NCBI RefSeq assembly: GCF_022179345.1 | Contig: NZ_BPQR01000043.1 | Location: 62,001-126,000 of the forward strand | Reading direction: 5' to 3' | DNA length: 64,000 nucleotides | Origin: Methylobacterium jeotgali | GTDB taxonomy: Bacteria > Pseudomonadota > Alphaproteobacteria > Rhizobiales > Beijerinckiaceae | Shown: positions 1 through 64,000 of the stretch, piece by piece | Position numbering within the stretch: the first letter of the stretch is position 1 | Layout: the number at the start of each line of letters is the position of its first letter | The notes under the pieces: model-generated | Seen by the model: only the letters and a program-made list of their open reading frames with translations | The model's database searches: none | What the model was told of the DNA's origin: nothing | Made by a program: the position numbers and the translations under genes

Positions 1-31
1 GGGCGTCCCCCGCGGTGGGCGGGCCGCTCAT
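1..31 (-). CDS. Start of the next T6SS gene, possibly tssF (partial)
   Basis: The tssE stop codon overlaps an ATG in an ATGA arrangement, and the frame stays open to the window edge, giving ten residues that begin MSGPPTAGDA. Overlapping start and stop codons are typical of translationally coupled T6SS genes, and tssF usually follows tssE. Only synteny supports the name, because ten residues carry no family signature. Confidence 0.35.
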   Translation of the reverse strand, partial: MSGPPTAGDA

Positions 32-576
32 CGCTGCGCCACCTTGATGCGGCCGGTGTCCCGCTCCAGCTCGGCCACGAACTCCACGGGCACGTTGAGC
101 GGATCGGCCTCGATCTCGGCCCGGACCAGGAAGCGCAGCTTCAACTCCGCCGGATCGACGCTCGTGTCGCGCCGCGCGGCCACCGAGTCCGGCGCGAGCC
201 GGGGCTCGAAGGCGCGGAGCACCTCCGCGATCTCGCGGCCGATCTCCTCGACGCGGCCGTCGTCGATCGACAGCCGGGCGATGTCGACGAAGCCGTGGTT
301 GAGGATGGAGCGCCGGACCTCGGGGAAGGCATCGAGGTCGATGTCGGCCGCGAGGTGGACGGCGTTCATGAGCCGTTCGAGGTCCCCCGCCACGCTGCGC
401 TGGAGATCGCCCGCCGTCACCGCCGAGCGCGCGCCCACCCGCCGCCCGGCCAGGACGCGCTCGCCGCTCTCGTCGCGGACGTCGAGGTGGCGCCGCGCGT
501 CGCGGTCGGCATGGGCGGTGCGGAAGGCGTCCATGAGCGGGATACGGACGCGCTTCACGTCGGCGCGGACGGCCAT
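28..576 (-). CDS. tssE: T6SS baseplate protein TssE (gp25-like)
   Basis: TssE is a baseplate wedge component related to phage T4 gp25. The 182-residue product shows the family layout: an N-terminal basic stretch, a central segment with SILNHGFVDI, and the C-terminal pattern LRFLVRAEIEADPLNVPVEF. I chose the ATG at 576 because AGGAGG lies a few bases upstream; an in-frame ATG further out at 705 would add a low-complexity Arg-rich head and overlap hcp. It sits directly downstream of hcp in the leftward tssB-tssC-hcp-tssE order. Family assignment is firm from sequence and context. Confidence 0.88.
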   Translation of the reverse strand: MAVRADVKRVRIPLMDAFRTAHADRDARRHLDVRDESGERVLAGRRVGARSAVTAGDLQRSVAGDLERLMNAVHLAADIDLDAFPEVRRSILNHGFVDIARLSIDDGRVEEIGREIAEVLRAFEPRLAPDSVAARRDTSVDPAELKLRFLVRAEIEADPLNVPVEFVAELERDTGRIKVAQR

Positions 577-674
577 GCTGTCCCTCCTGCGCCCGGCGCG
601 GCGCCCGCGCGGACGGTCCCGAGACGGCCGGCGCGCAGGACGGCGCGCGCCGGCCGCGATGCCCTGAGACGCGC

Positions 675-1157
675 TCAGCCGGCGATGTTCTTGGAGATGT
701 GCCACTTGTGCTCGACTTCGGCGCCCTTCGAGCCGGTCGCGGTCTGCACCGCGTACTTCATGTGATAGGTGCCGAAGTTCAGGGTGACGTTCTCGGTCAG
801 CCGGTCCTCGCTGCCGGAGCCGCCCATCGAGACGTGCGTGACGATGATGTCCTCGAACTCGATGGTCAGGTATTCGAGCGGCTTCTCGCCGGCCTTGCGC
901 AGGATGAGCGTGCCCTTCTTGATGTGCTTGCCATTGGCGCAGTGCTGGAACAGCGTCGGGCTCGACTTGTCGAGATACTTGGTGATGCTCAGGTCCTGGA
1001 TGCTGACCTTTCCGGCGCCGGAGCCCGAGCCGCCATGCGTGGTGCCGGACTGGCTCGCCCCCCAGGACCAGGAGAGCACGTCGATCTCGTCCTTGTACTT
1101 GTGATCCTGCGCCTCGCCCTTGATCCCATCGAGCTTCAGAAAGATGTCGAGTGCCAT
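675..1157 (-). CDS. hcp: T6SS inner tube protein Hcp (TssD)
   Basis: Hcp forms hexameric rings that stack into the T6SS inner tube and is secreted on firing. The 160 residues match the family in length and pattern: MALDIFLKLDGIKGE at the start, then SWSWG, HGGSGSGAGKV, and a C-terminal YHMKYAVQTATGSKG followed by HKWHISKN. A GGGGAAGC ribosome site precedes the ATG. It lies between tssC and tssE on the same strand, and the 115-base gap to tssC holds a short hairpin that could tune hcp levels. There is no C-terminal effector extension. Confidence 0.95.
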   Translation of the reverse strand: MALDIFLKLDGIKGEAQDHKYKDEIDVLSWSWGASQSGTTHGGSGSGAGKVSIQDLSITKYLDKSSPTLFQHCANGKHIKKGTLILRKAGEKPLEYLTIEFEDIIVTHVSMGGSGSEDRLTENVTLNFGTYHMKYAVQTATGSKGAEVEHKWHISKNIAG

Positions 1158-1229
1158 GATGCTTCCCCTGACGTGTCGTTGAACGTGCGGACGGAACGGC
1201 TCGCGGCCGGACGCGACCGGAGAGGCCCT

Positions 1230-1242
1230 CGGCCGGGGGCCG
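1230..1242 (-). other. Short hairpin between tssC and hcp
   Basis: CGGCC and GGCCG arms with a three-base loop lie in the tssC-hcp spacer, with no T-run. It may be an attenuator or mRNA-processing site, since hcp is normally needed in excess over tssC. In DNA this GC-rich the hairpin could be chance. Confidence 0.25.
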
Positions 1243-1272
1243 CGGGTGGAAGGGACGTGATCGGCGCGCCGG

Positions 1273-2781
1273 CTACTGCTTGGGGGCCGGCAGGCGCGAG
1301 ACGAGGCTCATGCCGATATCCATGCCCTCGAGCTGATAGTGCGGGCGCAGATAGAACTTCGCCGAGTAGTATCCGGGGTTCTCTTCGTTCTCGAAGATGT
1401 CGACCCGGGCCGCCGCGAGAGGCTTGCGTGCCTTCGTCTGCTCGCTCGAGTTGATCGGATCGCCGTCGACGTACTCGTTGATCCACTCCTGGAGCCAGCG
1501 CGTGAGCTGGTCCTTCTCCTTGGTGGCTCCGATCTTGTCGCGCACCATGCATTTCAGGTAATGCGCGAAGCGGGATACGGCGAACATGTAGGGAAGACGC
1601 GCCGAGAGATTGTCGGAGGCGGTCGCCTCGACGCCCTTCTCCCCGTAGAACTGCTTCGGCTTGTAGACCGACTGCGCGCCGATGAAGGCGGCCTTGTCGG
1701 TGTTCTTGCGGTGGATAATCGGGATCAGCCCCGACTTGGCCAGCTCCGCCTCGCGCCGGTCGCTGATCGCGATCTCGGTCGGGCACTTGAGGTCGACGCC
1801 GCCGTCGTCGGTGGGGAAGGTGTGGCTCGGCAGGTTGACCACCTCGCCGCCCGACTGGACACCGCGGATGCGCACAGTCCAGCCGCAATCCTTGTAGGCG
1901 CGGTTGATGTTGACCGCCATGGCGTAAGCCGCGTTCATCCAGGCGTACTGGTCGCCGGTGTGGCCGTCCGTTTCCTCCTCGAAGGCGAACTCCTCCACCG
2001 GCTCGGTCTTGGCGCCGTAGGGGAGCCGGGCGAGGACGCGCGGCATGCAGAGGCCGACGTAGCGGGAGTCGGCCGCGTCGCGCAGGCCCTTCCACTGCAC
2101 GTAGTCGGGCGTGTCGAAGATCTTCGAGAGGTCGCGCGGGTTGGCGAGCTCGGTGAAGCTGTCCATGCCGAGGAGCGTCGGATCGGCCGCCGCGAAGAAG
2201 GGAGCGTGCGCGGCGCTCGCGACCTTCGAGAGTTCGCGCAGCAGCTGCACGTCCTGCGAGAGGTGGCTGAAGTAGTAGTCGGCGATCAGGCAGCCGTAGG
2301 GCTCGCCGCCGAGCTGGCCGAACTCGGCCTCGTAGACCTTCTTGAAGAGGGGGCTCTGGTCCCAGCGGGCGCCGGGGAAGAGGCGGAGGTTCTTGTGAAT
2401 CTCCTCCTTGGAGACGTTCATGACCTTGATCTTCAGGGTCGTGTCCGTCTCCGAATTGAAGACGAGGTAGTTCAGACCCCGCCAGGCGCTCTCGATCTTC
2501 TGGAACTCGGGCGCGTGAAGGATCGCGTTGACCTGCGCGGTCAGCTTCTGGTCGATGCGGGCGATCATCTCCTCGATCGTGTCGAGGACGTCGTCCTTGA
2601 TCAGGCTGGAGTCGGAGAGCGCCTCGCGGATCAGGGTCCCGACGGCGTTCTCGACCTCGGTCGCCGCCCGCTCGGTGCGGGGCTTGAAGCTCTGGCGCAG
2701 GAGGTCTGCGAACTCGCCGGCCTCCTGCGTCTCGGTGCCGGCGGCGGGGTGGGTGGCAAGCTGTGTGGAATCGGCAGCCAT
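1273..2781 (-). CDS. tssC: T6SS contractile sheath large subunit TssC
   Basis: TssC (VipB/EvpB family) builds the contractile sheath with TssB. The 502-residue length and motifs fit: an N-terminal helical region with IDQKLTAQVNAILH, then FQKIESAWRGLNYLV, the conserved FGQLGGEPYGCLIADYYF, FAHYLKCMVRDKIG, and a C-terminal RPHYQLEGMDIGMSLVSRLP. It follows tssB by 67 bases on the same strand, the usual sheath-subunit order. No truncation or frameshift is visible. Confidence 0.96.
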   Translation of the reverse strand: MAADSTQLATHPAAGTETQEAGEFADLLRQSFKPRTERAATEVENAVGTLIREALSDSSLIKDDVLDTIEEMIARIDQKLTAQVNAILHAPEFQKIESAWRGLNYLVFNSETDTTLKIKVMNVSKEEIHKNLRLFPGARWDQSPLFKKVYEAEFGQLGGEPYGCLIADYYFSHLSQDVQLLRELSKVASAAHAPFFAAADPTLLGMDSFTELANPRDLSKIFDTPDYVQWKGLRDAADSRYVGLCMPRVLARLPYGAKTEPVEEFAFEEETDGHTGDQYAWMNAAYAMAVNINRAYKDCGWTVRIRGVQSGGEVVNLPSHTFPTDDGGVDLKCPTEIAISDRREAELAKSGLIPIIHRKNTDKAAFIGAQSVYKPKQFYGEKGVEATASDNLSARLPYMFAVSRFAHYLKCMVRDKIGATKEKDQLTRWLQEWINEYVDGDPINSSEQTKARKPLAAARVDIFENEENPGYYSAKFYLRPHYQLEGMDIGMSLVSRLPAPKQ

Positions 2782-2848
2782 CGGGACGACTCGCGAACGG
2801 AAACGGAGCGGGAGGCCGGCGGGAGCCGGGCGAAGGTGTCGCGGAGGG

Positions 2849-3376
2849 TCAGGCGGAGGGCGACGTCTCCGCCTCCCCGGCCGGCGTGGCGAGGCGCTCC
2901 TTCAGCGCCTCCATCAGCGCCGGGTCCTTGAGGAGCGCCTTGATCTGGTCGCTCGCGGCGGCCTTGCCGTCCATGTAGCGCAGGAGGTTGGCGAGCTGCT
3001 CGCGCGCCTCCAGCAGCTTGGCCAGCGGCGGCACCTGCCGCGCCACGGCGGCGGGGCCGAAATCGTCGATCTTCTTGAAGTGCAGCTCGACCGAGAGCTT
3101 CGAATCGCTGTCGGAGAGCTTGTCCTGCACGTTGAAGCGCACGCCCGGATCGATCGCGGCCATGCGCTGATCGAAGTTGTCCATGTCGATGTCGACGAAC
3201 TTGCGCTCGGCCATGTCCGGCTTCTCGACGGAGGAGGCGTTCCCGGACAGGTCCGACATCACCCCCATCACGAAGGGCAGCTCGACCTTGCGCTCGGCGT
3301 CGTAGGGATCCTCGTAGGTGATGTGCACCCGAGGCGGCCGGTTGCGCTTGATGAACTTATGGCTCGAATCGGACAT
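2849..3376 (-). CDS. tssB: T6SS contractile sheath small subunit TssB
   Basis: TssB (VipA family) pairs with TssC to form the sheath. The 175 residues show HKFIKRNRPPRVHITYE, then LPFVMGVMSDLSG and RKFVDIDMDNFDQRM, all characteristic, and a C-terminal LRYMDGKAAASDQIKALLKD. I chose the ATG at 3376 because GGAAGGA lies upstream; the ATG at 3406 would add ten unconserved residues. Upstream at 3415-3433 is the TTGG-N5-CCAA element shared with tssK, so this gene probably heads the leftward tssB-tssC-hcp-tssE operon. Confidence 0.95.
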   Translation of the reverse strand: MSDSSHKFIKRNRPPRVHITYEDPYDAERKVELPFVMGVMSDLSGNASSVEKPDMAERKFVDIDMDNFDQRMAAIDPGVRFNVQDKLSDSDSKLSVELHFKKIDDFGPAAVARQVPPLAKLLEAREQLANLLRYMDGKAAASDQIKALLKDPALMEALKERLATPAGEAETSPSA

Positions 3377-3414
3377 GGCGCGTCCTTCCAAGGCTGCCGC
3401 CCCCACGGGGCAGG

Positions 3415-3433
3415 ATTGGACCGACCAAAGATA
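3415..3433. promoter_or_regulatory. T6SS-shared palindromic element upstream of tssB
   Basis: ATTGGACCGACCAAAGATA lies 39-57 bases upstream of the tssB start. Its first 15 bases match the element before tssK (9522-9536) at 14 positions, and the right part matches the element at 22074-22090. It has a TTGG-N5-CCAA dyad, suggesting a dimeric regulator. A further partial copy, CAGACCAAAA, is at 3471-3480. No experimental identity is known to me. Confidence 0.5.
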
Positions 3434-3629
3434 CCGTGCGGCCGATTCTGCTTCGGGCGCCGCTCTTTTTCAGACCAAAAGCAGTCCAGCAGATTTCTGA
3501 TGCCGACGCAAGCGGTCCCGCTTGCGTCTCGGGCTGCCGCGAGGGGGCGCCGATGTGTCCGCTCCGGGGAATGCCTGTGGGCGGAGACCGGCCCCGATGC
3601 GGGACGAGGCCGCCCGGTGCGGGCCGGGC

Positions 3630-4958
3630 TCACTCGGTGGCCGTCTCCGGCAGCACGTCCCGCAGGATCGCCAGGAAATCGCGGTCCGCGATGCCGACCG
3701 CCTTGTCGAGCAGCAGGGGAATCGGGCTCGACGGCTCGTGGCGGCGGAAGAAGGCCGCCACCTCCCGCAGCAGCCCCGTCGCCTCCCCTCGGCTCGACGC
3801 CTTGAAGGCCGCGGCCGGCGCCGCGTCGGGCGTCTCGGCCTGCTCCTCGCCCCAGCCGTCCTCGGCGCCGGCTTCTTCCGGCACGGCCGCGAGCTGATCG
3901 AAGGTCAGGCGCAGGCCCCGGTTGCTGCCCACCGACAGGACCGCCTCGCCGGCCCTGTCCGGCACCAGGATCCGCATCACCTCGACGAAGGACTTGCCGA
4001 TCAGCATCTGCGCCTGGCGCGTCAGCACCTCGGCCGGGCTCGACGGCTCCTGTCGGCGCAGGTACTCCGCCGCCGCGGCCAGCGCCGCGGAGGCGTCGGC
4101 GAGGCGCTCGATGCCGCCGGGGGTCCGCGCGGGCGTCGCCCGGCCCTCCGGCCGCGCCGGCTCGTCCGCCGGCACCTGCTCGGTATCGTCCGTCGCCGCG
4201 GCCGCGGCGCGGTCGAGAAGCGCCTGCATGCGTCCGACGAGGAGGCTCAGGCGCTCGAAGCCGACGGCGCTGGCATAGCCCCCGTGCTCGACGGTCGCCG
4301 CCGTGATCCGCGCCAGCGCGGCGGCCGCAGCGGCCAGGGTGTCGTGCTGCCCGCGCAGGAGCTCCGGGTCCGCCTCGTCGAGCGCACGGCCGATCGCCTC
4401 CCGGTCCGGGGCGGGCTCGTCCTCCCGGGCGGGGACCTCGCCGTCGGCGGTCATCACGCTGCGGAAGCTGATCGGTCCGTGGCGGCGGCTCTGGGCGAGC
4501 GGGACGTGCTGGAGCGGCAGGATCACCGTCGGCACGTCGTCGATCGTCTGGAGGACCGCACCGCGCAGCTCGTAGCCGCCGCCCTCGCCGCGGGGATGCA
4601 CCGCCTCCCACTGACCTTCGAGCAGCCCGGCGATGGCCGAGAGCGCCGCCGCGAACCCCGGAAGGTCTCGGTCGAGCATCGTCAGGCGCGCGAGCAGCGT
4701 CAGGACCCGGAGGTCGCGGCTGCGGTCGAGGAGGGCGAGGAGCGCCGCCTCCTCCCGGCGGAAGTCGATGCTCGCCCGGTCGAAGGGCTGCGGCCGGCCC
4801 TCGTCGTCGCGGGTGAAGAAGCTCGCCGGCAGCAGGCTCTCGACATGCGAGACCCGGTTGAGGAAATCGATGTCGCCGGCCGCGTCGAGGTCCTCCCCGC
4901 AGGGCGCGTCGTCGGAGAGCGGCGCGACGAGGCGCGCGGGATCGAGATCGAGGGCCAT
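3630..4958 (-). CDS. tssA: T6SS protein TssA, with a duplicated C-terminal module
   Basis: TssA caps and coordinates sheath and tube polymerisation. The N-terminal ImpA-type domain is evident (PLSDDAPCGEDL near residues 13-24, then WEAVHPRGEGGGYELR and LPLQHVPL). The C-terminal signature RRxEPSSP occurs twice, at residues 301-308 and 405-412, each followed by a helix ending in FVEVMRILVP or FLAILRDVLP. This looks like an internal tandem duplication, as I recall only one copy in ordinary TssA. The gene follows the ompA-like gene by 15 bases and precedes tssB by 253 bases. The product is 442 residues. Confidence 0.88.
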   Translation of the reverse strand: MALDLDPARLVAPLSDDAPCGEDLDAAGDIDFLNRVSHVESLLPASFFTRDDEGRPQPFDRASIDFRREEAALLALLDRSRDLRVLTLLARLTMLDRDLPGFAAALSAIAGLLEGQWEAVHPRGEGGGYELRGAVLQTIDDVPTVILPLQHVPLAQSRRHGPISFRSVMTADGEVPAREDEPAPDREAIGRALDEADPELLRGQHDTLAAAAAALARITAATVEHGGYASAVGFERLSLLVGRMQALLDRAAAAATDDTEQVPADEPARPEGRATPARTPGGIERLADASAALAAAAEYLRRQEPSSPAEVLTRQAQMLIGKSFVEVMRILVPDRAGEAVLSVGSNRGLRLTFDQLAAVPEEAGAEDGWGEEQAETPDAAPAAAFKASSRGEATGLLREVAAFFRRHEPSSPIPLLLDKAVGIADRDFLAILRDVLPETATE

Positions 4959-4973
4959 GGAGCGCCGGGGCCG

Positions 4974-5549
4974 CTACGGGGCCCGCAGCCGGGTCTCGAC
5001 CCGCCGGTTCTCGCTCGCCATCGGATCGGGCACCAGCGGCTTCTGCTTGCCGTAGCCCATCGCCTCGAGGCGGGCGCCGGGCACACCGCTATGGGTGAGG
5101 TAGTCGACCACCGCCCCGGCGCGGCGCATGGAGAGGTCGAGGTTGAACGAATCGCTGCCGGCGCCGTCGGTGTGGCCCTCGACGAGGAAGCGGGCGCCCG
5201 CCAGCGCCGGGTCCCGCAGGGCGCGGGCGAACTCGTCGAGATTGGTCCGCGCCGCCGGGGTGAGCCGGGCGGAGTTGTAGTCGAAGTTCACCCGCAGATC
5301 GAAGCCGTCGACAGTCCTGGCCGGTTCTGGTACGTCTTTGGCGCATTCGGTCTCGGTTCCGATGCAGAGCGCCCGCGGGCGGCCCAGGCTCTTCGGAGGC
5401 GCGGCGCCGGGGGTGAAGTGGGCCACGATGTCCGCCGCTCTGTAGGCCGGGTCCGCCAGGGCGGCGCCGGCGAGCAGCAACGCGCCGGAGGCCGCACCGA
5501 GGATCGCGGGGGTCACGAGCTGTGCGCAGTATCGAATCGCAGATGTCAT
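4974..5549 (-). CDS. T6SS-linked OmpA-family peptidoglycan-binding protein
   Basis: The 191-residue product has an N-terminal hydrophobic signal (LVTPAILGAASGALLLAGAALA) and a C-terminal OmpA domain with FLVEGHTDGAGSDSFNLDLSMRRA and NRRVETRL, the usual peptidoglycan-binding pattern. It is probably periplasmic or outer-membrane associated. It is the first gene of the leftward block, divergent from vgrG and 15 bases before tssA, so it may anchor the T6SS to the wall. TssL here also carries an OmpA domain, so the system would have two wall anchors. No lipobox is seen. Confidence 0.75.
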   Translation of the reverse strand: MTSAIRYCAQLVTPAILGAASGALLLAGAALADPAYRAADIVAHFTPGAAPPKSLGRPRALCIGTETECAKDVPEPARTVDGFDLRVNFDYNSARLTPAARTNLDEFARALRDPALAGARFLVEGHTDGAGSDSFNLDLSMRRAGAVVDYLTHSGVPGARLEAMGYGKQKPLVPDPMASENRRVETRLRAP

Positions 5550-5587
5550 GGCACGGATCCGATCGATGAGAGCATTTTTGGGATGGT

Positions 5588-5605
5588 CACCTGACCAATC
5601 AGGTG
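5588..5605. promoter_or_regulatory. Inverted repeat between ompA-like gene and vgrG
   Basis: CACCTGA and TCAGGTG arms (7 bases each, perfect) flank CCAA in the 73-base divergent intergenic region. The position, 18-35 bases before the vgrG GTG and 39-56 bases before the ompA-like ATG, suits an operator for both directions. It contains GACCAA, a fragment of the element found before tssB and tssK. Confidence 0.4.
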
Positions 5606-5622
5606 TGATCTAGCGCCAAAAA

Positions 5623-7488
5623 GTGCCGAAATCCAGCGCGGATCGAACGGTGGACTCGACGGATCTACAAGACTTCTCGCAAGGTAGCCGTGTCGCCGAG
5701 CTGGTGACTTCGGCTGGCAAGGACAAGTTCGTTCTTCTTCGCTTCGAGGGTGAGGAAGGCTTGAGCCGGCTGTTCGAATACCGGATCGAGGCCCTGTGCC
5801 GGGACCGGAACTTCGATTTCGACGCGCTGCTCGGCAAGAAGGCCCATGTCCGCTTTCGCTCCTACGAGGGCGTCGACCGCTACTTCAGCGGCCTCGTCGT
5901 GGACACGGAATGGACCGGCGTGCGGCAGGCCGCCAACGCCTACCGGCTGACGCTGCGCCCCTGGCTCTGGCTGCTCGGCCGCCGCTCCGACTGCCGGATC
6001 TTCAAGGACAAGAACGTCCTCGACATCATCGAGGACGTGTTCCGCAAGGCCGGCTTCTCCGACTACGAGATCCGGGCGGCGCGGGGCGAGTACGACAAGA
6101 TCGAGTACTGCGTGCAGTACCGCGAGACCGATCTCGGCTTCGTCTCCCGGCTGATGGAAGAGTGGGGGGTCTACACCTTCTTCGAGCATAGCGAGGGCGG
6201 GCACAAGCTCGTGCTGGCCGATTCGCGCTCCTGCCACCGGCCGGTCAAGGCGGGCGGCGGCGCGATCCCCTTCATCGCGCTCGGCGGCCAGGACCGGCGC
6301 GAGCGCGAGCACGTCTCGACCTGGCGCTCGGAGCGCCGCTTCCGCAGCGGACGGTTCACGAGCCTCGACTACGACTACATGAAGCCGACGGCCGACCTGA
6401 AGGCCGACGCGCAGGGCGCCGAGCGCTACGAGAAGGCCTCCCTGGAGCGCTACGACTATCCCGGCCGCTACACGGAGAACGACCTCGGCCGCAAGCGGGT
6501 GAAGGTGCGCCTCGAGGCCGAGCAGGCCCTCGACCACCGCCGCTCCGCCTCCGGGGACGCCGCGAGCCTCTATCCCGGCGGCCTCGTCACCATGCGCCAG
6601 CACCCGACCGACGACGGCCAGTACCTCGTCGTCTCCGCCCGCCACACCATCCAGGCGGAGGCCTATCGCAGCGGCGAGGCGGCCGAGGGCGAGCTCTACA
6701 GCGGCGTCTACGAGATTCAGCCCGTCGACCGGCCGTTCCGGGCGCCGCCCGTCACGCCCCGGCCCCTGGTGCAGGGCCCGCAGACGGCCGTGGTCACCAC
6801 GCGCAAGGGCCGGGAGAGCGAGGAGATCGACGTCGACGAGGAGGGGCGGATCTTCGTCCAGTTCCACTGGAACCGCGACCGGGACAAGATCTCCCGCCCC
6901 GTGCGCGTCGCGCAGATGTGGTCCGGCAAGTCCTGGGGGTTCCAGGTCATCCCGCGGGTCGGCCAGGAGGTCGTCGTGCAGTTCCTGGAGGGCGACCCGG
7001 ACCAGCCGCTGGTCGTCGGGACCGTCTACAACAAGGATTACCCCTATCCCTACAAGCTGCCCGACGAGAAGACCGTCTCGGGCATGAAGTCCGATTCGAC
7101 CAAGGGCCACGGCGGCTTCAACCAGCTCACCTTCGACGACAAGAAATCCTCCGAGAAGGTGGTGTTCCGGGCCGAGAAGGACCTCGAATCGGTGGTGCGC
7201 AATTCGGAGACCCGCGAGGTCGGCGTCGCCTTCGACACGCCCTCCGGCAAGCCGTCGCGCTCGACGACCCTCAAGAACGGCGACGAGAAGCTCAAGGTCG
7301 AGAGCGGCAACTGGAAGGCCGAGGTCGCCCAGGAGGTGCACATCAAGGCCGGCACGCGGCTCGTCCTCGAGGTCGGCGCAAGCAAGATCACCATGGACCC
7401 GGCCTCGATCACCATCGAGGCGGGCAAGATCACGCTGCAGGGCACGGCGCTGATCGAGGAGAAGGCGCCTCTCATCACCCTCAACTGA
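5623..7488 (+). CDS. vgrG: T6SS spike protein VgrG (TssI)
   Basis: VgrG forms the trimeric spike at the tube tip. The 621-residue product has the gp27-like N-terminal part (FEGEEGLSRLFEYRIEAL, then FRKAGFSDYEIR and the QYRETDLGFVSRLMEEWGVYTFFEH signature) and the gp5-like OB-fold and beta-helix (VRVAQMWSGKSWGFQVIPRVGQEV, then LEGDPDQPLVVGTVYN). It ends in a short repeat segment without an added effector domain. The start is uncertain: GTG at 5623 or in-frame GTG at 5650. The neighbour 11 bases downstream may be an adaptor or cargo-related protein. Confidence 0.95.
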   Translation: MPKSSADRTVDSTDLQDFSQGSRVAELVTSAGKDKFVLLRFEGEEGLSRLFEYRIEALCRDRNFDFDALLGKKAHVRFRSYEGVDRYFSGLVVDTEWTGVRQAANAYRLTLRPWLWLLGRRSDCRIFKDKNVLDIIEDVFRKAGFSDYEIRAARGEYDKIEYCVQYRETDLGFVSRLMEEWGVYTFFEHSEGGHKLVLADSRSCHRPVKAGGGAIPFIALGGQDRREREHVSTWRSERRFRSGRFTSLDYDYMKPTADLKADAQGAERYEKASLERYDYPGRYTENDLGRKRVKVRLEAEQALDHRRSASGDAASLYPGGLVTMRQHPTDDGQYLVVSARHTIQAEAYRSGEAAEGELYSGVYEIQPVDRPFRAPPVTPRPLVQGPQTAVVTTRKGRESEEIDVDEEGRIFVQFHWNRDRDKISRPVRVAQMWSGKSWGFQVIPRVGQEVVVQFLEGDPDQPLVVGTVYNKDYPYPYKLPDEKTVSGMKSDSTKGHGGFNQLTFDDKKSSEKVVFRAEKDLESVVRNSETREVGVAFDTPSGKPSRSTTLKNGDEKLKVESGNWKAEVAQEVHIKAGTRLVLEVGASKITMDPASITIEAGKITLQGTALIEEKAPLITLN

Positions 7489-7499
7489 CGGCGCCCTCC

Positions 7500-8057
7500 G
7501 TGACCGGCTCCCGCTTCAGCAGCACCCGCGACCTCTTCGCCGCCTTCCCCGACGCGGAGCGCGACATCAGCGCCGCGCCTTCCGACGAGCCGCCGCTCGC
7601 CTTCCTCGACCGGCTGCGGCGGGGGGAGACCCCGGAGGACGCGGTGAGCCTGCTCGCCTACGCGCTCGGCCGCCGGGAGGCGGTGTGGTGGGCGATCCAG
7701 AGTGTGCGCCTCCTCTGCGGGATCGCGGCGGGGCAGGAGGATGCGCCGCTCCAGGCCGCCGAGGCCTGGGTGCGCGATCCCGACGATCTCCTGCGCCGGA
7801 ACGCGCTCCGGCTCGGCATGGGGGGCAACCAGCGCCTCGCGACGCCCTGGGTGGCGCTCGCCGCCGGCTGGTCCGGCGGCAATGTCGGCCCGAGCCACGC
7901 CGTCGTGCCGGCGAGCCCCGAGATGACGCCGAAGGCGGTGCGCACCGCGATCCTGGTGGCGCTCGCCACCGTAACCGCCCGCGACCGCGCGAGCCGGCTC
8001 CAGGCCTGCATCGACCTCGGGGTGCCCCTGATGCAGCTTAAGCGAGGGGTATCGTGA
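7500..8057 (+). CDS. Unknown VgrG-linked protein, REAVWWA type
   Basis: This GTG-started frame begins 11 bases after vgrG and ends 43 bases before tagH, so it is almost certainly in the vgrG operon. The 185-residue product is soluble with no signal or membrane segment. It carries an N-terminal ETPEDAVSLLAYALGRREAVWWAIQSV block (the REAVWW core is at residues 59-64), a central NALRLGMGGNQRL and a hydrophobic Trp/Gly-rich middle. It resembles a domain of unknown function (possibly DUF6931) that I recall near vgrG genes. It could be a VgrG adaptor or chaperone, but nothing in the sequence shows a mechanism. Confidence 0.7.
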   Translation: MTGSRFSSTRDLFAAFPDAERDISAAPSDEPPLAFLDRLRRGETPEDAVSLLAYALGRREAVWWAIQSVRLLCGIAAGQEDAPLQAAEAWVRDPDDLLRRNALRLGMGGNQRLATPWVALAAGWSGGNVGPSHAVVPASPEMTPKAVRTAILVALATVTARDRASRLQACIDLGVPLMQLKRGVS

Positions 8058-8100
8058 GCGTGCGCCGGCGGAGGAACTCCCACCGGGGAAGGGCTTGACG

Positions 8101-9507
8101 ATGACGCTCGTCCTGACGATCGAGAATCTCGACCGGCTGCCGGATGGCGGTCCGCTCAGCGTCAGCCTGTCGGGTCGGCGCGGCATCGACATCGGACGCG
8201 ACCAGTATCTCGATTGGACCCTGCCCGACCCCGACCGGGTGATCTCCGGTAAGCACGCCGAGATCCGCCACCGCGACGGCGGCTACTGGTTGCAGGACGT
8301 GTCGCGCAACGGCACGTTCCTCAACCGCAGCGGCCAGCGTCTCCAGGAAGCCTGCCGGCTGCGAGAAGGCGACCGCATCGAGATCGGCCGCTACGTGATC
8401 CGCGTCGCCATCGAGGGCGAGGCCGAGGCGGCCCCGCCGGCCCCCGCGGCGGAGCGGCCCGCGCCGGGCGACTTCTGGGACGGCCAAGGCGAATCGGCCC
8501 CGCCGATCCCGAGCCGCGACCTGAGGCCGCCCGCCGCGCTGAAGCCCGTGCGTCCGGACTTCATCGACTGGGCCGTCGACCTGCCGACCGATCCCGGCCG
8601 GCCGGCGGTCGCACCTGCCGGGGGCGCGGCCGGTGACGGCATGGACTGGGCGCGGGCGACCCCCGAGCCACCTCCCCCTCCGCCGCCGCCGATACCCTCT
8701 CCCCGCCGCGCCGCCCCGCCCGTCGAGGACGACCCGGCGGGACCCGCCGCCTGGGCGTCTCCGGCGCGGCCGACGCCCGGTCCCGGCGAGGGCGACCCCT
8801 GGGGCACCGCCGATCTCCAGATCGCCGCGCCGGCCCCGCCGCGGCCAGCAGTCGAGGACCGTGTCCCGCGGGAGCCGCCGCAGCCGCGAATGCCGGACCC
8901 TGCACCGCCCGTTCCGCGCCCGGCCGGCATCGGCGGAGATGCCTTCGTCAGGCGGTTCGCGGCCGGGCTCGGGGTCTCGCCGGAGGTTCTGTCCTGGCAG
9001 GACCCGGAGGCGCTGGCCGAGGAGGCCGGCGCCCTGCTCCGCCTCTCCGCGGAGAGCCTCAAGCAGCTGCTCGCCGCCCGCGCCGAATCGAAGCGCACGG
9101 CCAAGGCGTCGAGCCAGACCACGATCCAGGCGCTCGACAACAACCCCCTCAAGTTCGCGCCGACCGTGGACGATGCGCTCCGCATCATGCTCGGGCCCCC
9201 GTCGAGCGGCTACCTGGAGGCGCGCCGGGCCATGGAGACCGGGTTTCGCGACCTGAAGGCGCATCAGGTCAAGACCTACGCCGCCATGCAGAACGCCGCG
9301 CGGCTGCTTCTCGACCAGCTGAGCCCCGAGGGTGTCGAGGCCTCCGACGAGGGCGACCGGGGCCTCGGGGGGCTGCTGGGCTCGCGCAAGGCCCGGCTCT
9401 GGGACCTCTACGCCACCCGCTGGGACGCGCTGGCCTCCCCCCACGACGACGGCATGGTCGACGCCTTCATGGTCTTCTTCGCCGACTGCTACGACCGCAA
9501 CCGCTAG
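8101..9507 (+). CDS. tagH: T6SS-associated FHA-domain protein TagH
   Basis: The N-terminal forkhead-associated domain (about residues 20-105) has GIDIGRDQYLDWTL, SGKHAEI, and SRNGTFLNR, the phosphothreonine-binding pattern. A long Pro/Ala-rich linker follows, then a C-terminal T6SS FHA domain (ALDNNPLKFAPTVDDALRIML, then GYLEARRAMETGFRDLKAHQ). In T6SS, such FHA proteins read threonine phosphorylation by PpkA and control assembly. I use the ATG at 8101; a TTG two codons earlier is possible. ppkA and pppA lie downstream on the same strand, completing the phosphorylation circuit. Confidence 0.9.
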   Translation: MTLVLTIENLDRLPDGGPLSVSLSGRRGIDIGRDQYLDWTLPDPDRVISGKHAEIRHRDGGYWLQDVSRNGTFLNRSGQRLQEACRLREGDRIEIGRYVIRVAIEGEAEAAPPAPAAERPAPGDFWDGQGESAPPIPSRDLRPPAALKPVRPDFIDWAVDLPTDPGRPAVAPAGGAAGDGMDWARATPEPPPPPPPPIPSPRRAAPPVEDDPAGPAAWASPARPTPGPGEGDPWGTADLQIAAPAPPRPAVEDRVPREPPQPRMPDPAPPVPRPAGIGGDAFVRRFAAGLGVSPEVLSWQDPEALAEEAGALLRLSAESLKQLLAARAESKRTAKASSQTTIQALDNNPLKFAPTVDDALRIMLGPPSSGYLEARRAMETGFRDLKAHQVKTYAAMQNAARLLLDQLSPEGVEASDEGDRGLGGLLGSRKARLWDLYATRWDALASPHDDGMVDAFMVFFADCYDRNR

Positions 9508-9521
9508 GCCCTCGCGCCGGC

Positions 9522-9540
9522 ATTGGACAGACCAAAAAAA
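9522..9540. promoter_or_regulatory. T6SS-shared palindromic element upstream of tssK
   Basis: ATTGGACAGACCAAA (9522-9536) differs from the copy before tssB at one base and continues into an A-run. It lies just after the tagH stop and about 95-110 bases before tssK. TTGGAC followed 16-17 bases later by CTATGC could also be read as a weak promoter, with the dyad TTGG-N5-CCAA overlapping its -35. The tssB copy is effectively the same palindrome, so orientation may not matter. Confidence 0.5.
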
Positions 9541-9632
9541 GCCGCTATGCATCGACCCTGGCCGGGCGACGGCCGGCATCGGGGCGGCCCCGCGGGACTT
9601 CTTCCGTCCCGGGGCCGGGAGAGCGGGCGGCG

Positions 9633-10970
9633 ATGTCGTGGAAGAGCAAGGTGGTCTGGTCCGAGGGCCTGTTCCTGCGGCCGCACCACCTCCAGCAGAG
9701 CGACCGCTACGTCGAGGGTCTGGTCGAGAGCCGCACCCGCCACGTCACGCCCTATCCGTGGGGATTCTCGGCCGTCGAGATCGACCGGGACCTCGCCCAG
9801 CAGAGCCGGTTCGGGCTGCGTCGCGCCGTCGGCGTGATGCCCGACGGGACGCCCTTCGACATCCCCGCCGAATCGCCCCCGCCCCCGCCGATCGACGTGC
9901 CCGAGGGGGCCGGGCGGCAGGTGCTGTGGCTGACCCTGCCGCTCGGCTCGCCGAACACCCGCGAGATCGAGCCGGAGGGCACCGAGGGCGCGAGCCGCTT
10001 CGTGCCCGCGAACGTGCGCCTCATCGACACCGCCTCGGCGCTGCGGGTCGAGGAGGAGATCGAGGTCGCCCAGCCCCGCCTCGCCTACGCGCTGCGCAAG
10101 ACCGCCAAGCCCGGCTACGTCGCCCTGCCGATCGCCCGGGTCGTCGAGGTCCGCGACCGGGCCATCGTCTTCGACGAGACCTTCGCGCCGCCGGTGCTGA
10201 CCTGCGCGAGCCACCCCGTCGTCCACGGCTGGATCGAGCGGGTCATCGGCTGGATCGAGAACAAGCTTGAGGAGCTCGCCCGCTACGCCGCCGACCCGAC
10301 CGCCGGCGGCGGCCTCCAGAGCGCCGACTACTTCATCCTGCAACTGCTCAACCGGCACATCCCGGTGCTGCGCCACTTCGAGCAGTCCCGCTACGTCCAT
10401 CCGGAGCGGCTCTACGAGGAGTTCCTGCGCATCGCGGGCGAGCTCGCCACCTTCACGACGAGCGAGCGACGGGCGCGGACCTATCCAGCGTACGACCACG
10501 ACGACCTGGAGACCACCTTCGCCCCGGTGGTGCGCGACATCCAGGACTTCCTCTCCGCGCAGCTCGGCCGCCGCGCGATCCGGCTGGAGATCATCGAGCG
10601 GGCGCCGAACGCCTTCGTCTCCACGATCCGCGACCGCAACCTGTTCCGCAACGCGAGCCTCGTCCTCGAGGTCGCCGTGCGCCGGCCGCTCACCGAGATC
10701 CAGAGCCAGTTCCCGCACCTGTTCAAGGTCGGGCCGAACACGAAGATGAACGAGATCGTCCACGCCCACCTGCCCGGCGTGCCCCTCGTCCACCTGCCGA
10801 CGCCGCCCCCGCAGATCCGGGCGATCACCGACCACGTTTACTTCCTGCTCGACCGGCAGTCGCCGCTCTGGCCGGAGTTCTCGGTCGCCAGCTCCATCGG
10901 CATGCACTTCTCCGGCGACTGGCCGGAGCTGGAGCTGGAGCTGTGGGCCGTGCTGGAGGGGCGCCGGTGA
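9633..10970 (+). CDS. tssK: T6SS baseplate protein TssK
   Basis: TssK links the baseplate wedge to the membrane complex. The 445-residue product begins with the diagnostic SKVVWSEGLFLRPHHLQQ, continues with the shoulder and neck regions, and ends with FSVASSIGMHFSGDWPELELELWAV, a typical TssK close. The ATG at 9633 gives the canonical N-terminus. It appears to open the rightward tssK-tssL-tssM-tagF-pppA-ppkA unit, with the shared palindrome upstream, and tssL begins 28 bases after it. Confidence 0.96.
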   Translation: MSWKSKVVWSEGLFLRPHHLQQSDRYVEGLVESRTRHVTPYPWGFSAVEIDRDLAQQSRFGLRRAVGVMPDGTPFDIPAESPPPPPIDVPEGAGRQVLWLTLPLGSPNTREIEPEGTEGASRFVPANVRLIDTASALRVEEEIEVAQPRLAYALRKTAKPGYVALPIARVVEVRDRAIVFDETFAPPVLTCASHPVVHGWIERVIGWIENKLEELARYAADPTAGGGLQSADYFILQLLNRHIPVLRHFEQSRYVHPERLYEEFLRIAGELATFTTSERRARTYPAYDHDDLETTFAPVVRDIQDFLSAQLGRRAIRLEIIERAPNAFVSTIRDRNLFRNASLVLEVAVRRPLTEIQSQFPHLFKVGPNTKMNEIVHAHLPGVPLVHLPTPPPQIRAITDHVYFLLDRQSPLWPEFSVASSIGMHFSGDWPELELELWAVLEGRR

Positions 10971-10998
10971 GCGCCCGCATCGCCCACGGAGGCGCGCC

Positions 10999-12471
10999 GT
11001 GAACGACCCGTTCGGCCGCGGCGACCGCACCATCATCCTGCCGGACCCCGGCGGCCGGCGGCCGGCGGCCCCCGATCCCCGCCCGTCGGCCCCGGCTCCG
11101 CAGCCGGCATCCCGGCCGCAGGCGCCTCCTTCCTGGCCGACGGCGCCCGCGGCGACGCCCGCCTCCGGCGCGGCCGACCCGGACGACTGGGCGCTCTCGG
11201 ACACCGCCGCCCGCAACCGCGCCCCTCCCCCCGCCGCGGAGCCCAACGAGCGCCGCCGGGCGCTGGTGCTGAAGCGGGACGTGGTGAGCGCGCCCAACGC
11301 CAACCCATTCCTGCGGGCGGCGGCCCCGCTGCTGCTGCTGCTCGGCCGCCTGCGGGTGCAGCTCTCGACCGCCTCCTTCTCGAACCTCATGGAGCAGGTC
11401 GCGGCGAGCATCGACGATTTCGAGAAGGACACCCGCGGCTCCGGCGCCTCTCCCGAGCAGGTGCGGGCGGCGAAGTACATCGTCTGCGCCACCGCCGACG
11501 ACATCGTCCAGAACATCCCCACCGACGAGCGCCACGTCTGGACCCAGTACAGCATGCTGAGCCGCTTCTTCGGCGAGCGCGTCGGCGGGGTGCGCTTCTT
11601 CGAGGAGCTGGAGAAGGCGAAGGTCGACCCGAGCGGCAACTACCACCTGCTCGAGCTCATCCACGCCTGCCTCGGCATCGGCTTCCAGGGCATGCACCGC
11701 AGCGGCGGCGGCGGCGCGGCCGCGCTCCAGACCATCCAGCGCAACCTCTACGAGCTGCTGCGCCGGACGCGGCCCCTCATCCGCGAGGTCTCGCCCCGCT
11801 GGCAGGGCCAGCCCATCGCCGCCGAGGCGTTCCGGGTGCAGATCCCGCTCTGGGCGACGGCGGCCGTCGTGGGCGTGGTGCTGCTCGGCCTGTTCCTGGC
11901 CCTGCGCACGATGCTGACCGGCAACGCCGAGGCCGCGGCCACCGATCTCGTCTCCCTGCATCCGACGACGGAGATCGGCCTCCAGCGCCGGGTCTACGCC
12001 CCGCCTCCCCCGCCGCCGCCCCCTCCCCCGCCGGAGAGCCAGGCCGCCCGCTACCAGGACATCCTGAAGGCCGAGATCGCGGACGGCTCGATCGCCGTCG
12101 TCGAGAACGGCAACCAGATCGTGCTGCGCATCGCCGCGGCGCTGTTCCCGCCCGCCGACGCGCGGGTGAAGCCCGCCTTCGCCGGCCTGCTGCAACGCCT
12201 CGCCGGGCTCCTCGACAAGGGCGCCGGGCCGATCCGCATCGTCGGGCACACCGACATCTTCCCGATCAAGACGGTGCGCTTCCCCTCGAACTTCGAGCTC
12301 TCGCAGGCCCGCGCGCAGGCCGTCGCCGAGATCGTCAAGGGCGGCCTCGCCAAGCCCGACCGGATCGAGACCGAGGGCAAGGGCGCCGACGTGCCGATCG
12401 CCTCGAACGCGACGCCGGAAGGCCGGGCGCGCAACCGGCGCGTCGACATCGTCGTGCCCCGCGCGCGCTAG
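10999..12471 (+). CDS. tssL: T6SS membrane-complex protein TssL with OmpA domain
   Basis: TssL (DotU/IcmH family) is an inner-membrane component of the T6SS trans-envelope complex. The 490 residues comprise a Pro/Ala-rich head (1-85), a cytoplasmic DotU domain (about 95-275, with AKYIVCATADDIVQNI and YHLLELIHACLGIGFQGMHR), one membrane helix (about 282-306), a Pro run (335-345), and a C-terminal OmpA domain (VGHTDIFPI, NRRVDIVV) in the periplasm. This is the extended, peptidoglycan-binding TssL type. The start is GTG with GGAGG upstream. Confidence 0.95.
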   Translation: MNDPFGRGDRTIILPDPGGRRPAAPDPRPSAPAPQPASRPQAPPSWPTAPAATPASGAADPDDWALSDTAARNRAPPPAAEPNERRRALVLKRDVVSAPNANPFLRAAAPLLLLLGRLRVQLSTASFSNLMEQVAASIDDFEKDTRGSGASPEQVRAAKYIVCATADDIVQNIPTDERHVWTQYSMLSRFFGERVGGVRFFEELEKAKVDPSGNYHLLELIHACLGIGFQGMHRSGGGGAAALQTIQRNLYELLRRTRPLIREVSPRWQGQPIAAEAFRVQIPLWATAAVVGVVLLGLFLALRTMLTGNAEAAATDLVSLHPTTEIGLQRRVYAPPPPPPPPPPPESQAARYQDILKAEIADGSIAVVENGNQIVLRIAAALFPPADARVKPAFAGLLQRLAGLLDKGAGPIRIVGHTDIFPIKTVRFPSNFELSQARAQAVAEIVKGGLAKPDRIETEGKGADVPIASNATPEGRARNRRVDIVVPRAR

Positions 12472-12508
12472 GGAGGGAGCGGATGAGAGCCTTGCGGGAG
12501 GGGCGGCG

Positions 12509-15500
12509 ATGACGCTTCGGGCTTGGGCACGCCTCGCGGCGCTCGTCCTCGGCGCGCTGGCGCTCGCGGCGCTCGTCTGGTGGGCCGGCCCGCTCGTCGC
12601 GGTGGCGGATGTGCGTCCGCTCGATCCGGTCTGGGTCCGGGCCCCGCTCTGCGCGCTGATCCTCCTCGGGGTCGGGGGCTTCATCGGCTGGGAGGCCTGG
12701 CGCCGGCGCAAGGCGATGCGGGCGCTCCAGGCCGAGCTGGCCGGCGGTGACGCCGAGCCGGCGGGCGACGGCGACGTTCTCAAGGAGCGCATGGCCGACG
12801 CGCTGGCGACGCTGGCGAAGTCCCGCGGCGGCAAGGGCAACCACCTCTACGACCTGCCCTGGTACGTGATCATCGGCCCGCCGGGTGCCGGCAAGACCAC
12901 GGCGCTGGTGCGCTCGGGCCTGAAGTTTCCGCTCGCCAAGGGCAAGACCCCCGAGGCCGTGGCCGGCCTCGGGGGCACCCGCTACTGCGACTGGTGGTTC
13001 ACCGAGGAGGCCGTGCTCATCGACACGGCCGGCCGCTACACGACGCAGGATTCCGATCCCAAGGGCGACCGGGCGAGCTGGCTCGCCTTCCTCGACCTCC
13101 TCCACCGGTCGCGGCCGAAGCAGCCGATCAACGGCGTGCTCATCGCCATCAGCCTGGAGGACCTGCTCACCGGCGACGAGGCCGCGATCGAGGCCCACGC
13201 GAGCGCGATCCGCAAGCGGCTCCTCGAGCTGCACGAGCACCTGAAGGTCGACTTCCCCGTCTACGCGGTCTTCACGAAGGCCGACCTCGTCGCCGGCTTC
13301 ACCGAGTTCTTCGGGCAACTCTCCGAGGCCGACCGCCAGATGGTCTGGGGCCACACCTTCCAGACCACCGACAAGACCCGCAACATGATCGGCGAGGTCG
13401 CGCCCGAGTTCGACGCCCTCGTCGAGCGCCTCAACGAGTGGATGCCCGACCGCCTGCAGGACGAGGTCGCCCCGACCTCGCGGGTGGTGCTGTTCGGCTT
13501 TCCGAGCCAGGTGGCCGCAGCCCGCGCCAAGGTCGTCGACTTCCTCGGCCGGGTGTTCGAGCCGAGCCGCTTCCACGTCAACGCGACCCTCCGGGGCTTC
13601 TACTTCACCTCCGGCACCCAGGAGGGCACGCCGATCGACCAGCTCATCGGCGCCCTCTCCCGCAGCTTCGGCTCGGAGGATGTCGGTGCCGCCGCCTACT
13701 CGGGGCGGGGCCGGAGCTACTTCCTCACCGATCTCCTTCGGAAGGTCGTCATCGGCGAGGCGGGCTGGGTCTCCACCAACCGCGCAGCCATCCGCCGCAC
13801 GAACCTCCTGCGGCTCGGGGCCTATGCGGGCCTGGCGCTGGCCTCGGCCGTGCTCGTCGGCCTCTGGTGGACGAGCTTCCTGCGCAACGGGCAGCTCGTG
13901 GCGCTCACGAACGCGCTGACGGGCAAGTACCGCGCCGACGCCGCCGAGACCCTGCGCGAGCCTGTGATCGCCGACCGCAACTTCTCCAAGGTGCTGCCGC
14001 TCCTCAACTCGCTCCGCTACCTGCCCACCGGCTACGCCACCCGCGACGAGGGCGAGCCGGTGCTCGCGACCTTCGGCCTGAGCCAGCGTCCCCGCCTGCG
14101 CTCGGCCGCCGAGACGAGCTACCGGGCCGGGCTCGAGCGCCTGTTCCGGCCGCGGCTGATCTTCCGCCTCGAGGAGCAGCTGGAGGCGAACCGCGCCAAT
14201 CCGGGCTTCGTCTACGAGGCGCTCAAGGTCTACCTGATGCTCGGCGGCCGGGCCGAGGTCCCCCTCGACCGGGACCTCGTGGTCGGCTGGTTCCGGCGGG
14301 ACTGGGCGGAGAACCTCTACCCCGGCGCTGGCTTCGCCCGCGGGCGCCAGCTTCTGGAGGACCACCTCCTCGCGACCCTCGACCTCGACGACGGCAGCGC
14401 ACCCCTCGTCACCCTGAACCAGGCGCTCATCGAGGACGGGCAGCGCACGCTCGCCCGGCTCAGCATCGCCGAGCGCACCTACGAGCTTCTGAAGTCCGAG
14501 GCCCGCGGCGCGACCGCGCGCGACTGGACCGTGCAGCGGGCCGGCGGCGCCGATGCAGGCCTCGTCTTCGAGGTCGCGGGCGGCGGCGACCTCGACGCGG
14601 TGCGCGTGCCCTTCTTCTTCACCTATGACGGGTTCTTCGAGGCCTTCATCGACCGCTTCGGCGAGGCGGCCGACATCGCCGAGCGCGACCGCTGGGTGCT
14701 GGGGCCGGCTGGCGAGCAGCAGGCCTACCGGAGCCAGTACGGCTCGCTCTTCCCCGACCTCCTGCGGATCCATGCCCGCGAGTTCCAGCAGGCCTGGTCG
14801 CAGGCGCTCAAGCGGCTCAAGGTCCGCCCCCTCACCGCCGACAAGCCGCGCTACCTCGCCCTCCAGGCGATCGCTGCGCCGACCTCGCCCCTCAAGCTCG
14901 TGATCGAGTCGATCGGCGAGGAGACGCGGCTCACCCGCGAGCGTCCGGCCAAGCCCGGCGCGCCGGCCGCCGACACCCGGGCGGGGCGGGCGAAGGCGGT
15001 GCTTGGCGCCGCGGCCGGCCGCGAGGCGGAGAGCCGCGTCGGCGCCGTCCTGCCCTCCGGTGCCGCCGAGACCGCCGCCGCCCTCGGTCGCCTCGCCGCC
15101 GAGGGGCGCCCGGCGGCGACCGCCCCCGGCGAGCGCTTCGCTCAAGGAGCGAACCAGGCGCCCGGCGCCGCCATCGAGGCGGGCTTCCGGCCGTTCCACG
15201 TGCTCACGGAGGGCGAGCCCGGCCGCCGCGCGACCGATGTGCTGCTCGCCAACCTCAACGAGATCAAGAACGCGGCGATCGAGGCGACGAACCCCGGGCA
15301 GGCTCCCGCCGCGAACAACGCGCTGGTGACGCAGACCGCGGCGCTGCGCTCGCTGGCGGCGCGCTTCCCCCAGCCCTTCGAGGCGATGATCCGCCAGATC
15401 GCCGGCGAGTTCGAGGGCAGCGCGACGGGCGCCGCGCTGGGCCATCTCGGCAAGGCGCTCGCCGACGAGGTTCTGCGGGAGTGCCAGCAGATCGCCGCCA

Positions 15501-16156
15501 ACCGCTACCCCTTCGCCCGCAACAGCGACCGCGAGGTCCCGCTCGCCGACTTCGCCCGCCTGTTCGCCCCGAACGGCGTCTTCGACCGCTTCTTCGCCCA
15601 GAATCTCGCGAGCCGGGCCGACCGCTCGCGTCCGCAATGGGCCTGGCGGATCGACGATCAGGTCGCCCGCGGGCTCTCGGCGGCGACGCTCCGGGAGTTC
15701 CAGCGGGCGGCCGAGATCCGGGACGCCTTCTTCTCGACCGGGGGCTCGATGCCGGCGGTCGCCTTCTCGGTCACGCCGCTCTCGATGACGGGGGATGCCG
15801 GCCGCGCCACCCTCGACATCAACGGCACGGCGGTCGTCGCGCAGGGCGGCGTCGGCGCCCCCGTCACCGTGCAGTGGCCGGGTCCGGCGAGCCCGGCGCG
15901 CACCGCCCTCCAGATCGAGGGTACGCCGAGCTTCTTCGGCACCTCGGGCGGCGGGACCGCCGCCGTCGAGAAGCTCGGCACCTGGTCGCTGTTCCGGCTC
16001 CTCGACGGCGGCTCGGTCCTCAAGCAGGGCGACGCTGTGGTGGCCACCCTCACCGCCGGGTCGCGCCAGCTCGCGCTGCGCTTCACCACCAGCACCGTTC
16101 AGAACCCCCTGGTGCTGCCGGCGCTGCGGGAGTTCCGCTGCCCGACGGGGATCTAG
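12509..16156 (+). CDS. tssM: T6SS membrane-complex protein TssM (IcmF)
   Basis: TssM is the large inner-membrane and periplasmic scaffold of the T6SS. The 1215-residue product has two N-terminal membrane helices (about 5-30 and 45-65), a cytoplasmic NTPase-like domain with Walker A GPPGAGKT at residues 123-130, a third helix near 433-455, and a long periplasmic part ending in a beta-rich C-terminal domain. Two ORF-rich shadows on the other strand reflect codon bias only. tagF starts one base after its stop codon, so the two are coupled. Confidence 0.96.
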   Translation: MTLRAWARLAALVLGALALAALVWWAGPLVAVADVRPLDPVWVRAPLCALILLGVGGFIGWEAWRRRKAMRALQAELAGGDAEPAGDGDVLKERMADALATLAKSRGGKGNHLYDLPWYVIIGPPGAGKTTALVRSGLKFPLAKGKTPEAVAGLGGTRYCDWWFTEEAVLIDTAGRYTTQDSDPKGDRASWLAFLDLLHRSRPKQPINGVLIAISLEDLLTGDEAAIEAHASAIRKRLLELHEHLKVDFPVYAVFTKADLVAGFTEFFGQLSEADRQMVWGHTFQTTDKTRNMIGEVAPEFDALVERLNEWMPDRLQDEVAPTSRVVLFGFPSQVAAARAKVVDFLGRVFEPSRFHVNATLRGFYFTSGTQEGTPIDQLIGALSRSFGSEDVGAAAYSGRGRSYFLTDLLRKVVIGEAGWVSTNRAAIRRTNLLRLGAYAGLALASAVLVGLWWTSFLRNGQLVALTNALTGKYRADAAETLREPVIADRNFSKVLPLLNSLRYLPTGYATRDEGEPVLATFGLSQRPRLRSAAETSYRAGLERLFRPRLIFRLEEQLEANRANPGFVYEALKVYLMLGGRAEVPLDRDLVVGWFRRDWAENLYPGAGFARGRQLLEDHLLATLDLDDGSAPLVTLNQALIEDGQRTLARLSIAERTYELLKSEARGATARDWTVQRAGGADAGLVFEVAGGGDLDAVRVPFFFTYDGFFEAFIDRFGEAADIAERDRWVLGPAGEQQAYRSQYGSLFPDLLRIHAREFQQAWSQALKRLKVRPLTADKPRYLALQAIAAPTSPLKLVIESIGEETRLTRERPAKPGAPAADTRAGRAKAVLGAAAGREAESRVGAVLPSGAAETAAALGRLAAEGRPAATAPGERFAQGANQAPGAAIEAGFRPFHVLTEGEPGRRATDVLLANLNEIKNAAIEATNPGQAPAANNALVTQTAALRSLAARFPQPFEAMIRQIAGEFEGSATGAALGHLGKALADEVLRECQQIAANRYPFARNSDREVPLADFARLFAPNGVFDRFFAQNLASRADRSRPQWAWRIDDQVARGLSAATLREFQRAAEIRDAFFSTGGSMPAVAFSVTPLSMTGDAGRATLDINGTAVVAQGGVGAPVTVQWPGPASPARTALQIEGTPSFFGTSGGGTAAVEKLGTWSLFRLLDGGSVLKQGDAVVATLTAGSRQLALRFTTSTVQNPLVLPALREFRCPTGI

Positions 16157-16157
16157 G

Positions 16158-16844
16158 ATGCCCTGCGGCCTCTACGGCAAGCTGCCGGCCAAGCGCGACT
16201 TCATCGCCCTTTCCGTGCCCGGCGCCTTCCTGCGGGTCTTCGAGCCCTGGCTCCAGGCGGGTCTGGCGGCGAGCCGCCTCGCGCTCCGCGAGGCTTGGCA
16301 GCCCGCCTATCTCCGTGCGCCGATCTGGCGCTTCTGGCTCGGCACGGAGGTGGCCGGCGCCGGCTCGCTCGGGGCGATCATGCCCTCCGTCGACGGGATC
16401 GGCCGCTACTTCCCCCTGACCCTCGTCGGCCAGGCCGGCTCCGGCGGCGTGCCGCGCCCCCCGGAGCTCGACCCCTGCGACGGCTGGTTCGAGGGGGCGG
16501 AGAGCCTGCTCCTGTCCGTCCTGACCGACGAGACCGGCTTCGAGGCGGTGGCGGCCGCGCTGGCGGCCTGCCCGGACCCGCCGGCGCCTCCCGAGCCCCT
16601 ATCGGGAGGAGGCGTCGTCCGGCTGCGCGGCGGAGCGCTCGTCGCTCCGGCGGCCGCGGGTCTCGGCGAGGCGCTCGGGGCCTTGAGGACGCCCGGCGCC
16701 GCGCGCCTGCATGCCGGTATGACCTACTGGTGGACGCCCGGCGGCGAGGGCTTCGCGCCGCGGGTCGCATCCTGCCGCGGGATGCCGGACCCGGCCTTCG
16801 TCACCGGCATGCTGACGGGGGATTTCGATGACCTCGCCGCATGA
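16158..16844 (+). CDS. tagF: T6SS regulatory protein TagF (ImpM)
   Basis: TagF is a post-translational repressor of T6SS assembly in systems with PpkA and PppA. The 228-residue product starts MPCGLYGKLPAKRDFIALSV and contains WRFWLGTEVAGAGSLGAIMPSVDGIGRYFPLTL, the family signature. The ATG begins one base after the tssM stop, and the end overlaps the pppA start by 17 bases. This is a stand-alone TagF, not the TagF-PppA fusion seen in some relatives. Confidence 0.92.
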   Translation: MPCGLYGKLPAKRDFIALSVPGAFLRVFEPWLQAGLAASRLALREAWQPAYLRAPIWRFWLGTEVAGAGSLGAIMPSVDGIGRYFPLTLVGQAGSGGVPRPPELDPCDGWFEGAESLLLSVLTDETGFEAVAAALAACPDPPAPPEPLSGGGVVRLRGGALVAPAAAGLGEALGALRTPGAARLHAGMTYWWTPGGEGFAPRVASCRGMPDPAFVTGMLTGDFDDLAA

Positions 16845-17688
16845 TCCCGGGGCGGTACCCGGGCCTGCCGCCTGGGCCTCGCCGGAGGCGCCGCTGCGGG
16901 TCGAGGCCGGCTCCGTCACGCATCCGGGCATGGTCCGGGCCGAGAACGAGGACCGCTGCCTCGCCGCGCCCGATCTCGGGGTCTTCGCCGTCGCCGACGG
17001 CATGGGCGGCCACGCGGACGGGGCGCTCGCCAGCGCCACCGTCGTCGAGGCGCTGGCCTCGATCGGCGCGGCCGTCTCCGCCGCCGACCTGATGGCGCGC
17101 CTGGAGGACCGCATCCTGCGGGCCAACGCCACCCTGTGGGCGTCGGGCCAGGCCCGCGGCGGGATCGTCGGCTCGACGGTGGCGGTGCTGCTGATCTACG
17201 GCCGCGACTTCGCCTGCGTCTGGTCGGGCGACAGCCGCATCTACCGCATCCGCGGCGGCGCCATCGAGCAGCTCACCCGCGACCACACCGAGGGCCGCGA
17301 CCTGTTCGAGCGCGGCCTGCTCAGCGCGAGCGAGATGGCGGCCTGGCCGCGCCGGCACGTCATCACCCGCGCGGTGGGCGTGCGCGAGCGGCCCGAGGTC
17401 GACCTGGAGCAGGGCACGCTGGAGCCCGGCGACGTGTTCGTGATCTGCTCGGACGGGCTCACCGGTCCGCTCTCCGACCGCGACATCCTGCTCTCCGCCG
17501 GCACGTCCGCCCCGCAATGGGCCTGCGACGCCCTCCTCGCCCTCGCCCTCGACCGGGGCGCGCCGGACAATGTCAGCGCCGTCATCGTCCGCTTCGGGGC
17601 GCCCTCGCCCGGCCGCCGCTCGGCCGCATCCGCGCCGGGAGAGACCGTGGCGATGCTCGGCGCGCGCGGCGACGGGAGGCCGTCATGA
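16828..17688 (+). CDS. pppA: T6SS PP2C-family phosphatase PppA
   Basis: This protein phosphatase opposes PpkA. The 286-residue product has the metal-binding PP2C motifs: GMVRAENEDR, VFAVADGMGGHADGA, WSGDSRIYRIR, VICSDGLTG, and a C-terminal DNVSAVIV. It is cytoplasmic, with no membrane helix. The start overlaps tagF by 17 bases and the stop overlaps the ppkA ATG in an ATGA junction, giving tight coupling of phosphatase and kinase synthesis. Confidence 0.94.
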   Translation: MTSPHDPGAVPGPAAWASPEAPLRVEAGSVTHPGMVRAENEDRCLAAPDLGVFAVADGMGGHADGALASATVVEALASIGAAVSAADLMARLEDRILRANATLWASGQARGGIVGSTVAVLLIYGRDFACVWSGDSRIYRIRGGAIEQLTRDHTEGRDLFERGLLSASEMAAWPRRHVITRAVGVRERPEVDLEQGTLEPGDVFVICSDGLTGPLSDRDILLSAGTSAPQWACDALLALALDRGAPDNVSAVIVRFGAPSPGRRSAASAPGETVAMLGARGDGRPS

Positions 17689-19622
17689 GCGAGCGCACCG
17701 TGGTCGAGCCGCGCCCGCCCGCGCGGGCCGGGCCGGGAACGCGGCTCAACGACCTCTACGAGATCGACGCCCTGCTGGCGGCCGGCGGCATGGGCGAGGT
17801 CTTCCGCGGCCACGCCATCGAGACCGGCGACGCGGTCGCGATCAAGACCATCCGCCCGGACTTCGCCGGCAACGCCCAGGCGCTCGCCCTCTTCCGCAAG
17901 GAGGCGGCGGCGCTGCGCGACGTCCACCACGGCGCGGTGGTGCGCTACTACGTGTTCTCGATCGACCGCCGGCTCGACCTCCCCTACCTCGCCATGGAGT
18001 TCGTCACCGGCGAATCCCTGGCCGAGCGCCTGCGGAGCGGCCCCCTCTCCTTCGAGGAGGTCGAGATCCTGCGCCGGCGCCTCGCCGGCGGCCTCCAGGC
18101 GGCCCACGAGGCCGGGATCGTCCACCGGGACATCTCGCCCGACAACGTGATCCTGCCCGGGGGCGACCCGGCGCGGGCCAAGATCATCGATTTCGGCATC
18201 GCCCGCTCGGCCACCGGCCAGACGGTGATCGGCGACGGCTTCGCCGGTAAGTACGACTACGTCTCCCCCGAGCAGCTCGGTCTCCAGGGGGGCGACGTCA
18301 CCGCCCGCTCCGACATCTACAGCCTTGGCCTGGTCCTCGCCGAGGCGAGCCGGGGCCGGCGGGTCGACATGGGGGGCAGCCCCGCGGAGTTCGTCGCCCG
18401 CCGCTCGGCGCTGCCCGACCTCGCCGGCCTCGACGCGCGCCTGCGCCCCCTGATCGAGGCGATGCTCCAGCCCGACCCGTCCCGGCGCCCCGAGAGCATG
18501 GCGGCGGTGGAATCCTGGCGTCCGGTGGCCCGCGACGTGCCGCGGGCGATCCCGCCGGCCCGCAGGGGCCGCGTCGTCGCCCTCGTGCTCGGCACCCTCG
18601 CCCTCGCGGCGGCCGTCGTCGCCGCGCTCCTGCTCTCCCGGCCGGAGACGACGGCGCCGCCGCAGGCCGGTGGCCCGGCTCTCTCGGAGCGTCCTGTCCC
18701 GGCAGAGGCGCCGAGACTCGATACGGCGCCCGCCGAGCAGGCGGCGCCCGGCGGCCGGACCGCGCCGAGCGGGCCCGCCCTCCCCCCCGCCTCGGAGACC
18801 CCCGAAGGCAAGGCCGCCACCGCCCCGTTGCAGACGCCCGGCAGCGAGCCCGGCCCGGATCAGGCGGATGGCGGGCGCGGCCGCAACACCCCGACGGTCT
18901 CGGAGTCGCCGAGCCAGGGCGCGGCGGCCCCGGAGAACCGGCCGAAGCCTGCGACCGCGCCCGTCGCTCCCCCGGTCACGCCTCCGACCGCGCCCTCGCC
19001 CACGCCGATCGAGCGGGTCGCGGCCTTCATCCGCGATTACCGCGGCGGCCCCTGCTTCTTCCTCAACCCGACGGCGGTGGGGGCCGCGAGCGCCACGGTC
19101 GAGGCCTACGGCACCGACCCGGCACCCGCCCGGGCCTTCGACGCCGCCTTCCGCGCCGCCTTCGGCTTCGAAGCTCGTATCCAGCTTCGGCAGATCGAGA
19201 GCGGCCAGTGCCCTGTGATCGAGCTTCTCGCCGCGCAGGCGCAGGCGAAGCCGGCCGGCGTCCCGATCCTGCAGATCGACGCGGACAGGATACGCGGCGG
19301 GGACGAGCTGAAGGGCCGCGTCGAGTGGGGCGATCCTCGCAGCCTGAGGCTGTGGCTGGTCGAGGGCGACGGCACCCTGCACGACCTCACCGGATCCCTG
19401 AAGCGGGGAGAGGGCCGGGCCGGCTTCGCCGTCCGCCTCGAGAGGCCGGCGGGAGACCCGTGGCGGCCGCAGCTTCTCGTCGCGGTGTCGGGTGGAGAGG
19501 CCGCCGCCCGGCAGGGCTCGGGGCGCCAGACCGAGGCCCTGTTCCCGGCGCTCGCGCGGCAGGCCGCGAGCCCCGGAGGCGCGGTCGGCGTCGCCGTGCG
19601 CTACCTCAAGGTCGGAGGCTGA
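17685..19622 (+). CDS. ppkA: T6SS transmembrane Ser/Thr kinase PpkA
   Basis: The 645-residue product has a Hanks-type kinase domain (about residues 25-280): glycine loop AAGGMGEVF, lysine in VAIK (K54), HRDISPDN (D149), DFG (D169) and the YVSPEQ segment. One membrane helix (about 296-318) follows, then a Pro/Ala-rich periplasmic linker and a C-terminal domain that starts near RVAAFIRDYRGGPCFFLNP. The external domain presumably senses an envelope signal, and TagH is the likely phosphothreonine reader. It overlaps pppA by 4 bases and is followed by the zinc-ribbon/transglycosylase gene after 3 bases. Confidence 0.93.
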   Translation: MSERTVVEPRPPARAGPGTRLNDLYEIDALLAAGGMGEVFRGHAIETGDAVAIKTIRPDFAGNAQALALFRKEAAALRDVHHGAVVRYYVFSIDRRLDLPYLAMEFVTGESLAERLRSGPLSFEEVEILRRRLAGGLQAAHEAGIVHRDISPDNVILPGGDPARAKIIDFGIARSATGQTVIGDGFAGKYDYVSPEQLGLQGGDVTARSDIYSLGLVLAEASRGRRVDMGGSPAEFVARRSALPDLAGLDARLRPLIEAMLQPDPSRRPESMAAVESWRPVARDVPRAIPPARRGRVVALVLGTLALAAAVVAALLLSRPETTAPPQAGGPALSERPVPAEAPRLDTAPAEQAAPGGRTAPSGPALPPASETPEGKAATAPLQTPGSEPGPDQADGGRGRNTPTVSESPSQGAAAPENRPKPATAPVAPPVTPPTAPSPTPIERVAAFIRDYRGGPCFFLNPTAVGAASATVEAYGTDPAPARAFDAAFRAAFGFEARIQLRQIESGQCPVIELLAAQAQAKPAGVPILQIDADRIRGGDELKGRVEWGDPRSLRLWLVEGDGTLHDLTGSLKRGEGRAGFAVRLERPAGDPWRPQLLVAVSGGEAAARQGSGRQTEALFPALARQAASPGGAVGVAVRYLKVGG

Positions 19623-19625
19623 GCG

Positions 19626-21296
19626 GTGGCGGGCCGTCCCGAGGCCGAGCTCGACGAGGGCGCCTGTCTCGACCTCGTGATGCGCCTGCGCTTCGCGGAC
19701 GCACCCTGCAAGGCCTGCGGCGGCCGGGAGGGCTTCCGGCGCGAGAGCCGCAACCGGGCCTTCTCCTGCCGGGCCTGCGGCATGAAGGTGTTCCCCTGCC
19801 AGGACACGCCCTTCGCGAGGCCGCGCCCGTCGCTGGCGCAGTGGTTCCTCGCCGTCGATCTCGCCGCCCGCGGCGAGGGCTCCCAGCGCACCCTGCGCCG
19901 GCGGCTCGGCGTCGACGGCCGGACCGCGGCGGAGATCGAGGCGGGCCTGCGGCGACTGCGGGCGGCGGCCGATCCCGGCACGCAGGCCGGCTGGTTTCCC
20001 GCGATCGCGTCCTTCGTTGCCGCGCACCGGACCGGGGCCGCCGCGCCCGCACCGGAGCCCGCCGCGACCTCTCCGGGGGGCGCCGCGCCGATGGCGGCCG
20101 ATCCCGGCCGGGAGACGCTCTGGCAGACCCTGCGCTCCCTCGTGGCGCTTCCCCAGGGGCTCGGCCGGGTCGAGCAGCGTCCGCTGCTCGGCATCGCCGC
20201 CATCATCCTGTTCATGCTGGCCGGGGCCGGGATCGGCTGGCTCATCGTGCCGCCGGCCTCCGAATCCGACGGCGAGGTCGAGCAGGCCACCGCCATGCTC
20301 AGCCTCGGGGAGCGCACCCCCGTCATCCTGGTCTCGCCCGAGGTCGCCGCCCAGCTCTACGACGTCACCGACGTCGACGCCGACCCGGACTCGCCGCTCG
20401 CCTCCTCGATCCGGGTCGACCCGAAGCTCGACAAGAGCGGCGCGCCCACGGTCGTGCCCGGCGCGGGGCCGGCGGCCCCGCCCTCGGTGAAGCTCTCCGC
20501 CGGGGTCGGCAAGTCCCTCGTCGACGGCGACACCGACGCCGTGCGGGCGAGCGCCCGCAACCGGCCGGAACTCGCGGCCTACTCGGCGCTCGCCACAGAG
20601 CTCGAGGCCAAGGGGCCGCGCAACCCGGACGAGCTCCTCATCTTCGGCCCGATCAAGGTCCGCCGCTACCTTGTCGAGAAGATCGTGCGCGCCTCCCGGG
20701 CGACGAGCGTCGATCCCGTGCTACTCATGGCGATCGCCGACAAGGAATCGAGCTTCAAGACCGAGGTCCAGGCGCAGACCTCCTCGGCCACCGGCCTCTA
20801 CCAGTTCATCGAGAAGACCTGGCTCGGCGTCGTGCGCGATTTCGGCCCCCGCTACGGCCTGGAGAAGGAGGCGGCGCTCCTTGCCAGCGGCGAGCCGAGC
20901 CGGGCGCAGCGCGTCGCGATCCTGGAGATGCGCCGCGACCCGTATCTCTCCGCGGTGTTCGCCGCGGAGATGCTCAAGCGCGACAGCCTGCGCATCGCCC
21001 GGCGGGTCGGCCGCAACCTTACCGGCGGCGAGGTCTACCTCGTGCACTTCCTCGGTCCGGCCGGGGCCGAGCAGATGATCGACGCGGTCTCGCGCCGGCC
21101 GGAGACGGTGGCGGCCGAGCTGCTGCCGAAGCCGGCCGCCGCGAACAAGCCGATCTTCTACGGGACCGGCTCGAAGAGCCTGTCGGTGGCCGAGGTGACG
21201 GGCAAGTTCGAATCGATGATCTCGCTACGCCTCGACCGCTACCGCAGCGTCAAGGGCGTGAGCGTGCCCGAGCCCGCCGCCTCCGCGCCGCGCTGA
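19626..21296 (+). CDS. Zinc ribbon plus membrane helix plus lytic-transglycosylase protein
   Basis: The 556-residue product joins three parts. Residues 28-51 are a CxxC-N16-CxxC zinc ribbon (C28, C31, C48, C51) followed by LAQWFLAVDLA, closely like the ribbon of IS1595-type transposases, but no integrase domain follows. One membrane helix spans about 187-208. The C-terminal part (about 345-490) is transglycosylase-like, with DKESSFKTEVQ, where E374 is the likely catalytic Glu, then SSATGLYQFIEKTWLG. The topology suggests a cytoplasmic ribbon and a periplasmic wall-cutting domain. It starts GTG three bases after ppkA, so it may open peptidoglycan for this T6SS. The architecture is unfamiliar to me. 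Confidence 0.82.
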   Translation: MAGRPEAELDEGACLDLVMRLRFADAPCKACGGREGFRRESRNRAFSCRACGMKVFPCQDTPFARPRPSLAQWFLAVDLAARGEGSQRTLRRRLGVDGRTAAEIEAGLRRLRAAADPGTQAGWFPAIASFVAAHRTGAAAPAPEPAATSPGGAAPMAADPGRETLWQTLRSLVALPQGLGRVEQRPLLGIAAIILFMLAGAGIGWLIVPPASESDGEVEQATAMLSLGERTPVILVSPEVAAQLYDVTDVDADPDSPLASSIRVDPKLDKSGAPTVVPGAGPAAPPSVKLSAGVGKSLVDGDTDAVRASARNRPELAAYSALATELEAKGPRNPDELLIFGPIKVRRYLVEKIVRASRATSVDPVLLMAIADKESSFKTEVQAQTSSATGLYQFIEKTWLGVVRDFGPRYGLEKEAALLASGEPSRAQRVAILEMRRDPYLSAVFAAEMLKRDSLRIARRVGRNLTGGEVYLVHFLGPAGAEQMIDAVSRRPETVAAELLPKPAAANKPIFYGTGSKSLSVAEVTGKFESMISLRLDRYRSVKGVSVPEPAASAPR

Positions 21297-21300
21297 GCCC

Positions 21301-22050
21301 TCAGATCGCCGAGGCGATCGCGCCGAAGCCCATGGCGCGGGCCTGCTCGCGGACCCTCGCCTTCTGGTCCTCCCGGAGCACGTCGAGGAGGGGCCGCGCG
21401 GCCGCCTGCATGCGCATCGCCGCGCCGATGCCGAAGGCGTCCTTGGGGTCCTGCCCCGCCCGGATCAGGGCGGCCTGCTGCGCGCCGAGATCGAGGAGCG
21501 CCTGCTCCACCGCCGGCCAGTACGGCTCCTGCTCGCGGGTCAGGCGAAGCCCGAGGCGGAAGCGGCGGATCTCGGCGGCCGTCAGCACCCCGTCGGCGCG
21601 TCGCTCCGGGCGGGGCGCCGGGCGAAGGGCCGGAGCCGGAGCCGGGATCGGCGCGGCGGCGGGAGGGTGCGTCGCCAGCGGGCCGGGCGCCGCCGGCCCC
21701 ACACCCGGCGGCAGGGCCGCCACCGCGCGCGGCGGGCGCCGCGGCTCCGGTGCCGCGGCCGGACCGGGCGCGACGGGGTCGGCGGCGCGGGCCGGAGGTG
21801 ACGCCTCGGCGTCGACCCGCGGCGGCTCCGCGAGCGGCGGAAGGAGCGGTTCGAGGGGAGCGGGGGCGGATTTCGGCGGCTCGTCGAGGCGCTGCGGGGC
21901 CGGGGCGGCCTCCATCAGCAGCGTTCCCCGGGCGACCGGCGGCGGCCGCTCCGGCGGCGACACGCTGACGATCGCGAAGGCGCCCACGGCGACCACCGCC
22001 GTGAACATCGCGACGCCCCCCGCCGTCGACAGGATCAGCTGCCGGTTCAT
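21301..22050 (-). CDS. Membrane-anchored Pro-rich protein with LTxxQ-like C-terminus
   Basis: The 249-residue product has an N-terminal helix (LILSTAGGVAMFTAVVAVGAFAIV), a long Pro/Ala linker (about 35-155) and a helical C-terminal domain beginning LTAAEIRRFRLGLRLTREQEPYWPAVEQAL, resembling the LTxxQ repeats of Spy/CpxP-type periplasmic chaperones. The ATG at 22050 is chosen because the longer frame starts upstream of the regulatory element. Convergent with the zinc-ribbon gene, it carries upstream a close copy of the T6SS palindrome, so it may belong to the same regulon. Its function is unknown. Confidence 0.65.
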   Translation of the reverse strand: MNRQLILSTAGGVAMFTAVVAVGAFAIVSVSPPERPPPVARGTLLMEAAPAPQRLDEPPKSAPAPLEPLLPPLAEPPRVDAEASPPARAADPVAPGPAAAPEPRRPPRAVAALPPGVGPAAPGPLATHPPAAAPIPAPAPALRPAPRPERRADGVLTAAEIRRFRLGLRLTREQEPYWPAVEQALLDLGAQQAALIRAGQDPKDAFGIGAAMRMQAAARPLLDVLREDQKARVREQARAMGFGAIASAI

Positions 22051-22073
22051 CTCGGCGACTCCCACGCCCGCTC

Positions 22074-22090
22074 GGACCGATCCAAAGATA
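22074..22090. promoter_or_regulatory. T6SS-like element upstream of the LTxxQ-like gene
   Basis: GGACCGATCCAAAGATA lies 24-40 bases before the ATG at 22050. It equals the tssB element GGACCGACCAAAGATA apart from one inserted T, and is in the same orientation relative to its gene. The TTGG half of the dyad is degraded to TCGG here. Confidence 0.4.
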
Positions 22091-22312
22091 GGACAAAAAC
22101 GGTCCTGTCGCACAGGTGCTGTCGGGAGAGGCGTGCGGTGGAGCCGGAAGGTCGGCACGCTCGCGGCGACGGCCGCGCGCACGCAGCGCTCAACAGGCGG
22201 TCGTGCGAATTCCGGCTTTAATCCCGGACCTGTCACAAATATTTCGCCGGCCCCGTGCTCAGGGAGCCTTCAGGCGGCGCGAAGCCGTTGGGTGACCATC
22301 GGAGATCCGGGC

Positions 22313-23950
22313 ATGGCAGGGTCGGCAGCCGGCAGCTACGCGCCAAATCGGGACCATGCCGGGCCCGAACCGCATCACGGCCGCCCTAATCTCGACGGCC
22401 ATCGCTCGATCCTCACGGCCGTCCTGCTGACCGGCGCCATCGCCGCGGCGCTCGCCTACGTCGCCTACAGCATCTACCTCGACGTCGACGCCACGGGCGT
22501 CCACGTCACCACCTACCTGCCCTACATCCTGCTCTTCGTGGCGCTCGTCATCGCCCTCGGCTTCGAGTTCGTGAACGGCTTCCACGACACGGCCAACGCC
22601 GTCGCGACCGTGATCTACACGCACTCGCTGCCGGCGAACGTGGCCGTGGTCTGGTCCGGCTTCTTCAACTTCCTCGGCGTGCTGCTCTCCTCGGGCGCGG
22701 TCGCCTTCGGCATCGTCAGCCTGCTGCCGGTGGAGCTGATCCTCCAGGTCGGGTCGGGCGCCGGCTTCGCGATGGTGTTCGCGCTGCTCATCGCCGCGAT
22801 CATCTGGAATCTCGGGACCTGGTACTTCGGCCTGCCGGCCTCGTCCTCGCACACCCTGATCGGCTCGATCATCGGCGTCGGCGTCGCCAACGCGCTCCTG
22901 CACGGCCGCTCGGGAACCTCGGGCGTCGACTGGTCGAAGGCCACCGAGATCGGATGGTCGCTCCTGCTCTCGCCGGTCTTCGGCTTCATGGCGGCCGGCG
23001 CCCTGCTCCTCGTCCTGCGCTTCCTGGTGCGCAACCCGGCCCTCTACGCCGAGCCGAAGGGCAAGGAGCCGCCGCCGCTGTGGATCCGCGGTCTCCTGAT
23101 CGCGACCTGCACTGGCGTCTCCTTCGCGCACGGCTCCAACGACGGACAGAAGGGCATGGGCCTGATCATGCTCATCCTGATCGGCACCGTGCCGACCGCC
23201 TACGCCCTCAACCGGGCCCTGCCCGACTCCTCGGTGGCGCAGTTCCGGCAGGCCTCGCAGGCCGCGTCCGAGGTGGTGGCCCAGAAGGCCGCCGGCTACA
23301 GCGTCATCGGCGATCCGCGCCCGGCGGTGACGGCCTACGTCGCCGCCCGGAAGATCGAGGGCGGCACCTACCCGTCCCTCTCGGTCCTGATCCGGCAGAT
23401 CGGCGAGCAGGTCGACCGCTACGGCACGCTCGCCAAGGTGCCGGCCGAGGCCGTGGGCAACACCCGCAACGACATGTACCTCGCCTCCGAGGCCATCCGC
23501 TTCCTGATGAAGGACAAGGAGAACGAGCTGTCGCCGGCCGAGGTCGGCACGCTCAACGCCTACAAGAAGGGCCTCGACGAGGCGACGCGCTTCATCCCGA
23601 CCTGGGTCAAGGTCGCGGTGGCGATCGCGCTCGGCCTCGGCACCATGGTGGGCTGGAAGCGCATCGTGATCACGGTCGGCGAGAAGATCGGCAAGACCCA
23701 CCTCACCTACGCGCAGGGCGCCTCGGCGGAGCTGGTGGCGGCGGGCACCATCGGCGCCGCCGACATGTTCGGTCTGCCGGTCTCGACCACCCACGTGCTC
23801 TCGTCCGGCGTCGCGGGCACCATGGCGGCCAACCGCTCGGGTCTCCAGCTCGCGACCCTGCGCAACCTGGCGATGGCCTGGATCCTCACTCTGCCGGTGG
23901 CGATGCTGCTGTCGGGAACGCTCTACGTGATCTTCTCGCGCCTGTTCTGA
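22313..23950 (+). CDS. pit: Inorganic phosphate transporter, PiT family
   Basis: Low-affinity phosphate permease of the inner membrane. The 545-residue product carries the duplicated signature: EFVNGFHDTANAVATV (NGFHDTANA at 88-96) in the first half and SFAHGSNDGQKGMG (HGSND at 273-277) in the second, plus GLPASSSHTLIG and GLPVSTTHVLSSG. A hydrophilic insert (about 300-420) separates the halves, as in PitA-like members. The ATG at 22313 has GGAG upstream. The zntB-like gene begins 6 bases later, so the two are likely cotranscribed; phosphate is co-transported with divalent metal in this family. Confidence 0.93.
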   Translation: MAGSAAGSYAPNRDHAGPEPHHGRPNLDGHRSILTAVLLTGAIAAALAYVAYSIYLDVDATGVHVTTYLPYILLFVALVIALGFEFVNGFHDTANAVATVIYTHSLPANVAVVWSGFFNFLGVLLSSGAVAFGIVSLLPVELILQVGSGAGFAMVFALLIAAIIWNLGTWYFGLPASSSHTLIGSIIGVGVANALLHGRSGTSGVDWSKATEIGWSLLLSPVFGFMAAGALLLVLRFLVRNPALYAEPKGKEPPPLWIRGLLIATCTGVSFAHGSNDGQKGMGLIMLILIGTVPTAYALNRALPDSSVAQFRQASQAASEVVAQKAAGYSVIGDPRPAVTAYVAARKIEGGTYPSLSVLIRQIGEQVDRYGTLAKVPAEAVGNTRNDMYLASEAIRFLMKDKENELSPAEVGTLNAYKKGLDEATRFIPTWVKVAVAIALGLGTMVGWKRIVITVGEKIGKTHLTYAQGASAELVAAGTIGAADMFGLPVSTTHVLSSGVAGTMAANRSGLQLATLRNLAMAWILTLPVAMLLSGTLYVIFSRLF

Positions 23951-23956
23951 GCCGGG

Positions 23957-25009
23957 ATGAGCACGGCACCGGCCGCTCCGGCCCGTCTTCTCTGCGACGA
24001 GCCGGACCTTCCCGGCCTGCTCTGGGCCATGCGCTTCGACGCGGCCGGCCGCGGCCGCCTCGTCGGCGAAGACGAGGTGCTGCCCGAGCCTGGAGGCTTC
24101 GGCGAGGGCTTCACCTGGCTGCACTTCAACCTGAACGACGCGCGGCTGGCGACCCTCGTCGCCGAGGGGCGGCTCGGCCCGCGCCACCTGACGGCGGCCT
24201 CCTTCGGAAGCGATCCGCATCAGCGCCTGATGGTCGAGGACGGCCATATCGGCGGGGTCGTGGCCGACCTCGTCCACGGGACGGGCGAGAGGGCCGAGCC
24301 CGGCGAGGCCGATGCCGGCGGGCGCCTGCACTTCGTGATGGGGCCGCGCCTCCTCGCGAGCGGCCGGCGCCACCCCGTCGCCGGACCAGACCTGGCGCGC
24401 GACGCGACGACCGAGGGGCGCTGCATCCTCGCGCCCTTCCAGCTTCTCGAGATCATCGTCGAGCAGGTCGTCGGCGCGATGGCCCGGATGGGCGGCCGGC
24501 TCGCCGACGAGCTCGACGAGATCGAGGACCACATCCTCGACGAGCGGGTCCGCGGCGAGCGGCGCCGTCTTGGGCCGATCCGCCGCGATGCGGTCCGCCT
24601 CCACCGGCAGCTTCTCGGGTTGCGGGCCGTGTTCCACCGCCTCGAGACGGCGGCCGCCGACGAGCAGGTTCCGGCGGTGGCGGTCGCCGCGGCGGCCCGC
24701 ATCGCCCAGCGCCTCGACGCCCTCGACCGGGACATGGTGATGCTCGCCGACCGCAGCCGGCTGATGCAGGACGAGCTGGCCTCCTACCTCGCCCAGGCCT
24801 CGAACCGCCAGCTCTACACCCTGTCGGTGCTCACCGCCCTGTTCCTGCCGCCGACCCTGGTGACCGGCCTGTTCGGCATGAACACGAAGGGCCTGCCGCT
24901 CGCCGACAACGAGAGCGGCTCGTCGGTCGCCATCATGGTCGCGCTCGTCTCGGCGGTCGCGGTCTTCGCGCTGATCCGCGTCCTCGGCATCCGCCCGCCG
25001 CGCGACTGA
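23957..25009 (+). CDS. zntB: CorA/ZntB-type divalent metal transporter
   Basis: The 350-residue product has the cytoplasmic funnel domain followed by a long helix and two C-terminal membrane helices (about 290-312 and 322-342) with the GMN selectivity motif at 307-309, in LFGMNTKGLPL. The N-terminal FTWLHFNLND and the lack of the CorA YGMNF context favour the ZntB branch (zinc) over magnesium CorA, but the metal is not proven. It lies 6 bases after pit, and its stop sits in a palindrome shared with the convergent oprB stop. Confidence 0.85.
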   Translation: MSTAPAAPARLLCDEPDLPGLLWAMRFDAAGRGRLVGEDEVLPEPGGFGEGFTWLHFNLNDARLATLVAEGRLGPRHLTAASFGSDPHQRLMVEDGHIGGVVADLVHGTGERAEPGEADAGGRLHFVMGPRLLASGRRHPVAGPDLARDATTEGRCILAPFQLLEIIVEQVVGAMARMGGRLADELDEIEDHILDERVRGERRRLGPIRRDAVRLHRQLLGLRAVFHRLETAAADEQVPAVAVAAAARIAQRLDALDRDMVMLADRSRLMQDELASYLAQASNRQLYTLSVLTALFLPPTLVTGLFGMNTKGLPLADNESGSSVAIMVALVSAVAVFALIRVLGIRPPRD

Positions 25010-25021
25010 GAGCCTCTCTCA
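25007..25021. terminator. Palindrome joining two convergent stop codons
   Basis: TGAGAG-CCT-CTCTCA forms a perfect 6-base stem whose outer triplets are the zntB and oprB stop codons. It may act as a small bidirectional terminator, but it has no T-run. Confidence 0.3.
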
Positions 25022-26542
25022 ATAGCGCACGATCGCCCGCAGGCTGAAGATCGCGGCGTTGCGGACCCGCGCGCCGTCCGGATCGCGGGGGTTGGCGATG
25101 CCGCCGCCGGGCTTGAACACGTACTGGACGCTCGGCTGGAGGGCGACGCCCGGCCCGAGCACGGCTTGGTAGGTCGCCTCGACCACGGCCTCCAGGCTGC
25201 GCCGGGGGCGCGGCCCGTCGCCGAGCGCGGCCGCCGCCACGTCCAGCCGGTGGGCGGCCCGCGCGATCCGGGCGTAGCCGACGGCGAGCCCCACGGTGTC
25301 GTCCGAGCGGCCGGGCAGCAGCCCGCGATAGGCGATGCCGCCGTCGACGTAGAGATCGAGCAGGTTGCGGTCTCCGGGCGAGCCCGAGGCGCGCAGGAAG
25401 ACGCTGGCGCCGTCGTTCGGGTCGTCCGGCTCACGGTACACCGTCTGGTCGATGAGCCCGTAGACGCCGGAATCGCCCCGCAGCCGGCGGCCGGTCCCGG
25501 AGCTCGCCGGATCGGCGAGGACGCGGCCGCCGGCATCGCGGGCGAGCGCATCGAAGCGCCCGAAATGATACCAGCCGCCGAGCGTCACCGTGCCGGGCTC
25601 GCCCGTCGCGCCGGGCGCGATGTTGTAGGCGTAGGAGACCTCGGCGATGGCCAGCCCCGGGTCCGACAGCGGGAAGCGGGTGCCGGTGGGGTTGCGTCGC
25701 TGCGCCTCGGGCTCGCGGCCGAAGCGGTCGGGGCCGCCCGGATCGCCGTCGTAGAGCCCGGCCTGGAACGAGAGGTTGGCGTTCGGCACGAACTTCACCC
25801 GGATGCCCGGCACCGCGAGCGGGTAGGACGGGCCGCCGCCCCGGATGTTGCTCGCGAGGATCGCCGGCCAGCCGAAGGAGCCGTTGGTGAACAGGATGCC
25901 GGTCTGGCTCACCATGTACTCGGTGTCGGTGGCGAGCTGCCCCAGCCGGATCGCCAGCCGCCCGTCGAACAGGCTCTGCTCGACCCACAATTCGTTGAGG
26001 CGCGAGGCGCCCAGGGCCTCGATGTCGCTGACCGTCAGGAGGTTGCCGACATAGGAGCGGGACGCGCCACTGCCGTGGATCTGGTAGAAGGTCGTGTGGA
26101 GCGAGCCGCCCGTCCAGCCCGCCAGCCTGTCGAGGTCGACGTCGACGTCGATGTCCACCATCCCGAGCGTCGCCGTGCCGCGGCGCAGCCCGCCGCGGGC
26201 CGTGTGAAGGGCCTCGGCGAAGTAGATGATGTCGTAGGCGATGCCCCGCGCGCGCAGGTAGGCCCGGTATCCGCCCGGGTCTCCGGCCTCCCCAAGCAGA
26301 TCCTGGATCGAGGTCGTCACGTCCGCCGAGCGCTGCGCCGAGAACATCGGCTGCGCGACGGAGGTCTGCGGATCGCCGCCGGCGCCCCCGTCGAACCTGA
26401 TCGCGGGGGGCTCGGCGGCACCCTCGCGGGCCGGTTGCGCCGTGGCGGTGGAGGCCGACAGCAGCAGCAGGGCTGCCAACCCCGGGCACCGCAACCGCCG
26501 CGCGCGAAGGCCCCGCGGCGTGGCGCTCGCCCGGCGCCTCAT
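25019..26542 (-). CDS. oprB: OprB-family carbohydrate-selective porin
   Basis: The 507-residue product has a signal peptide (GLAALLLLSASTATA) and a beta-barrel rich in alternating residues, with GWTGGSLHTTFYQIHG, RLNELWVEQSLFDGRLAIRLGQLA, NASFGWP-like (NGSFGWPAIL), and VGLAVGYARIA. It ends in aromatic RAIVRY, the usual outer-membrane assembly signal. These are the marks of OprB porins that admit sugars. It lies 37 bases downstream of ppk2 on the same strand, so the two may be cotranscribed. Confidence 0.88.
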   Translation of the reverse strand: MRRRASATPRGLRARRLRCPGLAALLLLSASTATAQPAREGAAEPPAIRFDGGAGGDPQTSVAQPMFSAQRSADVTTSIQDLLGEAGDPGGYRAYLRARGIAYDIIYFAEALHTARGGLRRGTATLGMVDIDVDVDLDRLAGWTGGSLHTTFYQIHGSGASRSYVGNLLTVSDIEALGASRLNELWVEQSLFDGRLAIRLGQLATDTEYMVSQTGILFTNGSFGWPAILASNIRGGGPSYPLAVPGIRVKFVPNANLSFQAGLYDGDPGGPDRFGREPEAQRRNPTGTRFPLSDPGLAIAEVSYAYNIAPGATGEPGTVTLGGWYHFGRFDALARDAGGRVLADPASSGTGRRLRGDSGVYGLIDQTVYREPDDPNDGASVFLRASGSPGDRNLLDLYVDGGIAYRGLLPGRSDDTVGLAVGYARIARAAHRLDVAAAALGDGPRPRRSLEAVVEATYQAVLGPGVALQPSVQYVFKPGGGIANPRDPDGARVRNAAIFSLRAIVRY

Positions 26543-26579
26543 GTCGCCGCCATCCGCGTCGCCTCGCGTCGAGGGCCGC

Positions 26580-27503
26580 TCAGTAGCGGGACGGGACGTA
26601 CATCTGCGCCGGAACCGGCCCGCGCACGTAGTCCGCGTGGCGCTCCCGGGGTGGCAGGTGGACCGCCGGATGGGCGACCTCGCCGTAGGGGATCTGCTCC
26701 AGGAGGTGGCTGATGCAGTTGAGGCGCGCGCGCTTCTTGTTGACCGCCTCGACGACCCACCAGGGCGCCTCGGGGATGTGGGTGCGGGCCAGCATGTCCT
26801 CCTTGGCGCGGGTGTAGTCCTCCCAGCGACGGCGGGACTCCACGTCCATCGGCGACAGCTTCCACTGCTTCAGCGGATCCTCGATCCGCATGCGGAAGCG
26901 AAGCTCCTGCTCGACGTCGGTGATCGAGAACCAGTATTTCAGCAGGACGATGCCGGAGCGCACGAGCATGCGCTCGAACTCGGGGACCGAGCGGAAGAAC
27001 TCCTCCACCTCGGCCTCCGAGCAGAAGCCCATCACGCGCTCGACGCCCGCGCGGTTGTACCAGGAGCGGTCGAACAGCACGATCTCGCCGGCGGCCGGCA
27101 GGTGGGCGACGTAGCGCTGGAAGTACCACTGGGTGCGCTCGCGCTCGTTCGGGGCCGGCAGCGCCGCGACGCGGCAGACGCGCGGGTTGAGGCGCTGGGT
27201 GATCCGCTTGATGACGCCGCCCTTGCCGGCCGAGTCGCGCCCCTCGAACAGGATCACGACCCGCAGCCTCTGGTCCTGCACCCAGTCCTGAAGCCGCACC
27301 AGCTCGTGCTGGAGGCGCAGCAGTTCGCGGAAGTATTCCCGACGGCTCGGACCGTCCGGGTGGTCCTCGCCCGGATGCGGCTCGAGATGCTCCAGGCGCT
27401 CGTCCTCGAGCTCGAGCTCCAGCTCCTCGTCGTAGCTGTCGGCGATCTCTCGACGGATCGCCTCGATGTCGATGTCGCGAGGCGTGCGGTCGTCGTGCGT
27501 CAT
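26580..27503 (-). CDS. ppk2: Polyphosphate kinase 2 (PPK2)
   Basis: PPK2 enzymes transfer phosphate between polyphosphate and nucleotides. The 307-residue product has Walker A GRDSAGKGG (88-96), RVAALPAPNERERTQWYFQRY, Walker B FDRSWYNR (144-151), and a lid region with RRRWEDYTRAKEDM and APWWVVEAVNKKRARLN. The length and N-terminal acidic extension (DEELELELEDERLEHLE) fit single-domain class I PPK2. It lies close to pit and zntB, suggesting phosphate and polyphosphate handling are grouped here. Confidence 0.95.
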   Translation of the reverse strand: MTHDDRTPRDIDIEAIRREIADSYDEELELELEDERLEHLEPHPGEDHPDGPSRREYFRELLRLQHELVRLQDWVQDQRLRVVILFEGRDSAGKGGVIKRITQRLNPRVCRVAALPAPNERERTQWYFQRYVAHLPAAGEIVLFDRSWYNRAGVERVMGFCSEAEVEEFFRSVPEFERMLVRSGIVLLKYWFSITDVEQELRFRMRIEDPLKQWKLSPMDVESRRRWEDYTRAKEDMLARTHIPEAPWWVVEAVNKKRARLNCISHLLEQIPYGEVAHPAVHLPPRERHADYVRGPVPAQMYVPSRY

Positions 27504-27762
27504 GGTCGCTAACCCGGAGGGCGTCAGGCTGAGGAGTGACTAGAAGCAGGCTTCCATGACAAGCCTGAGAAGCGCCGGCCGCCGGCTACTCGGCGTTCCC
27601 ACCGGCAACGCTTCCGTGAGGCGCCGGCGCGCGGATGCCAGGCGCCGCCGAACGCGCCGCTCGAAGGCGCAGAGGACGCCGATCCGCCATGGAGGTCGCA
27701 CGCAAGAGGGCGACGCAGTTGCGGTCTCGCTCGGACGGATCGTTCGCAATGCCGTGCGAAAA

Positions 27763-27839
27763 TGGCGCGCCCGAAAGGATTCGAACCTCTGACCCCCAGA
27801 TTCGTAGTCTGGTGCTCTATCCAGCTGAGCTACGGGCGC
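27763..27839 (-). tRNA. tRNA-Arg (ACG anticodon)
   Basis: The cloverleaf is complete on the minus strand: acceptor GCGCCCG pairs with CGGGCGC, the anticodon stem is CCAGA/TCTGG around loop CTACGAA (anticodon ACG), the T-loop is TTCGAAT, and the discriminator G is followed by an encoded CCA. No mobile-element scar or direct repeat was seen at its 3' end. Confidence 0.96.
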
Positions 27840-28212
27840 GTGCCCGGCGGCGCGTCAGCGCTGCCGTGGAGCGGGGGTCTAGAGGGTCGGTTTGGCCTTT
27901 GCAAGCCCCGCCGCGCGTTTTCCGGACCTTGCGGCCGCCCCGTCGTCGCGGCACCGGCTGCGGACGCTCGCAGGGAGCGTCGTGGATGGTCTCCGCCTCG
28001 GCGGATCGGGGCCTGCGGACCTCGTCGCGGCGGCTCGCAGAGGCGGGATCGTCGCCGGCTTCCGGCGCCGGATCGGCGCGGCGGCGAAAACGTGGGTGCG
28101 CGGCGGGATGCGATTGAATTCAACGTATACGAGAGCGCGCCCCGTCGGTTAACGTCGGTGCCAGAGCGGATTAAAGGTTGAGCGCGGATACGTCCGCGGC
28201 GGACGGTGTGAT
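27840..28212. other. Intergenic region between tRNA-Arg and ohrR
   Basis: No gene is supported here. The tRNA promoter should lie in its left part, and two adjacent perfect palindromes near the right end probably belong to ohrR control. Several short open frames cross it, but they have Arg/Gly-rich compositions and no clear ribosome sites. Confidence 0.5.
28114..28131. promoter_or_regulatory. Adjacent palindromes upstream of ohrR, candidate operator
   Basis: TTGAATTCAA and CGTATACG are perfect palindromes placed side by side in an otherwise GC-rich region, 82-99 bases before the ohrR start. OhrR-type repressors bind AT-rich dyads at their own promoter, so autoregulation is plausible. The match to a known OhrR box is not verified. 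Confidence 0.4.
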
Positions 28213-28683
28213 GTGAAGGCGAACGCAATCGACGAGAGGCCGGTCCCGGCCAACGACCCGCTGCTGCTCGACAACCAGCTCTGCTACGCGCTCTACGCCG
28301 CGGCCCACCGCATGACCAAGTCGTACCGGCCGCTGCTCGATGGCCTGGGCGTGACCTACCCGCAGTATCTCGTCCTCCTCGTCTTGTGGGAGACGGAGGG
28401 GCTCACGGTCTCGGAGATCGGCCGGCGCCTTCGGCTCGACTCCGGCACGCTGACGCCCGTTCTGAAGCGCCTCGAGAGCGCCGGCCTGCTGCTGCGCAGC
28501 CGCCGGCAGTCCGACGAGCGCGAGGTCGAGATCAGCCTGACCGACGAGGGGCGGGCCCTGCGGGCCCGGGCGCTCCAGGTGCGGCAGGCGGTGATGTGCC
28601 AGCTCGACCTCTCGGAGCCGGAGATCCGCGCCCTGCGCTCGGACCTCAACCGCCTCATCGAGACCCTGAGCGCGGCGGGATGA
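28213..28683 (+). CDS. ohrR: MarR-family peroxide-sensing regulator OhrR
   Basis: The 156-residue product is a winged-helix regulator: [42 protein letters not shown], then the recognition region [25 protein letters not shown] and [16 protein letters not shown]. The conserved Cys in NQLCYALY is the organic-hydroperoxide sensor of OhrR. The start is GTG. ohrR normally sits beside the peroxidase gene ohr; none is visible on either side here, so the target may be elsewhere. The paired palindromes upstream suggest self-repression. Confidence 0.85.
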
Positions 28684-28807
28684 CGGCAGCGTCCCAGGAC
28701 CGGGAAATCGCGGCGCATGACGTTCCGCATGGCCTCGGTCGTCATCGACCGGCGATAAACACGCCGCGCGGCGGGGAACATGCGCCGCGTTTCCATACTG
28801 TCATGCC

Positions 28808-29260
28808 ATGACGAAGATGCCTCAAGAGGAGCCGCGCGAGCCTGGCCGACAGGTGGGGGCGCTCCCCTTCCGCCGGGACGCGGAGGGAGGCTGCGAGGTT
28901 CTGCTCGTCACCTCCCGCGAGAGCCGGCGCTGGGTGATCCCGAAGGGCTGGACGATGAAGGGCCGCAAGCCCTTCGAGGCCGCGGCCCAGGAGGCCTACG
29001 AGGAGGCGGGGCTGGTCGGCGAGATCGGCAGGCGCCCGCTCGGATTCTACCTCTACGAGAAGCGCCTCAAGAACCGCGACTCCGTGCTCTGCCAGGTGAA
29101 GGTGTTTCCTCTCGAGGTCCGCAAGCAGCTCAAGCGCTGGCCGGAGCGGGAGCAGCGCGACCTGCGCTGGTTCACGCCCTCGGACGCGGCGGACGCGGTG
29201 ACGGAGCCCGGCCTCGCGGCGATCATCCGCTCCGCCTTCAAGCGCGAGCCGACGGCCTGA
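28808..29260 (+). CDS. Nudix hydrolase, diphosphoinositol-phosphatase-like
   Basis: The 150-residue product begins the fold with [23 protein letters not shown], followed by [30 protein letters not shown]. That Nudix box is altered: the usual Glu before the x7 stretch reads Arg and the REUxEE segment is QEAYEE, though the metal-binding EE pair is kept. The PKGW context resembles the DIPP-like subfamily of alphaproteobacteria. The substrate is unknown. An ATG at 28817 is an alternative start. Confidence 0.8.
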
Positions 29261-29347
29261 GCGCCGGTCGTCGCAGCGCGATTGCAAAGCCCGATGCGAT
29301 CCGCTAATGCCCACCGGCCGGTCGGCGCAGGACGCGCCACCCGCCTC

Positions 29348-29422
29348 GCTGCGGTAGCTCAGTGGTAGAGCACCTCATTGGTAATGAGGAGGTCGAGAGT
29401 TCAATCCTCTCTCGCAGCACCA
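29348..29422 (+). tRNA. tRNA-Thr (GGT anticodon)
   Basis: Acceptor GCTGCGG pairs with TCGCAGC (one G-T wobble), the anticodon stem is CCTCA/TGAGG around TTGGTAA (anticodon GGT), the T-loop is TTCAATC, and discriminator A is followed by encoded CCA. It is a complete 75-base gene. Confidence 0.96.
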
Positions 29423-29513
29423 GTCTAAGCTTCTGATTTTTATTCGACTCTGACGGCTCTTGCGCGATCCTTCGATCGCGCTGCTCGCGTATGGCGGACC
29501 CGCTCGCCGCGCG

Positions 29514-30722
29514 TCAGGTCTGCCCACGCTTCAGCGAATAGAAGATGTGGCGGCCGATCACGTCCATCTTGAGCAGGCGCCGGGACCAGCGGGGCTTCAC
29601 GTAGTCCGCGTGGTAGTGGGTCGCGCCGCCGACCTCGCTCAGATAGGTGCGGCCCTCGATCACCGCCTTGGCGATGCGGGTGGCGCTCTGCCAGGAGGCG
29701 GCGTCGGTGATGCGCAGGGACTTGCCCTCGCAGGCGAAGGAGAACTGGCAGGCCATGTAGCGGTGCCGGTTCTGGTAGACGACGCCGCAGACGCTCTGCG
29801 GATAGAGCCCGCTCTTGACGCGGTTGAGCACGACCTGCGCCACGGCGGCCTGGCCGTCCTCGGGCTCGCTGCGGGCCTCGAAATAGACGGCCTCGGCGAG
29901 GCAGCGCTGCTCCCGGTCCATCGAATCCGGCTCGATGAGGTCGGCGTAGCGATGGCGCGAATCCAGCGGCACGCCGGCGGCGCTCGGCGCCTCCCGCGCG
30001 CTGAAGCCGGGAAGCGCGAGGCTCGCGGCGGCGACCTCGATGGGGATCGCGTCGGCCGGGGCCGGCGTCGTCGAGCCGAGCGCCACGGCGCGGGGGATGG
30101 CGGGCGTCGCGCCGTCGCCGAGATCCTCCGGTTCCGCGATCTCCGCCTCGGCCGTGACGAGCCCGTGCGGGGAGAGACCGAGATCGGGCACCGGCTGGAA
30201 GCCCTGTTCCGAGTCGAGGTCCGGCGTCCAGGTGGCGGGTCCGGGAGTGAGCACGCCGCTCACGGAGCCGGTGAGGTTGGCGAAGGTCGGGGCGCCGCCC
30301 TCGCGCAGGCGCTCGGCGCTGCGGGCGAAGCTCGCGGCGGGCGGCACCAGGGCGTCGCCCTTGCCCTCGCGCCGGACGATGGGGAACGTGCGGGCGTTGG
30401 GCTTCAACTCGTCCCGCAGGGGCTCCTCGGCGAGGATGCGCCCGCCCCGGACCGAGGCGATCAGCGTCGCGGCGCCGTCGCCCGCCCGCTCGGCGCCGAT
30501 CAGGGTCGTGCCGGGCGGAAGCGCCGGCACCGTGCGGGCGTCGATGAGCGCGACGGGGCTCGCGCCGATGGAGCTTTCCGTGCCTGCATCGGCCGTGAAG
30601 GAGACCAGCAGGCCGAGCCCGGCGATCCAGGGGGTCGCAGCCGCCCCGACCCAGCGCAGTCCGTCCCGCCGCTGTACGCGCCTGATACCCACGCCGAACC
30701 GACCCGCCTCGAGGGAAGTCAC
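29514..30722 (-). CDS. SleB-type cell wall hydrolase
   Basis: The C-terminal part of this 402-residue product is a hydrolase_2 (SleB/CwlJ) domain: QRCLAEAVYFEARSEPEDGQ with the catalytic Glu in AEAVYFEAR, then AVAQVVLNRVKSGLYP, VVYQNRHRYMACQFSFACEG and GGATHYHADYVKPRW. The N-terminus has one hydrophobic stretch (WIAGLGLLVSFTADA) that would export or anchor it, followed by a long low-conservation linker. The start is taken as GTG at 30722 but is uncertain. It probably remodels peptidoglycan in vegetative cells, since spores are not expected. Confidence 0.82.
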   Translation of the reverse strand: MTSLEAGRFGVGIRRVQRRDGLRWVGAAATPWIAGLGLLVSFTADAGTESSIGASPVALIDARTVPALPPGTTLIGAERAGDGAATLIASVRGGRILAEEPLRDELKPNARTFPIVRREGKGDALVPPAASFARSAERLREGGAPTFANLTGSVSGVLTPGPATWTPDLDSEQGFQPVPDLGLSPHGLVTAEAEIAEPEDLGDGATPAIPRAVALGSTTPAPADAIPIEVAAASLALPGFSAREAPSAAGVPLDSRHRYADLIEPDSMDREQRCLAEAVYFEARSEPEDGQAAVAQVVLNRVKSGLYPQSVCGVVYQNRHRYMACQFSFACEGKSLRITDAASWQSATRIAKAVIEGRTYLSEVGGATHYHADYVKPRWSRRLLKMDVIGRHIFYSLKRGQT

Positions 30723-30929
30723 GCCCGGCGACGCTGCCGCCGGAATCCGGGGCTGGTGAGGCCGGTTCCCGTTTATTGCCCGGTATGGTTGCCGGCGGGT
30801 TAAGATCGGCCGCTGTACAAGCGGGGCCCGATCCGCGTGATCCTTCGGGGAGCCGCCCAGCCTGGCGACGGGGCACCCGATGTCCCGAAGAATCGAATGG
30901 AATTCATGGATCTCACCGAGGAAGATCGG

Positions 30930-31373
30930 ATGGAGTTGCGTCGCGGCGAGCCGAATGATCTCCCCTTCGTCTATCGATCGGAGCGGCGGTACATGGAGGA
31001 GCTTGAGAGCGATCAGCTTGCCGGCTGGTACGAAGGCCTCGAGCGCCTTCTCGAGCAGTGGGTCGTCGGCCTTCCTCGAACCACCATCGCGCGACTGAAC
31101 GGCATCCGGGTGGGCCACCTGTTCTGGGAGCCCGCCGGTGAAAAGGCGGTGCTCGCGTCCGTCAACGTCGACCCGTCGCACCGACGCAGGCGGATCGCGT
31201 CGCTCTTGATGGAGCGGTTCGAGGAGGAAGCCCGACGAGCCGGGTGCTCCAGGGCCGAGCTGGGCTTCGTGAGCCACAATCCGGCACGACATCTGTACGA
31301 GAAGCTCGGCTATCGTCCTGCGGGCGCGGACGGGCGCTACGTGCTCATGACGAAGTGCCTTCAGGCTCCTTGA
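30930..31373 (+). CDS. GNAT-family N-acetyltransferase
   Basis: The 147-residue product is a GNAT enzyme: ELRRGEPNDLPFVYRSER at the start, then the acetyl-CoA motif VDPSHRRRRIASLLMERFEEEARRAG and the C-terminal SHNPARHLYEKLGYRPAG. The ATG at 30930 is preferred because GAGGAAG sits five bases upstream; ATGs at 30897 and 30906 lack such a site. The substrate is unknown. It stands alone, convergent with the cysteine-cluster gene. Confidence 0.82.
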   Translation: MELRRGEPNDLPFVYRSERRYMEELESDQLAGWYEGLERLLEQWVVGLPRTTIARLNGIRVGHLFWEPAGEKAVLASVNVDPSHRRRRIASLLMERFEEEARRAGCSRAELGFVSHNPARHLYEKLGYRPAGADGRYVLMTKCLQAP

Positions 31374-31507
31374 GCGCTCGCCGATGGCGGCAGGCTGGAC
31401 CCGCCCGGCCGGCGGAACGCAGGCTCGGTCGCGTCGCCGTCGGCAGCGGCCGGCGGTGCCGTCTCGTCGGCCGAAGCCAGGACGGCCGAGCTGAAAGGCT
31501 TCGGACC

Positions 31508-32044
31508 CTAGACGCCGGCCACGCGCTCCACGTCGAGGGTCGGCCCCTGCGGGGTCATCCGCGGGCGGGAGACGAGGCGGTCGCCGGGGGCGAAGGTGCC
31601 GAGCGGAACGTCGCGGTCCGGCAGCACCACCGTGGTCGTGCGGTTGACGTGGACGAGGACGTGGCGGCCCTGCGGGATCGAGGCCGCCGCCCAGCGCCGG
31701 AGCTGGCTCAGGAAGGGCTCCCGCCGCCAGACGTTCGGCTGGCCGGGGTCGACCTGCACGCTGAGATTGCGCGAGCCGGGGTCGATGCCGAGCACCATCT
31801 TGGCCCGCTCCGGCTTCCACTCGGGGCCGAGCCAGGCTTCCGTCATCCAGAGGCAGTGGAAGGCGCGGCAATGGTCGGGGCGCGTCGCGTGGATGCCGCA
31901 GCCCTTGCCGACCTTGGCGTGCCGGCACCACTGCCCGGCGAGGCTCTCGACGGCGGGCACGTCGTAGATCTTGCAGCAGAGCGTGCAGGTGCCGCATTCC
32001 CGGCCGGGAGCGGGCTGCGCGACGATGTGGGCGGGATCGAGCAT
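31508..32044 (-). CDS. Cysteine-cluster protein, YkgJ-like
   Basis: The 178-residue product has clustered cysteines: ECGTCTLCCKIYDVP, then QWCRHAKVGKGCGIHATRPDHCRAFHCLW, which fits the YkgJ/UPF0153 zinc- or iron-cluster type. The remainder is a soluble beta-rich domain ending in MTPQGPTLDVERVAGV. It diverges from the aminotransferase gene with a gap of about 120 bases. No specific role is established. Confidence 0.75.
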   Translation of the reverse strand: MLDPAHIVAQPAPGRECGTCTLCCKIYDVPAVESLAGQWCRHAKVGKGCGIHATRPDHCRAFHCLWMTEAWLGPEWKPERAKMVLGIDPGSRNLSVQVDPGQPNVWRREPFLSQLRRWAAASIPQGRHVLVHVNRTTTVVLPDRDVPLGTFAPGDRLVSRPRMTPQGPTLDVERVAGV

Positions 32045-32164
32045 GGGTCCGGGTCGGCGAGTTCGTGCAGATGTCTTCGGGTGTCTTCGGGCGGCGCGCC
32101 TATCTAGGGGGCCATCGGGCCGGTAGTGTGGCGCTCCTTCTTTGCAGCAAGCAGGACGCGCCCG

Positions 32165-33553
32165 ATGCTGTCGAACCGCGCCGCCCGCGACGTCGCGACC
32201 CTCGTCCACCCGTATACCAACCTCTCGACCTTCCGCGAGACCGGGCCGCTGGTGCTGGAGCGCGGCCACGGGGTCTGGGTCTACGATGGGGACGGGCGGC
32301 CCTATCTCGAGGGCATGGCCGGGCTCTGGTGCACGGCGCTCGGCTACTCGAACGAGGAGCTGGTGGAGGCGGCCAGCGAGCAGCTCTCGCGGCTGCCCTT
32401 CACGCATCTCTTCTCCGGCCGCAGCCACGATCCGGCGATCGAGCTCGCCGAGGCGCTCAAGGAACTGATGCCCTGCCCGACCTCGAAGGTGTTCTTCACC
32501 TCGTCCGGGTCGGAGGCGAACGACACCCAGGTCAAGCTGCTCTGGTATCTCAACAACGCGCTCGGTCAGCCGCGGCGCAAGAAGATCGTCAGCCACGTGC
32601 GCGGCTATCACGGCGTCACCGTCGCGACCGCCTCGATGACGGGTCTGCCGGCGAACCACGCCGACTGGGACCTGCCGCTGCCGGGCTTCCTGCATGCAGG
32701 CTGCCCGCACCACTACCGTTTCGCGCAGGCGGGTGAGAGCGAGCGCGACTTCTCCGCCCGGCTCGCCGCGGATCTCGACGCCCTGATCCAGCGGGAGGAC
32801 CCCGAGACCATCGCCGCCTTCGTGACCGAGCCGGTGCTGGGGGCGGGTGGGGCCGTGGTGCCGCCGGAGGGCTACTTCGAGGCGATCCAGGCGGTGACCG
32901 AGCGCTACGGCATCCGCCTCGTCGCCGACGAGGTGATCTGCGGCTTCGGGCGCACCGGCGAGTGGTTCGGCTCGCAGGCGCTGGGCCTGCGGCCGGACAC
33001 CATCTCCTTCGCCAAGGCTGTGACGTCCGGCTACATGCCGCTCGGGGGCGTCTCGGTCGATCCGGCCCTCTACGACGTGCTCGTCGCGCAGAGCGCCAAG
33101 CTCGGCACCTTCGGCCACGGCACCACCTATTCCGGGCACCCCGTCGCCTGCGCCGTGGCGCTCAAGACCCTGGAGATCTACCGGCGCGACCGCATCGTCG
33201 AGGGCGTCCGGGAGAAGGCGCCGCAGTTCCAGGCCCGGTTGTCGGCGCTGGCCGGGCACCCGATCGTCGGCGAGGCGCGGGGCATCGGGCTGATCGGTGG
33301 CCTCGAGATTGTCGCCGACAAGGCGAGCCGGGCCCAGTTCGACCCGAAGGCCGGGGTCGCCGCCCGCTGCGTCGCCTTCGCGCAGGACGAGGGGCTGATC
33401 GTGCGCTTCCTCGCCGGCGACCGCATCGCGGTCTGCCCGCCCCTGGTCATCCAGCCCGGCGAGATCGACACCCTGTTCGAGCGGCTCGGCCGGGCCCTCG
33501 ACCGCACGGCGGCGTGGGTCGCCGCCGAGGGGCTGGAGCCGCTGCCTCTTTGA
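32165..33553 (+). CDS. Class III PLP-dependent aminotransferase
   Basis: The 462-residue product has the class III fold: GVWVYDGDGRPYLEGMAGLWC, FFTSSGSEANDTQVKL, RGYHGVTVATASMTG, LVADEVICGFGRTG, then the lysine of SFAKAVTSGYMPLGG that forms the PLP aldimine, and GTTYSGHPVACAVAL. It is nearest in pattern to omega-amino-acid:pyruvate and putrescine or beta-alanine aminotransferases, but the substrate is unresolved. I use the ATG at 32165; a GTG at 32126 is less likely. Confidence 0.9.
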   Translation: MLSNRAARDVATLVHPYTNLSTFRETGPLVLERGHGVWVYDGDGRPYLEGMAGLWCTALGYSNEELVEAASEQLSRLPFTHLFSGRSHDPAIELAEALKELMPCPTSKVFFTSSGSEANDTQVKLLWYLNNALGQPRRKKIVSHVRGYHGVTVATASMTGLPANHADWDLPLPGFLHAGCPHHYRFAQAGESERDFSARLAADLDALIQREDPETIAAFVTEPVLGAGGAVVPPEGYFEAIQAVTERYGIRLVADEVICGFGRTGEWFGSQALGLRPDTISFAKAVTSGYMPLGGVSVDPALYDVLVAQSAKLGTFGHGTTYSGHPVACAVALKTLEIYRRDRIVEGVREKAPQFQARLSALAGHPIVGEARGIGLIGGLEIVADKASRAQFDPKAGVAARCVAFAQDEGLIVRFLAGDRIAVCPPLVIQPGEIDTLFERLGRALDRTAAWVAAEGLEPLPL

Positions 33554-33559
33554 GAGGCA
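33543..33559. terminator. Hairpin across the aminotransferase stop codon
   Basis: TGCCTCT and AGAGGCA arms with a three-base loop (TTG) overlap the aminotransferase stop codon. There is no immediate T-run, although TTTTTT follows at about 33632, so it is only a candidate terminator. Confidence 0.3.
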
Positions 33560-33800
33560 CGAGCAGTTCTGCGCCACTAATCCCGCGAACGCAACGGTAG
33601 GTGCGTAGCAACACACGGCGTTTTCGCGACCTTTTTTAAGCCGCCATTCAGGTTGAGACCATCTCTATGGTGACGAGCCGGCTTTCCATTGACGGGAGGG
33701 CTCGCGTCCATTGCCGAGGTGTTCGCTGCATCGCGGCATGTTCGTATTCATTACTCGGATCAGCCTCCGAGGGTGACGAGACAGAGAAGGTTAAGAAATC

Positions 33801-34013
33801 ATGTCCGCCAAGTCGGAAATTCCGCTCGAAGATCGCGTGGCGCCTCGCCGCCTGACGGATGCGGAGTGGGCCCAGGCCGGCGTACGGCCCGTCGCCCTGC
33901 CGGCGCTCGCCGCTGCCTGCCGCAACCAGCCGATCAAGGCGCGGACCGACGCCGCCAAGACCGGCCGCCGCGGCATCCTGGCGATGGTCCACGAGGACAC
34001 GCCCGTCGTCTGA
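33801..34013 (+). CDS. Small protein of unknown function
   Basis: This 70-residue frame begins MSAKSEIPLEDRVAPRRLTDAEWAQAGVRP and ends in KARTDAAKTGRRGILAMVHEDTPVV. It is soluble with no membrane segment and codon use like its neighbours. A leader hairpin (CTCGGA/TCCGAG at 33754-33771) and a shorter one at 33658-33671 lie upstream. I do not recognise the family. It may be real because the start follows a GAGAAGG-like site at the usual distance. Confidence 0.5.
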   Translation: MSAKSEIPLEDRVAPRRLTDAEWAQAGVRPVALPALAAACRNQPIKARTDAAKTGRRGILAMVHEDTPVV

Positions 34014-34131
34014 CGGGGCCTTCCTTAAGGATTCGCGCGCCTTCTCCCGCTAGGCTCCTCCGCGCCGCGAAACCGGCCCATTGACGGGTCAGGGATCGCA
34101 GTTCCGGACGAGGTCCGAGGGGAAGGCGCGC

Positions 34132-35046
34132 ATGCTCATCCTGCCGAGTCGACGGCAGTTCCTGGCCGGGGCCGGCGCCGTCGGCCTCTCCACGGGGGCC
34201 TATGCCTTCGACATCGAGCCGCTCCACCGGCTCGTCGTCACCCGCTACGCGCCGGCCCTGCCGCGCTGGACGCCGGGCCTGTCGCTGCGCGTCGCGGTGC
34301 TCTCCGACTTCCACGTCGGCGAGCCGTTCATGCCGCTGGACCGCATCAGCGAGATCGTCGACGCCACGAACGCCCTCAAGCCCGACCTGATCCTGATGCT
34401 CGGCGACTATCCGGGCGGCCGGGTGATGTGGCGGCCGATCCCGCTCGTCGAGTTCGCCCGCGTCGTCGCCGGGCTGAAGGCGCCGCTCGGCACCTTCGCC
34501 ATCCTCGGCAACCACGACTGGTGGGACGACCGCACCGCGCAGAGGACCCGCCGCGGCCCCTGCGAGGCGCAGCGGGTGCTGGAGGCGGAAGGAATCCCCG
34601 TCTTCGAGAACCAGGCGGTGCGCCTCGCCAAGAACGGCCTGCCCTTCTGGGTGGCCGGCATCGGCGACCAGGAGCCCTTCGTCATCCAGGGCGACCCGCA
34701 GGGACGCGACGACCTGCCCGGCACCCTCGCCAAGGTGACCGACGAGGCGCCGGTTCTGCTGATGGTGCACGAGCCCGACATCTTCACCGAGGTGCCCGAG
34801 CGTGTCTCCCTGACGCTCGCCGGCCATACCCATGGCGGGCAGGTGCGGCTGTTCGGCTTCTCGCCGGTGGTGCCCTCCTCCTACGGGAACGGCTACGCCT
34901 ACGGCCACATCGTGCGCGGCGGCCGGCACATGATCATCTCCGGGGGCTTCGGCGTCAGCCGAATCCCGGTCCGCTTCGGCGTGCCGCCGGAGATCGTGCT
35001 GCTCGATCTCGGGCATCCGCCCGCCGTCGCCGCCCTGCGCTCCTGA
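34132..35046 (+). CDS. Exported metallophosphoesterase (YkuE-like)
   Basis: The 304-residue product opens with a Tat-type signal (SRRQFLAGAGAVGLSTGAYA) and has the metallophosphoesterase motifs: LSDFHVGEPF, LMLGDYPGG, ILGNHDWW, VHEPDIF and AGHTHGGQVRLFG. These bind two metals. The ATG at 34132 places the twin Arg near the terminus and has GGGGAAGG upstream. The substrate could be a phospholipid or sugar nucleotide; the sequence does not decide. Confidence 0.85.
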   Translation: MLILPSRRQFLAGAGAVGLSTGAYAFDIEPLHRLVVTRYAPALPRWTPGLSLRVAVLSDFHVGEPFMPLDRISEIVDATNALKPDLILMLGDYPGGRVMWRPIPLVEFARVVAGLKAPLGTFAILGNHDWWDDRTAQRTRRGPCEAQRVLEAEGIPVFENQAVRLAKNGLPFWVAGIGDQEPFVIQGDPQGRDDLPGTLAKVTDEAPVLLMVHEPDIFTEVPERVSLTLAGHTHGGQVRLFGFSPVVPSSYGNGYAYGHIVRGGRHMIISGGFGVSRIPVRFGVPPEIVLLDLGHPPAVAALRS

Positions 35047-35121
35047 ACGCTCCGGTTTGACGCGGGCGGCCGGCCATGGTTCGACTCCCGCCCTTCCGGG
35101 GGCATGACGGGGAGTGGGTCG

Positions 35122-35676
35122 ATGGCGTTCCTCCTGGCGGTCGCGGCGATCATCGCCGGGATCCTGTTCTGGGTGCTGCGCGCCCACGGCACCGTGAAGC
35201 AGATCCGCGAGATCGACCACGACACCAAGGGTTTTCAGCGGCGGGCCCGCTCGACTATCGAGGGCATCATCGGCACGCCGCTCCAGCGGGTGCGCGACCC
35301 GCGGCTCGCGGCGGTAATCCTGATGATCCAGCTCGTGCGCACCGGCAGCCCCGTCACGGCGAGCGAGAAGAACCGCATCCTGACGCTGATGAAGGACAAT
35401 CTCGGCGTCGAGGACGTCGAGGGCACCTTCGAGCGGGCCTGGTCCTACACCGAGCCGCGCCGGCCCTTCTCCCTCGCCGCCGATCCGCTGTTGCCGCTCC
35501 TGCGCGAGGCCCTGACGGAGGCCGAGCGCCGCGACCTCGTCGACATGCTCGGGAGCGTCGCGGGCGCCCATTCCGCCCCGAGCGAGCTGCAGCGGGAGGG
35601 CATCGTGCGTCTGAAGCGGCGGTTAATCGCGGAGGCGCCGCGGCTTGCCGCCACCCGCAGCGGCGACTTTGGCTGA
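35122..35676 (+). CDS. Membrane-anchored TerB-like protein
   Basis: The 184-residue product has an N-terminal membrane helix (MAFLLAVAAIIAGILFWVL) and a cytoplasmic helical domain with DPRLAAVILMIQLVRTGSPVTASEKNRILTLM and TEAERRDLVDMLGSVA, resembling TerB/DjlA N-terminal-like folds. I chose the ATG at 35122 because GGGGAG lies seven bases upstream; ATG 35104 is the alternative. Its role is unknown. Confidence 0.65.
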   Translation: MAFLLAVAAIIAGILFWVLRAHGTVKQIREIDHDTKGFQRRARSTIEGIIGTPLQRVRDPRLAAVILMIQLVRTGSPVTASEKNRILTLMKDNLGVEDVEGTFERAWSYTEPRRPFSLAADPLLPLLREALTEAERRDLVDMLGSVAGAHSAPSELQREGIVRLKRRLIAEAPRLAATRSGDFG

Positions 35677-35713
35677 GCTCGCACGCGAACCGGAGCGCCC
35701 TAGCTCTGTGGGC

Positions 35714-36157
35714 ATGCGCCTTCTCGTCCCCGCCCTGCTGCTGTTCACTGCTCTGCCCGCCTGCGCCGACGAGTGCGGCGCCCTTGCCGATAGGATCGCG
35801 GCGGCGACCGGCGCGACGGTGACCTCCGGCCGCAGCGACTTCGCCAATCTCGAGGCCGGCCCCGACACCGGGCTGACGCTGGCCTGCGGCCCGCTCACCT
35901 CCACCGGGGTGCAGTTCAAGGGCAAGGAGCCGCCGGAGCGCTTCTACGCGCTGCTTGGCAAGGCCGGCGCCGTGGTGACGGGCGCCGATCCCGCCGCGAT
36001 CGAGGCCGCCGGCCGGCAGGCCCGCGACGCCGCCTCGCGGTTGCGCCACAGCAGCGTCGACCTGCCGGGCCTGCGGATCGTCTGCTCCGTGACGGACTCG
36101 GCCGAGCGGGGCGCGCTCACGCTCTGCGCGGCGATCCAGCGCGACGACAGAACCTGA
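35714..36157 (+). CDS. Small exported protein of unknown function
   Basis: The 147-residue product has a clear signal peptide (MRLLVPALLLFTALPACA, cleavage before DECG). The mature part has Cys pairs near CGALADRI, LACGPL, IVCSVTD and TLCAAIQ that could form disulfides in the periplasm. I do not recognise the family. It follows the TerB-like gene closely. Confidence 0.6.
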   Translation: MRLLVPALLLFTALPACADECGALADRIAAATGATVTSGRSDFANLEAGPDTGLTLACGPLTSTGVQFKGKEPPERFYALLGKAGAVVTGADPAAIEAAGRQARDAASRLRHSSVDLPGLRIVCSVTDSAERGALTLCAAIQRDDRT

Positions 36158-36222
36158 GAACGTCTTGTTCGCCGCGCCTCTCTGCTTCTATGATTTGGAA
36201 AAAGCAGGGAGGATCGTCGCCG

Positions 36223-36522
36223 ATGCACGCGCGTGATCTTACGTTTGTCTTAGGTTTCATGGTTTTCCTCACCGGAGCGGCCGAGGCGCGGCTCTCGGTG
36301 GTCGACAAGATCAGCACCTATCGCCGGGCCCCGCCGGCGGACAGGCTCGACCTCGCGACACGGCTCGGCAAGTCCTTCTCGGCCCTCTCGCCGGGCCTCG
36401 ACAAGGAGTACTTCCTGCGCTGCCTGGAGGAGACTGCCAATGTCGGCGATCCCCGCGACATCGAGATCGAGGCCGCGGTGAAGCTCTGCGTGGCCGCCGA
36501 AGGCGCCGACCCCTCCAAGTAG
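36223..36522 (+). CDS. Small exported protein of unknown function
   Basis: The 99-residue product has an N-terminal hydrophobic signal (LTFVLGFMVFLTGAAEA) and a mature part with CLEETANVGDPRDIEIEAAVKLCVAAEG, containing two cysteines. The ATG at 36223 has GGGAGGA upstream; an ATG at 36190 lacks one. It is convergent with pccB, with a hairpin between them. No family is recognised. Confidence 0.6.
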   Translation: MHARDLTFVLGFMVFLTGAAEARLSVVDKISTYRRAPPADRLDLATRLGKSFSALSPGLDKEYFLRCLEETANVGDPRDIEIEAAVKLCVAAEGADPSK

Positions 36523-36542
36523 CACGGCTCCCGAGAGGGCCA

Positions 36543-36574
36543 TTCGCGCCGGGACGCTGTTGCCCCAGCGCGAA
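36543..36574. terminator. Bidirectional hairpin between convergent genes
   Basis: TTCGCGC (36543-36549) pairs with GCGCGAA (36568-36574), with an inner GGG/CCC pairing possible inside the loop. It lies between the small exported gene and the pccB stop, so it may terminate both. No T-run is present. Confidence 0.4.
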
Positions 36575-36580
36575 AGATCC

Positions 36581-38113
36581 TCAGAGCGGGATGTTGTCGT
36601 GCTTCTTCCAGGGCTGCTCCATCTCCTTGGTGCGCAGCATGCCCAGCGCCCGCGCGATGCGCTTGCGGGTCGAGTGTGGCATGATCACCTCGTCGATGTA
36701 GCCCCGCTCGGCAGCCACGAAGGGCGACAGGAAGCGCTCCTCGTACTCGCCGGTGCGCGCGGCGATCTTGTCCGGCTCGCCCATCTCGGCGCGGAAGATG
36801 ATCTCGACGGCGCCCTTGGCGCCCATCACCGCGATCTGCGCGGTCGGCCAGGCGTAGTTGAGGTCGGCGCCGACGTGCTTGGACGCCATCACGTCGTAGG
36901 CGCCGCCGAAGGCTTTTCGCGTGATGATGGTCACGAGCGGCACGGTGGCCTGCGAGTAGGCGAAGAGCAGCTTGGCGCCGTGCTTGATGAGGCCGCCGTA
37001 TTCCTGCGCCGTCCCCGGCAGGAAGCCGGGCACGTCCACGAAGGTGACGATCGGGATCGAGAAGGCGTCGCAGAAGCGCACGAAGCGGGCGGCCTTCCTG
37101 GAGGCATCCGAGTCGAGCACGCCGGCCAGCACCAGCGGCTGGTTCGCCACGAAGCCGACGGTGCGGCCCTCGATGCGTCCGAAGCCGGTGATGATGTTCC
37201 GCGCGTAGGCCGCCTGGATCTCGAAGAAATCGCCCTCGTCGACGACGCGGCGGATCAGCTCGCCCATGTCGTAGGGCTTGTTCGGGTTGTCGGGGATCAG
37301 GGTGTCGAGCGACTTGTCGAGCCGGTCGACGCTGTCGAAGCTCTCGATCTCCGGCACGCCGTCGATGTTGTTGGCGGGCAGGAAGTCGAGCAGGCGCCGG
37401 ATCTGGAGGATCGCCTCGACGTCGTTCTCGAAGGAGCCGTCCGCGATGGAGGACTTCGAGGTGTGGACCTTGGCGCCGCCGAGCTCCTCGGCCGTGACGA
37501 CCTCGTTGGTGACGGTCTTCACCACGTCGGGGCCGGTCACGAACATGTAGCTCGTGTCGCGGACCATGAAGATGAAGTCGGTCATGGCCGGCGAGTAGAC
37601 GTCGCCGCCGGCGCACGGTCCCATGATGACCGAGATCTGCGGGATCACGCCCGAGGCCGCGACGTTGCGGCGGAAGACCTCGCCGTAGCCGCCGAGCGCC
37701 GCGACGCCCTCTTGGATGCGTGCGCCGCCGGCATCGAAGATGCCGATGATCGGCGCGCGCATCTTCAGCGCCATGTCCTGGACCTTGACGATCTTGGCGG
37801 CATGCGTCTCCGAGAGCGAGCCGCCGAACACCGTGAAGTCCTTCGAGAACAGGAACACCGTGCGGCCGTTGATGGTGCCCCAGCCGGTCACCACGCCGTC
37901 GCCGGGGATCTTCTGCTTCTCCATCCCGAAATCGGTGGAGCGGTGCTGCACGAACATGTCGAACTCCTCGAACGACCCGTGGTCGAGGAGCAGTTCGATG
38001 CGCTCGCGCGCCGTGAGCTTGCCGCGGTTGTGCTGGGCCTCGACGCGCTTCTCGCCGCCGCCGAGGCGGGCCTGCGCGCGGCGCTGTTCGAGCTTCTCGA
38101 GGATGTCCTTCAT
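36581..38113 (-). CDS. pccB: Propionyl-CoA carboxylase beta subunit
   Basis: This carboxyltransferase subunit converts propionyl-CoA to methylmalonyl-CoA with biotin on PccA. The 510-residue product shows [21 protein letters not shown], the first acyl-CoA site region ([24 protein letters not shown]), [46 protein letters not shown], and [17 protein letters not shown]. Its closest use is the tail of the ethylmalonyl-CoA pathway, whose mcd gene is also in this window. The ATG at 38113 begins [12 protein letters not shown], the family start. Confidence 0.94.
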
Positions 38114-38347
38114 AGGGCGTGCGGCCTCCGCTGTGCCTGAGACGGGCGCCCCTTGTCTCGCTGTGCCGGCGCGCGTCTTGTCGAGGCATCGCGAGGCTTG
38201 GCGGTGGGGCTTGGGATCGCCCTTAGCACGAGTGCCCGGATGACGAAATCGACTCTTCGTCAGTCCCGAACCCAACGTCTGGAAGCGATCGGCTGTGATA
38301 TGGGGCAGGCGCGATCCGGCGTTCGCGAGCTCTCGTCGAACGAACCC

Positions 38348-38893
38348 TCAGACACGCTCCAGCGGAAGATGAGGCATCGGCGGCAGTTCGACACTGATCG
38401 GATCGCCCGGCCTGATGGCGCCTCCTTCGCGCACCACGGTCATGATCCCCGCCTTGAGGATCACGTCGCCGTTCGACCCCTTGTCGACGACCGCTTTCAG
38501 AAGGCCCGGCAGGAACTGCTCGATCTGGACGCATGGATTGCGAAGTCCCGTGATCTCCAGAACCACGGTCGCGCCGATCTTGAGGAGGCTGCCTCTCGGC
38601 AGCGCGGAGAGGTCGATGGATTCGGTCGTGACATTCTCGCCGAGATCGGCAGGGCCGACCGCGAATCCCTTCCGGCGCAGCTCGTCGAGTGTCTCGATCG
38701 GGATGAGGTGAACCTGACGGAGATTGGGCTGTGACGGGTTCACCGCGACGCGGGAGCGATGCTGGACTGTCGTGCCCTGATGCGCGTCGCCCTCGATACC
38801 CAGCCCGGCGATCACGTTCAGTTCGGGGGTAGACCGTTTCGAGAAGCGATGCTCCGCGTCCTTGGATACCGCGACGACCCGTCCGCTTTCCAC
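38348..38893 (-). CDS. MOSC-domain sulfurase-like protein
   Basis: The 181-residue product has the MOSC layout: VIAGLGIEGDAHQGTTVQHRSR, VHLIPIETLDELR, PADLGENVTTESIDL, and LEITGLRNPCVQIEQF, including the conserved Cys. MOSC domains handle molybdenum-cofactor sulfur. I chose the GTG at 38893 because AGGAGA lies just upstream; two ATGs further out (38920, 38938) have no such site. The substrate is unknown, and it is not next to other molybdenum genes. Confidence 0.78.
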   Translation of the reverse strand: MESGRVVAVSKDAEHRFSKRSTPELNVIAGLGIEGDAHQGTTVQHRSRVAVNPSQPNLRQVHLIPIETLDELRRKGFAVGPADLGENVTTESIDLSALPRGSLLKIGATVVLEITGLRNPCVQIEQFLPGLLKAVVDKGSNGDVILKAGIMTVVREGGAIRPGDPISVELPPMPHLPLERV

Positions 38894-39083
38894 CGGTCTT
38901 CTCCTGCCCGCTCGGTCCATGCCGGCCGAGCGGGGCATTGGCTAAGTCTCGGAAGGGGTACAAGCAACCCCTGATCGGCTTACCGATAGATGGTCGCGGA
39001 TGTCCGAGCCCGCACCGGCTTGTCCTACAGTCGGCGCCCTGAGAGAGCCTCCACTCTCCCACGGCATAGCCATGTCCCCGAAC

Positions 39084-39893
39084 TCAGGGCGTGGAATCAG
39101 GCGCCGCGACCAGGGCGGCCGCATCGAACTCGGCCCTGCGGGCGGCGAGCCGCGCCTCGGCCTCCGCGTCGCGGCCCCAGACGCTCGCCTGATAGGTCTC
39201 GTCGACATGGGCCGCCTCCCAGGCCTCCGCCGCCGTGAGGCGCCCGTTCAGCACGGCCAGCGCGATGAGGAGCGAGCCGGTCAGCGTCGTCATCGTGTGG
39301 AGCGCGGCAAGCCGGAACGGGTCCTCCACCGCCAGGACCGCCCGGCGGATCGCCTCCACGGCCTCCGGGGCCTGCTCGACATGCATCACGCCCTCGCTGA
39401 GCAGCAGGCGGGCGCCGATCGCCTCGCGGGCGAAGTCGAGCACCGGGTCCCAGGCTGCGGCCTGCGCGGCGACGAGGCGCTCCGGCGAGTCCGCGCGATA
39501 GGCGACGAGATCGGTTTGGGCGAAGGCGCAGAGGTCCTCGGCCACCGCCTCCCGGCGCTCGGCGACGCCGTCGATCGCTGAGTTGAGGAGCCGCGTGAGC
39601 GGCATGGTGGCGGGCTCGATGGTCTCGCCCTGGCCCTGCCACTCCGCGGCGAGCGCCTCCGCCACGCGCCGGTCGGGCACCGCGAGGGGGCGGCGGGCGG
39701 GGGTGTTGGCGGGCTTGCCGTCGAGCGTCAGGCGGAAGCCGCCCTCCCCCTCCGCGAGCCCGGCCTGCGCGTAGAACTTCCTCGGCCGCGTCGGGCGGCT
39801 GGCGCCGCGGGCGGCGGCGAGCGGGTCGGGCCGGCTCTCGGCGCCGGGCTCGCCGAGCCAGTCGCGGGTGACGTCGTCTCTCTCGTCGGCCAT
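39084..39893 (-). CDS. F1-ATPase assembly chaperone, ATP12 family
   Basis: ATP12 proteins bind the F1 alpha subunit during ATP synthase assembly in mitochondria and alphaproteobacteria. The 269-residue product has RPRKFYAQAGLAEGEGGFRLTLDGKPANTPARRPL, MPLTRLLNSAIDGVAERR, and QTDLVAYRADSPERLVAAQAAAWDP, the usual signature. It is a soluble protein. Its presence beside the HAD phosphatase and pseudouridine synthase is a common alphaproteobacterial order and supports the taxon call. Confidence 0.92.
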   Translation of the reverse strand: MADERDDVTRDWLGEPGAESRPDPLAAARGASRPTRPRKFYAQAGLAEGEGGFRLTLDGKPANTPARRPLAVPDRRVAEALAAEWQGQGETIEPATMPLTRLLNSAIDGVAERREAVAEDLCAFAQTDLVAYRADSPERLVAAQAAAWDPVLDFAREAIGARLLLSEGVMHVEQAPEAVEAIRRAVLAVEDPFRLAALHTMTTLTGSLLIALAVLNGRLTAAEAWEAAHVDETYQASVWGRDAEAEARLAARRAEFDAAALVAAPDSTP

Positions 39894-39954
39894 CTGTATC
39901 GCGGTCTCGTGATCCGGGCGCCGATATAGGGCGCGGGCGCGGCCGGCGCGAGCG

Positions 39955-40629
39955 TCAGGCGGCGGAGGCCCGCGGGAACAGGGCGGAGAGCTCCTCGGCC
40001 GAGTCGACCACCGTCACCGCGCCCGCCGAGCGCAGCGCGCCGGGGCTGTGGTAGCCCCAGGAGACGCCGATCCCCGCCGCGCCCGCGCTCGTGGCCATCC
40101 CCATGTCGAAGGTGGTGTCGCCGATCATCATCGTGTGGGTCGGCCGCGTGCCGGCCTCGGCCATGGCCTGGAGCAACATCGCGGGGTCGGGCTTGGAGGG
40201 AGCGTCGTCGGCACTTTGGGTGGTTGCGAACCAGCCCTGCCAGCCCTGCGACTCGATCAGCCGGTCGACGCCGCGCCGCGACTTGCCGGTGGCGATGCCG
40301 AGCAGCACGTCGTCCCGCTCGTGCAGCCGCGCGAGCAGCTCTGCCATGCCGGGAAACAGCGGCTCCTCGTGGGCCGGGTCGAGGCGCAGGGTGTTGAAGG
40401 CCCGCTTGTAGCTCTCCGAGAGGCCCTCGATGGGGCCGTCGTCGCCGACGAGGCGGCGGAACGCCTGGGGGAGCGACAGGCCCACCACCGAGAGCGCCGT
40501 CGCCCGGCTCGGCGGCGCCAGCCCGTGTTCGGCGAAGGCGATGCCCTGGGCGGCGACGATCAGGTGCTGGCTGTCGATGAGGGTGCCGTCCACATCGAAG
40601 ACGAGGAGTTTCACGGCCGGGTCGGGCAA
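39955..40629 (-). CDS. HAD-family phosphatase
   Basis: The 224-residue product has all HAD motifs: VFDVDGTLIDS with the nucleophile Asp, GIATGKSRRG, KPDPAMLLQAM, and IGDTTFDMGMA. A helical cap sits between motifs I and II, as in phosphoglycolate-phosphatase-like enzymes. The start is TTG at 40629 with AAGGGAAGG upstream; a GTG five codons later lacks such a site. The substrate is not determined. Confidence 0.85.
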   Translation of the reverse strand: MPDPAVKLLVFDVDGTLIDSQHLIVAAQGIAFAEHGLAPPSRATALSVVGLSLPQAFRRLVGDDGPIEGLSESYKRAFNTLRLDPAHEEPLFPGMAELLARLHERDDVLLGIATGKSRRGVDRLIESQGWQGWFATTQSADDAPSKPDPAMLLQAMAEAGTRPTHTMMIGDTTFDMGMATSAGAAGIGVSWGYHSPGALRSAGAVTVVDSAEELSALFPRASAA

Positions 40630-40648
40630 GGCGGCCTTCCCTTCCGGC

Positions 40649-41077
40649 TCAGGGGCGCTTGGCGGGTACGGGGGCGGCCGGTCGCGTGCCCTGCACCGGA
40701 GGCTGCGTGTCCGCGGGCGGAACGGCCGGCTGCGGCTGAGGCTGGCCCTGCGGCTGCACTTGGGGCGGCTGCGTCGCGGCCTGTCCCGGCTTGTTGCGCA
40801 CGTAGCCGAGCCGGCAGCGGATCAGAAAGCGCCGCCGGGCACCGCCGCGCAGGCCGCGCTCGTGGGAGAGCCGGTTGCAGCGGGCGTAGCCGGAGCGCCG
40901 GCGGCGGGGCTCGACCCCGCGCGGCGGGTTCGCGGGCGCGGCCTGCGCCGGCGCCGCCTGGGCGGCGGGCTGGGCGGCCTGCGCGGCGGCGGGCTGGGCA
41001 GGCTTGTCGATGGCGCGCGCCGCCCCCGCGGTGGGGATCAGCAGCAGGGCGAGGCAGGCCATCGTCGCGCGGTTCAT
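40649..41077 (-). CDS. Exported Pro/Gln/Ala-rich basic protein, unknown
   Basis: The 142-residue product has a signal peptide (MACLALLLIPTAGAARA) and a low-complexity mature part: Ala/Gln/Pro repeats, then a basic core RRRRSGYARCNRLSHERGLRGGARRRFLIRC, then Pro/Gln repeats. The two Cys of the core may pair. No family is recognised. It lies 19 bases upstream of the HAD gene's start on the same strand. Confidence 0.55.
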   Translation of the reverse strand: MNRATMACLALLLIPTAGAARAIDKPAQPAAAQAAQPAAQAAPAQAAPANPPRGVEPRRRRSGYARCNRLSHERGLRGGARRRFLIRCRLGYVRNKPGQAATQPPQVQPQGQPQPQPAVPPADTQPPVQGTRPAAPVPAKRP

Positions 41078-41200
41078 GGGGGTCGGATCTCGCTTCGCGG
41101 CCGCGGCCGACGGGAGCCGCGCGGGAAGAATAAGCTCTGCCCTGGGATTGCCAAGGGACCGGAAGGTCGAGGATCTCGAAGGGGCCGGAAGGTCGAACCC

Positions 41201-42658
41201 TCAGGCTTCGGGAGCCTCGACGATCGGGTCGTAGCGGGCGGCGTCGAAGCCGAGCAGGTTCCAGCTCTGGGCCATGTGCGGCGGCAGCGGCGCCGACACG
41301 TCGACGGGCTGCCCCGTGCGCGGATGGGGGATGACGATCCGCCGCGCCAGCAGGTGCAGGCGGTTCTGGATGCCGCCGGGCAGCTCCCAGTTCTCGATGT
41401 CGAAGTACTTCGGATCACCGACGATCGGGTGGCCGATATGGGCCGCGTGGGCGCGCAGCTGATGGGTGCGCCCGGTGACGGGCTTCAGCGAGAGCCAGGA
41501 GAGCTTCTGCGCGACGTTGTCGACGAGCGCGTAGTAGGTCAGGGCGTGGCTCGCGCCCTCGTCGCCGTGCTTGGCGACCCGCATGCGCGCGTCCGCGTCG
41601 GTCGGCTCGTCCTTGGCGAGGTAGGTCGAGACCCGGCCCTGGCGGACCCGGGGGACGCCGGCGGTCAGTGCCCAGTAGACCTTGCGGGCGGCTCTGGACC
41701 GGAACGTCTTGGCGAGCGTCGAGGCGGCGAGCCTCGTCTTGGCGACGATCAGGCAGCCGGCGGTGTCCTTGTCGAGGCGGTGGACGAGGCGCGGCTTCTG
41801 CCCGTCCGGGCCGGTGAGGGCGTCGAGCAGGCCGTCGACGTGGCGCACGGTGCCCGAGCCGCCCTGGACGGCGAGCCCGAAGGGCTTGTTGAGCACCATC
41901 ATCTCCGCGTCCTCGTAGAGGATCAGCGAGCGGATGAAAGCGGCGTCGCCCGCGTCGCGGGTCGGCGAGCGCGGACGCTCCTCCGGCTCGGCGAGCTTCA
42001 GCGGGGGTACCCGCACGCTCATGCCGGGCTCCAGCCGGTCGTTGGGCTTGGCGCGCTTGCCGTCGACCCGGAGCTCGCCCTTGCGGACGATGCTCTGCAC
42101 GCGGGTGAAGGGCAGCTGCGGAAAGCGGGCGGTGAGGAAGCGGTCGATGCGCATGCCCGCCTCGTCCGCCTCGACGGTCAGCGTCTGCACGCCGCTCGCC
42201 AGCGTCGCGGAGGCCGCGGCGCGCTGCTCGCGCCGGGTCGGACCCTCCGGCACCTCGGCGCGCGGCTTCGCCACGGGCGTTCCCCGCGCGCGGCCGCCGG
42301 GCTGGCGCGACGCCGTGCTCTCGTCGCGAGAGCGGGTGCGAGGGGCCGGCGCCTTCCGGGGCGTCGCCGCGGCACGGGCGGGACGGGCCTCCTCGCCGGA
42401 GACATCCTCCCAGGGCGAGCGATCGAGGGCGTCGTCGCCGCGCATGCGGGCGGCGCGCTGGGCGGCGTCGAGGGCGCTGGTGCGAGGGCCGGTGCGGGCG
42501 CGCTCCGGCCGTCCGCCGGGCTTCGGACCGCGGGCGGCGCCACGCCCGCCCGGCGCTCCGAAGGCTTTGCCGGCGCCCCGGCCGGGAGCTTTGCCCGGTC
42601 CCCGGCCGGAGCCGCCGCCCTTGCCGGGACCGCCGCGATGAGGAGGCTTCGTCGTCAT
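41201..42658 (-). CDS. RluC/RluD-type 23S rRNA pseudouridine synthase
   Basis: The 485-residue product has an unusually long basic N-terminal extension (about 1-155, rich in Gly, Pro, Arg), an S4 domain (MRIDRFLTARFPQLPFTRVQSIVRKGELRVDGKRA), and the catalytic domain with RLVHRLDKDTAGCLIVAKT, where the Asp is catalytic, then KPVTGRTHQLRAHAAHIGHPIVGDPKY. The target positions in 23S rRNA cannot be assigned from sequence. The extension may bind RNA. Confidence 0.9.
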   Translation of the reverse strand: MTTKPPHRGGPGKGGGSGRGPGKAPGRGAGKAFGAPGGRGAARGPKPGGRPERARTGPRTSALDAAQRAARMRGDDALDRSPWEDVSGEEARPARAAATPRKAPAPRTRSRDESTASRQPGGRARGTPVAKPRAEVPEGPTRREQRAAASATLASGVQTLTVEADEAGMRIDRFLTARFPQLPFTRVQSIVRKGELRVDGKRAKPNDRLEPGMSVRVPPLKLAEPEERPRSPTRDAGDAAFIRSLILYEDAEMMVLNKPFGLAVQGGSGTVRHVDGLLDALTGPDGQKPRLVHRLDKDTAGCLIVAKTRLAASTLAKTFRSRAARKVYWALTAGVPRVRQGRVSTYLAKDEPTDADARMRVAKHGDEGASHALTYYALVDNVAQKLSWLSLKPVTGRTHQLRAHAAHIGHPIVGDPKYFDIENWELPGGIQNRLHLLARRIVIPHPRTGQPVDVSAPLPPHMAQSWNLLGFDAARYDPIVEAPEA

Positions 42659-42903
42659 CTCCGCGCTGCTATCATCCGGGCACGACGGCGACAATTGAGG
42701 TCGGCGTGCCGTCGGGCCTGCTCCCGCGCGCGGTGTCGCATCGGCCTGCCCTTCCACGCTGGCCACGCGTGCCCGAAGGAAGAGCGCTGCGGTACCGCGG
42801 CGAAATCCGGTATCCGGGCCGCGGCGCCGCAGTGGATCGAAGGCAGCGTCCTCGAGGATAACACGAGCGGCGGGTCCGGGCGGCACCCACGCGCACGAAG
42901 GGG

Positions 42904-43116
42904 ATGGCGTTGAGGACCTTCGCACTGCTTCTCGGCGTCGTCTTGGGCTTCGCGACGATGGTGTGGTTCTTCTACTTCGTGCCGCTGGGATGCGCGATGA
43001 ACACCACGGGCTGCCGGGAGACCTTCTCGGTCTGGAGCCGACTCGGGCTCGTCCACTTCTGGGCGCCGTTCCTCGTCGCCCTCGCGGCGGTCGCCTACGG
43101 CCTGGGACGGCGATAG
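42904..43116 (+). CDS. Small two-helix membrane protein
   Basis: The 70-residue product has two membrane helices (about 5-27 and 48-67): LRTFALLLGVVLGFATMVWFFYFVPLG and VHFWAPFLVALAAVAYGLG. The loop holds two Cys (GCAMNTTGC). An AAGGGG site precedes the ATG. It is convergent with the Hsp70-like gene. No function is suggested by the sequence. Confidence 0.55.
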   Translation: MALRTFALLLGVVLGFATMVWFFYFVPLGCAMNTTGCRETFSVWSRLGLVHFWAPFLVALAAVAYGLGRR

Positions 43117-43131
43117 ATCGACGCCGCAGCC

Positions 43132-44379
43132 CTACCCCGCCCGCCGCGCGGCCTCGACGGTGAGGCCTAGGCCGACCGAGCCGAAGGTGTCGCCCTCGAC
43201 CACCCGCGCCCGTGGCAGGCAGGCGGTGAGGCCGGCGCGCACATGCGGCAGCCCGGTCGAGCCCCCGGTGAGGAAGAGCGCGTCGATCCGCTCCGGCGAG
43301 AGCCCGGCCTGGGTCAGGCAGCGGCCGACCCGCTCGCTGACGCGGCGCGCCAGGATGCCGGTCTGCGCCTCCAGGCTCGCGCGGTCGACGCCGGCCTTGA
43401 GGCCGGGCTCCACGAAGGCGAGATCGATCCCGGCGGTGTCGGTGTCGGAAGCCGCGATCTTGGCGCCCTCGACGGCGAGCGCGAGGCCATGGCCGCGCTC
43501 GCCTTCGACCACGCCGTAGAGGCGCTCGATCAGCTCCGGCCGGGCGGCGTCGCGGCGTGTTTCCTCGATCTCGCGGAGCGTCTTCGGATTGTAGAGCCGG
43601 TTGATGCTCGACCACGTGGCGAGGTCGTGGAAGTAGGCGCTCGGCACGGCGAGGTCGCCACGTTTCATCGGGCTGCCGAGGCCCATCAGCGGCATCACCG
43701 TGCCGAGGCTCAGCATCCGGTCGAAATCGGTGCCGCCGATGCGCACGCCGTCGTTGGCCAGGATGTCGCCGGACCGGTCCGGGCGGGCGTGGCGCTCGGG
43801 CGAGAGGCGCACGATCGAGAAGTCCGAGGTGCCGCCGCCGATATCGGCGATCAGGGCGATCTCCTCCCCCGTGACGCTGCGCTCGTAGTCGAGGGCGGCG
43901 GCGATGGGCTCGTACTGGAAGGAGACGTGATGGAAGCCGACGCTCCGGGCGATCTCGCGCAGCGTCTCCTCCGCGCGGCGGTCGCCCTCCCCGTCGCCGT
44001 CCACGAAATGGACCGGGCGGCCGTGGACGACGGTGTCGAATTCGGTCCCCGCCGCCGCCTCGGCCCGCGCCTTCACCGCGGCGAGATAGCGGGCGATGAC
44101 GTCGCGGAAGCGCAGGCGCTGGTGGCCGAGCGGCGTCGTCTCCTCGATGAGCGAGGTGCCCAGCACCGACTTGAGGCTGCGCATCAGCCGGCCTGCCACG
44201 CCCTCGACATAGGCCTCCATCGCCGCCCGGCCGATCACCGGCTCGCGGCCCGGCGCGAAGAAGATCGCGCTCGGCACCGTGAGGTGGCGGCCTTCCATGG
44301 GCAGTAGCTCCGGCCGGCCGCCGCTCAGGTGGCCGAGGGTCGTGTTCGAGGTGCCGAAATCGAGGCCGCAGGCCGCCAT
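43132..44379 (-). CDS. yegD: Truncated Hsp70-family protein (YegD-like)
   Basis: The 415-residue product covers the actin-like ATPase domain only: CGLDFGTSNTTLGHL (phosphate 1), IALIADIGGGTSDFSIVRL (phosphate 2), and IDALFLTGGSTGLPHVRAGL (adenosine). The substrate-binding domain of DnaK is absent. Such YegD-type proteins are probably non-canonical chaperones. The gene has no DnaJ neighbour in the window. Confidence 0.85.
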   Translation of the reverse strand: MAACGLDFGTSNTTLGHLSGGRPELLPMEGRHLTVPSAIFFAPGREPVIGRAAMEAYVEGVAGRLMRSLKSVLGTSLIEETTPLGHQRLRFRDVIARYLAAVKARAEAAAGTEFDTVVHGRPVHFVDGDGEGDRRAEETLREIARSVGFHHVSFQYEPIAAALDYERSVTGEEIALIADIGGGTSDFSIVRLSPERHARPDRSGDILANDGVRIGGTDFDRMLSLGTVMPLMGLGSPMKRGDLAVPSAYFHDLATWSSINRLYNPKTLREIEETRRDAARPELIERLYGVVEGERGHGLALAVEGAKIAASDTDTAGIDLAFVEPGLKAGVDRASLEAQTGILARRVSERVGRCLTQAGLSPERIDALFLTGGSTGLPHVRAGLTACLPRARVVEGDTFGSVGLGLTVEAARRAG

Positions 44380-44452
44380 CGGGCGTCGGTCCTTGGGAAA
44401 GGCTGGATAGGGGGGCGGCTCCCCTACCGCCCGGCGCGGTCCGGGTCCAGCC

Positions 44453-44788
44453 TCAGAGCCGGCCCGGCAGCAGGAAGATCGCCAGCGCGACGGCGAGCCA
44501 CGCGGCGAGCGCGCCGAGGATGGCGAGCCGATAATCGAGCCCGCCGCCGAGCCACCAGGCGACGCCGAGGAAGGTGAGATAGGCGGGGATGGTCTTCACG
44601 CCGGCGAGGCAGGTCTCGCGGAAGGCGCCCGCTTCGCCCTTGGCGCCGACGGCGAGCAGCGCGATGATCGCGAAGGTTGGCGCCAGCGGCAGGATGCCCG
44701 GCAGAATGGTGCCGCGCTTCGAGGCGAGCACGATCGCCATTGTGACGAGGCCGCCGACGAGGCCCTTCCAGAGTACGTCGAGAGGCAC
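44453..44788 (-). CDS. Small membrane protein, DUF3147-like
   Basis: The 111-residue product has four hydrophobic segments: VLWKGLVGGLVTMAIVLASK, ILPLAPTFAIIALLAVGA, IPAYLTFLGVAWWLGGG, and LAILGALAAWLAVALAIFLLPG. It resembles the DUF3147/GlpM-like family. Its GTG start at 44788 comes two bases after the rarA stop, so it is read in translational coupling with rarA. Its role is unknown. Confidence 0.6.
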   Translation of the reverse strand: MPLDVLWKGLVGGLVTMAIVLASKRGTILPGILPLAPTFAIIALLAVGAKGEAGAFRETCLAGVKTIPAYLTFLGVAWWLGGGLDYRLAILGALAAWLAVALAIFLLPGRL

Positions 44789-44790
44789 GA

Positions 44791-46104
44791 TCAGTCCTCG
44801 CCGCGCCGCTCCCGGCGCAGGCGCTCCCAGTGGTCGAGTCGGTCCCGGTAGCGGCTCTCCATGCCGCGATCGGTCGGCGCATAGAAATGCTGGCGGCCGA
44901 GCGCCTCGGGCCAATAATCCTGGCCGGAGAAGGCGTCGGGCTCGTCGTGGTCGTAGCGGTAGCCCTCGCCGTAGCCGATGCGTTTCATGAGCTTCGTCGG
45001 CGCGTTGAGGATGGTGCGCGGCGGCGGCAGCGAGCCGTGGGCCTTGGCGACCCGCGTCGCGGCCTTGTAGGCCTCGTAGACCGCGTTCGATTTCGGGGCG
45101 CAGGCGAGGTAGACGGTCGTCTGCGCGAGCGCCAGCTCGCCCTCCGGCGAGCCGAGGAAGTCGAAGGCGTCCTTGGCGGCGGTAGCGATCACGAGCGCCT
45201 GCGGGTCGGCGAGCCCGATATCCTCCACCGCCATGCGCACGAGGCGGCGGGCGATGAACAGCCGGTCTTCGCCGGCATCGAGCATCCGGCAGAGATAGTA
45301 GAGCGCCGCGTCCGGATCGGAGCCGCGCACGGTCTTATGCAGGGCGCTGATGAGGTTGTAGTGGCCCTCCTGCGCCTTGTCGTAGATCGGGGCGCGGCGC
45401 TGGATGATCTCCTGCAGCGTCTCGGCATCGAGCGTCTCGCCGGGACCGGCGGAGCGCCAGACCTCCTCCGCGAGGGTCAGCGCGGCCCGCCCGTCGCCGT
45501 CGGCCATGCGCACGAGGACGCCGCGGGCCTCCTCGTCGAGCGGCAGGGGCCGCCCGGTCACGTCCTCGGCGCGGGCGAGAAGCCGGGCGATGGCCGCCTC
45601 GTCGAGCGCCCGGAACAGCAGCACGCGGGCCCGCGAGAGCAGCGCCGGGTTGAGCTCGAAGGACGGGTTCTCGGTGGTGGCGCCGACGAGCGTCACGGTG
45701 CCGTCCTCCATCACGGGGAGGAAGGCGTCGAGCTGGGCGCGGTTGAAGCGGTGGATCTCGTCGACGAAGAGCAGCGTCCCCTGCCCCGTCGCCCGGCGCT
45801 TGCGCGCGGCCTCGAACACCTTCCGCAACTCCGCGAGTCCGGAGAAGATCGCCGAGATCTGCTCGAAATGCAGGCTCGTCTCGCCGGCGAGCAGCCGCGC
45901 CACCGTGGTCTTGCCGGTGCCCGGCGGCCCCCAGAAGATCAGCGAGCCCAGCGACTTCGAGCGCAGCAGACGGGTCAGCGCCCCGTCCGGTCCGGTGAGA
46001 TGCTCCTGGCCGACGACCTCATCGAGGCTCGTCGGGCGGAGGCGGTCGGCGAGTGGCCGGGGTGCATCGGCCCCGAGCCCGGCCGAGATGAAGAGATCGG
46101 ACAT
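44791..46104 (-). CDS. rarA: Replication-associated recombination protein RarA
   Basis: RarA (MgsA) is an AAA+ ATPase acting at stalled replication forks. The 437-residue product has RPTSLDEVVGQEHLTGP, Walker A GPPGTGKTTVARLLAG, Walker B FVDEIHRFN, the sensor GATTENPSFELNPALLSR, and a C-terminal tetramerisation region (MKRIGYGEGYRYDHDEPDA). It lies between degP and the DUF3147-like gene, all on the minus strand. Confidence 0.94.
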   Translation of the reverse strand: MSDLFISAGLGADAPRPLADRLRPTSLDEVVGQEHLTGPDGALTRLLRSKSLGSLIFWGPPGTGKTTVARLLAGETSLHFEQISAIFSGLAELRKVFEAARKRRATGQGTLLFVDEIHRFNRAQLDAFLPVMEDGTVTLVGATTENPSFELNPALLSRARVLLFRALDEAAIARLLARAEDVTGRPLPLDEEARGVLVRMADGDGRAALTLAEEVWRSAGPGETLDAETLQEIIQRRAPIYDKAQEGHYNLISALHKTVRGSDPDAALYYLCRMLDAGEDRLFIARRLVRMAVEDIGLADPQALVIATAAKDAFDFLGSPEGELALAQTTVYLACAPKSNAVYEAYKAATRVAKAHGSLPPPRTILNAPTKLMKRIGYGEGYRYDHDEPDAFSGQDYWPEALGRQHFYAPTDRGMESRYRDRLDHWERLRRERRGED

Positions 46105-46152
46105 GGCCTCACAAGCTCCGAGGCGGGCGGCCGGCGCAAGCCCGGGTGCGAC

Positions 46153-47610
46153 CTATCCCCCGAACACCGAGGTCAGCACCTCTCCGCCGCGGTTGATCGA
46201 GACCTCCCAGGCGCCCAGCGTGTTGCGGGTGACGCGCTCGAGGTCCTTGGTGGTCGTCACTGGCACGCCGTTGACCGCGAGCACCATGTCGCCCTTCTGA
46301 AGGCCCGCCCGGGCGGCGAAGGAGTTGTCCTCCACGGACATCACGGCGACGCCGTCGGCGGGGAAATCGGCCTGCATCTCCTCGGCGATCGCGGGCGAGG
46401 TGTTCACGAGGGTCGCGCCCATGAAGGGCGAGCGGGTGCGCACCTTAAGCAGGTCGCGGGGCCGCGTCTCCGGCGCCGGCCCGAGCTTCACCGCAACGGT
46501 GGTGCGGCTGCTGCCGCGCAGGAGCCCGAACTTCGTCTGGCCCGAGGTGCCCTTGAGGGCGAAGCGGTAGCCGAAGGCCTCCGGGTCGTCGACGGTCTGC
46601 CCGTCGACGGTGAGGATCACGTCGCCGCGCTTCAGCCCGGCCTCCTCGGCGGGGCTCTTCGGCTGGAGGCTCGCCACGAGGACGCCGGTCGGATGGTCGA
46701 GGCCGACGCTCTCGGCGATGTCCGGCGTCACGCCCTGGACCCGCGCCCCGAGCCACGGCCGGCGCACCACGCTCGCGCCGGACTTCGCCGACTCGACCAC
46801 CGCCCGGACCATGCTCGCGGGGATCGCGAAGCCGATGCCGTGGCTGCCGCCGGACTGGGAGTAGATCGCGGTGTTGACGCCGACGAGACGGCCCTGGAGG
46901 TCGACCAGCGCGCCGCCGGAGTTGCCCGGATTGATCGCCGCGTCGGTCTGGATGAAGTACTGGTAGTCGGTCTGGCCGACCTGGGTGCGGGCGAGCGCCG
47001 AGACGATGCCCTGCGTCACCGTCTGCCCGACGCCGAACGGGTTGCCGATCGCCATCACGAAGTCGCCGACCTCGAGCCCGTCCGAATCGCCGAAGGGCAT
47101 CGGCGTGAGGCCGCCCGTCGGGGACTTGATCTTCACCACGGCGAGGTCGGTGCGGGGATCGCGCAGCACGATCGAGGCCTCGAACTCGCGCTTGTCCGCG
47201 AGCGCGACCTTCACCTCGTTCATGTTCTCGATGACGTGGTTGTTGGTGATGATCAGCCCGGTCTCGTCGAGGATCACGCCGGAGCCGAGCGAGCGCTGCG
47301 CCCGGTCGCCGGGCATGCCCCGGCCGCGCCCGTCCTCGCCGAAGAACCGGCGCATGAACTCCTCCATGGCGCTGGTGCGGGCCCGCTTCTCGACATGGGA
47401 GGCGTAGACGTTGACGACGGAGGGCGCCGCCCGCTTCACCACCGGCGCGAAGGAGAGCTGCACGTCGCTGCGGGAGGGCGGGACCGCCTTGGTGATCTCG
47501 GCGCTCTTCTCGGGGGTCTTGTCCGGGGTCTTGGCCATCTGCGCGCCCGCGGGCAGCGCGAGGAGCAGGCCGATTGTGCCGGCGGCGGCGAGGAGGGTCG
47601 GGCGCGTCAT
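46153..47610 (-). CDS. degP: Periplasmic serine protease DegP/HtrA
   Basis: The 485-residue product has a signal peptide (LLAAAGTIGLLLALPAGA) and the trypsin-like triad: H125 in TNNHVIENM, D155 in RTDLAVVKI, S231 in NPGNSGGALVD. Two PDZ domains follow (about 285-370 and 390-480, with GVLVASLQPKSPAEEAGLKRGDVIL and GVAVMSVEDNSFAARAGLQKGDMVL). This is the standard Do-type quality-control protease of the envelope. It precedes rarA by 48 bases. Confidence 0.95.
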   Translation of the reverse strand: MTRPTLLAAAGTIGLLLALPAGAQMAKTPDKTPEKSAEITKAVPPSRSDVQLSFAPVVKRAAPSVVNVYASHVEKRARTSAMEEFMRRFFGEDGRGRGMPGDRAQRSLGSGVILDETGLIITNNHVIENMNEVKVALADKREFEASIVLRDPRTDLAVVKIKSPTGGLTPMPFGDSDGLEVGDFVMAIGNPFGVGQTVTQGIVSALARTQVGQTDYQYFIQTDAAINPGNSGGALVDLQGRLVGVNTAIYSQSGGSHGIGFAIPASMVRAVVESAKSGASVVRRPWLGARVQGVTPDIAESVGLDHPTGVLVASLQPKSPAEEAGLKRGDVILTVDGQTVDDPEAFGYRFALKGTSGQTKFGLLRGSSRTTVAVKLGPAPETRPRDLLKVRTRSPFMGATLVNTSPAIAEEMQADFPADGVAVMSVEDNSFAARAGLQKGDMVLAVNGVPVTTTKDLERVTRNTLGAWEVSINRGGEVLTSVFGG

Positions 47611-47882
47611 CGAAGGCTCCGGCTGGACCGCGGCATCCTCCCGCCGGTGCCCGCCGGGCCGGCCTCGGACGATGCCTCACCAAAGGGAGGGCGTGCCCCG
47701 CCGCGATCCTGCGAATCGCAAGCCGGGACGCCCCCGCTCCGGGAGCCCGCCTCGACCGGCCGCCGTCGCGCGGCCGGGACGCCGGGCCCCGGCGCTCCGG
47801 GGCATGTAGAACGCGCGATGGCGGCTGGCGAGAGTCCGCGTCGGCTCCGTGACGGCCCGGAGGCCGCCGCCGGGCGAGGACC

Positions 47883-48713
47883 CTAGCCGCGGGGCGTGGT
47901 CAGCAGCCGGCTGGTGCGGCGGGCGATGTCGCTCCAGACGGTCAGCGAGGCGTCGGCCGCGCGCTGGAACTCGCCGACCTGGAGCCGCAACACCTCGGCG
48001 GGCGTGCGGGCGGCGCTGAGCGCCTTCAGGTGAGCCAGAGCCGCAGCGCTCTCGCCGCGCAGGAACTCCGCCACGGTCTCGCCGATCCCGGCGAGGTCGG
48101 AAGCGCCCCCGTTCGCCGTCCCCGCGGGGGACGTGCGGGCGACGGGCTCGTCGCTGTTGGCGGCCGTCGGTGCGGGCTGCGGCTTCGAGGACACGAGGCG
48201 CGGACCGGCCACCGGCTCGACGGGGGCCGGAGCAACGGGCACGGGTTCGGGCTTCGGCGCGGGCGGAGCGGCGGAGACTGCTGCTGCCGGCGTCTCGGCG
48301 GCTTTCGGTGGGGCGGCGTCGCCGGGAACCGGCTTCGGGGTCTCCGGCTTCGCGGCGGCAGGCGCGGGCTTCGCGACCGGGGGCGACGGCGCCGGTTTGG
48401 CCGGTGGCGGGTTCTTGGCGAGCGGCAGGTCGCTGTGCGCCTCCACCTTCACCGCGGCGCTCGCGACGGCGACGGGGGCGACCGATTCGACCAGGGAGGC
48501 TTTCGGAGCAGGAGCCGGCGCGGCCGCGGCAGGCTTGGCCGCAGGCGGCTTGGCGGCGGGAGCGGGCTTGGCGACCGGCCCCTTCGGCGATGCCGCGGCC
48601 TTCGGCGCGGGGGCGCTCGTGTCGGGTGTCGTCTTGGCGGGCTCGGGCTTGCCGGGAGACGCCTTGCCGGGGGAGGTCTTGCCGGGGGTGGGCGGGGGGT
48701 TCCGCGTCGCCAT
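47883..48713 (-). CDS. Pro/Ala-rich protein with C-terminal phasin-like domain
   Basis: The 276-residue product is mostly a Pro/Ala/Lys low-complexity linker, with a C-terminal amphipathic segment (about 205-276) reading ETVAEFLRGESAAALAHLKALSAARTPAEVLRLQ, which fits a phasin. The linker has many Lys-Pro-Ala steps like those of DNA-binding phasins. I chose the ATG at 48713 because GAGGAG sits upstream. The neighbouring phaP supports a role on polyhydroxybutyrate granules. Confidence 0.6.
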   Translation of the reverse strand: MATRNPPPTPGKTSPGKASPGKPEPAKTTPDTSAPAPKAAASPKGPVAKPAPAAKPPAAKPAAAAPAPAPKASLVESVAPVAVASAAVKVEAHSDLPLAKNPPPAKPAPSPPVAKPAPAAAKPETPKPVPGDAAPPKAAETPAAAVSAAPPAPKPEPVPVAPAPVEPVAGPRLVSSKPQPAPTAANSDEPVARTSPAGTANGGASDLAGIGETVAEFLRGESAAALAHLKALSAARTPAEVLRLQVGEFQRAADASLTVWSDIARRTSRLLTTPRG

Positions 48714-48872
48714 CGCGATGATCTCCTCGTCGTCCGGGCCGGGCGCGATCGGGCGCGCCATCTCGAGCCCCTGGAGCCTTCAGCCTCCCGCCGGGCGGGG
48801 CGGGGCGTCTCCACGCTCTCAAGGATGCAGCCCGGCGCGGCCGCTGTCGAGCGGCGCGCCGGATGCGCGGGC

Positions 48873-48898
48873 GGCAGGGCTCCGGGAGGGAGCCCGCC
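48873..48898 (-). terminator. Hairpin downstream of phaP
   Basis: GGGCTCC and GGAGCCC arms (48877-48895), extended by GGC/GCC with one bulge, begin 12 bases after the phasin stop codon. The stem is strong but lacks a T-run. Confidence 0.4.
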
Positions 48899-48909
48899 GT
48901 CCGAAAGGC

Positions 48910-49257
48910 TCAGCGCGCCGGCTGAGCGAAGGAGCCGAGCTCCTTGGCCTGGGCCTGGAACGTGGCGATCTGGCTGCGCAGGAACTCCGTCTGCAGCTCG
49001 TAGGCCTCCTTGAGGTCCTTCGAGCGGACGACCTTCTGGGCGAAGTCGAAGGTGGCGTGCGTGTTGGTCTGGGCGAAGTCGAAGCCCTTGGCGACCGCGC
49101 CCTGCAGGTTGGACTGGAAGCTGTGACCGCTGGTCTGGAGCTGCTCGGCGGCCTTCGCGGCGTTGCTGAACAGCGTCTCGACCGCCGTGCGGGCCTGGTC
49201 GACGCTCTTCTCGGCGAAGTCCCGGAGCTCGTTCGGAACCTGGAAGGGCTGCGTCAT
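48910..49257 (-). CDS. phaP: Phasin
   Basis: Phasins coat polyhydroxyalkanoate granules. The 115-residue product has the family pattern: DFAEKSVDQARTAVETLFSNAAKAAEQLQ, GAVAKGFDFAQTNTHATFDFAQKVV, and LKEAYELQTEFLRSQIATFQAQAKELG. The ATG at 49257 has GAGAGGA upstream. A strong promoter with an internal palindrome lies at 49313-49341, so the gene probably responds to a polyester-sensing repressor such as PhaR. Confidence 0.88.
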   Translation of the reverse strand: MTQPFQVPNELRDFAEKSVDQARTAVETLFSNAAKAAEQLQTSGHSFQSNLQGAVAKGFDFAQTNTHATFDFAQKVVRSKDLKEAYELQTEFLRSQIATFQAQAKELGSFAQPAR

Positions 49258-49645
49258 GGGATCCTCTCGAATGGGATGCATCGGGCGGCCGCGGCCGGTC
49301 CCGACCGCCGCCCTTATGTTGCGACGCAACATGAATGTCAAGCGTCAGACAATGCGACGACAGTATCGGCACTGTGGTTACAGATCGGAAACCTTCGACG
49401 CTCAGTTGTCGGCGTCGGTCGGCCTCGTGCAGCGCAGCATGGCCGTCACGGATCGAGAGAGGGGCCGCCTCCGTCCGCGGCCCGGCGCATGCTTGGCCCG
49501 GAGCGGCGCCATGGGGAACGAATCGGTGCCGCCTTGCGCACGCTCCCGAGCCCGGGCGCGCCGCGATCTTGAAACACCCGGCCCCCGCGTCGCGTTGATG
49601 CGCAAGGGTGTCCGAGCGGGATTACCCGATCGAAGGAGCGCGCGT
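49258..49645. other. Intergenic region between phaP and the small acidic gene
   Basis: The left part holds the divergent-facing phaP promoter and palindrome. The right part before 49646 has a ribosome site but no clear promoter. Longer open frames through it look like shadows. Confidence 0.5.
49313..49341 (-). promoter_or_regulatory. phaP promoter with palindromic operator
   Basis: On the minus strand TTGACA (49336-49341) is followed after exactly 17 bases by CATAAG (49313-49318), a good sigma-70 type promoter. The spacer contains ATGTTGC-GTC-GCAACAT (49316-49332), a perfect 7-base inverted repeat that also overlaps the -10. The core TGC-N3-GCA resembles, from memory, the site bound by PhaR in alphaproteobacteria. 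The start of phaP is about 56 bases downstream of the -10. Confidence 0.65.
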
Positions 49646-49819
49646 ATGGCCGAAGAGCACAGGACCAAGCCCGAGGATCAGCCATCGGGGCAGGCCCCGC
49701 GCCCCGACGACAGGAAGAACCCGGAGAACGCCAAGGAGAAGATCGACGAGCGCCTGGACGACGCCCTCGAAGAGACCTTTCCCTCCAGCGATCCCGTCTC
49801 GGTGAAGGTGACGAAGTAG
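49646..49819 (+). CDS. Small acidic protein with SSDPVS motif
   Basis: The 57-residue product is highly charged, ending DERLDDALEETFPSSDPVSVKVTK. The DALEETFPSSDP block matches a small family I recall as common in alphaproteobacteria, of unknown role. AAGGAG precedes the ATG, which decides this start over longer upstream frames. It is convergent with mcd, and their stop codons share a palindrome. Confidence 0.72.
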   Translation: MAEEHRTKPEDQPSGQAPRPDDRKNPENAKEKIDERLDDALEETFPSSDPVSVKVTK

Positions 49820-49833
49820 GCGGTGACGCCTAC
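49816..49833. terminator. Palindrome joining two convergent stop codons
   Basis: GTAGGCG-GTGA-CGCCTAC is a perfect 7-base stem with a four-base loop. It contains the TAG of the small acidic gene on one strand and the TAG of mcd on the other, so it may be a compact bidirectional terminator. Confidence 0.4.
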
Positions 49834-51512
49834 GCCTGCTCCAGCAAGCGCCGGGCGATGACCTGGGCCTGAATCTCGGCGGCGCCCTCGAAGATCGACA
49901 GGATGCGGGCGTCGCAGAGCACCCGGCTCACCGGGTACTCCAGCGCGAAGCCGTTGCCGCCGTGGATCTGGAGGGCGTTGTCGGCCGCTGCCCAGGCAAC
50001 GCGGGCGGCGAGCAGCTTCGCCATGCCCGCCTCGAGGTCGCAGCGCTTGCCCTCGTCCTTCTCGCGGGCCGAGAAGTAGGTGAGCTGGCGGGCGATGTTG
50101 ATCTCCACCGCCATCATCGCGAGCTTGTCGGCGACGCGGGGGAAGTTCACCAGCGCCTTGCCGAACTGCACACGCTCCTCGGCGTAGCGGAGGCCCAGGT
50201 CGAGAGCGCACTGCGCGACGCCGATGGCGCGGGCCGCCGTCTGGATGCGGGCGGACTCGAAGGTCTGCATGAGCTGGGCGAAGCCCTTGCCCTCGACGTC
50301 GCCGAGCAGGTTCGCGCCGGGTACCTCGAAGCCCTCGAAGGCGAGCTCGTACTCCTTCATGCCGCGGTAGCCGAGCACCTCGATCTCGCCGCCGGAGAGG
50401 CCGGGGACCGGGAAGGGCTCGGCATCGTCGCCGCGGGGCTTCTCGGCGATCAGCATCGAGAGGCCGCGATGGCCCTTCTCGTCGGGCTTCGTGCGCACGA
50501 GCACCGTCATGATGTCGGCGCGCACCGGATGCGTGATCCAGGTCTTGTTGCCGGTGATCTTCCAGACGTCGCCCTCCTTCACCGCGCGGGTGCGAAGGTT
50601 GGCGAGGTCGGAGCCGGTGTTCGGCTCGGTGAAGACGGCCGTTGGCAGGATCTCGCCAGAGGCGAGGCGGGGCAGGAAGCGCTGCTTCTGCTCCTCGGTG
50701 CCGCCGCCGAGGATCAGCTCCGCGGCGATCTCCGTGCGGGTGCCGAGCGAGCCGACGCCGATATAGGCCCGCGACAGCTCCTCCGAGACGACGCACATCG
50801 CGGCCTTGGGCATGCCCATGCCGCCGTACTCCTCGGGGATGGTGAGCCCGAACACGCCGAGCTCGGCCATCTTCCCGATGATCTCCATCGGGATGTAGGC
50901 GTTCTCCCGGTGCCACTCCTGGGCCTTGTCGACCACCTCGGCCTTGGCGAAGCGGCGCATCTCGGAGCGGATCGCCTCCATGTCCTCGTCGAGGCCGGAG
51001 TTGCCGACCGTCGCCGAGCCGCCGCCGTCGCGGATGCGGGCGACCAGCGCCGCGCGGTTCTCCGGGGTGTTGCCGTCGGCGATCATCGCCTCGACGGCTT
51101 CGCTGCGGAACTTCGCAAGCTCCCGCGCCGAGAGGCCGAGCGAGGTCGTCGGCCGCACGATCTCTCCCTGGCTCATGGGGATGCCGCCGAACATCTGGTC
51201 GAGATACTCGCCGATGCCGATCTTCACGAGCAGCGTCTCGGTCTCGCCGAGGCTGCCGCTCTCGGAGAGGCGGGCGGCGTAGGCGGCAAGCTCGCGGACG
51301 GCCTCGCCGTAGGTGGCGAGCCAGGACAGGCCGTGGGCGGCGTGCTGCTCGGTCTCGAGCTTCTCGGCGGAGAGCTTGCCCTCGGGTCCGGCCACCCGCG
51401 TCCGCACCCGGCGGGTCGCCTCGGCGACGAGGGCGCCGGCCGCTTCCGCCGCCTCCCGCGAGAGCGTGAGCAGGTCCTGCGGCGTGGTCTGAACGGCGGC
51501 GGTGGCGGACAT
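49830..51512 (-). CDS. mcd: Methylsuccinyl-CoA dehydrogenase, ethylmalonyl-CoA pathway
   Basis: Mcd oxidises methylsuccinyl-CoA to mesaconyl-CoA with FAD. The 560-residue product has the acyl-CoA dehydrogenase core (FTEPNTGSDLANLRTRAVKEGDVWKITGNKTWITHP, QLMQTFESARIQTAARAIGVAQCALD, IHGGNGFALEYPVSRVLCDARILSIFEGAAEIQ) plus a long N-terminal helical extension of about 150 residues, a feature I recall for Mcd and not for ordinary acyl-CoA dehydrogenases. This pathway replaces the glyoxylate cycle in Methylobacterium-like bacteria and fits with pccB and the phasins. Confidence 0.85.
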   Translation of the reverse strand: MSATAAVQTTPQDLLTLSREAAEAAGALVAEATRRVRTRVAGPEGKLSAEKLETEQHAAHGLSWLATYGEAVRELAAYAARLSESGSLGETETLLVKIGIGEYLDQMFGGIPMSQGEIVRPTTSLGLSARELAKFRSEAVEAMIADGNTPENRAALVARIRDGGGSATVGNSGLDEDMEAIRSEMRRFAKAEVVDKAQEWHRENAYIPMEIIGKMAELGVFGLTIPEEYGGMGMPKAAMCVVSEELSRAYIGVGSLGTRTEIAAELILGGGTEEQKQRFLPRLASGEILPTAVFTEPNTGSDLANLRTRAVKEGDVWKITGNKTWITHPVRADIMTVLVRTKPDEKGHRGLSMLIAEKPRGDDAEPFPVPGLSGGEIEVLGYRGMKEYELAFEGFEVPGANLLGDVEGKGFAQLMQTFESARIQTAARAIGVAQCALDLGLRYAEERVQFGKALVNFPRVADKLAMMAVEINIARQLTYFSAREKDEGKRCDLEAGMAKLLAARVAWAAADNALQIHGGNGFALEYPVSRVLCDARILSIFEGAAEIQAQVIARRLLEQA

Positions 51513-51635
51513 GGGCGTTTCTCTGTTCGTTACACTTGGTGCCTTCTTTATAGGTCGCGCCGGTCCCCGAGTAGGGGTTTTGCACTGCGGCAGGCCGGTT
51601 TCTTCAATGTATTCAGTATCCCTGCCGCCGTCTGC

Positions 51636-52520
51636 TCATCCGCGGCTGGCGATGGCGACGCCGGCCGCGGCGATGGCCATGCCGGCGAACTGCACGGGGC
51701 TCAGGGATTCGCCGAACAGGACGTAGGCGATCCCCGCGGCCACCGGCGGCACCAGGAACAGCAGCGAGGCGACGCCCGCCACCGCCCCGCGCCGGATCAG
51801 CCAGAGCAGCAGCAGGATGCCCGCCACCGAGTTGATCAGCACCGACCACGCCATGCCGAGCAGCAGCGGCGGACCGATCTCGAAGCGGCCGGCTTCGAGC
51901 GCCAGCGCCAGCGGCGCGGTCAGCAGCGCGGCGCCGACGAACTGGATCGCGGCGTTGGTGACGAGATCGGCGCCGGCCGCGGTGCGCTTCTGCCACAGCG
52001 TGCCGAGCGTCATCGCGACCATCGCGGCGAGCCCGACGCAGAGCGGTCCTAGCGGGATGCCCGAGGCGTCGGCCGCCCCGAGCTTCGGGGCCAGCACCAG
52101 CCCGGCGCCGACGAAGCCCGCCGCGATCCCGAGCCGGCGGCGGGGGCTCACCCGCTCGCCGAGCAGCGGGCCGGCGAGCACCGCGGTGAGCAGCGGCTGG
52201 AGGCTTCCGACCAGCGCCATGATCCCGGCCGGCAGCCCGCGGTTCACCGCCCAGAACACGCCTGCGACATAGAGGCCCTGCATCAGCACGCCGGAGATCA
52301 GCGCGTCCCGCCAGCCCCGCGCGTCGGCGGGCCAGCGCGCGCCCATCACCATCGCGATCGCGCCGAGCACCGCCGCCACCGCGATCACCCGCAGCGCCAC
52401 GAAGGTCAGCGGATCGGCGTAGGGCACGACGTAGCGGGCCGCCACGAAGCCCGTCGCCCAGATGAAGACGAAGAGCGGCGCGGTCAGGCCGGCGAGGCTG
52501 GCGACGGTGGGGCGGGACAT
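51636..52520 (-). CDS. EamA-family (DMT) transporter
   Basis: The 294-residue product has about ten membrane helices in two EamA repeats: PLFVFIWATGFVAARYVVPYADPLTFVALRV in the first and GMAWSVLINSVAGILLLLWLIRRGAVAGVASLLFLVPPVAA in the second, with the typical VLFGESLSPVQFAGMAIA. The ATG at 52520 is preferred. The substrate is unknown; exporters of amino acids or metabolites are common in this family. Confidence 0.85.
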   Translation of the reverse strand: MSRPTVASLAGLTAPLFVFIWATGFVAARYVVPYADPLTFVALRVIAVAAVLGAIAMVMGARWPADARGWRDALISGVLMQGLYVAGVFWAVNRGLPAGIMALVGSLQPLLTAVLAGPLLGERVSPRRRLGIAAGFVGAGLVLAPKLGAADASGIPLGPLCVGLAAMVAMTLGTLWQKRTAAGADLVTNAAIQFVGAALLTAPLALALEAGRFEIGPPLLLGMAWSVLINSVAGILLLLWLIRRGAVAGVASLLFLVPPVAAGIAYVLFGESLSPVQFAGMAIAAAGVAIASRG

Positions 52521-52765
52521 GGCTCCGCTGCCATACACCCCGCGCCAAACCGCGCTAAGGCCGTCGCCGCAGGGCGGTCATGCCGGATCGCGTCATCGCG
52601 AAGCCGTGAGCGCCCTTGTTCTCCCGGGTCTCCGACGCAAGACCCGGTTGACGCCGGGCCTCCGCGCCCTTCCACAAAGGGGATGGAACGCGATGGAGAA
52701 GGCATGTCCCTGCCCGAGGCCTCGACGCCGAGCCGGACGACCTCGCCCATCGGGCAGGCGGCCGC

Positions 52766-53674
52766 GTGAGGCGCCTGCGCGCGCTCCTGACGGTGCTCGG
52801 CGTCGCCGCGCAGCGCTTCGTCGCCCATGACGGCTGGGCGATCGCGAGCCACATCGCCCTCTCGATCCTGACCTCGCTGTTCCCGTTCCTGATCCTGCTC
52901 GCGGCGCTCGCCGGCCTGTTCGGCACGCAGTCGCTCGCCGACGAGGCGGGCACGCTGATCTTCGAGGCCTGGCCCCGCGAGGTGGCCGCTCCCATCGTCA
53001 ACGAGATCCACCGGGTGCTCACCGAGCAGCGGGGCGGCGTGCTCACCCTCGGCGCGGTGCTGGCGCTCTACTTCTCCTCTTCCGGGGTCGAGAGCCTGCG
53101 GGTCGGGCTCAACCGCGCCTACGGCCTGCGGGAGATGCGGCCCTGGTGGCTGACGCGGCTCGAATCCATCGGCTTCGTCGTCTGCGGCGCCTTCGCGATG
53201 CTGGCCTTCGCGCTGCTCGTGGTGCTCGGGCCGCTGATCTGGCGCAAGGTCCTGGTGGTGGCGCCGGGCCTCGAGCCGCTGGGCCTCACCGTCGCCATCG
53301 GACGCATCGGGATCACGGCCTTCCTCATCGCGGCGGTGCTCATCATCGCCCACAAGTTCGTCGCCGCCGGCCGGCGGCCTCTCGTCGCGGTGATGCCCGG
53401 CATCGCCGCGACGCTGGCGCTCTGGTTCCTCGCAGGTCTCGGCTTCGGCTTCTACCTCGACCGCTTCTCCGGCGCCTACGTCTCCACCTACGGGGGACTA
53501 GCCACCGCCATGGTGTTCCTGGTGTTCCTCTACTGGCTCGCCGCGATGTTCCTGTTCGGCGGCGAGGTCAACGGCACGGTCATCGCCGCGCGACGGGCCC
53601 GGTTGCAGGCGCGGATGAAGGCCCGCCAAGCCGGCGTGCGCGACCCCGGACCGGGACCCGTCTCCGCGGGTTGA
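52766..53674 (+). CDS. YihY/BrkB-family membrane protein
   Basis: The 302-residue product has about six membrane helices and the family pattern: HDGWAIASHIALSILTSLFPFLILLAALAGLFG, then LYFSSSGVESLRVGLNRAYGLRE and VSTYGGLATAMVFLVFLYWLAAMFLFGGEVNG. YihY/BrkB proteins are inner-membrane proteins whose function is unclear. The start is GTG. Confidence 0.85.
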   Translation: MRRLRALLTVLGVAAQRFVAHDGWAIASHIALSILTSLFPFLILLAALAGLFGTQSLADEAGTLIFEAWPREVAAPIVNEIHRVLTEQRGGVLTLGAVLALYFSSSGVESLRVGLNRAYGLREMRPWWLTRLESIGFVVCGAFAMLAFALLVVLGPLIWRKVLVVAPGLEPLGLTVAIGRIGITAFLIAAVLIIAHKFVAAGRRPLVAVMPGIAATLALWFLAGLGFGFYLDRFSGAYVSTYGGLATAMVFLVFLYWLAAMFLFGGEVNGTVIAARRARLQARMKARQAGVRDPGPGPVSAG

Positions 53675-53784
53675 GGCGTCGCCCACGAAGAGATGCAACC
53701 GAAATTCCATTTGAGATTGTATTTTAGGTCGGGGTTAACCTTATCGATTGCATATCGACATGATTACAACCGAGGGTTGGTTTC

Positions 53785-55872
53785 ATGTCGCGTATCAGCA
53801 TCAAGTGCCGGGGCCGCCGGGACGGCGACAGCCGCGCCGGGGCCCGCATCGCCTGCGCCTTGCTCGCGCTCGCGGGGTTCGGCGCCGCCGGGCAGGCGCA
53901 GGCGCAGTCCTTCGCGAGCCTCTGCAATGGGCTCGGCGTCCGCCTGCCCAACCTCGCCGCGACCGGCACGGTCGGCTCCGTCCTCGGCCTGCCGGGCCTC
54001 GACACGGTCGTGAACGGCGTCGTCGGCGACGTGAACGCGAAGATCGTCACGCCGCTCTCCGGCGCCAGCCTGCGGGTCGGCCTGCTCGACGGTCTCGGCA
54101 ACGTCACGAGCCCGATGACGGCCGGCGCCTGCAACGTGGGCGTGTCGAGCCTCGGCCTCGACGTGAGCCGGGGCATCACCATCGGCGGCGCGGGCATCAC
54201 GGGCCTCGGCAGCGCGGCCGGCACCCCGGCGAGCGCCGGCGACGTCACCGCGATCGCCATCGGCGACGGCGCGATCACCGCGCTCGGCCGCGCCAACGCC
54301 CTCGCCCTCGGAACGGGCTCCCTCGCGAACGCGGGCGGCGCCCTCGCGCTCGGCCTCCGGGGCCGGGTCGACGCCCTCGACGGCGTCGCGGTCGGCACCG
54401 ATGCCGCAGCCCGCGTCGCCGGGGCGGTGGCGCTGGGCAAGGGCTCCGTCGCCGATCGGGCCGGTCTCGGCGGCGGCGAGGAGCGCTTCAGCCGGGGCGT
54501 CGTCGCCTCGGTGGCGGGCGCCCTCTCGGTCGGCGCGACGGGCGCCGAGCGCCAGATCGTCAACCTCGCCGGCGGCACCCAGGCGACGGACGCGGTCAAC
54601 GTCCGTCAGCTCGCCTCGGTCGGGGCCGGCCTCGCCGGAGCGATCGGCGGCGGCGCCGTCCTCGACGCGGCGACGGGCGTCGTCATCGCGCCGAGCCTGA
54701 CCATCCGCGGCACCATCCACACGGACGTGGCGGGGGCGGTCTCGGCCATCGACGGCGAGCTGCTGCGGACCTCCGTCGACCTCGACCTCGTCAACCGCAC
54801 CATCGCCGACCTGCGCCTCACCATCGGCGGCGGGACCGGGGGCGGCACGGGTGGCGGCACCGCCTCGGACCCGCTGGTGACGCAGGACTCTCCGACCGGC
54901 ACGATCCGCGTCGGCGCCCGCACCGGCGGCACCAGCGTCGACGTCTCCGGAACGCAGGGTGCGCGGCGGATCAGCGGCGTCGCGCAGGGCACGCAGGCGA
55001 CGGATGCGGTCAACGTCGAGCAGCTCGAAGCCCGCGTCGCCGACATTCCCCTGCGCGCGGACAACAGCCGCGGCGCCGGGGCGCCGGTGGCGAGCGGCCG
55101 GGACGCCTATGCCAGCGCCTACGGGGCGCAGGCCACCGGCGCCGGCGCCCTGGCGGTCGGCACCGGAGCGCTCGCCCGCGCGGCCGGCGCGACGAGCGTC
55201 GGCACCGACGCGCGGGCGGACGGCGAGAACGCTTCCGCCTACGGCGCCGGCGCGGCGGCGACGGGCGCCGGGGCGACCGCCATCGGCCGCTCGGCGGTCG
55301 CGGGCGGCACGGATTCGACGGCCCTCGGCCGCGGCGCGGTCGCCGCACAGGACAACGCGGTGGCGATCGGCGCCGGCGCGACGACGACCCGCGCGGGTCA
55401 GGTCGCGGTCGGCACCTCCGGCAGCACCTACACGATGGCCGGGCTCGGCTCCGCCCAGAGCCGTGCGGCGCAGTCCGGCACGACCCGCTTCGTCACGGCC
55501 GACGCCGCCGGCAACCTCGCCGCCTCCGATTACGGCCCGGCGAATCTCGGGGCCATGCAGGGTCAGGTCGACGCGCTCGGCAACCGCATCGACGCCATGG
55601 GCAACGCGCTCGGACAGGCGGTCGCCCGCTCGAACCGGGAGGCCCGCCAGGGCATCGCGGCGGCGATGGCGATGACCTCGGCCTCGATGCCCTCGATGCC
55701 TGGCCGCACGAGCTGGACGGTGAACGGGGCGACCTTCCGGGGCGAGTGGGCGGGCGGCATCGCCATGGCCCACCGGCTCGACGCGCCGATCCCGATCGCG
55801 GTGACGGCGGGCTTCAGCTACAGCGAGGCGAGCCGCCAGGGCGCCCGCGTCGGTCTCGCGGGCGAGTTCTGA
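53785..55872 (+). CDS. YadA-like trimeric autotransporter adhesin
   Basis: The 695-residue product has a signal peptide (cleavage after GQAQAQ), a first set of YadA-type head repeats (AIGDGAITALGRANALALGTG), two neck motifs (GTQATDAVNVRQL and GTQATDAVNVEQL), a Gly/Thr linker (GGGTGGGTGGGT), a second head-repeat block (AYASAYGAQATGAGALAVGTGALARA onwards) and a C-terminal anchor of about 75 residues (GRTSWTVNGATFRGEWAGGIAMA, ending SRQGARVGLAGEF). It should form a trimeric outer-membrane adhesin. The 80 bases upstream are markedly AT-rich, suggesting a separately controlled promoter. Confidence 0.9.
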   Translation: MSRISIKCRGRRDGDSRAGARIACALLALAGFGAAGQAQAQSFASLCNGLGVRLPNLAATGTVGSVLGLPGLDTVVNGVVGDVNAKIVTPLSGASLRVGLLDGLGNVTSPMTAGACNVGVSSLGLDVSRGITIGGAGITGLGSAAGTPASAGDVTAIAIGDGAITALGRANALALGTGSLANAGGALALGLRGRVDALDGVAVGTDAAARVAGAVALGKGSVADRAGLGGGEERFSRGVVASVAGALSVGATGAERQIVNLAGGTQATDAVNVRQLASVGAGLAGAIGGGAVLDAATGVVIAPSLTIRGTIHTDVAGAVSAIDGELLRTSVDLDLVNRTIADLRLTIGGGTGGGTGGGTASDPLVTQDSPTGTIRVGARTGGTSVDVSGTQGARRISGVAQGTQATDAVNVEQLEARVADIPLRADNSRGAGAPVASGRDAYASAYGAQATGAGALAVGTGALARAAGATSVGTDARADGENASAYGAGAAATGAGATAIGRSAVAGGTDSTALGRGAVAAQDNAVAIGAGATTTRAGQVAVGTSGSTYTMAGLGSAQSRAAQSGTTRFVTADAAGNLAASDYGPANLGAMQGQVDALGNRIDAMGNALGQAVARSNREARQGIAAAMAMTSASMPSMPGRTSWTVNGATFRGEWAGGIAMAHRLDAPIPIAVTAGFSYSEASRQGARVGLAGEF

Positions 55873-55916
55873 GCGGTCGGCGGCAACCCCTCTTCGGAAC
55901 CCATTCGCGAAAGCAG

Positions 55917-55945
55917 CGGGGGCCGGGCATGAAGCCCGGCCCCCG
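55917..55945. terminator. Strong bidirectional hairpin after the adhesin
   Basis: CGGGGGCCGGGC and GCCCGGCCCCCG form a perfect 12-base stem around ATGAA. It lies between the adhesin stop and the convergent ndvA stop and can terminate both. It has no T-run, as is common at this GC content. Confidence 0.7.
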
Positions 55946-55961
55946 ATCCGTTCGGGTCGTG

Positions 55962-57740
55962 TCAGGCCGCGAGGGCTGCGGGCTCGGAAGCGTCCTCGGC
56001 GGCCATGAACTGGGCCTTGGCGAGCTCCGCGAAGCGGCCGCCCTGCGCCACCAGGCTTTCGAAGGTGCCCTCCTCGACGATCCGGCCCTCGTGGAAGACG
56101 AGGATGCGGTCGGCGTCGCGGATGGTGGCCAGGCGGTGGGCGATCACGAAGGTGGTCCGGCCCTTCATGACCTCCTCGAGCGCACCCTGGAGCTTGCGCT
56201 CGGTGGCGGCGTCGAGAGCGCTCGTCGCCTCGTCGAGGATCAGCACCGGCGGGTTCTTGAGGAGCGCGCGGGCGATCGAGAGGCGCTGGCGCTCGCCGCC
56301 GGAGAGCGAGCGGCCACGCTCGCCGATCACCGTGTCGAGGCCGTCGGGCTGCCGGGCGATGAACTCGGAGGCCTGGGCGCGCTCCAGGGCATCGAGCATC
56401 TCGGCATCCGTGGCGTCGGGGCGGCCGACCTGCAGGTTCTCGCGGATCGAGCGGGCGAACAGCATCGGCTCCTGGAAGACCACGCCGATGTTGTGGCGCA
56501 GGCTCGACAGGGCGAGGTCGCGGATGTCGGCGCCGTCGATGGTCACGCGGCCCTGCGCCGGGTCGAAGGTGCGGTGCAGGAGGCCGAGCGTCGTCGACTT
56601 GCCCGAGCCCGTGGTGCCGACGAGCGCCACCGTCTCGCCGGCGCGGGCGGAGAACGAGACCGTATCGAGGGCCCGGCGGCGGCCGTCGTAGGAGAAGGAC
56701 ACGTCCTCGAAGGCGACCTCGCCGCCGAGGCGGCCGACGGCCTTGGCCTGCGGCCGGTCGTGGACGGCGGGCACGGTGTCGAGGATCTCGAAGAACTCGG
56801 CGATCTTCGGCGCCTGCTGGAACAGGCCGTTCACGAAGGCGGCGACGTGGTCGAGCCGGGCGACGAGCATGGTCGCGAGGCTCATGAAGGCGACGACCTC
56901 GCCGACCGTGGTCTGGCCGTGCTGGAACAGGAAGATGCCGGTCACGAAGATCGCGGTCATGGTCAGCGTCGCCGAGGCGCGGGTGGCGACGTTGGCGAGC
57001 GCCCACCAGGACAGCACCGGGATCTGCGCGGCGAGGAGCCGGCTGATCATGTCGTGCATGGCATCCTTCTCCGCCTTGGCGCGGGTGAAGGACTGGATGA
57101 CGGCGACGTTGCCGAGCGCGTCGGAGGCGTGGGCGGCCAGCCCCGAATGATATGCCTCGACGCGGCCCTGCAGGGTCTCGGTGCGGCGCATGACGAAGGT
57201 CGTGAGCGCGGTGAACACCACGACCAGCACGACGAGGATCGAGCCGAGCTGCCAGTTCACGAACAGCGTCAGCGGGAGCAGCACGCCGAGCGAGACGAGC
57301 GCCGAGAGATGGTCGCGGAAGAAGCCGAGCCACAGCCAGGCCATGCCGTTGGTGCCCTCCAGCATCGCCTTGAGGACGCGGCCGGAATGGTTGGCGGAGT
57401 GGAAGGCGAGCGGCAGGTCGAGCACGTGCTCGAAGTAGCCGGCCATGGTGGCGAGCCGGCTGCGATGGGCGAGCCGGTCGGCGTGGAGCGCGATGGCGAC
57501 GCCGGCCGCGATGGTGAAGAAGCCGAAGCCCATCCAGGCCGCGATCAGCGGCACCAGGGTCGTGAAGGCGTCGGCGCCGCGGGCGAGATGGGTGAGCTCG
57601 TCGATGATGCGGCCCATCAGCAGCGGCTCCACGAAGGCCGCTCCGGCGAGCGCGATGTTCGTCGCCGCCAAGCCGATGGCCAGCCGCTTCTCGCTGCCGA
57701 GAAGGCCGAGGACGCGCGAGTAGAGACGAACGAACGACAT
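55962..57740 (-). CDS. ndvA: NdvA/ChvA-type beta-glucan exporter ABC protein
   Basis: The 592-residue product fuses a six-helix membrane domain ([47 protein letters not shown] onward) with an ABC ATPase: Walker [10 protein letters not shown], signature [15 protein letters not shown], Walker [14 protein letters not shown]-loop AHRLATI. The N-terminal wording and HANHSGR-like ([30 protein letters not shown]) segment match NdvA/ChvA, which export cyclic beta-1,2-glucan in Rhizobiales. No glucan synthase is visible nearby. Confidence 0.9.
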
Positions 57741-57943
57741 GCCCAGCTCCAGCTACCCCTCAGGCGCGGCCCCCGTGCCGGAGCCTTCGCCTCGCCTCCG
57801 GAGCCGGCCGCCGCTCGACGCGGCCTAAACCTCCGGGACGCATGGGCTTATGCCGACGCCCGGCTGAACGGCGCATGACGGATCGCGCCCTTTACGCTTC
57901 CTTCAGCATGATTGCCTAACGCTCGCCCAGGGAGCCGGCCTCC

Positions 57944-58759
57944 GTGGAGGATGCCGGCGGTGCAACAGCGTTCGGGCCCGCCGTCATGGATCTCGCTACC
58001 GGTATCGGCCTGCTCGGCGGCCTCGGCGTGGTCTTCACGCTGATCATGATCGACGGCGGCAACTTCGCCGCCTACTTCGACAAGCACGCGGTGATCGTGA
58101 TCTTCGGCGGCGCCACCGCCGCCACGATGATGCGCTTCCCGTTCTCGACGATCATGCACGGCCTGCCCATGGGCCTGCGATTCGCCTTCACCATGCGCTC
58201 GGTGAAGCCCCGCGACCTCATCGAGGAGATCACCAAGATCGCAGACCTCGTTCGGAAGTCCGGCCCGATGGCGCTGGAGAACATGGAGATCTCCGACCCG
58301 TTCCTGGCCCAGGGCGCGCGCTACATCGCCGACGGCTACGACCGCGACTTCATCCGCGACACGATGGAGCGCGACCGCGACAACTTCCTGATGCATCTCG
58401 ACGAGGGTTCGAAGATCTACCGCGCCTTCGGCGACTGCGCGCCGGCCTGGGGCATGATCGGCACCATCCTCGGCATGGTGACGATGTTCGCCAACATGTC
58501 CGATCCCTCGAAGCTCGGCCCCGCCATGGCGACCGCCCTGCTCGCGACGCTCTACGGCGCGCTCATCGCCAACATGATCACCCTGCCGCTCGCCGACAAG
58601 CTGCACGTCAAGCTCGAGGAGGAGGACGTGTCGCGCTCGCTCATCATCGACGGCATCCTGCTGATCCGCGACCAGAAGAGCTCCTCGCTCGTGCGCGAGA
58701 TGCTCGTCGCCTACCTGCCCCACAACCACCGCGAGGAGCTGATGGCCGAAGCGGCCTGA
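57944..58759 (+). CDS. motA: Flagellar stator protein MotA (PomA-like)
   Basis: The 271-residue product has four membrane helices and the MotA/PomA signature: MDLATGIGLLGGLGVVFTLIMIDGG, VIFGGATAATMMRFP, and PAWGMIGTILGMVTMF followed by ATALLATLYGALIANMITLPLADKL. I use the GTG at 57944, which has AGGGAG upstream; an ATG at 57986 is the alternative. It sits with motB alone, away from any flagellar gene in the window. The coupling ion is not decided. Confidence 0.9.
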   Translation: MEDAGGATAFGPAVMDLATGIGLLGGLGVVFTLIMIDGGNFAAYFDKHAVIVIFGGATAATMMRFPFSTIMHGLPMGLRFAFTMRSVKPRDLIEEITKIADLVRKSGPMALENMEISDPFLAQGARYIADGYDRDFIRDTMERDRDNFLMHLDEGSKIYRAFGDCAPAWGMIGTILGMVTMFANMSDPSKLGPAMATALLATLYGALIANMITLPLADKLHVKLEEEDVSRSLIIDGILLIRDQKSSSLVREMLVAYLPHNHREELMAEAA

Positions 58760-58790
58760 CGCGTCGCCCGATCGAGGGAGGGCCTGAGCG

Positions 58791-59624
58791 GTGGCCAAGA
58801 AGAAGCGCGGCGGCGCGCATGGCGGCCATGGCTGGTTCGTCACCTTCGCCGACCTGATGGCGCTCCTGATGAGCTTCTTCGTGATGATCGCCGCGTACTC
58901 CACGCAGGATCAGAAGAAGATGCAGGTGGTGGCCGGCTCCATGCGCGACGCCTTCGGCGTCAACAAGGAATCGAAGTTCGCCGGCATCATCGAATCGACC
59001 GGCCTGCCGACCGCCGAGCACGTGAAGTACCTGCGCGACATCCCGCCCGAGCGCGCCTCGGACCGCACGACGCCCCCCTCCATCGACCAGAGCGCCGAGA
59101 TCGGCCTGACCGACAAGGGCGAGGCGGAGAACTTCGGCCTCGCCGCCGCCTCCCTGCGGCAGGCCTTCCAGGACATGCCCGAGATCGCGGAGCTGTCGAA
59201 GAACATCGTCATCACGCCCACGCAGAAGGGGCTCGACGTCTCGCTCGTCGACCAGGACGGGCGCTCGATGTTCCCGGAAGGGTCGAGCCGCCCCAACGAC
59301 CGCACGCGGCGCCTCCTGGAGAAGATCGCCCCGGCGCTCCGCCAGTTGCCGAACCGCATCGCCATCACCGGATTCACCGCGAGCGAGCGGCCGGGGACGC
59401 GCCCGGCGGCGCCGCCCTGGGAGATCTCGGCGAACCGCGCCATCAGCGTGCGGGAGGTGCTGGCCGGGGCGGGCGTGCCCGACGACCGCTTCGCCTCCGT
59501 CGCCGGAAAGGCGGATACCGAGCCGCTGTTCCCGGACAACCCCTATATCGCGGCGAACCGGCGCGTGACGGTCACGCTCCTCAAGGAAGCGCCCCCGACC
59601 CCGGTCGGATACGGGATGCCCTGA
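58791..59624 (+). CDS. motB: Flagellar stator protein MotB, altered OmpA motif
   Basis: The 277-residue product has one membrane helix with the ion-binding Asp (WFVTFADLMALLMSFFVMIAA, D21), a periplasmic linker, and a C-terminal OmpA-like domain. In that domain the usual GHTD is GFTA (ITGFTASERPGTRP), so a residue normally used to bind peptidoglycan is missing, although WEISANRA and NRRVTVTL are kept. The start is GTG, 31 bases after motA. Confidence 0.88.
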   Translation: MAKKKRGGAHGGHGWFVTFADLMALLMSFFVMIAAYSTQDQKKMQVVAGSMRDAFGVNKESKFAGIIESTGLPTAEHVKYLRDIPPERASDRTTPPSIDQSAEIGLTDKGEAENFGLAAASLRQAFQDMPEIAELSKNIVITPTQKGLDVSLVDQDGRSMFPEGSSRPNDRTRRLLEKIAPALRQLPNRIAITGFTASERPGTRPAAPPWEISANRAISVREVLAGAGVPDDRFASVAGKADTEPLFPDNPYIAANRRVTVTLLKEAPPTPVGYGMP

Positions 59625-59628
59625 CCGA

Positions 59629-60129
59629 CTACTTGGCGACGAGCAGCGCCCAGTAGACCTTGTACTTCGAGCCCGGTGCGTAGGCGGTGGCGATGCCCAT
59701 CCGGGTCGCGTCCGGCGAGAGCATCACCGCGTTGTGGGCCGGGCTGTCGCGCCAGCCCGAGAAGGCTTCCGCCAGGGTGTGGTAGCCGGCCGAGAGGTTG
59801 GCGCCGGCGGAGGCGTAGCCGAGGCGGGTGACGGCGACCCGCACGGTCTGGGCCTGGCTCGGCCGGTCGGCGAGCGCCATCGAGGCGGCCTCCGCCTCGG
59901 CGAGACGCTGCAGCTCCGGATCGACGGCGAGCGCCGTCACGCCCTTCCCGCGGCGGTAGGCGGAGATCATGTCGGCTGCGCCGGCCGCGTCGAGCCGGGC
60001 GGTCTCGGTGGTCAGCGGCTGGTAGAGGGCGGGCAGCGCGGAGGTGGCGGCGCGGTCCGACGCGCAGCCCGCGAGCGCCAGGCTCGCGCCTCCCGAGACC
60101 AGAATCCCCAACGCCGCACGCCGCTTCAC
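59629..60129 (-). CDS. CAP-domain lipoprotein
   Basis: The 166-residue product has a lipobox (LALAGC) after a short signal and a CAP (SCP/PR1-like) domain: ADMISAYRRGKGVTALAVDPELQRLAEAEAASMA, ANLSAGYHTLAEAFSGWRDSPAHNAVML, and RMGIATAYAPGSKYKVYWALLV. I chose the GTG at 60129 because GGGAG is eight bases upstream; the TTG at 60135 is too close to it. The role is unknown. It is convergent with motB. Confidence 0.82.
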   Translation of the reverse strand: MKRRAALGILVSGGASLALAGCASDRAATSALPALYQPLTTETARLDAAGAADMISAYRRGKGVTALAVDPELQRLAEAEAASMALADRPSQAQTVRVAVTRLGYASAGANLSAGYHTLAEAFSGWRDSPAHNAVMLSPDATRMGIATAYAPGSKYKVYWALLVAK

Positions 60130-60165
60130 CGTCAACGCTCCCGTACCGGACGAGGTCGGAACGCC

Positions 60166-62862
60166 TCAGGCGTCCGACCGCTCCAGCTTACGACGGCTGG
60201 GCGCGCGGGATGTTCCGGATCGCACATCCGCGTCCGGCTCCGCCAAGGCGGAAGGCTCGGCGCTCGTCGCGTCGCCGCTTTTGCCGAGGCCGCCCGCGAT
60301 GGCGCCGAGCGCCCCCTGCACCCCTTCGAGACCCTGCACGGTGACGATGCTCGACGGCGTCCCCATGGCCGGGATCAGCCCCTCCTCCGACAGCGCCTTG
60401 AACACCGCGAAGTTGAGATCGGTGAGCACCTTCAGCCCGAGGCCGACGTCGACGATCGTCGCGAACAGCTCGAACTCCAGATAGGGGTCGCCAATCTTCT
60501 TGAAGACGACCCGCGGCGGCGGCTCCTTCATGACGTCGGCATGGGCCCGGGCGCATTGCTCGATCAGCTCTGCGGCGCGCACCGGGTCCTGGCTGCGCAC
60601 GACGCTGACCGTGAGGTTGACCCGCCCCGCCCGGTCGCCCCGCACCCGGTTCTTCACGATGCCGGAGATCAGGTTCGAGTTCGGGACGATCACCGCCGAG
60701 CGGTCGAAGGTCTGGATCTCCGTGGAGCGCACGGAGATGCGCTTCACGATGCCCTCGCTGTCGCCGATCACCACCTGGTCGCCGACACGGATCGGCCGCT
60801 CCCAGAGCAGCAGCAGGCCCGAGACGAAGTTGTTGACGATCGACTGGAGGCCAAAACCGATACCGACAGAGAGCGCGCCGGCGACGATAGTGAGCTTCTC
60901 GAGGCTCAGCCCCAGGTAGGAGAAGGCCAGCGCCAGGGCGAGCAGGAAGCCGCAATAGCCGGCCACCGTCGAGATCGAGTTGCGCAGGCCCGAATCGAGA
61001 TCGGTCGCCGGCAGGTAGGTGTTCTCCAGCCAGCGCTGCACGCCCCGCGTCACGAAGACGCCGACCATCAGGATGCCGATGCCGAAGGCGATGCTCGACA
61101 GCGAGATGGTGACGTCGCCGACCTTGAACCCGAAGAAGGCCGTGCGCAGCGACGCGGTCACGTCCGTCGAGTCGAGGCCCCAGGGCGCCAGGATCAGGAG
61201 CGCGACGACCGCGATCAGCAGCACCCGCAGAAGGCCGGTGGCGAGCACGCCGATCTGGTTGAGGGAGCGCTTGCGCAGGCCGGTGTTGGCCTGGAGCGTC
61301 GTGGCGATGCGGGTGTCTTCCCGGAGCGCGCCGCCGATGAAGGCCTCGACGCTCTGCACCAGCAGGTAGAGCAGCACGAGCAGGCTCGCAGCCCAGACGA
61401 GCTGGTCGACGAGGAAGGCGGCGAAGGCGACGTAGCCGACGAGCGGTGCCGCGCAGATCACGATCACCGCGAGCCAGCCGAGCATCCGCGCGGGGCCGCC
61501 GAGAGCGCTCGCGCGCTCCGGCGCGACGTAGGGGCCGAGGCAGGCCTCCTCCGCCTGCTGGGTCGAATCGTCGGCGAAGCGGTGCAGGCCGATCGCCAGG
61601 ATCAGGCCGGTGACGACGGCGCCGATGCCGCGGGTGGCGATCGAGACGGGCAGCGCCGCCGAGATGCCGGAGTTCAGCGCCTCGATGGCCTTGGCCACCG
61701 AGATCACCACCGCGATGCTCACGGCGAGCCGGGTGATGCGGGTCGCCGATTCGTCCGTCACCGGCGTCGGCCGCCAGCGCGGCCGGTTCTGCGAGAGCAG
61801 CGCGTCGCAGAGCGCCTGCACGAAGGCGACGAAGGCGAAGCCGCCGGTGATCGCCGCCGCGACCGGCAGGAGGCGCGACGGCAGCAGGTCGGTGGCGTCG
61901 AGCGCGTAGTAGATCGCGTAGCTGCCGAGCACCGCCGGCACGGTGCCGATCAGGAGCACGCGCCAGGCGGCGAGCAGCACGCTGCGCCGATCCGGCTCGC
62001 CCTCGCCCTCGTCCCGGTGCCCGAAGCGGGGCGCAATGTTCCGCCGCCCGAAATAGAGGGCGAAGGAGACGCCGAAGGCGATGCCGAGGAGCAGCAGGTT
62101 GCCCAGCGTGCCGTTGCGCGAGAACAGCAGCATGATGTCGGACAGCGCGCTCTGAAGGGCGCGCATGTCCCGCGGCACGTCCTCGGCGACCCGCGACCAC
62201 AGGGACGGGGCGACGAGGCCCTGCGAACGCTCGAACAGGCCCTTGGTGAAGGCGTCCCGGCGCCGGTTCGAGACCCGGTCGACGATCTGCTCGCTCTGGA
62301 CGAGGAGGGAGCGGGCCAGCCGCTGCGTCTCGTCGATGCCGGCGACCGCGGCCTCGCGCTCGACGCGCTCCTTCGCGATCTCGGGGCTCTCCTCGCCCTC
62401 CTTCGGCTTCGGGCCGAGCTGGGTGAGACGCTCGCGGGCGGAGGCCAGCGGCAGGTCGAGCTCGTCGATGACGGTGCGGATGCCGTCGGCGACGGGCCCG
62501 ACCCCGTCGCGGATGCGCGTCAGGTCGGCGGCGGTGAGGTTGGGGCGCGCCAGCTCCTTCTCGCGGCCCTCGAGGTCGGCGCGCGCCGCGTCGAGCTTGG
62601 CGCGGACCGCCTTGATGTTTTCCGACAGCTCCGGCTTCGGAGGGGCGGGCTTCGCCTCGGGCGCCTTCTCCGGCGCCTTGTTCGCCTCGGGCTTGGCCGC
62701 GTCGGGTTTGGCTCCGTTCGCCGCGGGCGCCGCCCCTTGCGCCGGCGGCCGCTCCCCCTGCCCCGTCGCGCCCTGCGGCGCCAGGGCGGCGACGGCGAGC
62801 GCCGCGGCGAGAAGCAGGCCGTGGAACGATGGCAGACGGCGGGTCGGGAGGCGAAGCGTCAT
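60166..62862 (-). CDS. Large MscS-family mechanosensitive channel
   Basis: The 898-residue product has a signal peptide (HGLLLAAALAVAALAPQGATG), a Pro/Ala-rich periplasmic region, a coiled N-terminal domain (DUF3772-like), about ten membrane helices and a C-terminal MscS core: NFVSGLLLLWERPIRVGDQVVIGDSEGIVKRISVRSTEIQTFDRSAVIVPNSNLISG. It resembles the MscK-size class of osmotic safety valves. The ATG at 62862 has AAGGAT upstream. It lies 36 bases upstream of the CAP gene on the same strand. Confidence 0.9.
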   Translation of the reverse strand: MTLRLPTRRLPSFHGLLLAAALAVAALAPQGATGQGERPPAQGAAPAANGAKPDAAKPEANKAPEKAPEAKPAPPKPELSENIKAVRAKLDAARADLEGREKELARPNLTAADLTRIRDGVGPVADGIRTVIDELDLPLASARERLTQLGPKPKEGEESPEIAKERVEREAAVAGIDETQRLARSLLVQSEQIVDRVSNRRRDAFTKGLFERSQGLVAPSLWSRVAEDVPRDMRALQSALSDIMLLFSRNGTLGNLLLLGIAFGVSFALYFGRRNIAPRFGHRDEGEGEPDRRSVLLAAWRVLLIGTVPAVLGSYAIYYALDATDLLPSRLLPVAAAITGGFAFVAFVQALCDALLSQNRPRWRPTPVTDESATRITRLAVSIAVVISVAKAIEALNSGISAALPVSIATRGIGAVVTGLILAIGLHRFADDSTQQAEEACLGPYVAPERASALGGPARMLGWLAVIVICAAPLVGYVAFAAFLVDQLVWAASLLVLLYLLVQSVEAFIGGALREDTRIATTLQANTGLRKRSLNQIGVLATGLLRVLLIAVVALLILAPWGLDSTDVTASLRTAFFGFKVGDVTISLSSIAFGIGILMVGVFVTRGVQRWLENTYLPATDLDSGLRNSISTVAGYCGFLLALALAFSYLGLSLEKLTIVAGALSVGIGFGLQSIVNNFVSGLLLLWERPIRVGDQVVIGDSEGIVKRISVRSTEIQTFDRSAVIVPNSNLISGIVKNRVRGDRAGRVNLTVSVVRSQDPVRAAELIEQCARAHADVMKEPPPRVVFKKIGDPYLEFELFATIVDVGLGLKVLTDLNFAVFKALSEEGLIPAMGTPSSIVTVQGLEGVQGALGAIAGGLGKSGDATSAEPSALAEPDADVRSGTSRAPSRRKLERSDA

Positions 62863-63223
62863 CGAGATCCTTCTGATCGGCGCCGGCACGCGGGCCCCTG
62901 AAGGCTGTCGCCGGCTCTCGGGGGCTTCTCGCGCGCTGAATACGGCGAAAGCCCGGCCCTGCCCACCCTTCGCGTCCGTCTTGTGGGTGCGACGCCGGGC
63001 GGAGGCCCAGGAACCTTCACAAGCCCGTCATGGTGATATTAGACTAAGCCCCGATGGACAGGGCCTTTTCGTCTCGACATGTCGAGGAGGCGCTGCGGAC
63101 GGGATCGTCCGGGCGCCGGAACGGACCGGTGAAGTCGGCCGGGCGCTGGCCCGGCGCTCCGCCGGGGCGGCGACGCCGTTTCCGGTTCGGGCCCGTCCTC
63201 CATTGCAGGGGAGGCCGGTCGTG
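62863..63223. other. Intergenic region between mscS-like gene and HNH gene
   Basis: No gene is supported in this 361-base divergent gap. It holds an AT-rich stretch near 63030-63050 with TATTAG that could be a -10 for the HNH gene, and a 14-base palindrome at 63073-63086. A long leader of about 170 bases would result. Confidence 0.5.
63073..63086. promoter_or_regulatory. Perfect 14-base palindrome upstream of HNH gene
   Basis: CTCGACATGTCGAG is a perfect palindrome about 140 bases before the HNH ATG and just after the candidate -10 near 63040. It could be an operator for a symmetric repressor. No match to a known box is claimed. Confidence 0.35.
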
Positions 63224-63769
63224 ATGGACCTCCAGACCCTCGTTCTCAACGCCGACTACCGGCCCCTGTCCTACAATCCGCTCTCGCTCTGGTCGTGGAA
63301 GGACGCCTTCACGGCGTTGTTCCTGGACCGGGTGACGCTGGTCGCGAGCTACGACGTCGAGGCCCGCTCCCCGAGCCGGGCGCTGAAGGTCCCGAGCGTT
63401 GTCGCGCTCAAGAACTACGTCACGCTGGCGCGCAGCCCCGCCTTCACCCGCTACAACATCTACCTGCGCGACGGCTTCGCCTGCCAGTATTGCGGCCTGC
63501 GGCTGCCCTCCGGCGGCCTGACCTTCGACCACGTCGTCCCCCGCTCCCGCGGCGGCCTGTCGAGCTGGGAGAACGTCGTGGCGGCCTGCTCGCCCTGCAA
63601 CCTGCGCAAGGCGAACCGCACACCCGACGAGGCCGAGATGCCGCTCGCCGCCGTGCCCCGCCGGCCGACCCGCCACGAGCTGCACCACCGCCAGCCGGAG
63701 TTCGACCACCGGCAGTACCACCACACCTGGCTCGACTACCTCTACTGGGACAGCGAGCTCGAGAGCTGA
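63224..63769 (+). CDS. HNH endonuclease
   Basis: The 181-residue product has an HNH domain with a structural zinc site: C87 and C90 in FACQYCGL, FDHVVPRSRGG with D102 and catalytic H103, SSWENVVAACSPCNLRK with N117, C122, C125 and N126. The N-terminal part (VLNADYRPLSYNPLSLWSWKDAF) is the part I recall for stand-alone bacterial HNH proteins of this size. The ATG at 63224 has GGGGAGG upstream. The substrate is unknown, and no restriction partner is adjacent. Confidence 0.88.
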   Translation: MDLQTLVLNADYRPLSYNPLSLWSWKDAFTALFLDRVTLVASYDVEARSPSRALKVPSVVALKNYVTLARSPAFTRYNIYLRDGFACQYCGLRLPSGGLTFDHVVPRSRGGLSSWENVVAACSPCNLRKANRTPDEAEMPLAAVPRRPTRHELHHRQPEFDHRQYHHTWLDYLYWDSELES

Positions 63770-64000
63770 GCTCCGCCCGGGACTGCCGCTGCCCTCTTGC
63801 TGACGCCCGGGGCATCACGGACGGCGTCCCGGCTGCGCCGGCACCAAGCGCTGGGCCTGCGGCGTTGCGTCTCGCTCCCGCTCGACCCATCACCCGCCGC
63901 GGCCTTGCACGCGAAGGCCGCCGAACGCCGTTCGCCGCCGCTTCGTAAGGCGGATGACGGCGAATATCGGCCGATCGCTCACCGATCGGAAAGGGTAAGA

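Follow-up and report, generated by a model that had tools for sequence, protein, structure and literature searches.

Why would a domain resembling the DNA-binding end of a transposase be joined, within a T6SS cluster, to a membrane helix and a putative lytic transglycosylase (LT)? The question is raised by a gene in a stretch of 64,000 nucleotides of Methylobacterium jeotgali (the window: contig NZ_BPQR01000043.1, positions 62,001 to 126,000 of the forward strand), which encodes a fusion protein immediately downstream of the kinase gene ppkA. The recruitment of a transposase domain into a membrane-bound cell-wall enzyme is an unusual case, and searches of the open-access literature, judged from their listings, gave no description of such a ribbon-membrane helix-LT architecture in a T6SS, in agreement with the sequence-only reading that preceded this analysis, to which the architecture was likewise new.

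The fusion gene and its T6SS cluster

The features of the cluster and of the fusion protein are as follows (window coordinates).

28..705, minus strand: tssE (GPW_gp25)
675..1157, minus strand: hcp
1273..2781, minus strand: tssC, with a VipB match at C43:63666-64574 (window 1666-2574)
2849..3406, minus strand: tssB
3630..4958, minus strand: tssA (ImpA_N)
4974..5549, minus strand: small OmpA-domain protein beside tssA
5623..7488, plus strand: vgrG/tssI
8095..9507, plus strand: tagH (FHA protein)
9633..10970, plus strand: tssK
10999..12471, plus strand: tssL with a C-terminal OmpA-like domain (long form)
12509..16156, plus strand: tssM
15795..16844, plus strand: tagF, given as the open frame; TagF_N lies at residues 125-258 and the true start is probably inside
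16828..17688, plus strand: pppA, PP2C phosphatase
17685..19622, plus strand: ppkA, T6SS Ser/Thr kinase, ending 3 bases before the fusion; start 17685 chosen by eye
19626..21296, plus strand: fusion protein of 556 aa with a GTG start (IS1595-type ribbon/HTH, membrane helix, gp144-like LT)
19653..19814, plus strand: zinc-ribbon part, residues about 10-63, with C28/C31/C48/C51
19815..19970, plus strand: HTH-like helical part, residues about 64-115, homologous to the IS1595 transposase region behind the ribbon
20184..20249, plus strand: single membrane helix, residues about 187-208, N-in/C-out from charge bias
20622..21263, plus strand: LT domain, residues about 333-546, with predicted catalytic E374 (20745-20747) and Y471

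The sequence-only reading placed the start of the fusion gene three bases past ppkA, and this is borne out by the ppkA stop codon TGA at 19620-19622, which is followed by 3 bases and then by the GTG at 19626. The same reading spoke of a TssJLM complex; TssJ (PF12790), however, was not detected in this genome, so the complex here would be TssLM. TssJ was found in one of the 12 genomes searched (G707, beside its second TssK), the other 11 carrying T6SS clusters all the same, and was also not found in the fusion-less relatives G519, G549 and G035; therefore, a missing TssJ does not explain the fusion. The small OmpA-domain protein encoded between tssA and vgrG has a signal-like N-terminus with no lipobox seen by eye, and its relatives (48-67% identity) lie near vgrG at four other loci (L124, L245, L244, and L218). 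Because two of these loci are without the fusion, the protein is not tied to it; possibly it is a periplasmic anchor of the TssJ-less T6SS.

An N-terminal domain of transposase type

The N-terminus of the fusion carries the motif C28-x2-C31-x16-C48-x2-C51, and residues 10-52 match the Pfam family Zn_ribbon_IS1595 (PF12760; E 4.2e-5, 23.9 bits), just below the cut-off of 25.4 bits, which two of five other orthologues tested exceeded. When a profile of 14 fusion N-domains was compared with one of 12 IS1595 transposases by hhalign, a match of probability 99.7 (E 5.8e-26) was obtained over 113 columns, comprising the ribbon and the helical part behind it, and transposase frames of four other genomes align with fusion residues 10-116 at about 32% identity. 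By contrast, the DDE domain (DDE_Tnp_IS1595, PF12762), which is present in both IS1595-type transposases tested, gave no match in the fusion by Pfam search at E 1. The sequence-only reading had described a CxxC-N16-CxxC ribbon of the IS1595 type without the transposase. The ribbon, recovered by both PF12760 and hhalign, and the lack of the DDE domain stand; the transposase-like part is larger than was claimed, and on these alignments the N-domain (about residues 10-115) is a transposase domain that extends beyond the ribbon.

The N-domain modeled alone by AlphaFold is confident (pLDDT 87.6, pTM 0.80), with a predicted layout of a helix, two short strands, and three helices at residues 70-81, 87-94, and 98-113. 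The weak structural neighbors of this model are mostly HTH DNA-binding proteins (MarR, TrpR, and FtsK gamma), the best with a Z-score of 4.4, and values below 8 may reflect merely a common arrangement. Foldseek gave no match to the model at E 0.001, and a sequence profile of the N-domain had no significant match among solved structures (the first hit, at E 0.77, was a nanobody and the second, at E 8.9, a transposase). Fusion N-domains and transposases are both basic in this region, with mean net charges of +5.4 and +6.6. Across the fusions, mean pairwise identity is 52% in the ribbon (falling to 31%) and 35% in the HTH part, where the consensus of the transposases has drifted and is not preserved.

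Membrane topology and the putative lytic transglycosylase

The best hydrophobic window of the fusion starts at residue 190, in line with the membrane helix that had been proposed at about residues 187-208. In all 38 fusion frames, which have one such segment, the 15 residues on its N-terminal side are more positively charged than the 15 on its C-terminal side, a bias that predicts an N-in orientation with the ribbon inside and the LT domain outside. The LT paralogues of the same genome are built differently: in those on C27 and C2, the only hydrophobic segment is a short N-terminal one (around residues 45 and 48, respectively), and the relative on C30 has no clear one (best window 1.16). Just N-terminal of the helix, at residues 162-169 (window about 20109-20132), lies the motif RETLWQTL, of which E163, T164, and W166 are invariant in a 14-row alignment; it was considered as a possible phosphorylation or docking site. 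The predicted cytoplasmic E163-T164-x-W166 was rejected as a kinase/FHA site, with T164 kept in just 17 of 37 copies.

The C-terminus is a putative LT of the SLT/gp144 type. Residues 355-399 match PF01464 (SLT) at 1e-6 and 28.7 bits, above the cut-off of 21.3, and residues 356-529 match the structure of phage phiKZ gp144 (3bkh; phmmer against PDB sequences, E 3.6e-19). In gp144, Glu115 is the principal catalytic residue; Glu115/Tyr197 form the principal pair and Glu178/Tyr147 a second pair, according to the cited part of PMC5406664. By a hand count on the printed alignment, E374 and Y471 of the fusion correspond to Glu115 and Tyr197, whereas the second pair is replaced by R452 and F406. The full-length AlphaFold model of the fusion is of low quality (pLDDT 53.7, pTM 0.34) and served for the LT structure match only; Foldseek with it retrieved gp144 at E 5e-5 and MltE structures at E 1.2 or worse. 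Sequence and fold thus agree on the transglycosylase-like domain and the probable catalytic Glu 374 of the earlier reading. The gp144 enzyme (PDB 3bkh, 9xps), an endolytic transglycosylase homologous to this domain and having the principal active pair in common with it, is a phage endolysin and has no match to the ribbon-membrane helix part. NCBIfam searches of the fusion gave no model above its cut-off and no MltE-family model at E 1, and pfam13539, the L,D-endopeptidase domain of TagX, had no match at E 1. The genome encodes three other LTs of the gp144 type, and the LT domain of the fusion is 65% identical to its C27-type paralogue.

Distribution, conservation, and origin

A search of 111 Methylobacterium genomes with residues 1-333 matched 19, three of which (G015, G072, and G101) were dropped as ABC transporters, judged from their frames, with a chance match to part of residues 193-309. 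The fusion is thus present in 16 of the 111 genomes: 15 intact copies and that of G079 (L046 / L241 about 8622-10617), in which the ribbon and the membrane helix-LT part are in different frames owing to decay or sequencing error. The N-terminal profile matched 70 of 298 sampled genomes of the family, and 29 of these were classed as fusions: three in the own genus and the rest in four other genera (18 in g309, five in g338, two in g316, and one in g333). Both domains lie in one frame for 25, whereas G565, G642, G695, and G779 were classed from an N-domain match whose frame is 531-618 aa long; the remaining 41 genomes match in the N-domain alone and, after partial inspection, were taken as transposases by frame length. 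Among named records, the fusion was found in 12 of Methylobacterium, M. brachythecii and M. dankookense among them, and in one lichen Rhizobiales MAG. Among 385 class-level and 378 phylum-level genomes, the whole query was matched only within the genus, in searches that scored few candidates per genome and may have missed distant fusions. The other matches at these levels are confined to parts of the region of about residues 10-140 and lie mostly in frames as long as those of transposases; one (L086) extends to residue 174, with stops. On plasmids, 39 records match, none over 80% of the query, and the 20 listed match the LT part only. Two fusion loci (L097 and L024) have no PF12760 match at 0.05.

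The fusions are an orthologous family. The four Cys with their CxxC-16-CxxC spacing, C14, W73, E374, and Y471 are kept in all 37 intact orthologues aligned, and a chance fusion is excluded by the invariance of the four Cys, E374, and Y471. Across seven non-independent pairs, the ribbon has dN/dS values of 0.06-0.67 (0.46 or less in six), the HTH part 0.28-0.65, and the LT domain 0.05-0.21, and the ribbon value is below that of the HTH part in only five. These values indicate purifying selection on the ribbon and the LT domain, the HTH part being somewhat less constrained than the ribbon; together with the absent DDE domain, the selection on the ribbon rules out a plain IS1595 transposase remnant.

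The LT tree unites the T6SS-linked fusions in one clade (FastTree 0.997; SH-aLRT 91), which sits inside a 39-row group (support 95) that includes the C27-type housekeeping LTs and the copy of G550. The N-domain tree sets the fusions apart from the transposases, with support of 93 for the T6SS-linked fusions and 75 for all fusions. Trees under a richer model used 54 of 70 rows for the LT and 66 of 82 for the N-domain, near-copies and short rows being omitted, and in the LT tree so obtained a single clade of all fusions was not rejected (p-AU 0.56). In FastTree, the LT domain of G550 pairs with the paralogue from that genome (0.783), and its N-domain falls with the transposases when the tree is split at the midpoint. 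A single fusion event, followed by rearrangement, is the simplest account.

Association with the T6SS

The fusion adjoins ppkA in 34 of 35 genomes mapped, the window included, and homologues cluster with the T6SS rather than being scattered at random, with G550 as the one exception. Three arrangements occur: directly downstream of ppkA on the same strand (Methylobacterium and g338), tail-to-tail (g309 and g316), and between pppA and ppkA (G079). Of 12 same-strand loci, 11 have 3-4 bases between the stop of ppkA and the start of the fusion, and in one the two overlap by 4. At 14 g309 loci, 11 to 600 bases separate the frames of the fusion and ppkA (1099 in L139), with no intervening frame over 169 aa. 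Since the fusion is on the opposite strand in g309 and g316, co-translation with ppkA is not general.

TssK (TIGR03353) was found in 27 of the 111 Methylobacterium genomes, including all 16 with the fusion; the search of the 84 TssK-negative genomes yielded no fusion (Fisher p 1.6e-12, uncorrected for relatedness). Nine of the 11 TssK-positive genomes without the fusion have only a different type of TssK (443-473 bits, against 386-408 for full-length TssK of the fusion clusters); of the other two, the TssM of G110 scores only 390 bits against that of the window, and the TssK of G120 is partial. TssK was detected in 26 of the 29 fusion genomes of the family sample; the remaining three are G655 (85% complete), G669 (83% complete), and G752, whose contig ends at the ppkA match. 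The fusion of G550 (g333) is about 900 kb from its tssK-ppkA cluster; this copy (L127 about 9235-10698) has a more transposase-like N-domain (PF12760 25.7 bits, NF033547 26.7 bits).

No fusion was found in 37 of the 63 TssK-positive genomes of the family sample. At 20 fusion-less loci, one of which is G550's own cluster, no ribbon or gp144-type LT, the only wall hydrolases visible to this homology search, was found within 4.5 kb beyond ppkA, and Pfam revealed no replacement wall hydrolase among 10 selected frames beyond ppkA in sister T6SSs, five of which had no match at all. Because these sister systems of the family do without it, the T6SS in general does not need the fusion; they may use housekeeping LTs. 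Two of them encode, beyond ppkA, a caspase-domain protein (PF00656) and a DUF4384 protein (L227 10029-11801 and L224 10875-11729, respectively, both on the plus strand).

Possible roles of the fusion protein

We lean toward the view that the fusion is a dedicated own-wall cutter of one T6SS subtype, domesticated from a duplicated housekeeping LT and equipped with a ribbon/HTH docking or control module. The view draws on the adjacency to ppkA, the co-occurrence with TssK, the conserved ribbon Cys and LT active site, the topology bias, the single clade of the T6SS-linked LT domains, and the precedents of TagX and MltE in other T6SSs, and with it we infer a cutting activity, a use in T6SS assembly, docking or gating by the ribbon, and zinc binding. 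The sequence-only reading had similarly suggested that the ribbon might sense a cytoplasmic signal or bind a T6SS partner while the outer part would open peptidoglycan for the membrane complex. In an ancestor of these genera, a housekeeping gp144-like LT gene would have been duplicated, the copy would have gained a DNA-binding-type N-terminal domain of an IS1595 transposase ahead of its membrane segment, and the resulting gene would then have been fixed beside ppkA. In Methylobacterium the protein, probably co-translated with PpkA, would be placed in the inner membrane with its ribbon in the cytoplasm and its LT domain in the periplasm, where the latter may cleave the cell's own glycan strands at the site at which the TssL-TssM complex crosses the wall. 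The ribbon/HTH part, freed from the transposase, would most likely dock or control the enzyme via cytoplasmic T6SS parts (TssL, TssM, or PpkA/FHA), such that the wall would be opened at the assembly site only. Against the own-wall cutter stand the fusion of G550, unlinked to the T6SS, and the TssK-positive genomes of the family sample that lack a fusion (37 of 63); the three other gp144-type LTs of the genome could also do the wall-cutting job.

The retention of the entire ribbon and HTH region of the transposase would also suit a membrane-tethered transcription regulator of the ToxR kind, in which the ribbon/HTH part would still bind DNA, wall fragments being sensed or processed by the LT domain in the periplasm; damage to the wall, as in an attack, would then alter T6SS expression. 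The topology bias fits the ToxR-like layout of a cytoplasmic DNA-binding domain, one membrane segment, and a periplasmic domain, and the N-domain is basic, as it is in transposases (+5.4 against +6.6), and its model (pLDDT 87.6) aligns with HTH DNA-binding proteins; these alignments, however, are weak, at a Z-score of 4.4 or less in a range (below 8) that may signify a common arrangement only. Moreover, the HTH part is the less conserved half (35% against 52% identity, with higher dN/dS in five of seven pairs), the transposase consensus is not kept in it, and all 37 copies retain an intact LT active site, which a pure sensor would not need. We consider such a regulator unlikely, while keeping it in view. 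A two-faced enzyme that would cut the wall and also signal, with the state of its periplasmic LT domain deciding whether the ribbon/HTH part binds DNA (or a T6SS protein) and with wall opening or damage thereby coupled directly to expression of the T6SS kinase operon or to T6SS assembly, is distinctly unlikely in our judgment; if true, it would amount to a ToxR-like switch that derives from a transposase and has an enzyme as its sensor.

The 65% identity of the LT domain to the C27-type paralogue and the unlinked copy of G550 would suit a general LT for remodeling or repair of the wall that has its gene in the T6SS locus without a role in assembly, for example tidying up after firing or serving growth. 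Unlike its housekeeping relatives, however, the fusion was not seen in any of the 84 genomes of the genus that lack TssK, and it has ppkA as its neighbor in 34 of 35 genomes; hence, we regard this reading with considerable doubt. Wall hydrolases are common among T6SS effectors, and a self-protection or counter-enzyme or an effector/immunity component might therefore be considered, but the predicted membrane anchor with the LT domain outside, the position at ppkA in the core operon, a sequence that is conserved rather than variable, and the lack of a VgrG/PAAR-type match in Pfam and NCBIfam searches make it very improbable. Finally, the PF12760 score of the window copy just below the cut-off, the lack of this match in L097 and L024, and the split frames of G079 might hint at a chance fusion or an annotation artefact with a functionless N-domain. 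This is refuted for the family as a whole by conservation, and we give it almost no credence: the four Cys and their 16-residue spacing persist in 37 of 37 intact copies despite ribbon identities down to 31% (mean 52%), the hhalign E-value is 5.8e-26, and the dN/dS of the ribbon is below 1 in all seven pairs.

Comparison with known systems

The gene for MltE of E. coli is not known to belong to the T6SS cluster. MltE is a housekeeping LT that is used for the T6SS (Santin and Cascales 2017, as cited in PMC5841429 and PMC11444678), and it thus resembles the fusion in its housekeeping origin and in passing the T6SS through the cell's own wall, a task presumed for the fusion. It is, however, a small lipoprotein without peripheral domains, as stated in the cited part of PMC5841429. 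A likeness in location is offered by TagX of Acinetobacter, a membrane-anchored, periplasm-facing wall hydrolase that is encoded in a T6SS cluster and needed for Hcp secretion (PMC5061870), in a T6SS that is also without TssJ (PMC10564176). TagX belongs to a different enzyme family from the fusion, being described as an L,D-endopeptidase (pfam13539) in PMC5061870 and as having lytic transglycosylase activity in PMC10564176, and the cited parts of these two articles describe no ribbon for it.

The T6SS of Agrobacterium tumefaciens has a similar gene set (ppkA, pppA/tagF, tssM, tssL with a PG-binding domain, tssK, and fha; PMC3953482, PMC3702570) and is likewise without TssJ (PMC3702570), but the cited parts of these articles name no LT fusion and no wall cutter for it. 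In this bacterium, PpkA phosphorylates TssL, which leads to a change in TssM and to Fha binding (PMC3953482). By analogy, the PpkA-TssL-Fha pathway could offer a kinase-timed assembly step to which the fusion might be coupled.

The way in which the T6SS membrane complex passes through the peptidoglycan of its own cell is understood in few systems, those of MltE and TagX, and the fusion family is a specific, testable candidate for a wall cutter in Methylobacterium and its relatives. If the cytoplasmic ribbon does gate the enzyme, the own-wall cutter would show how such an enzyme stays off until a kinase pathway licenses assembly. Regarding the surroundings of the gene, a ZntB/CorA-like divalent cation transporter (window 23957-25009, plus strand), which scores below curated cut-offs, is encoded 2.7 kb downstream of the fusion, probably by coincidence.
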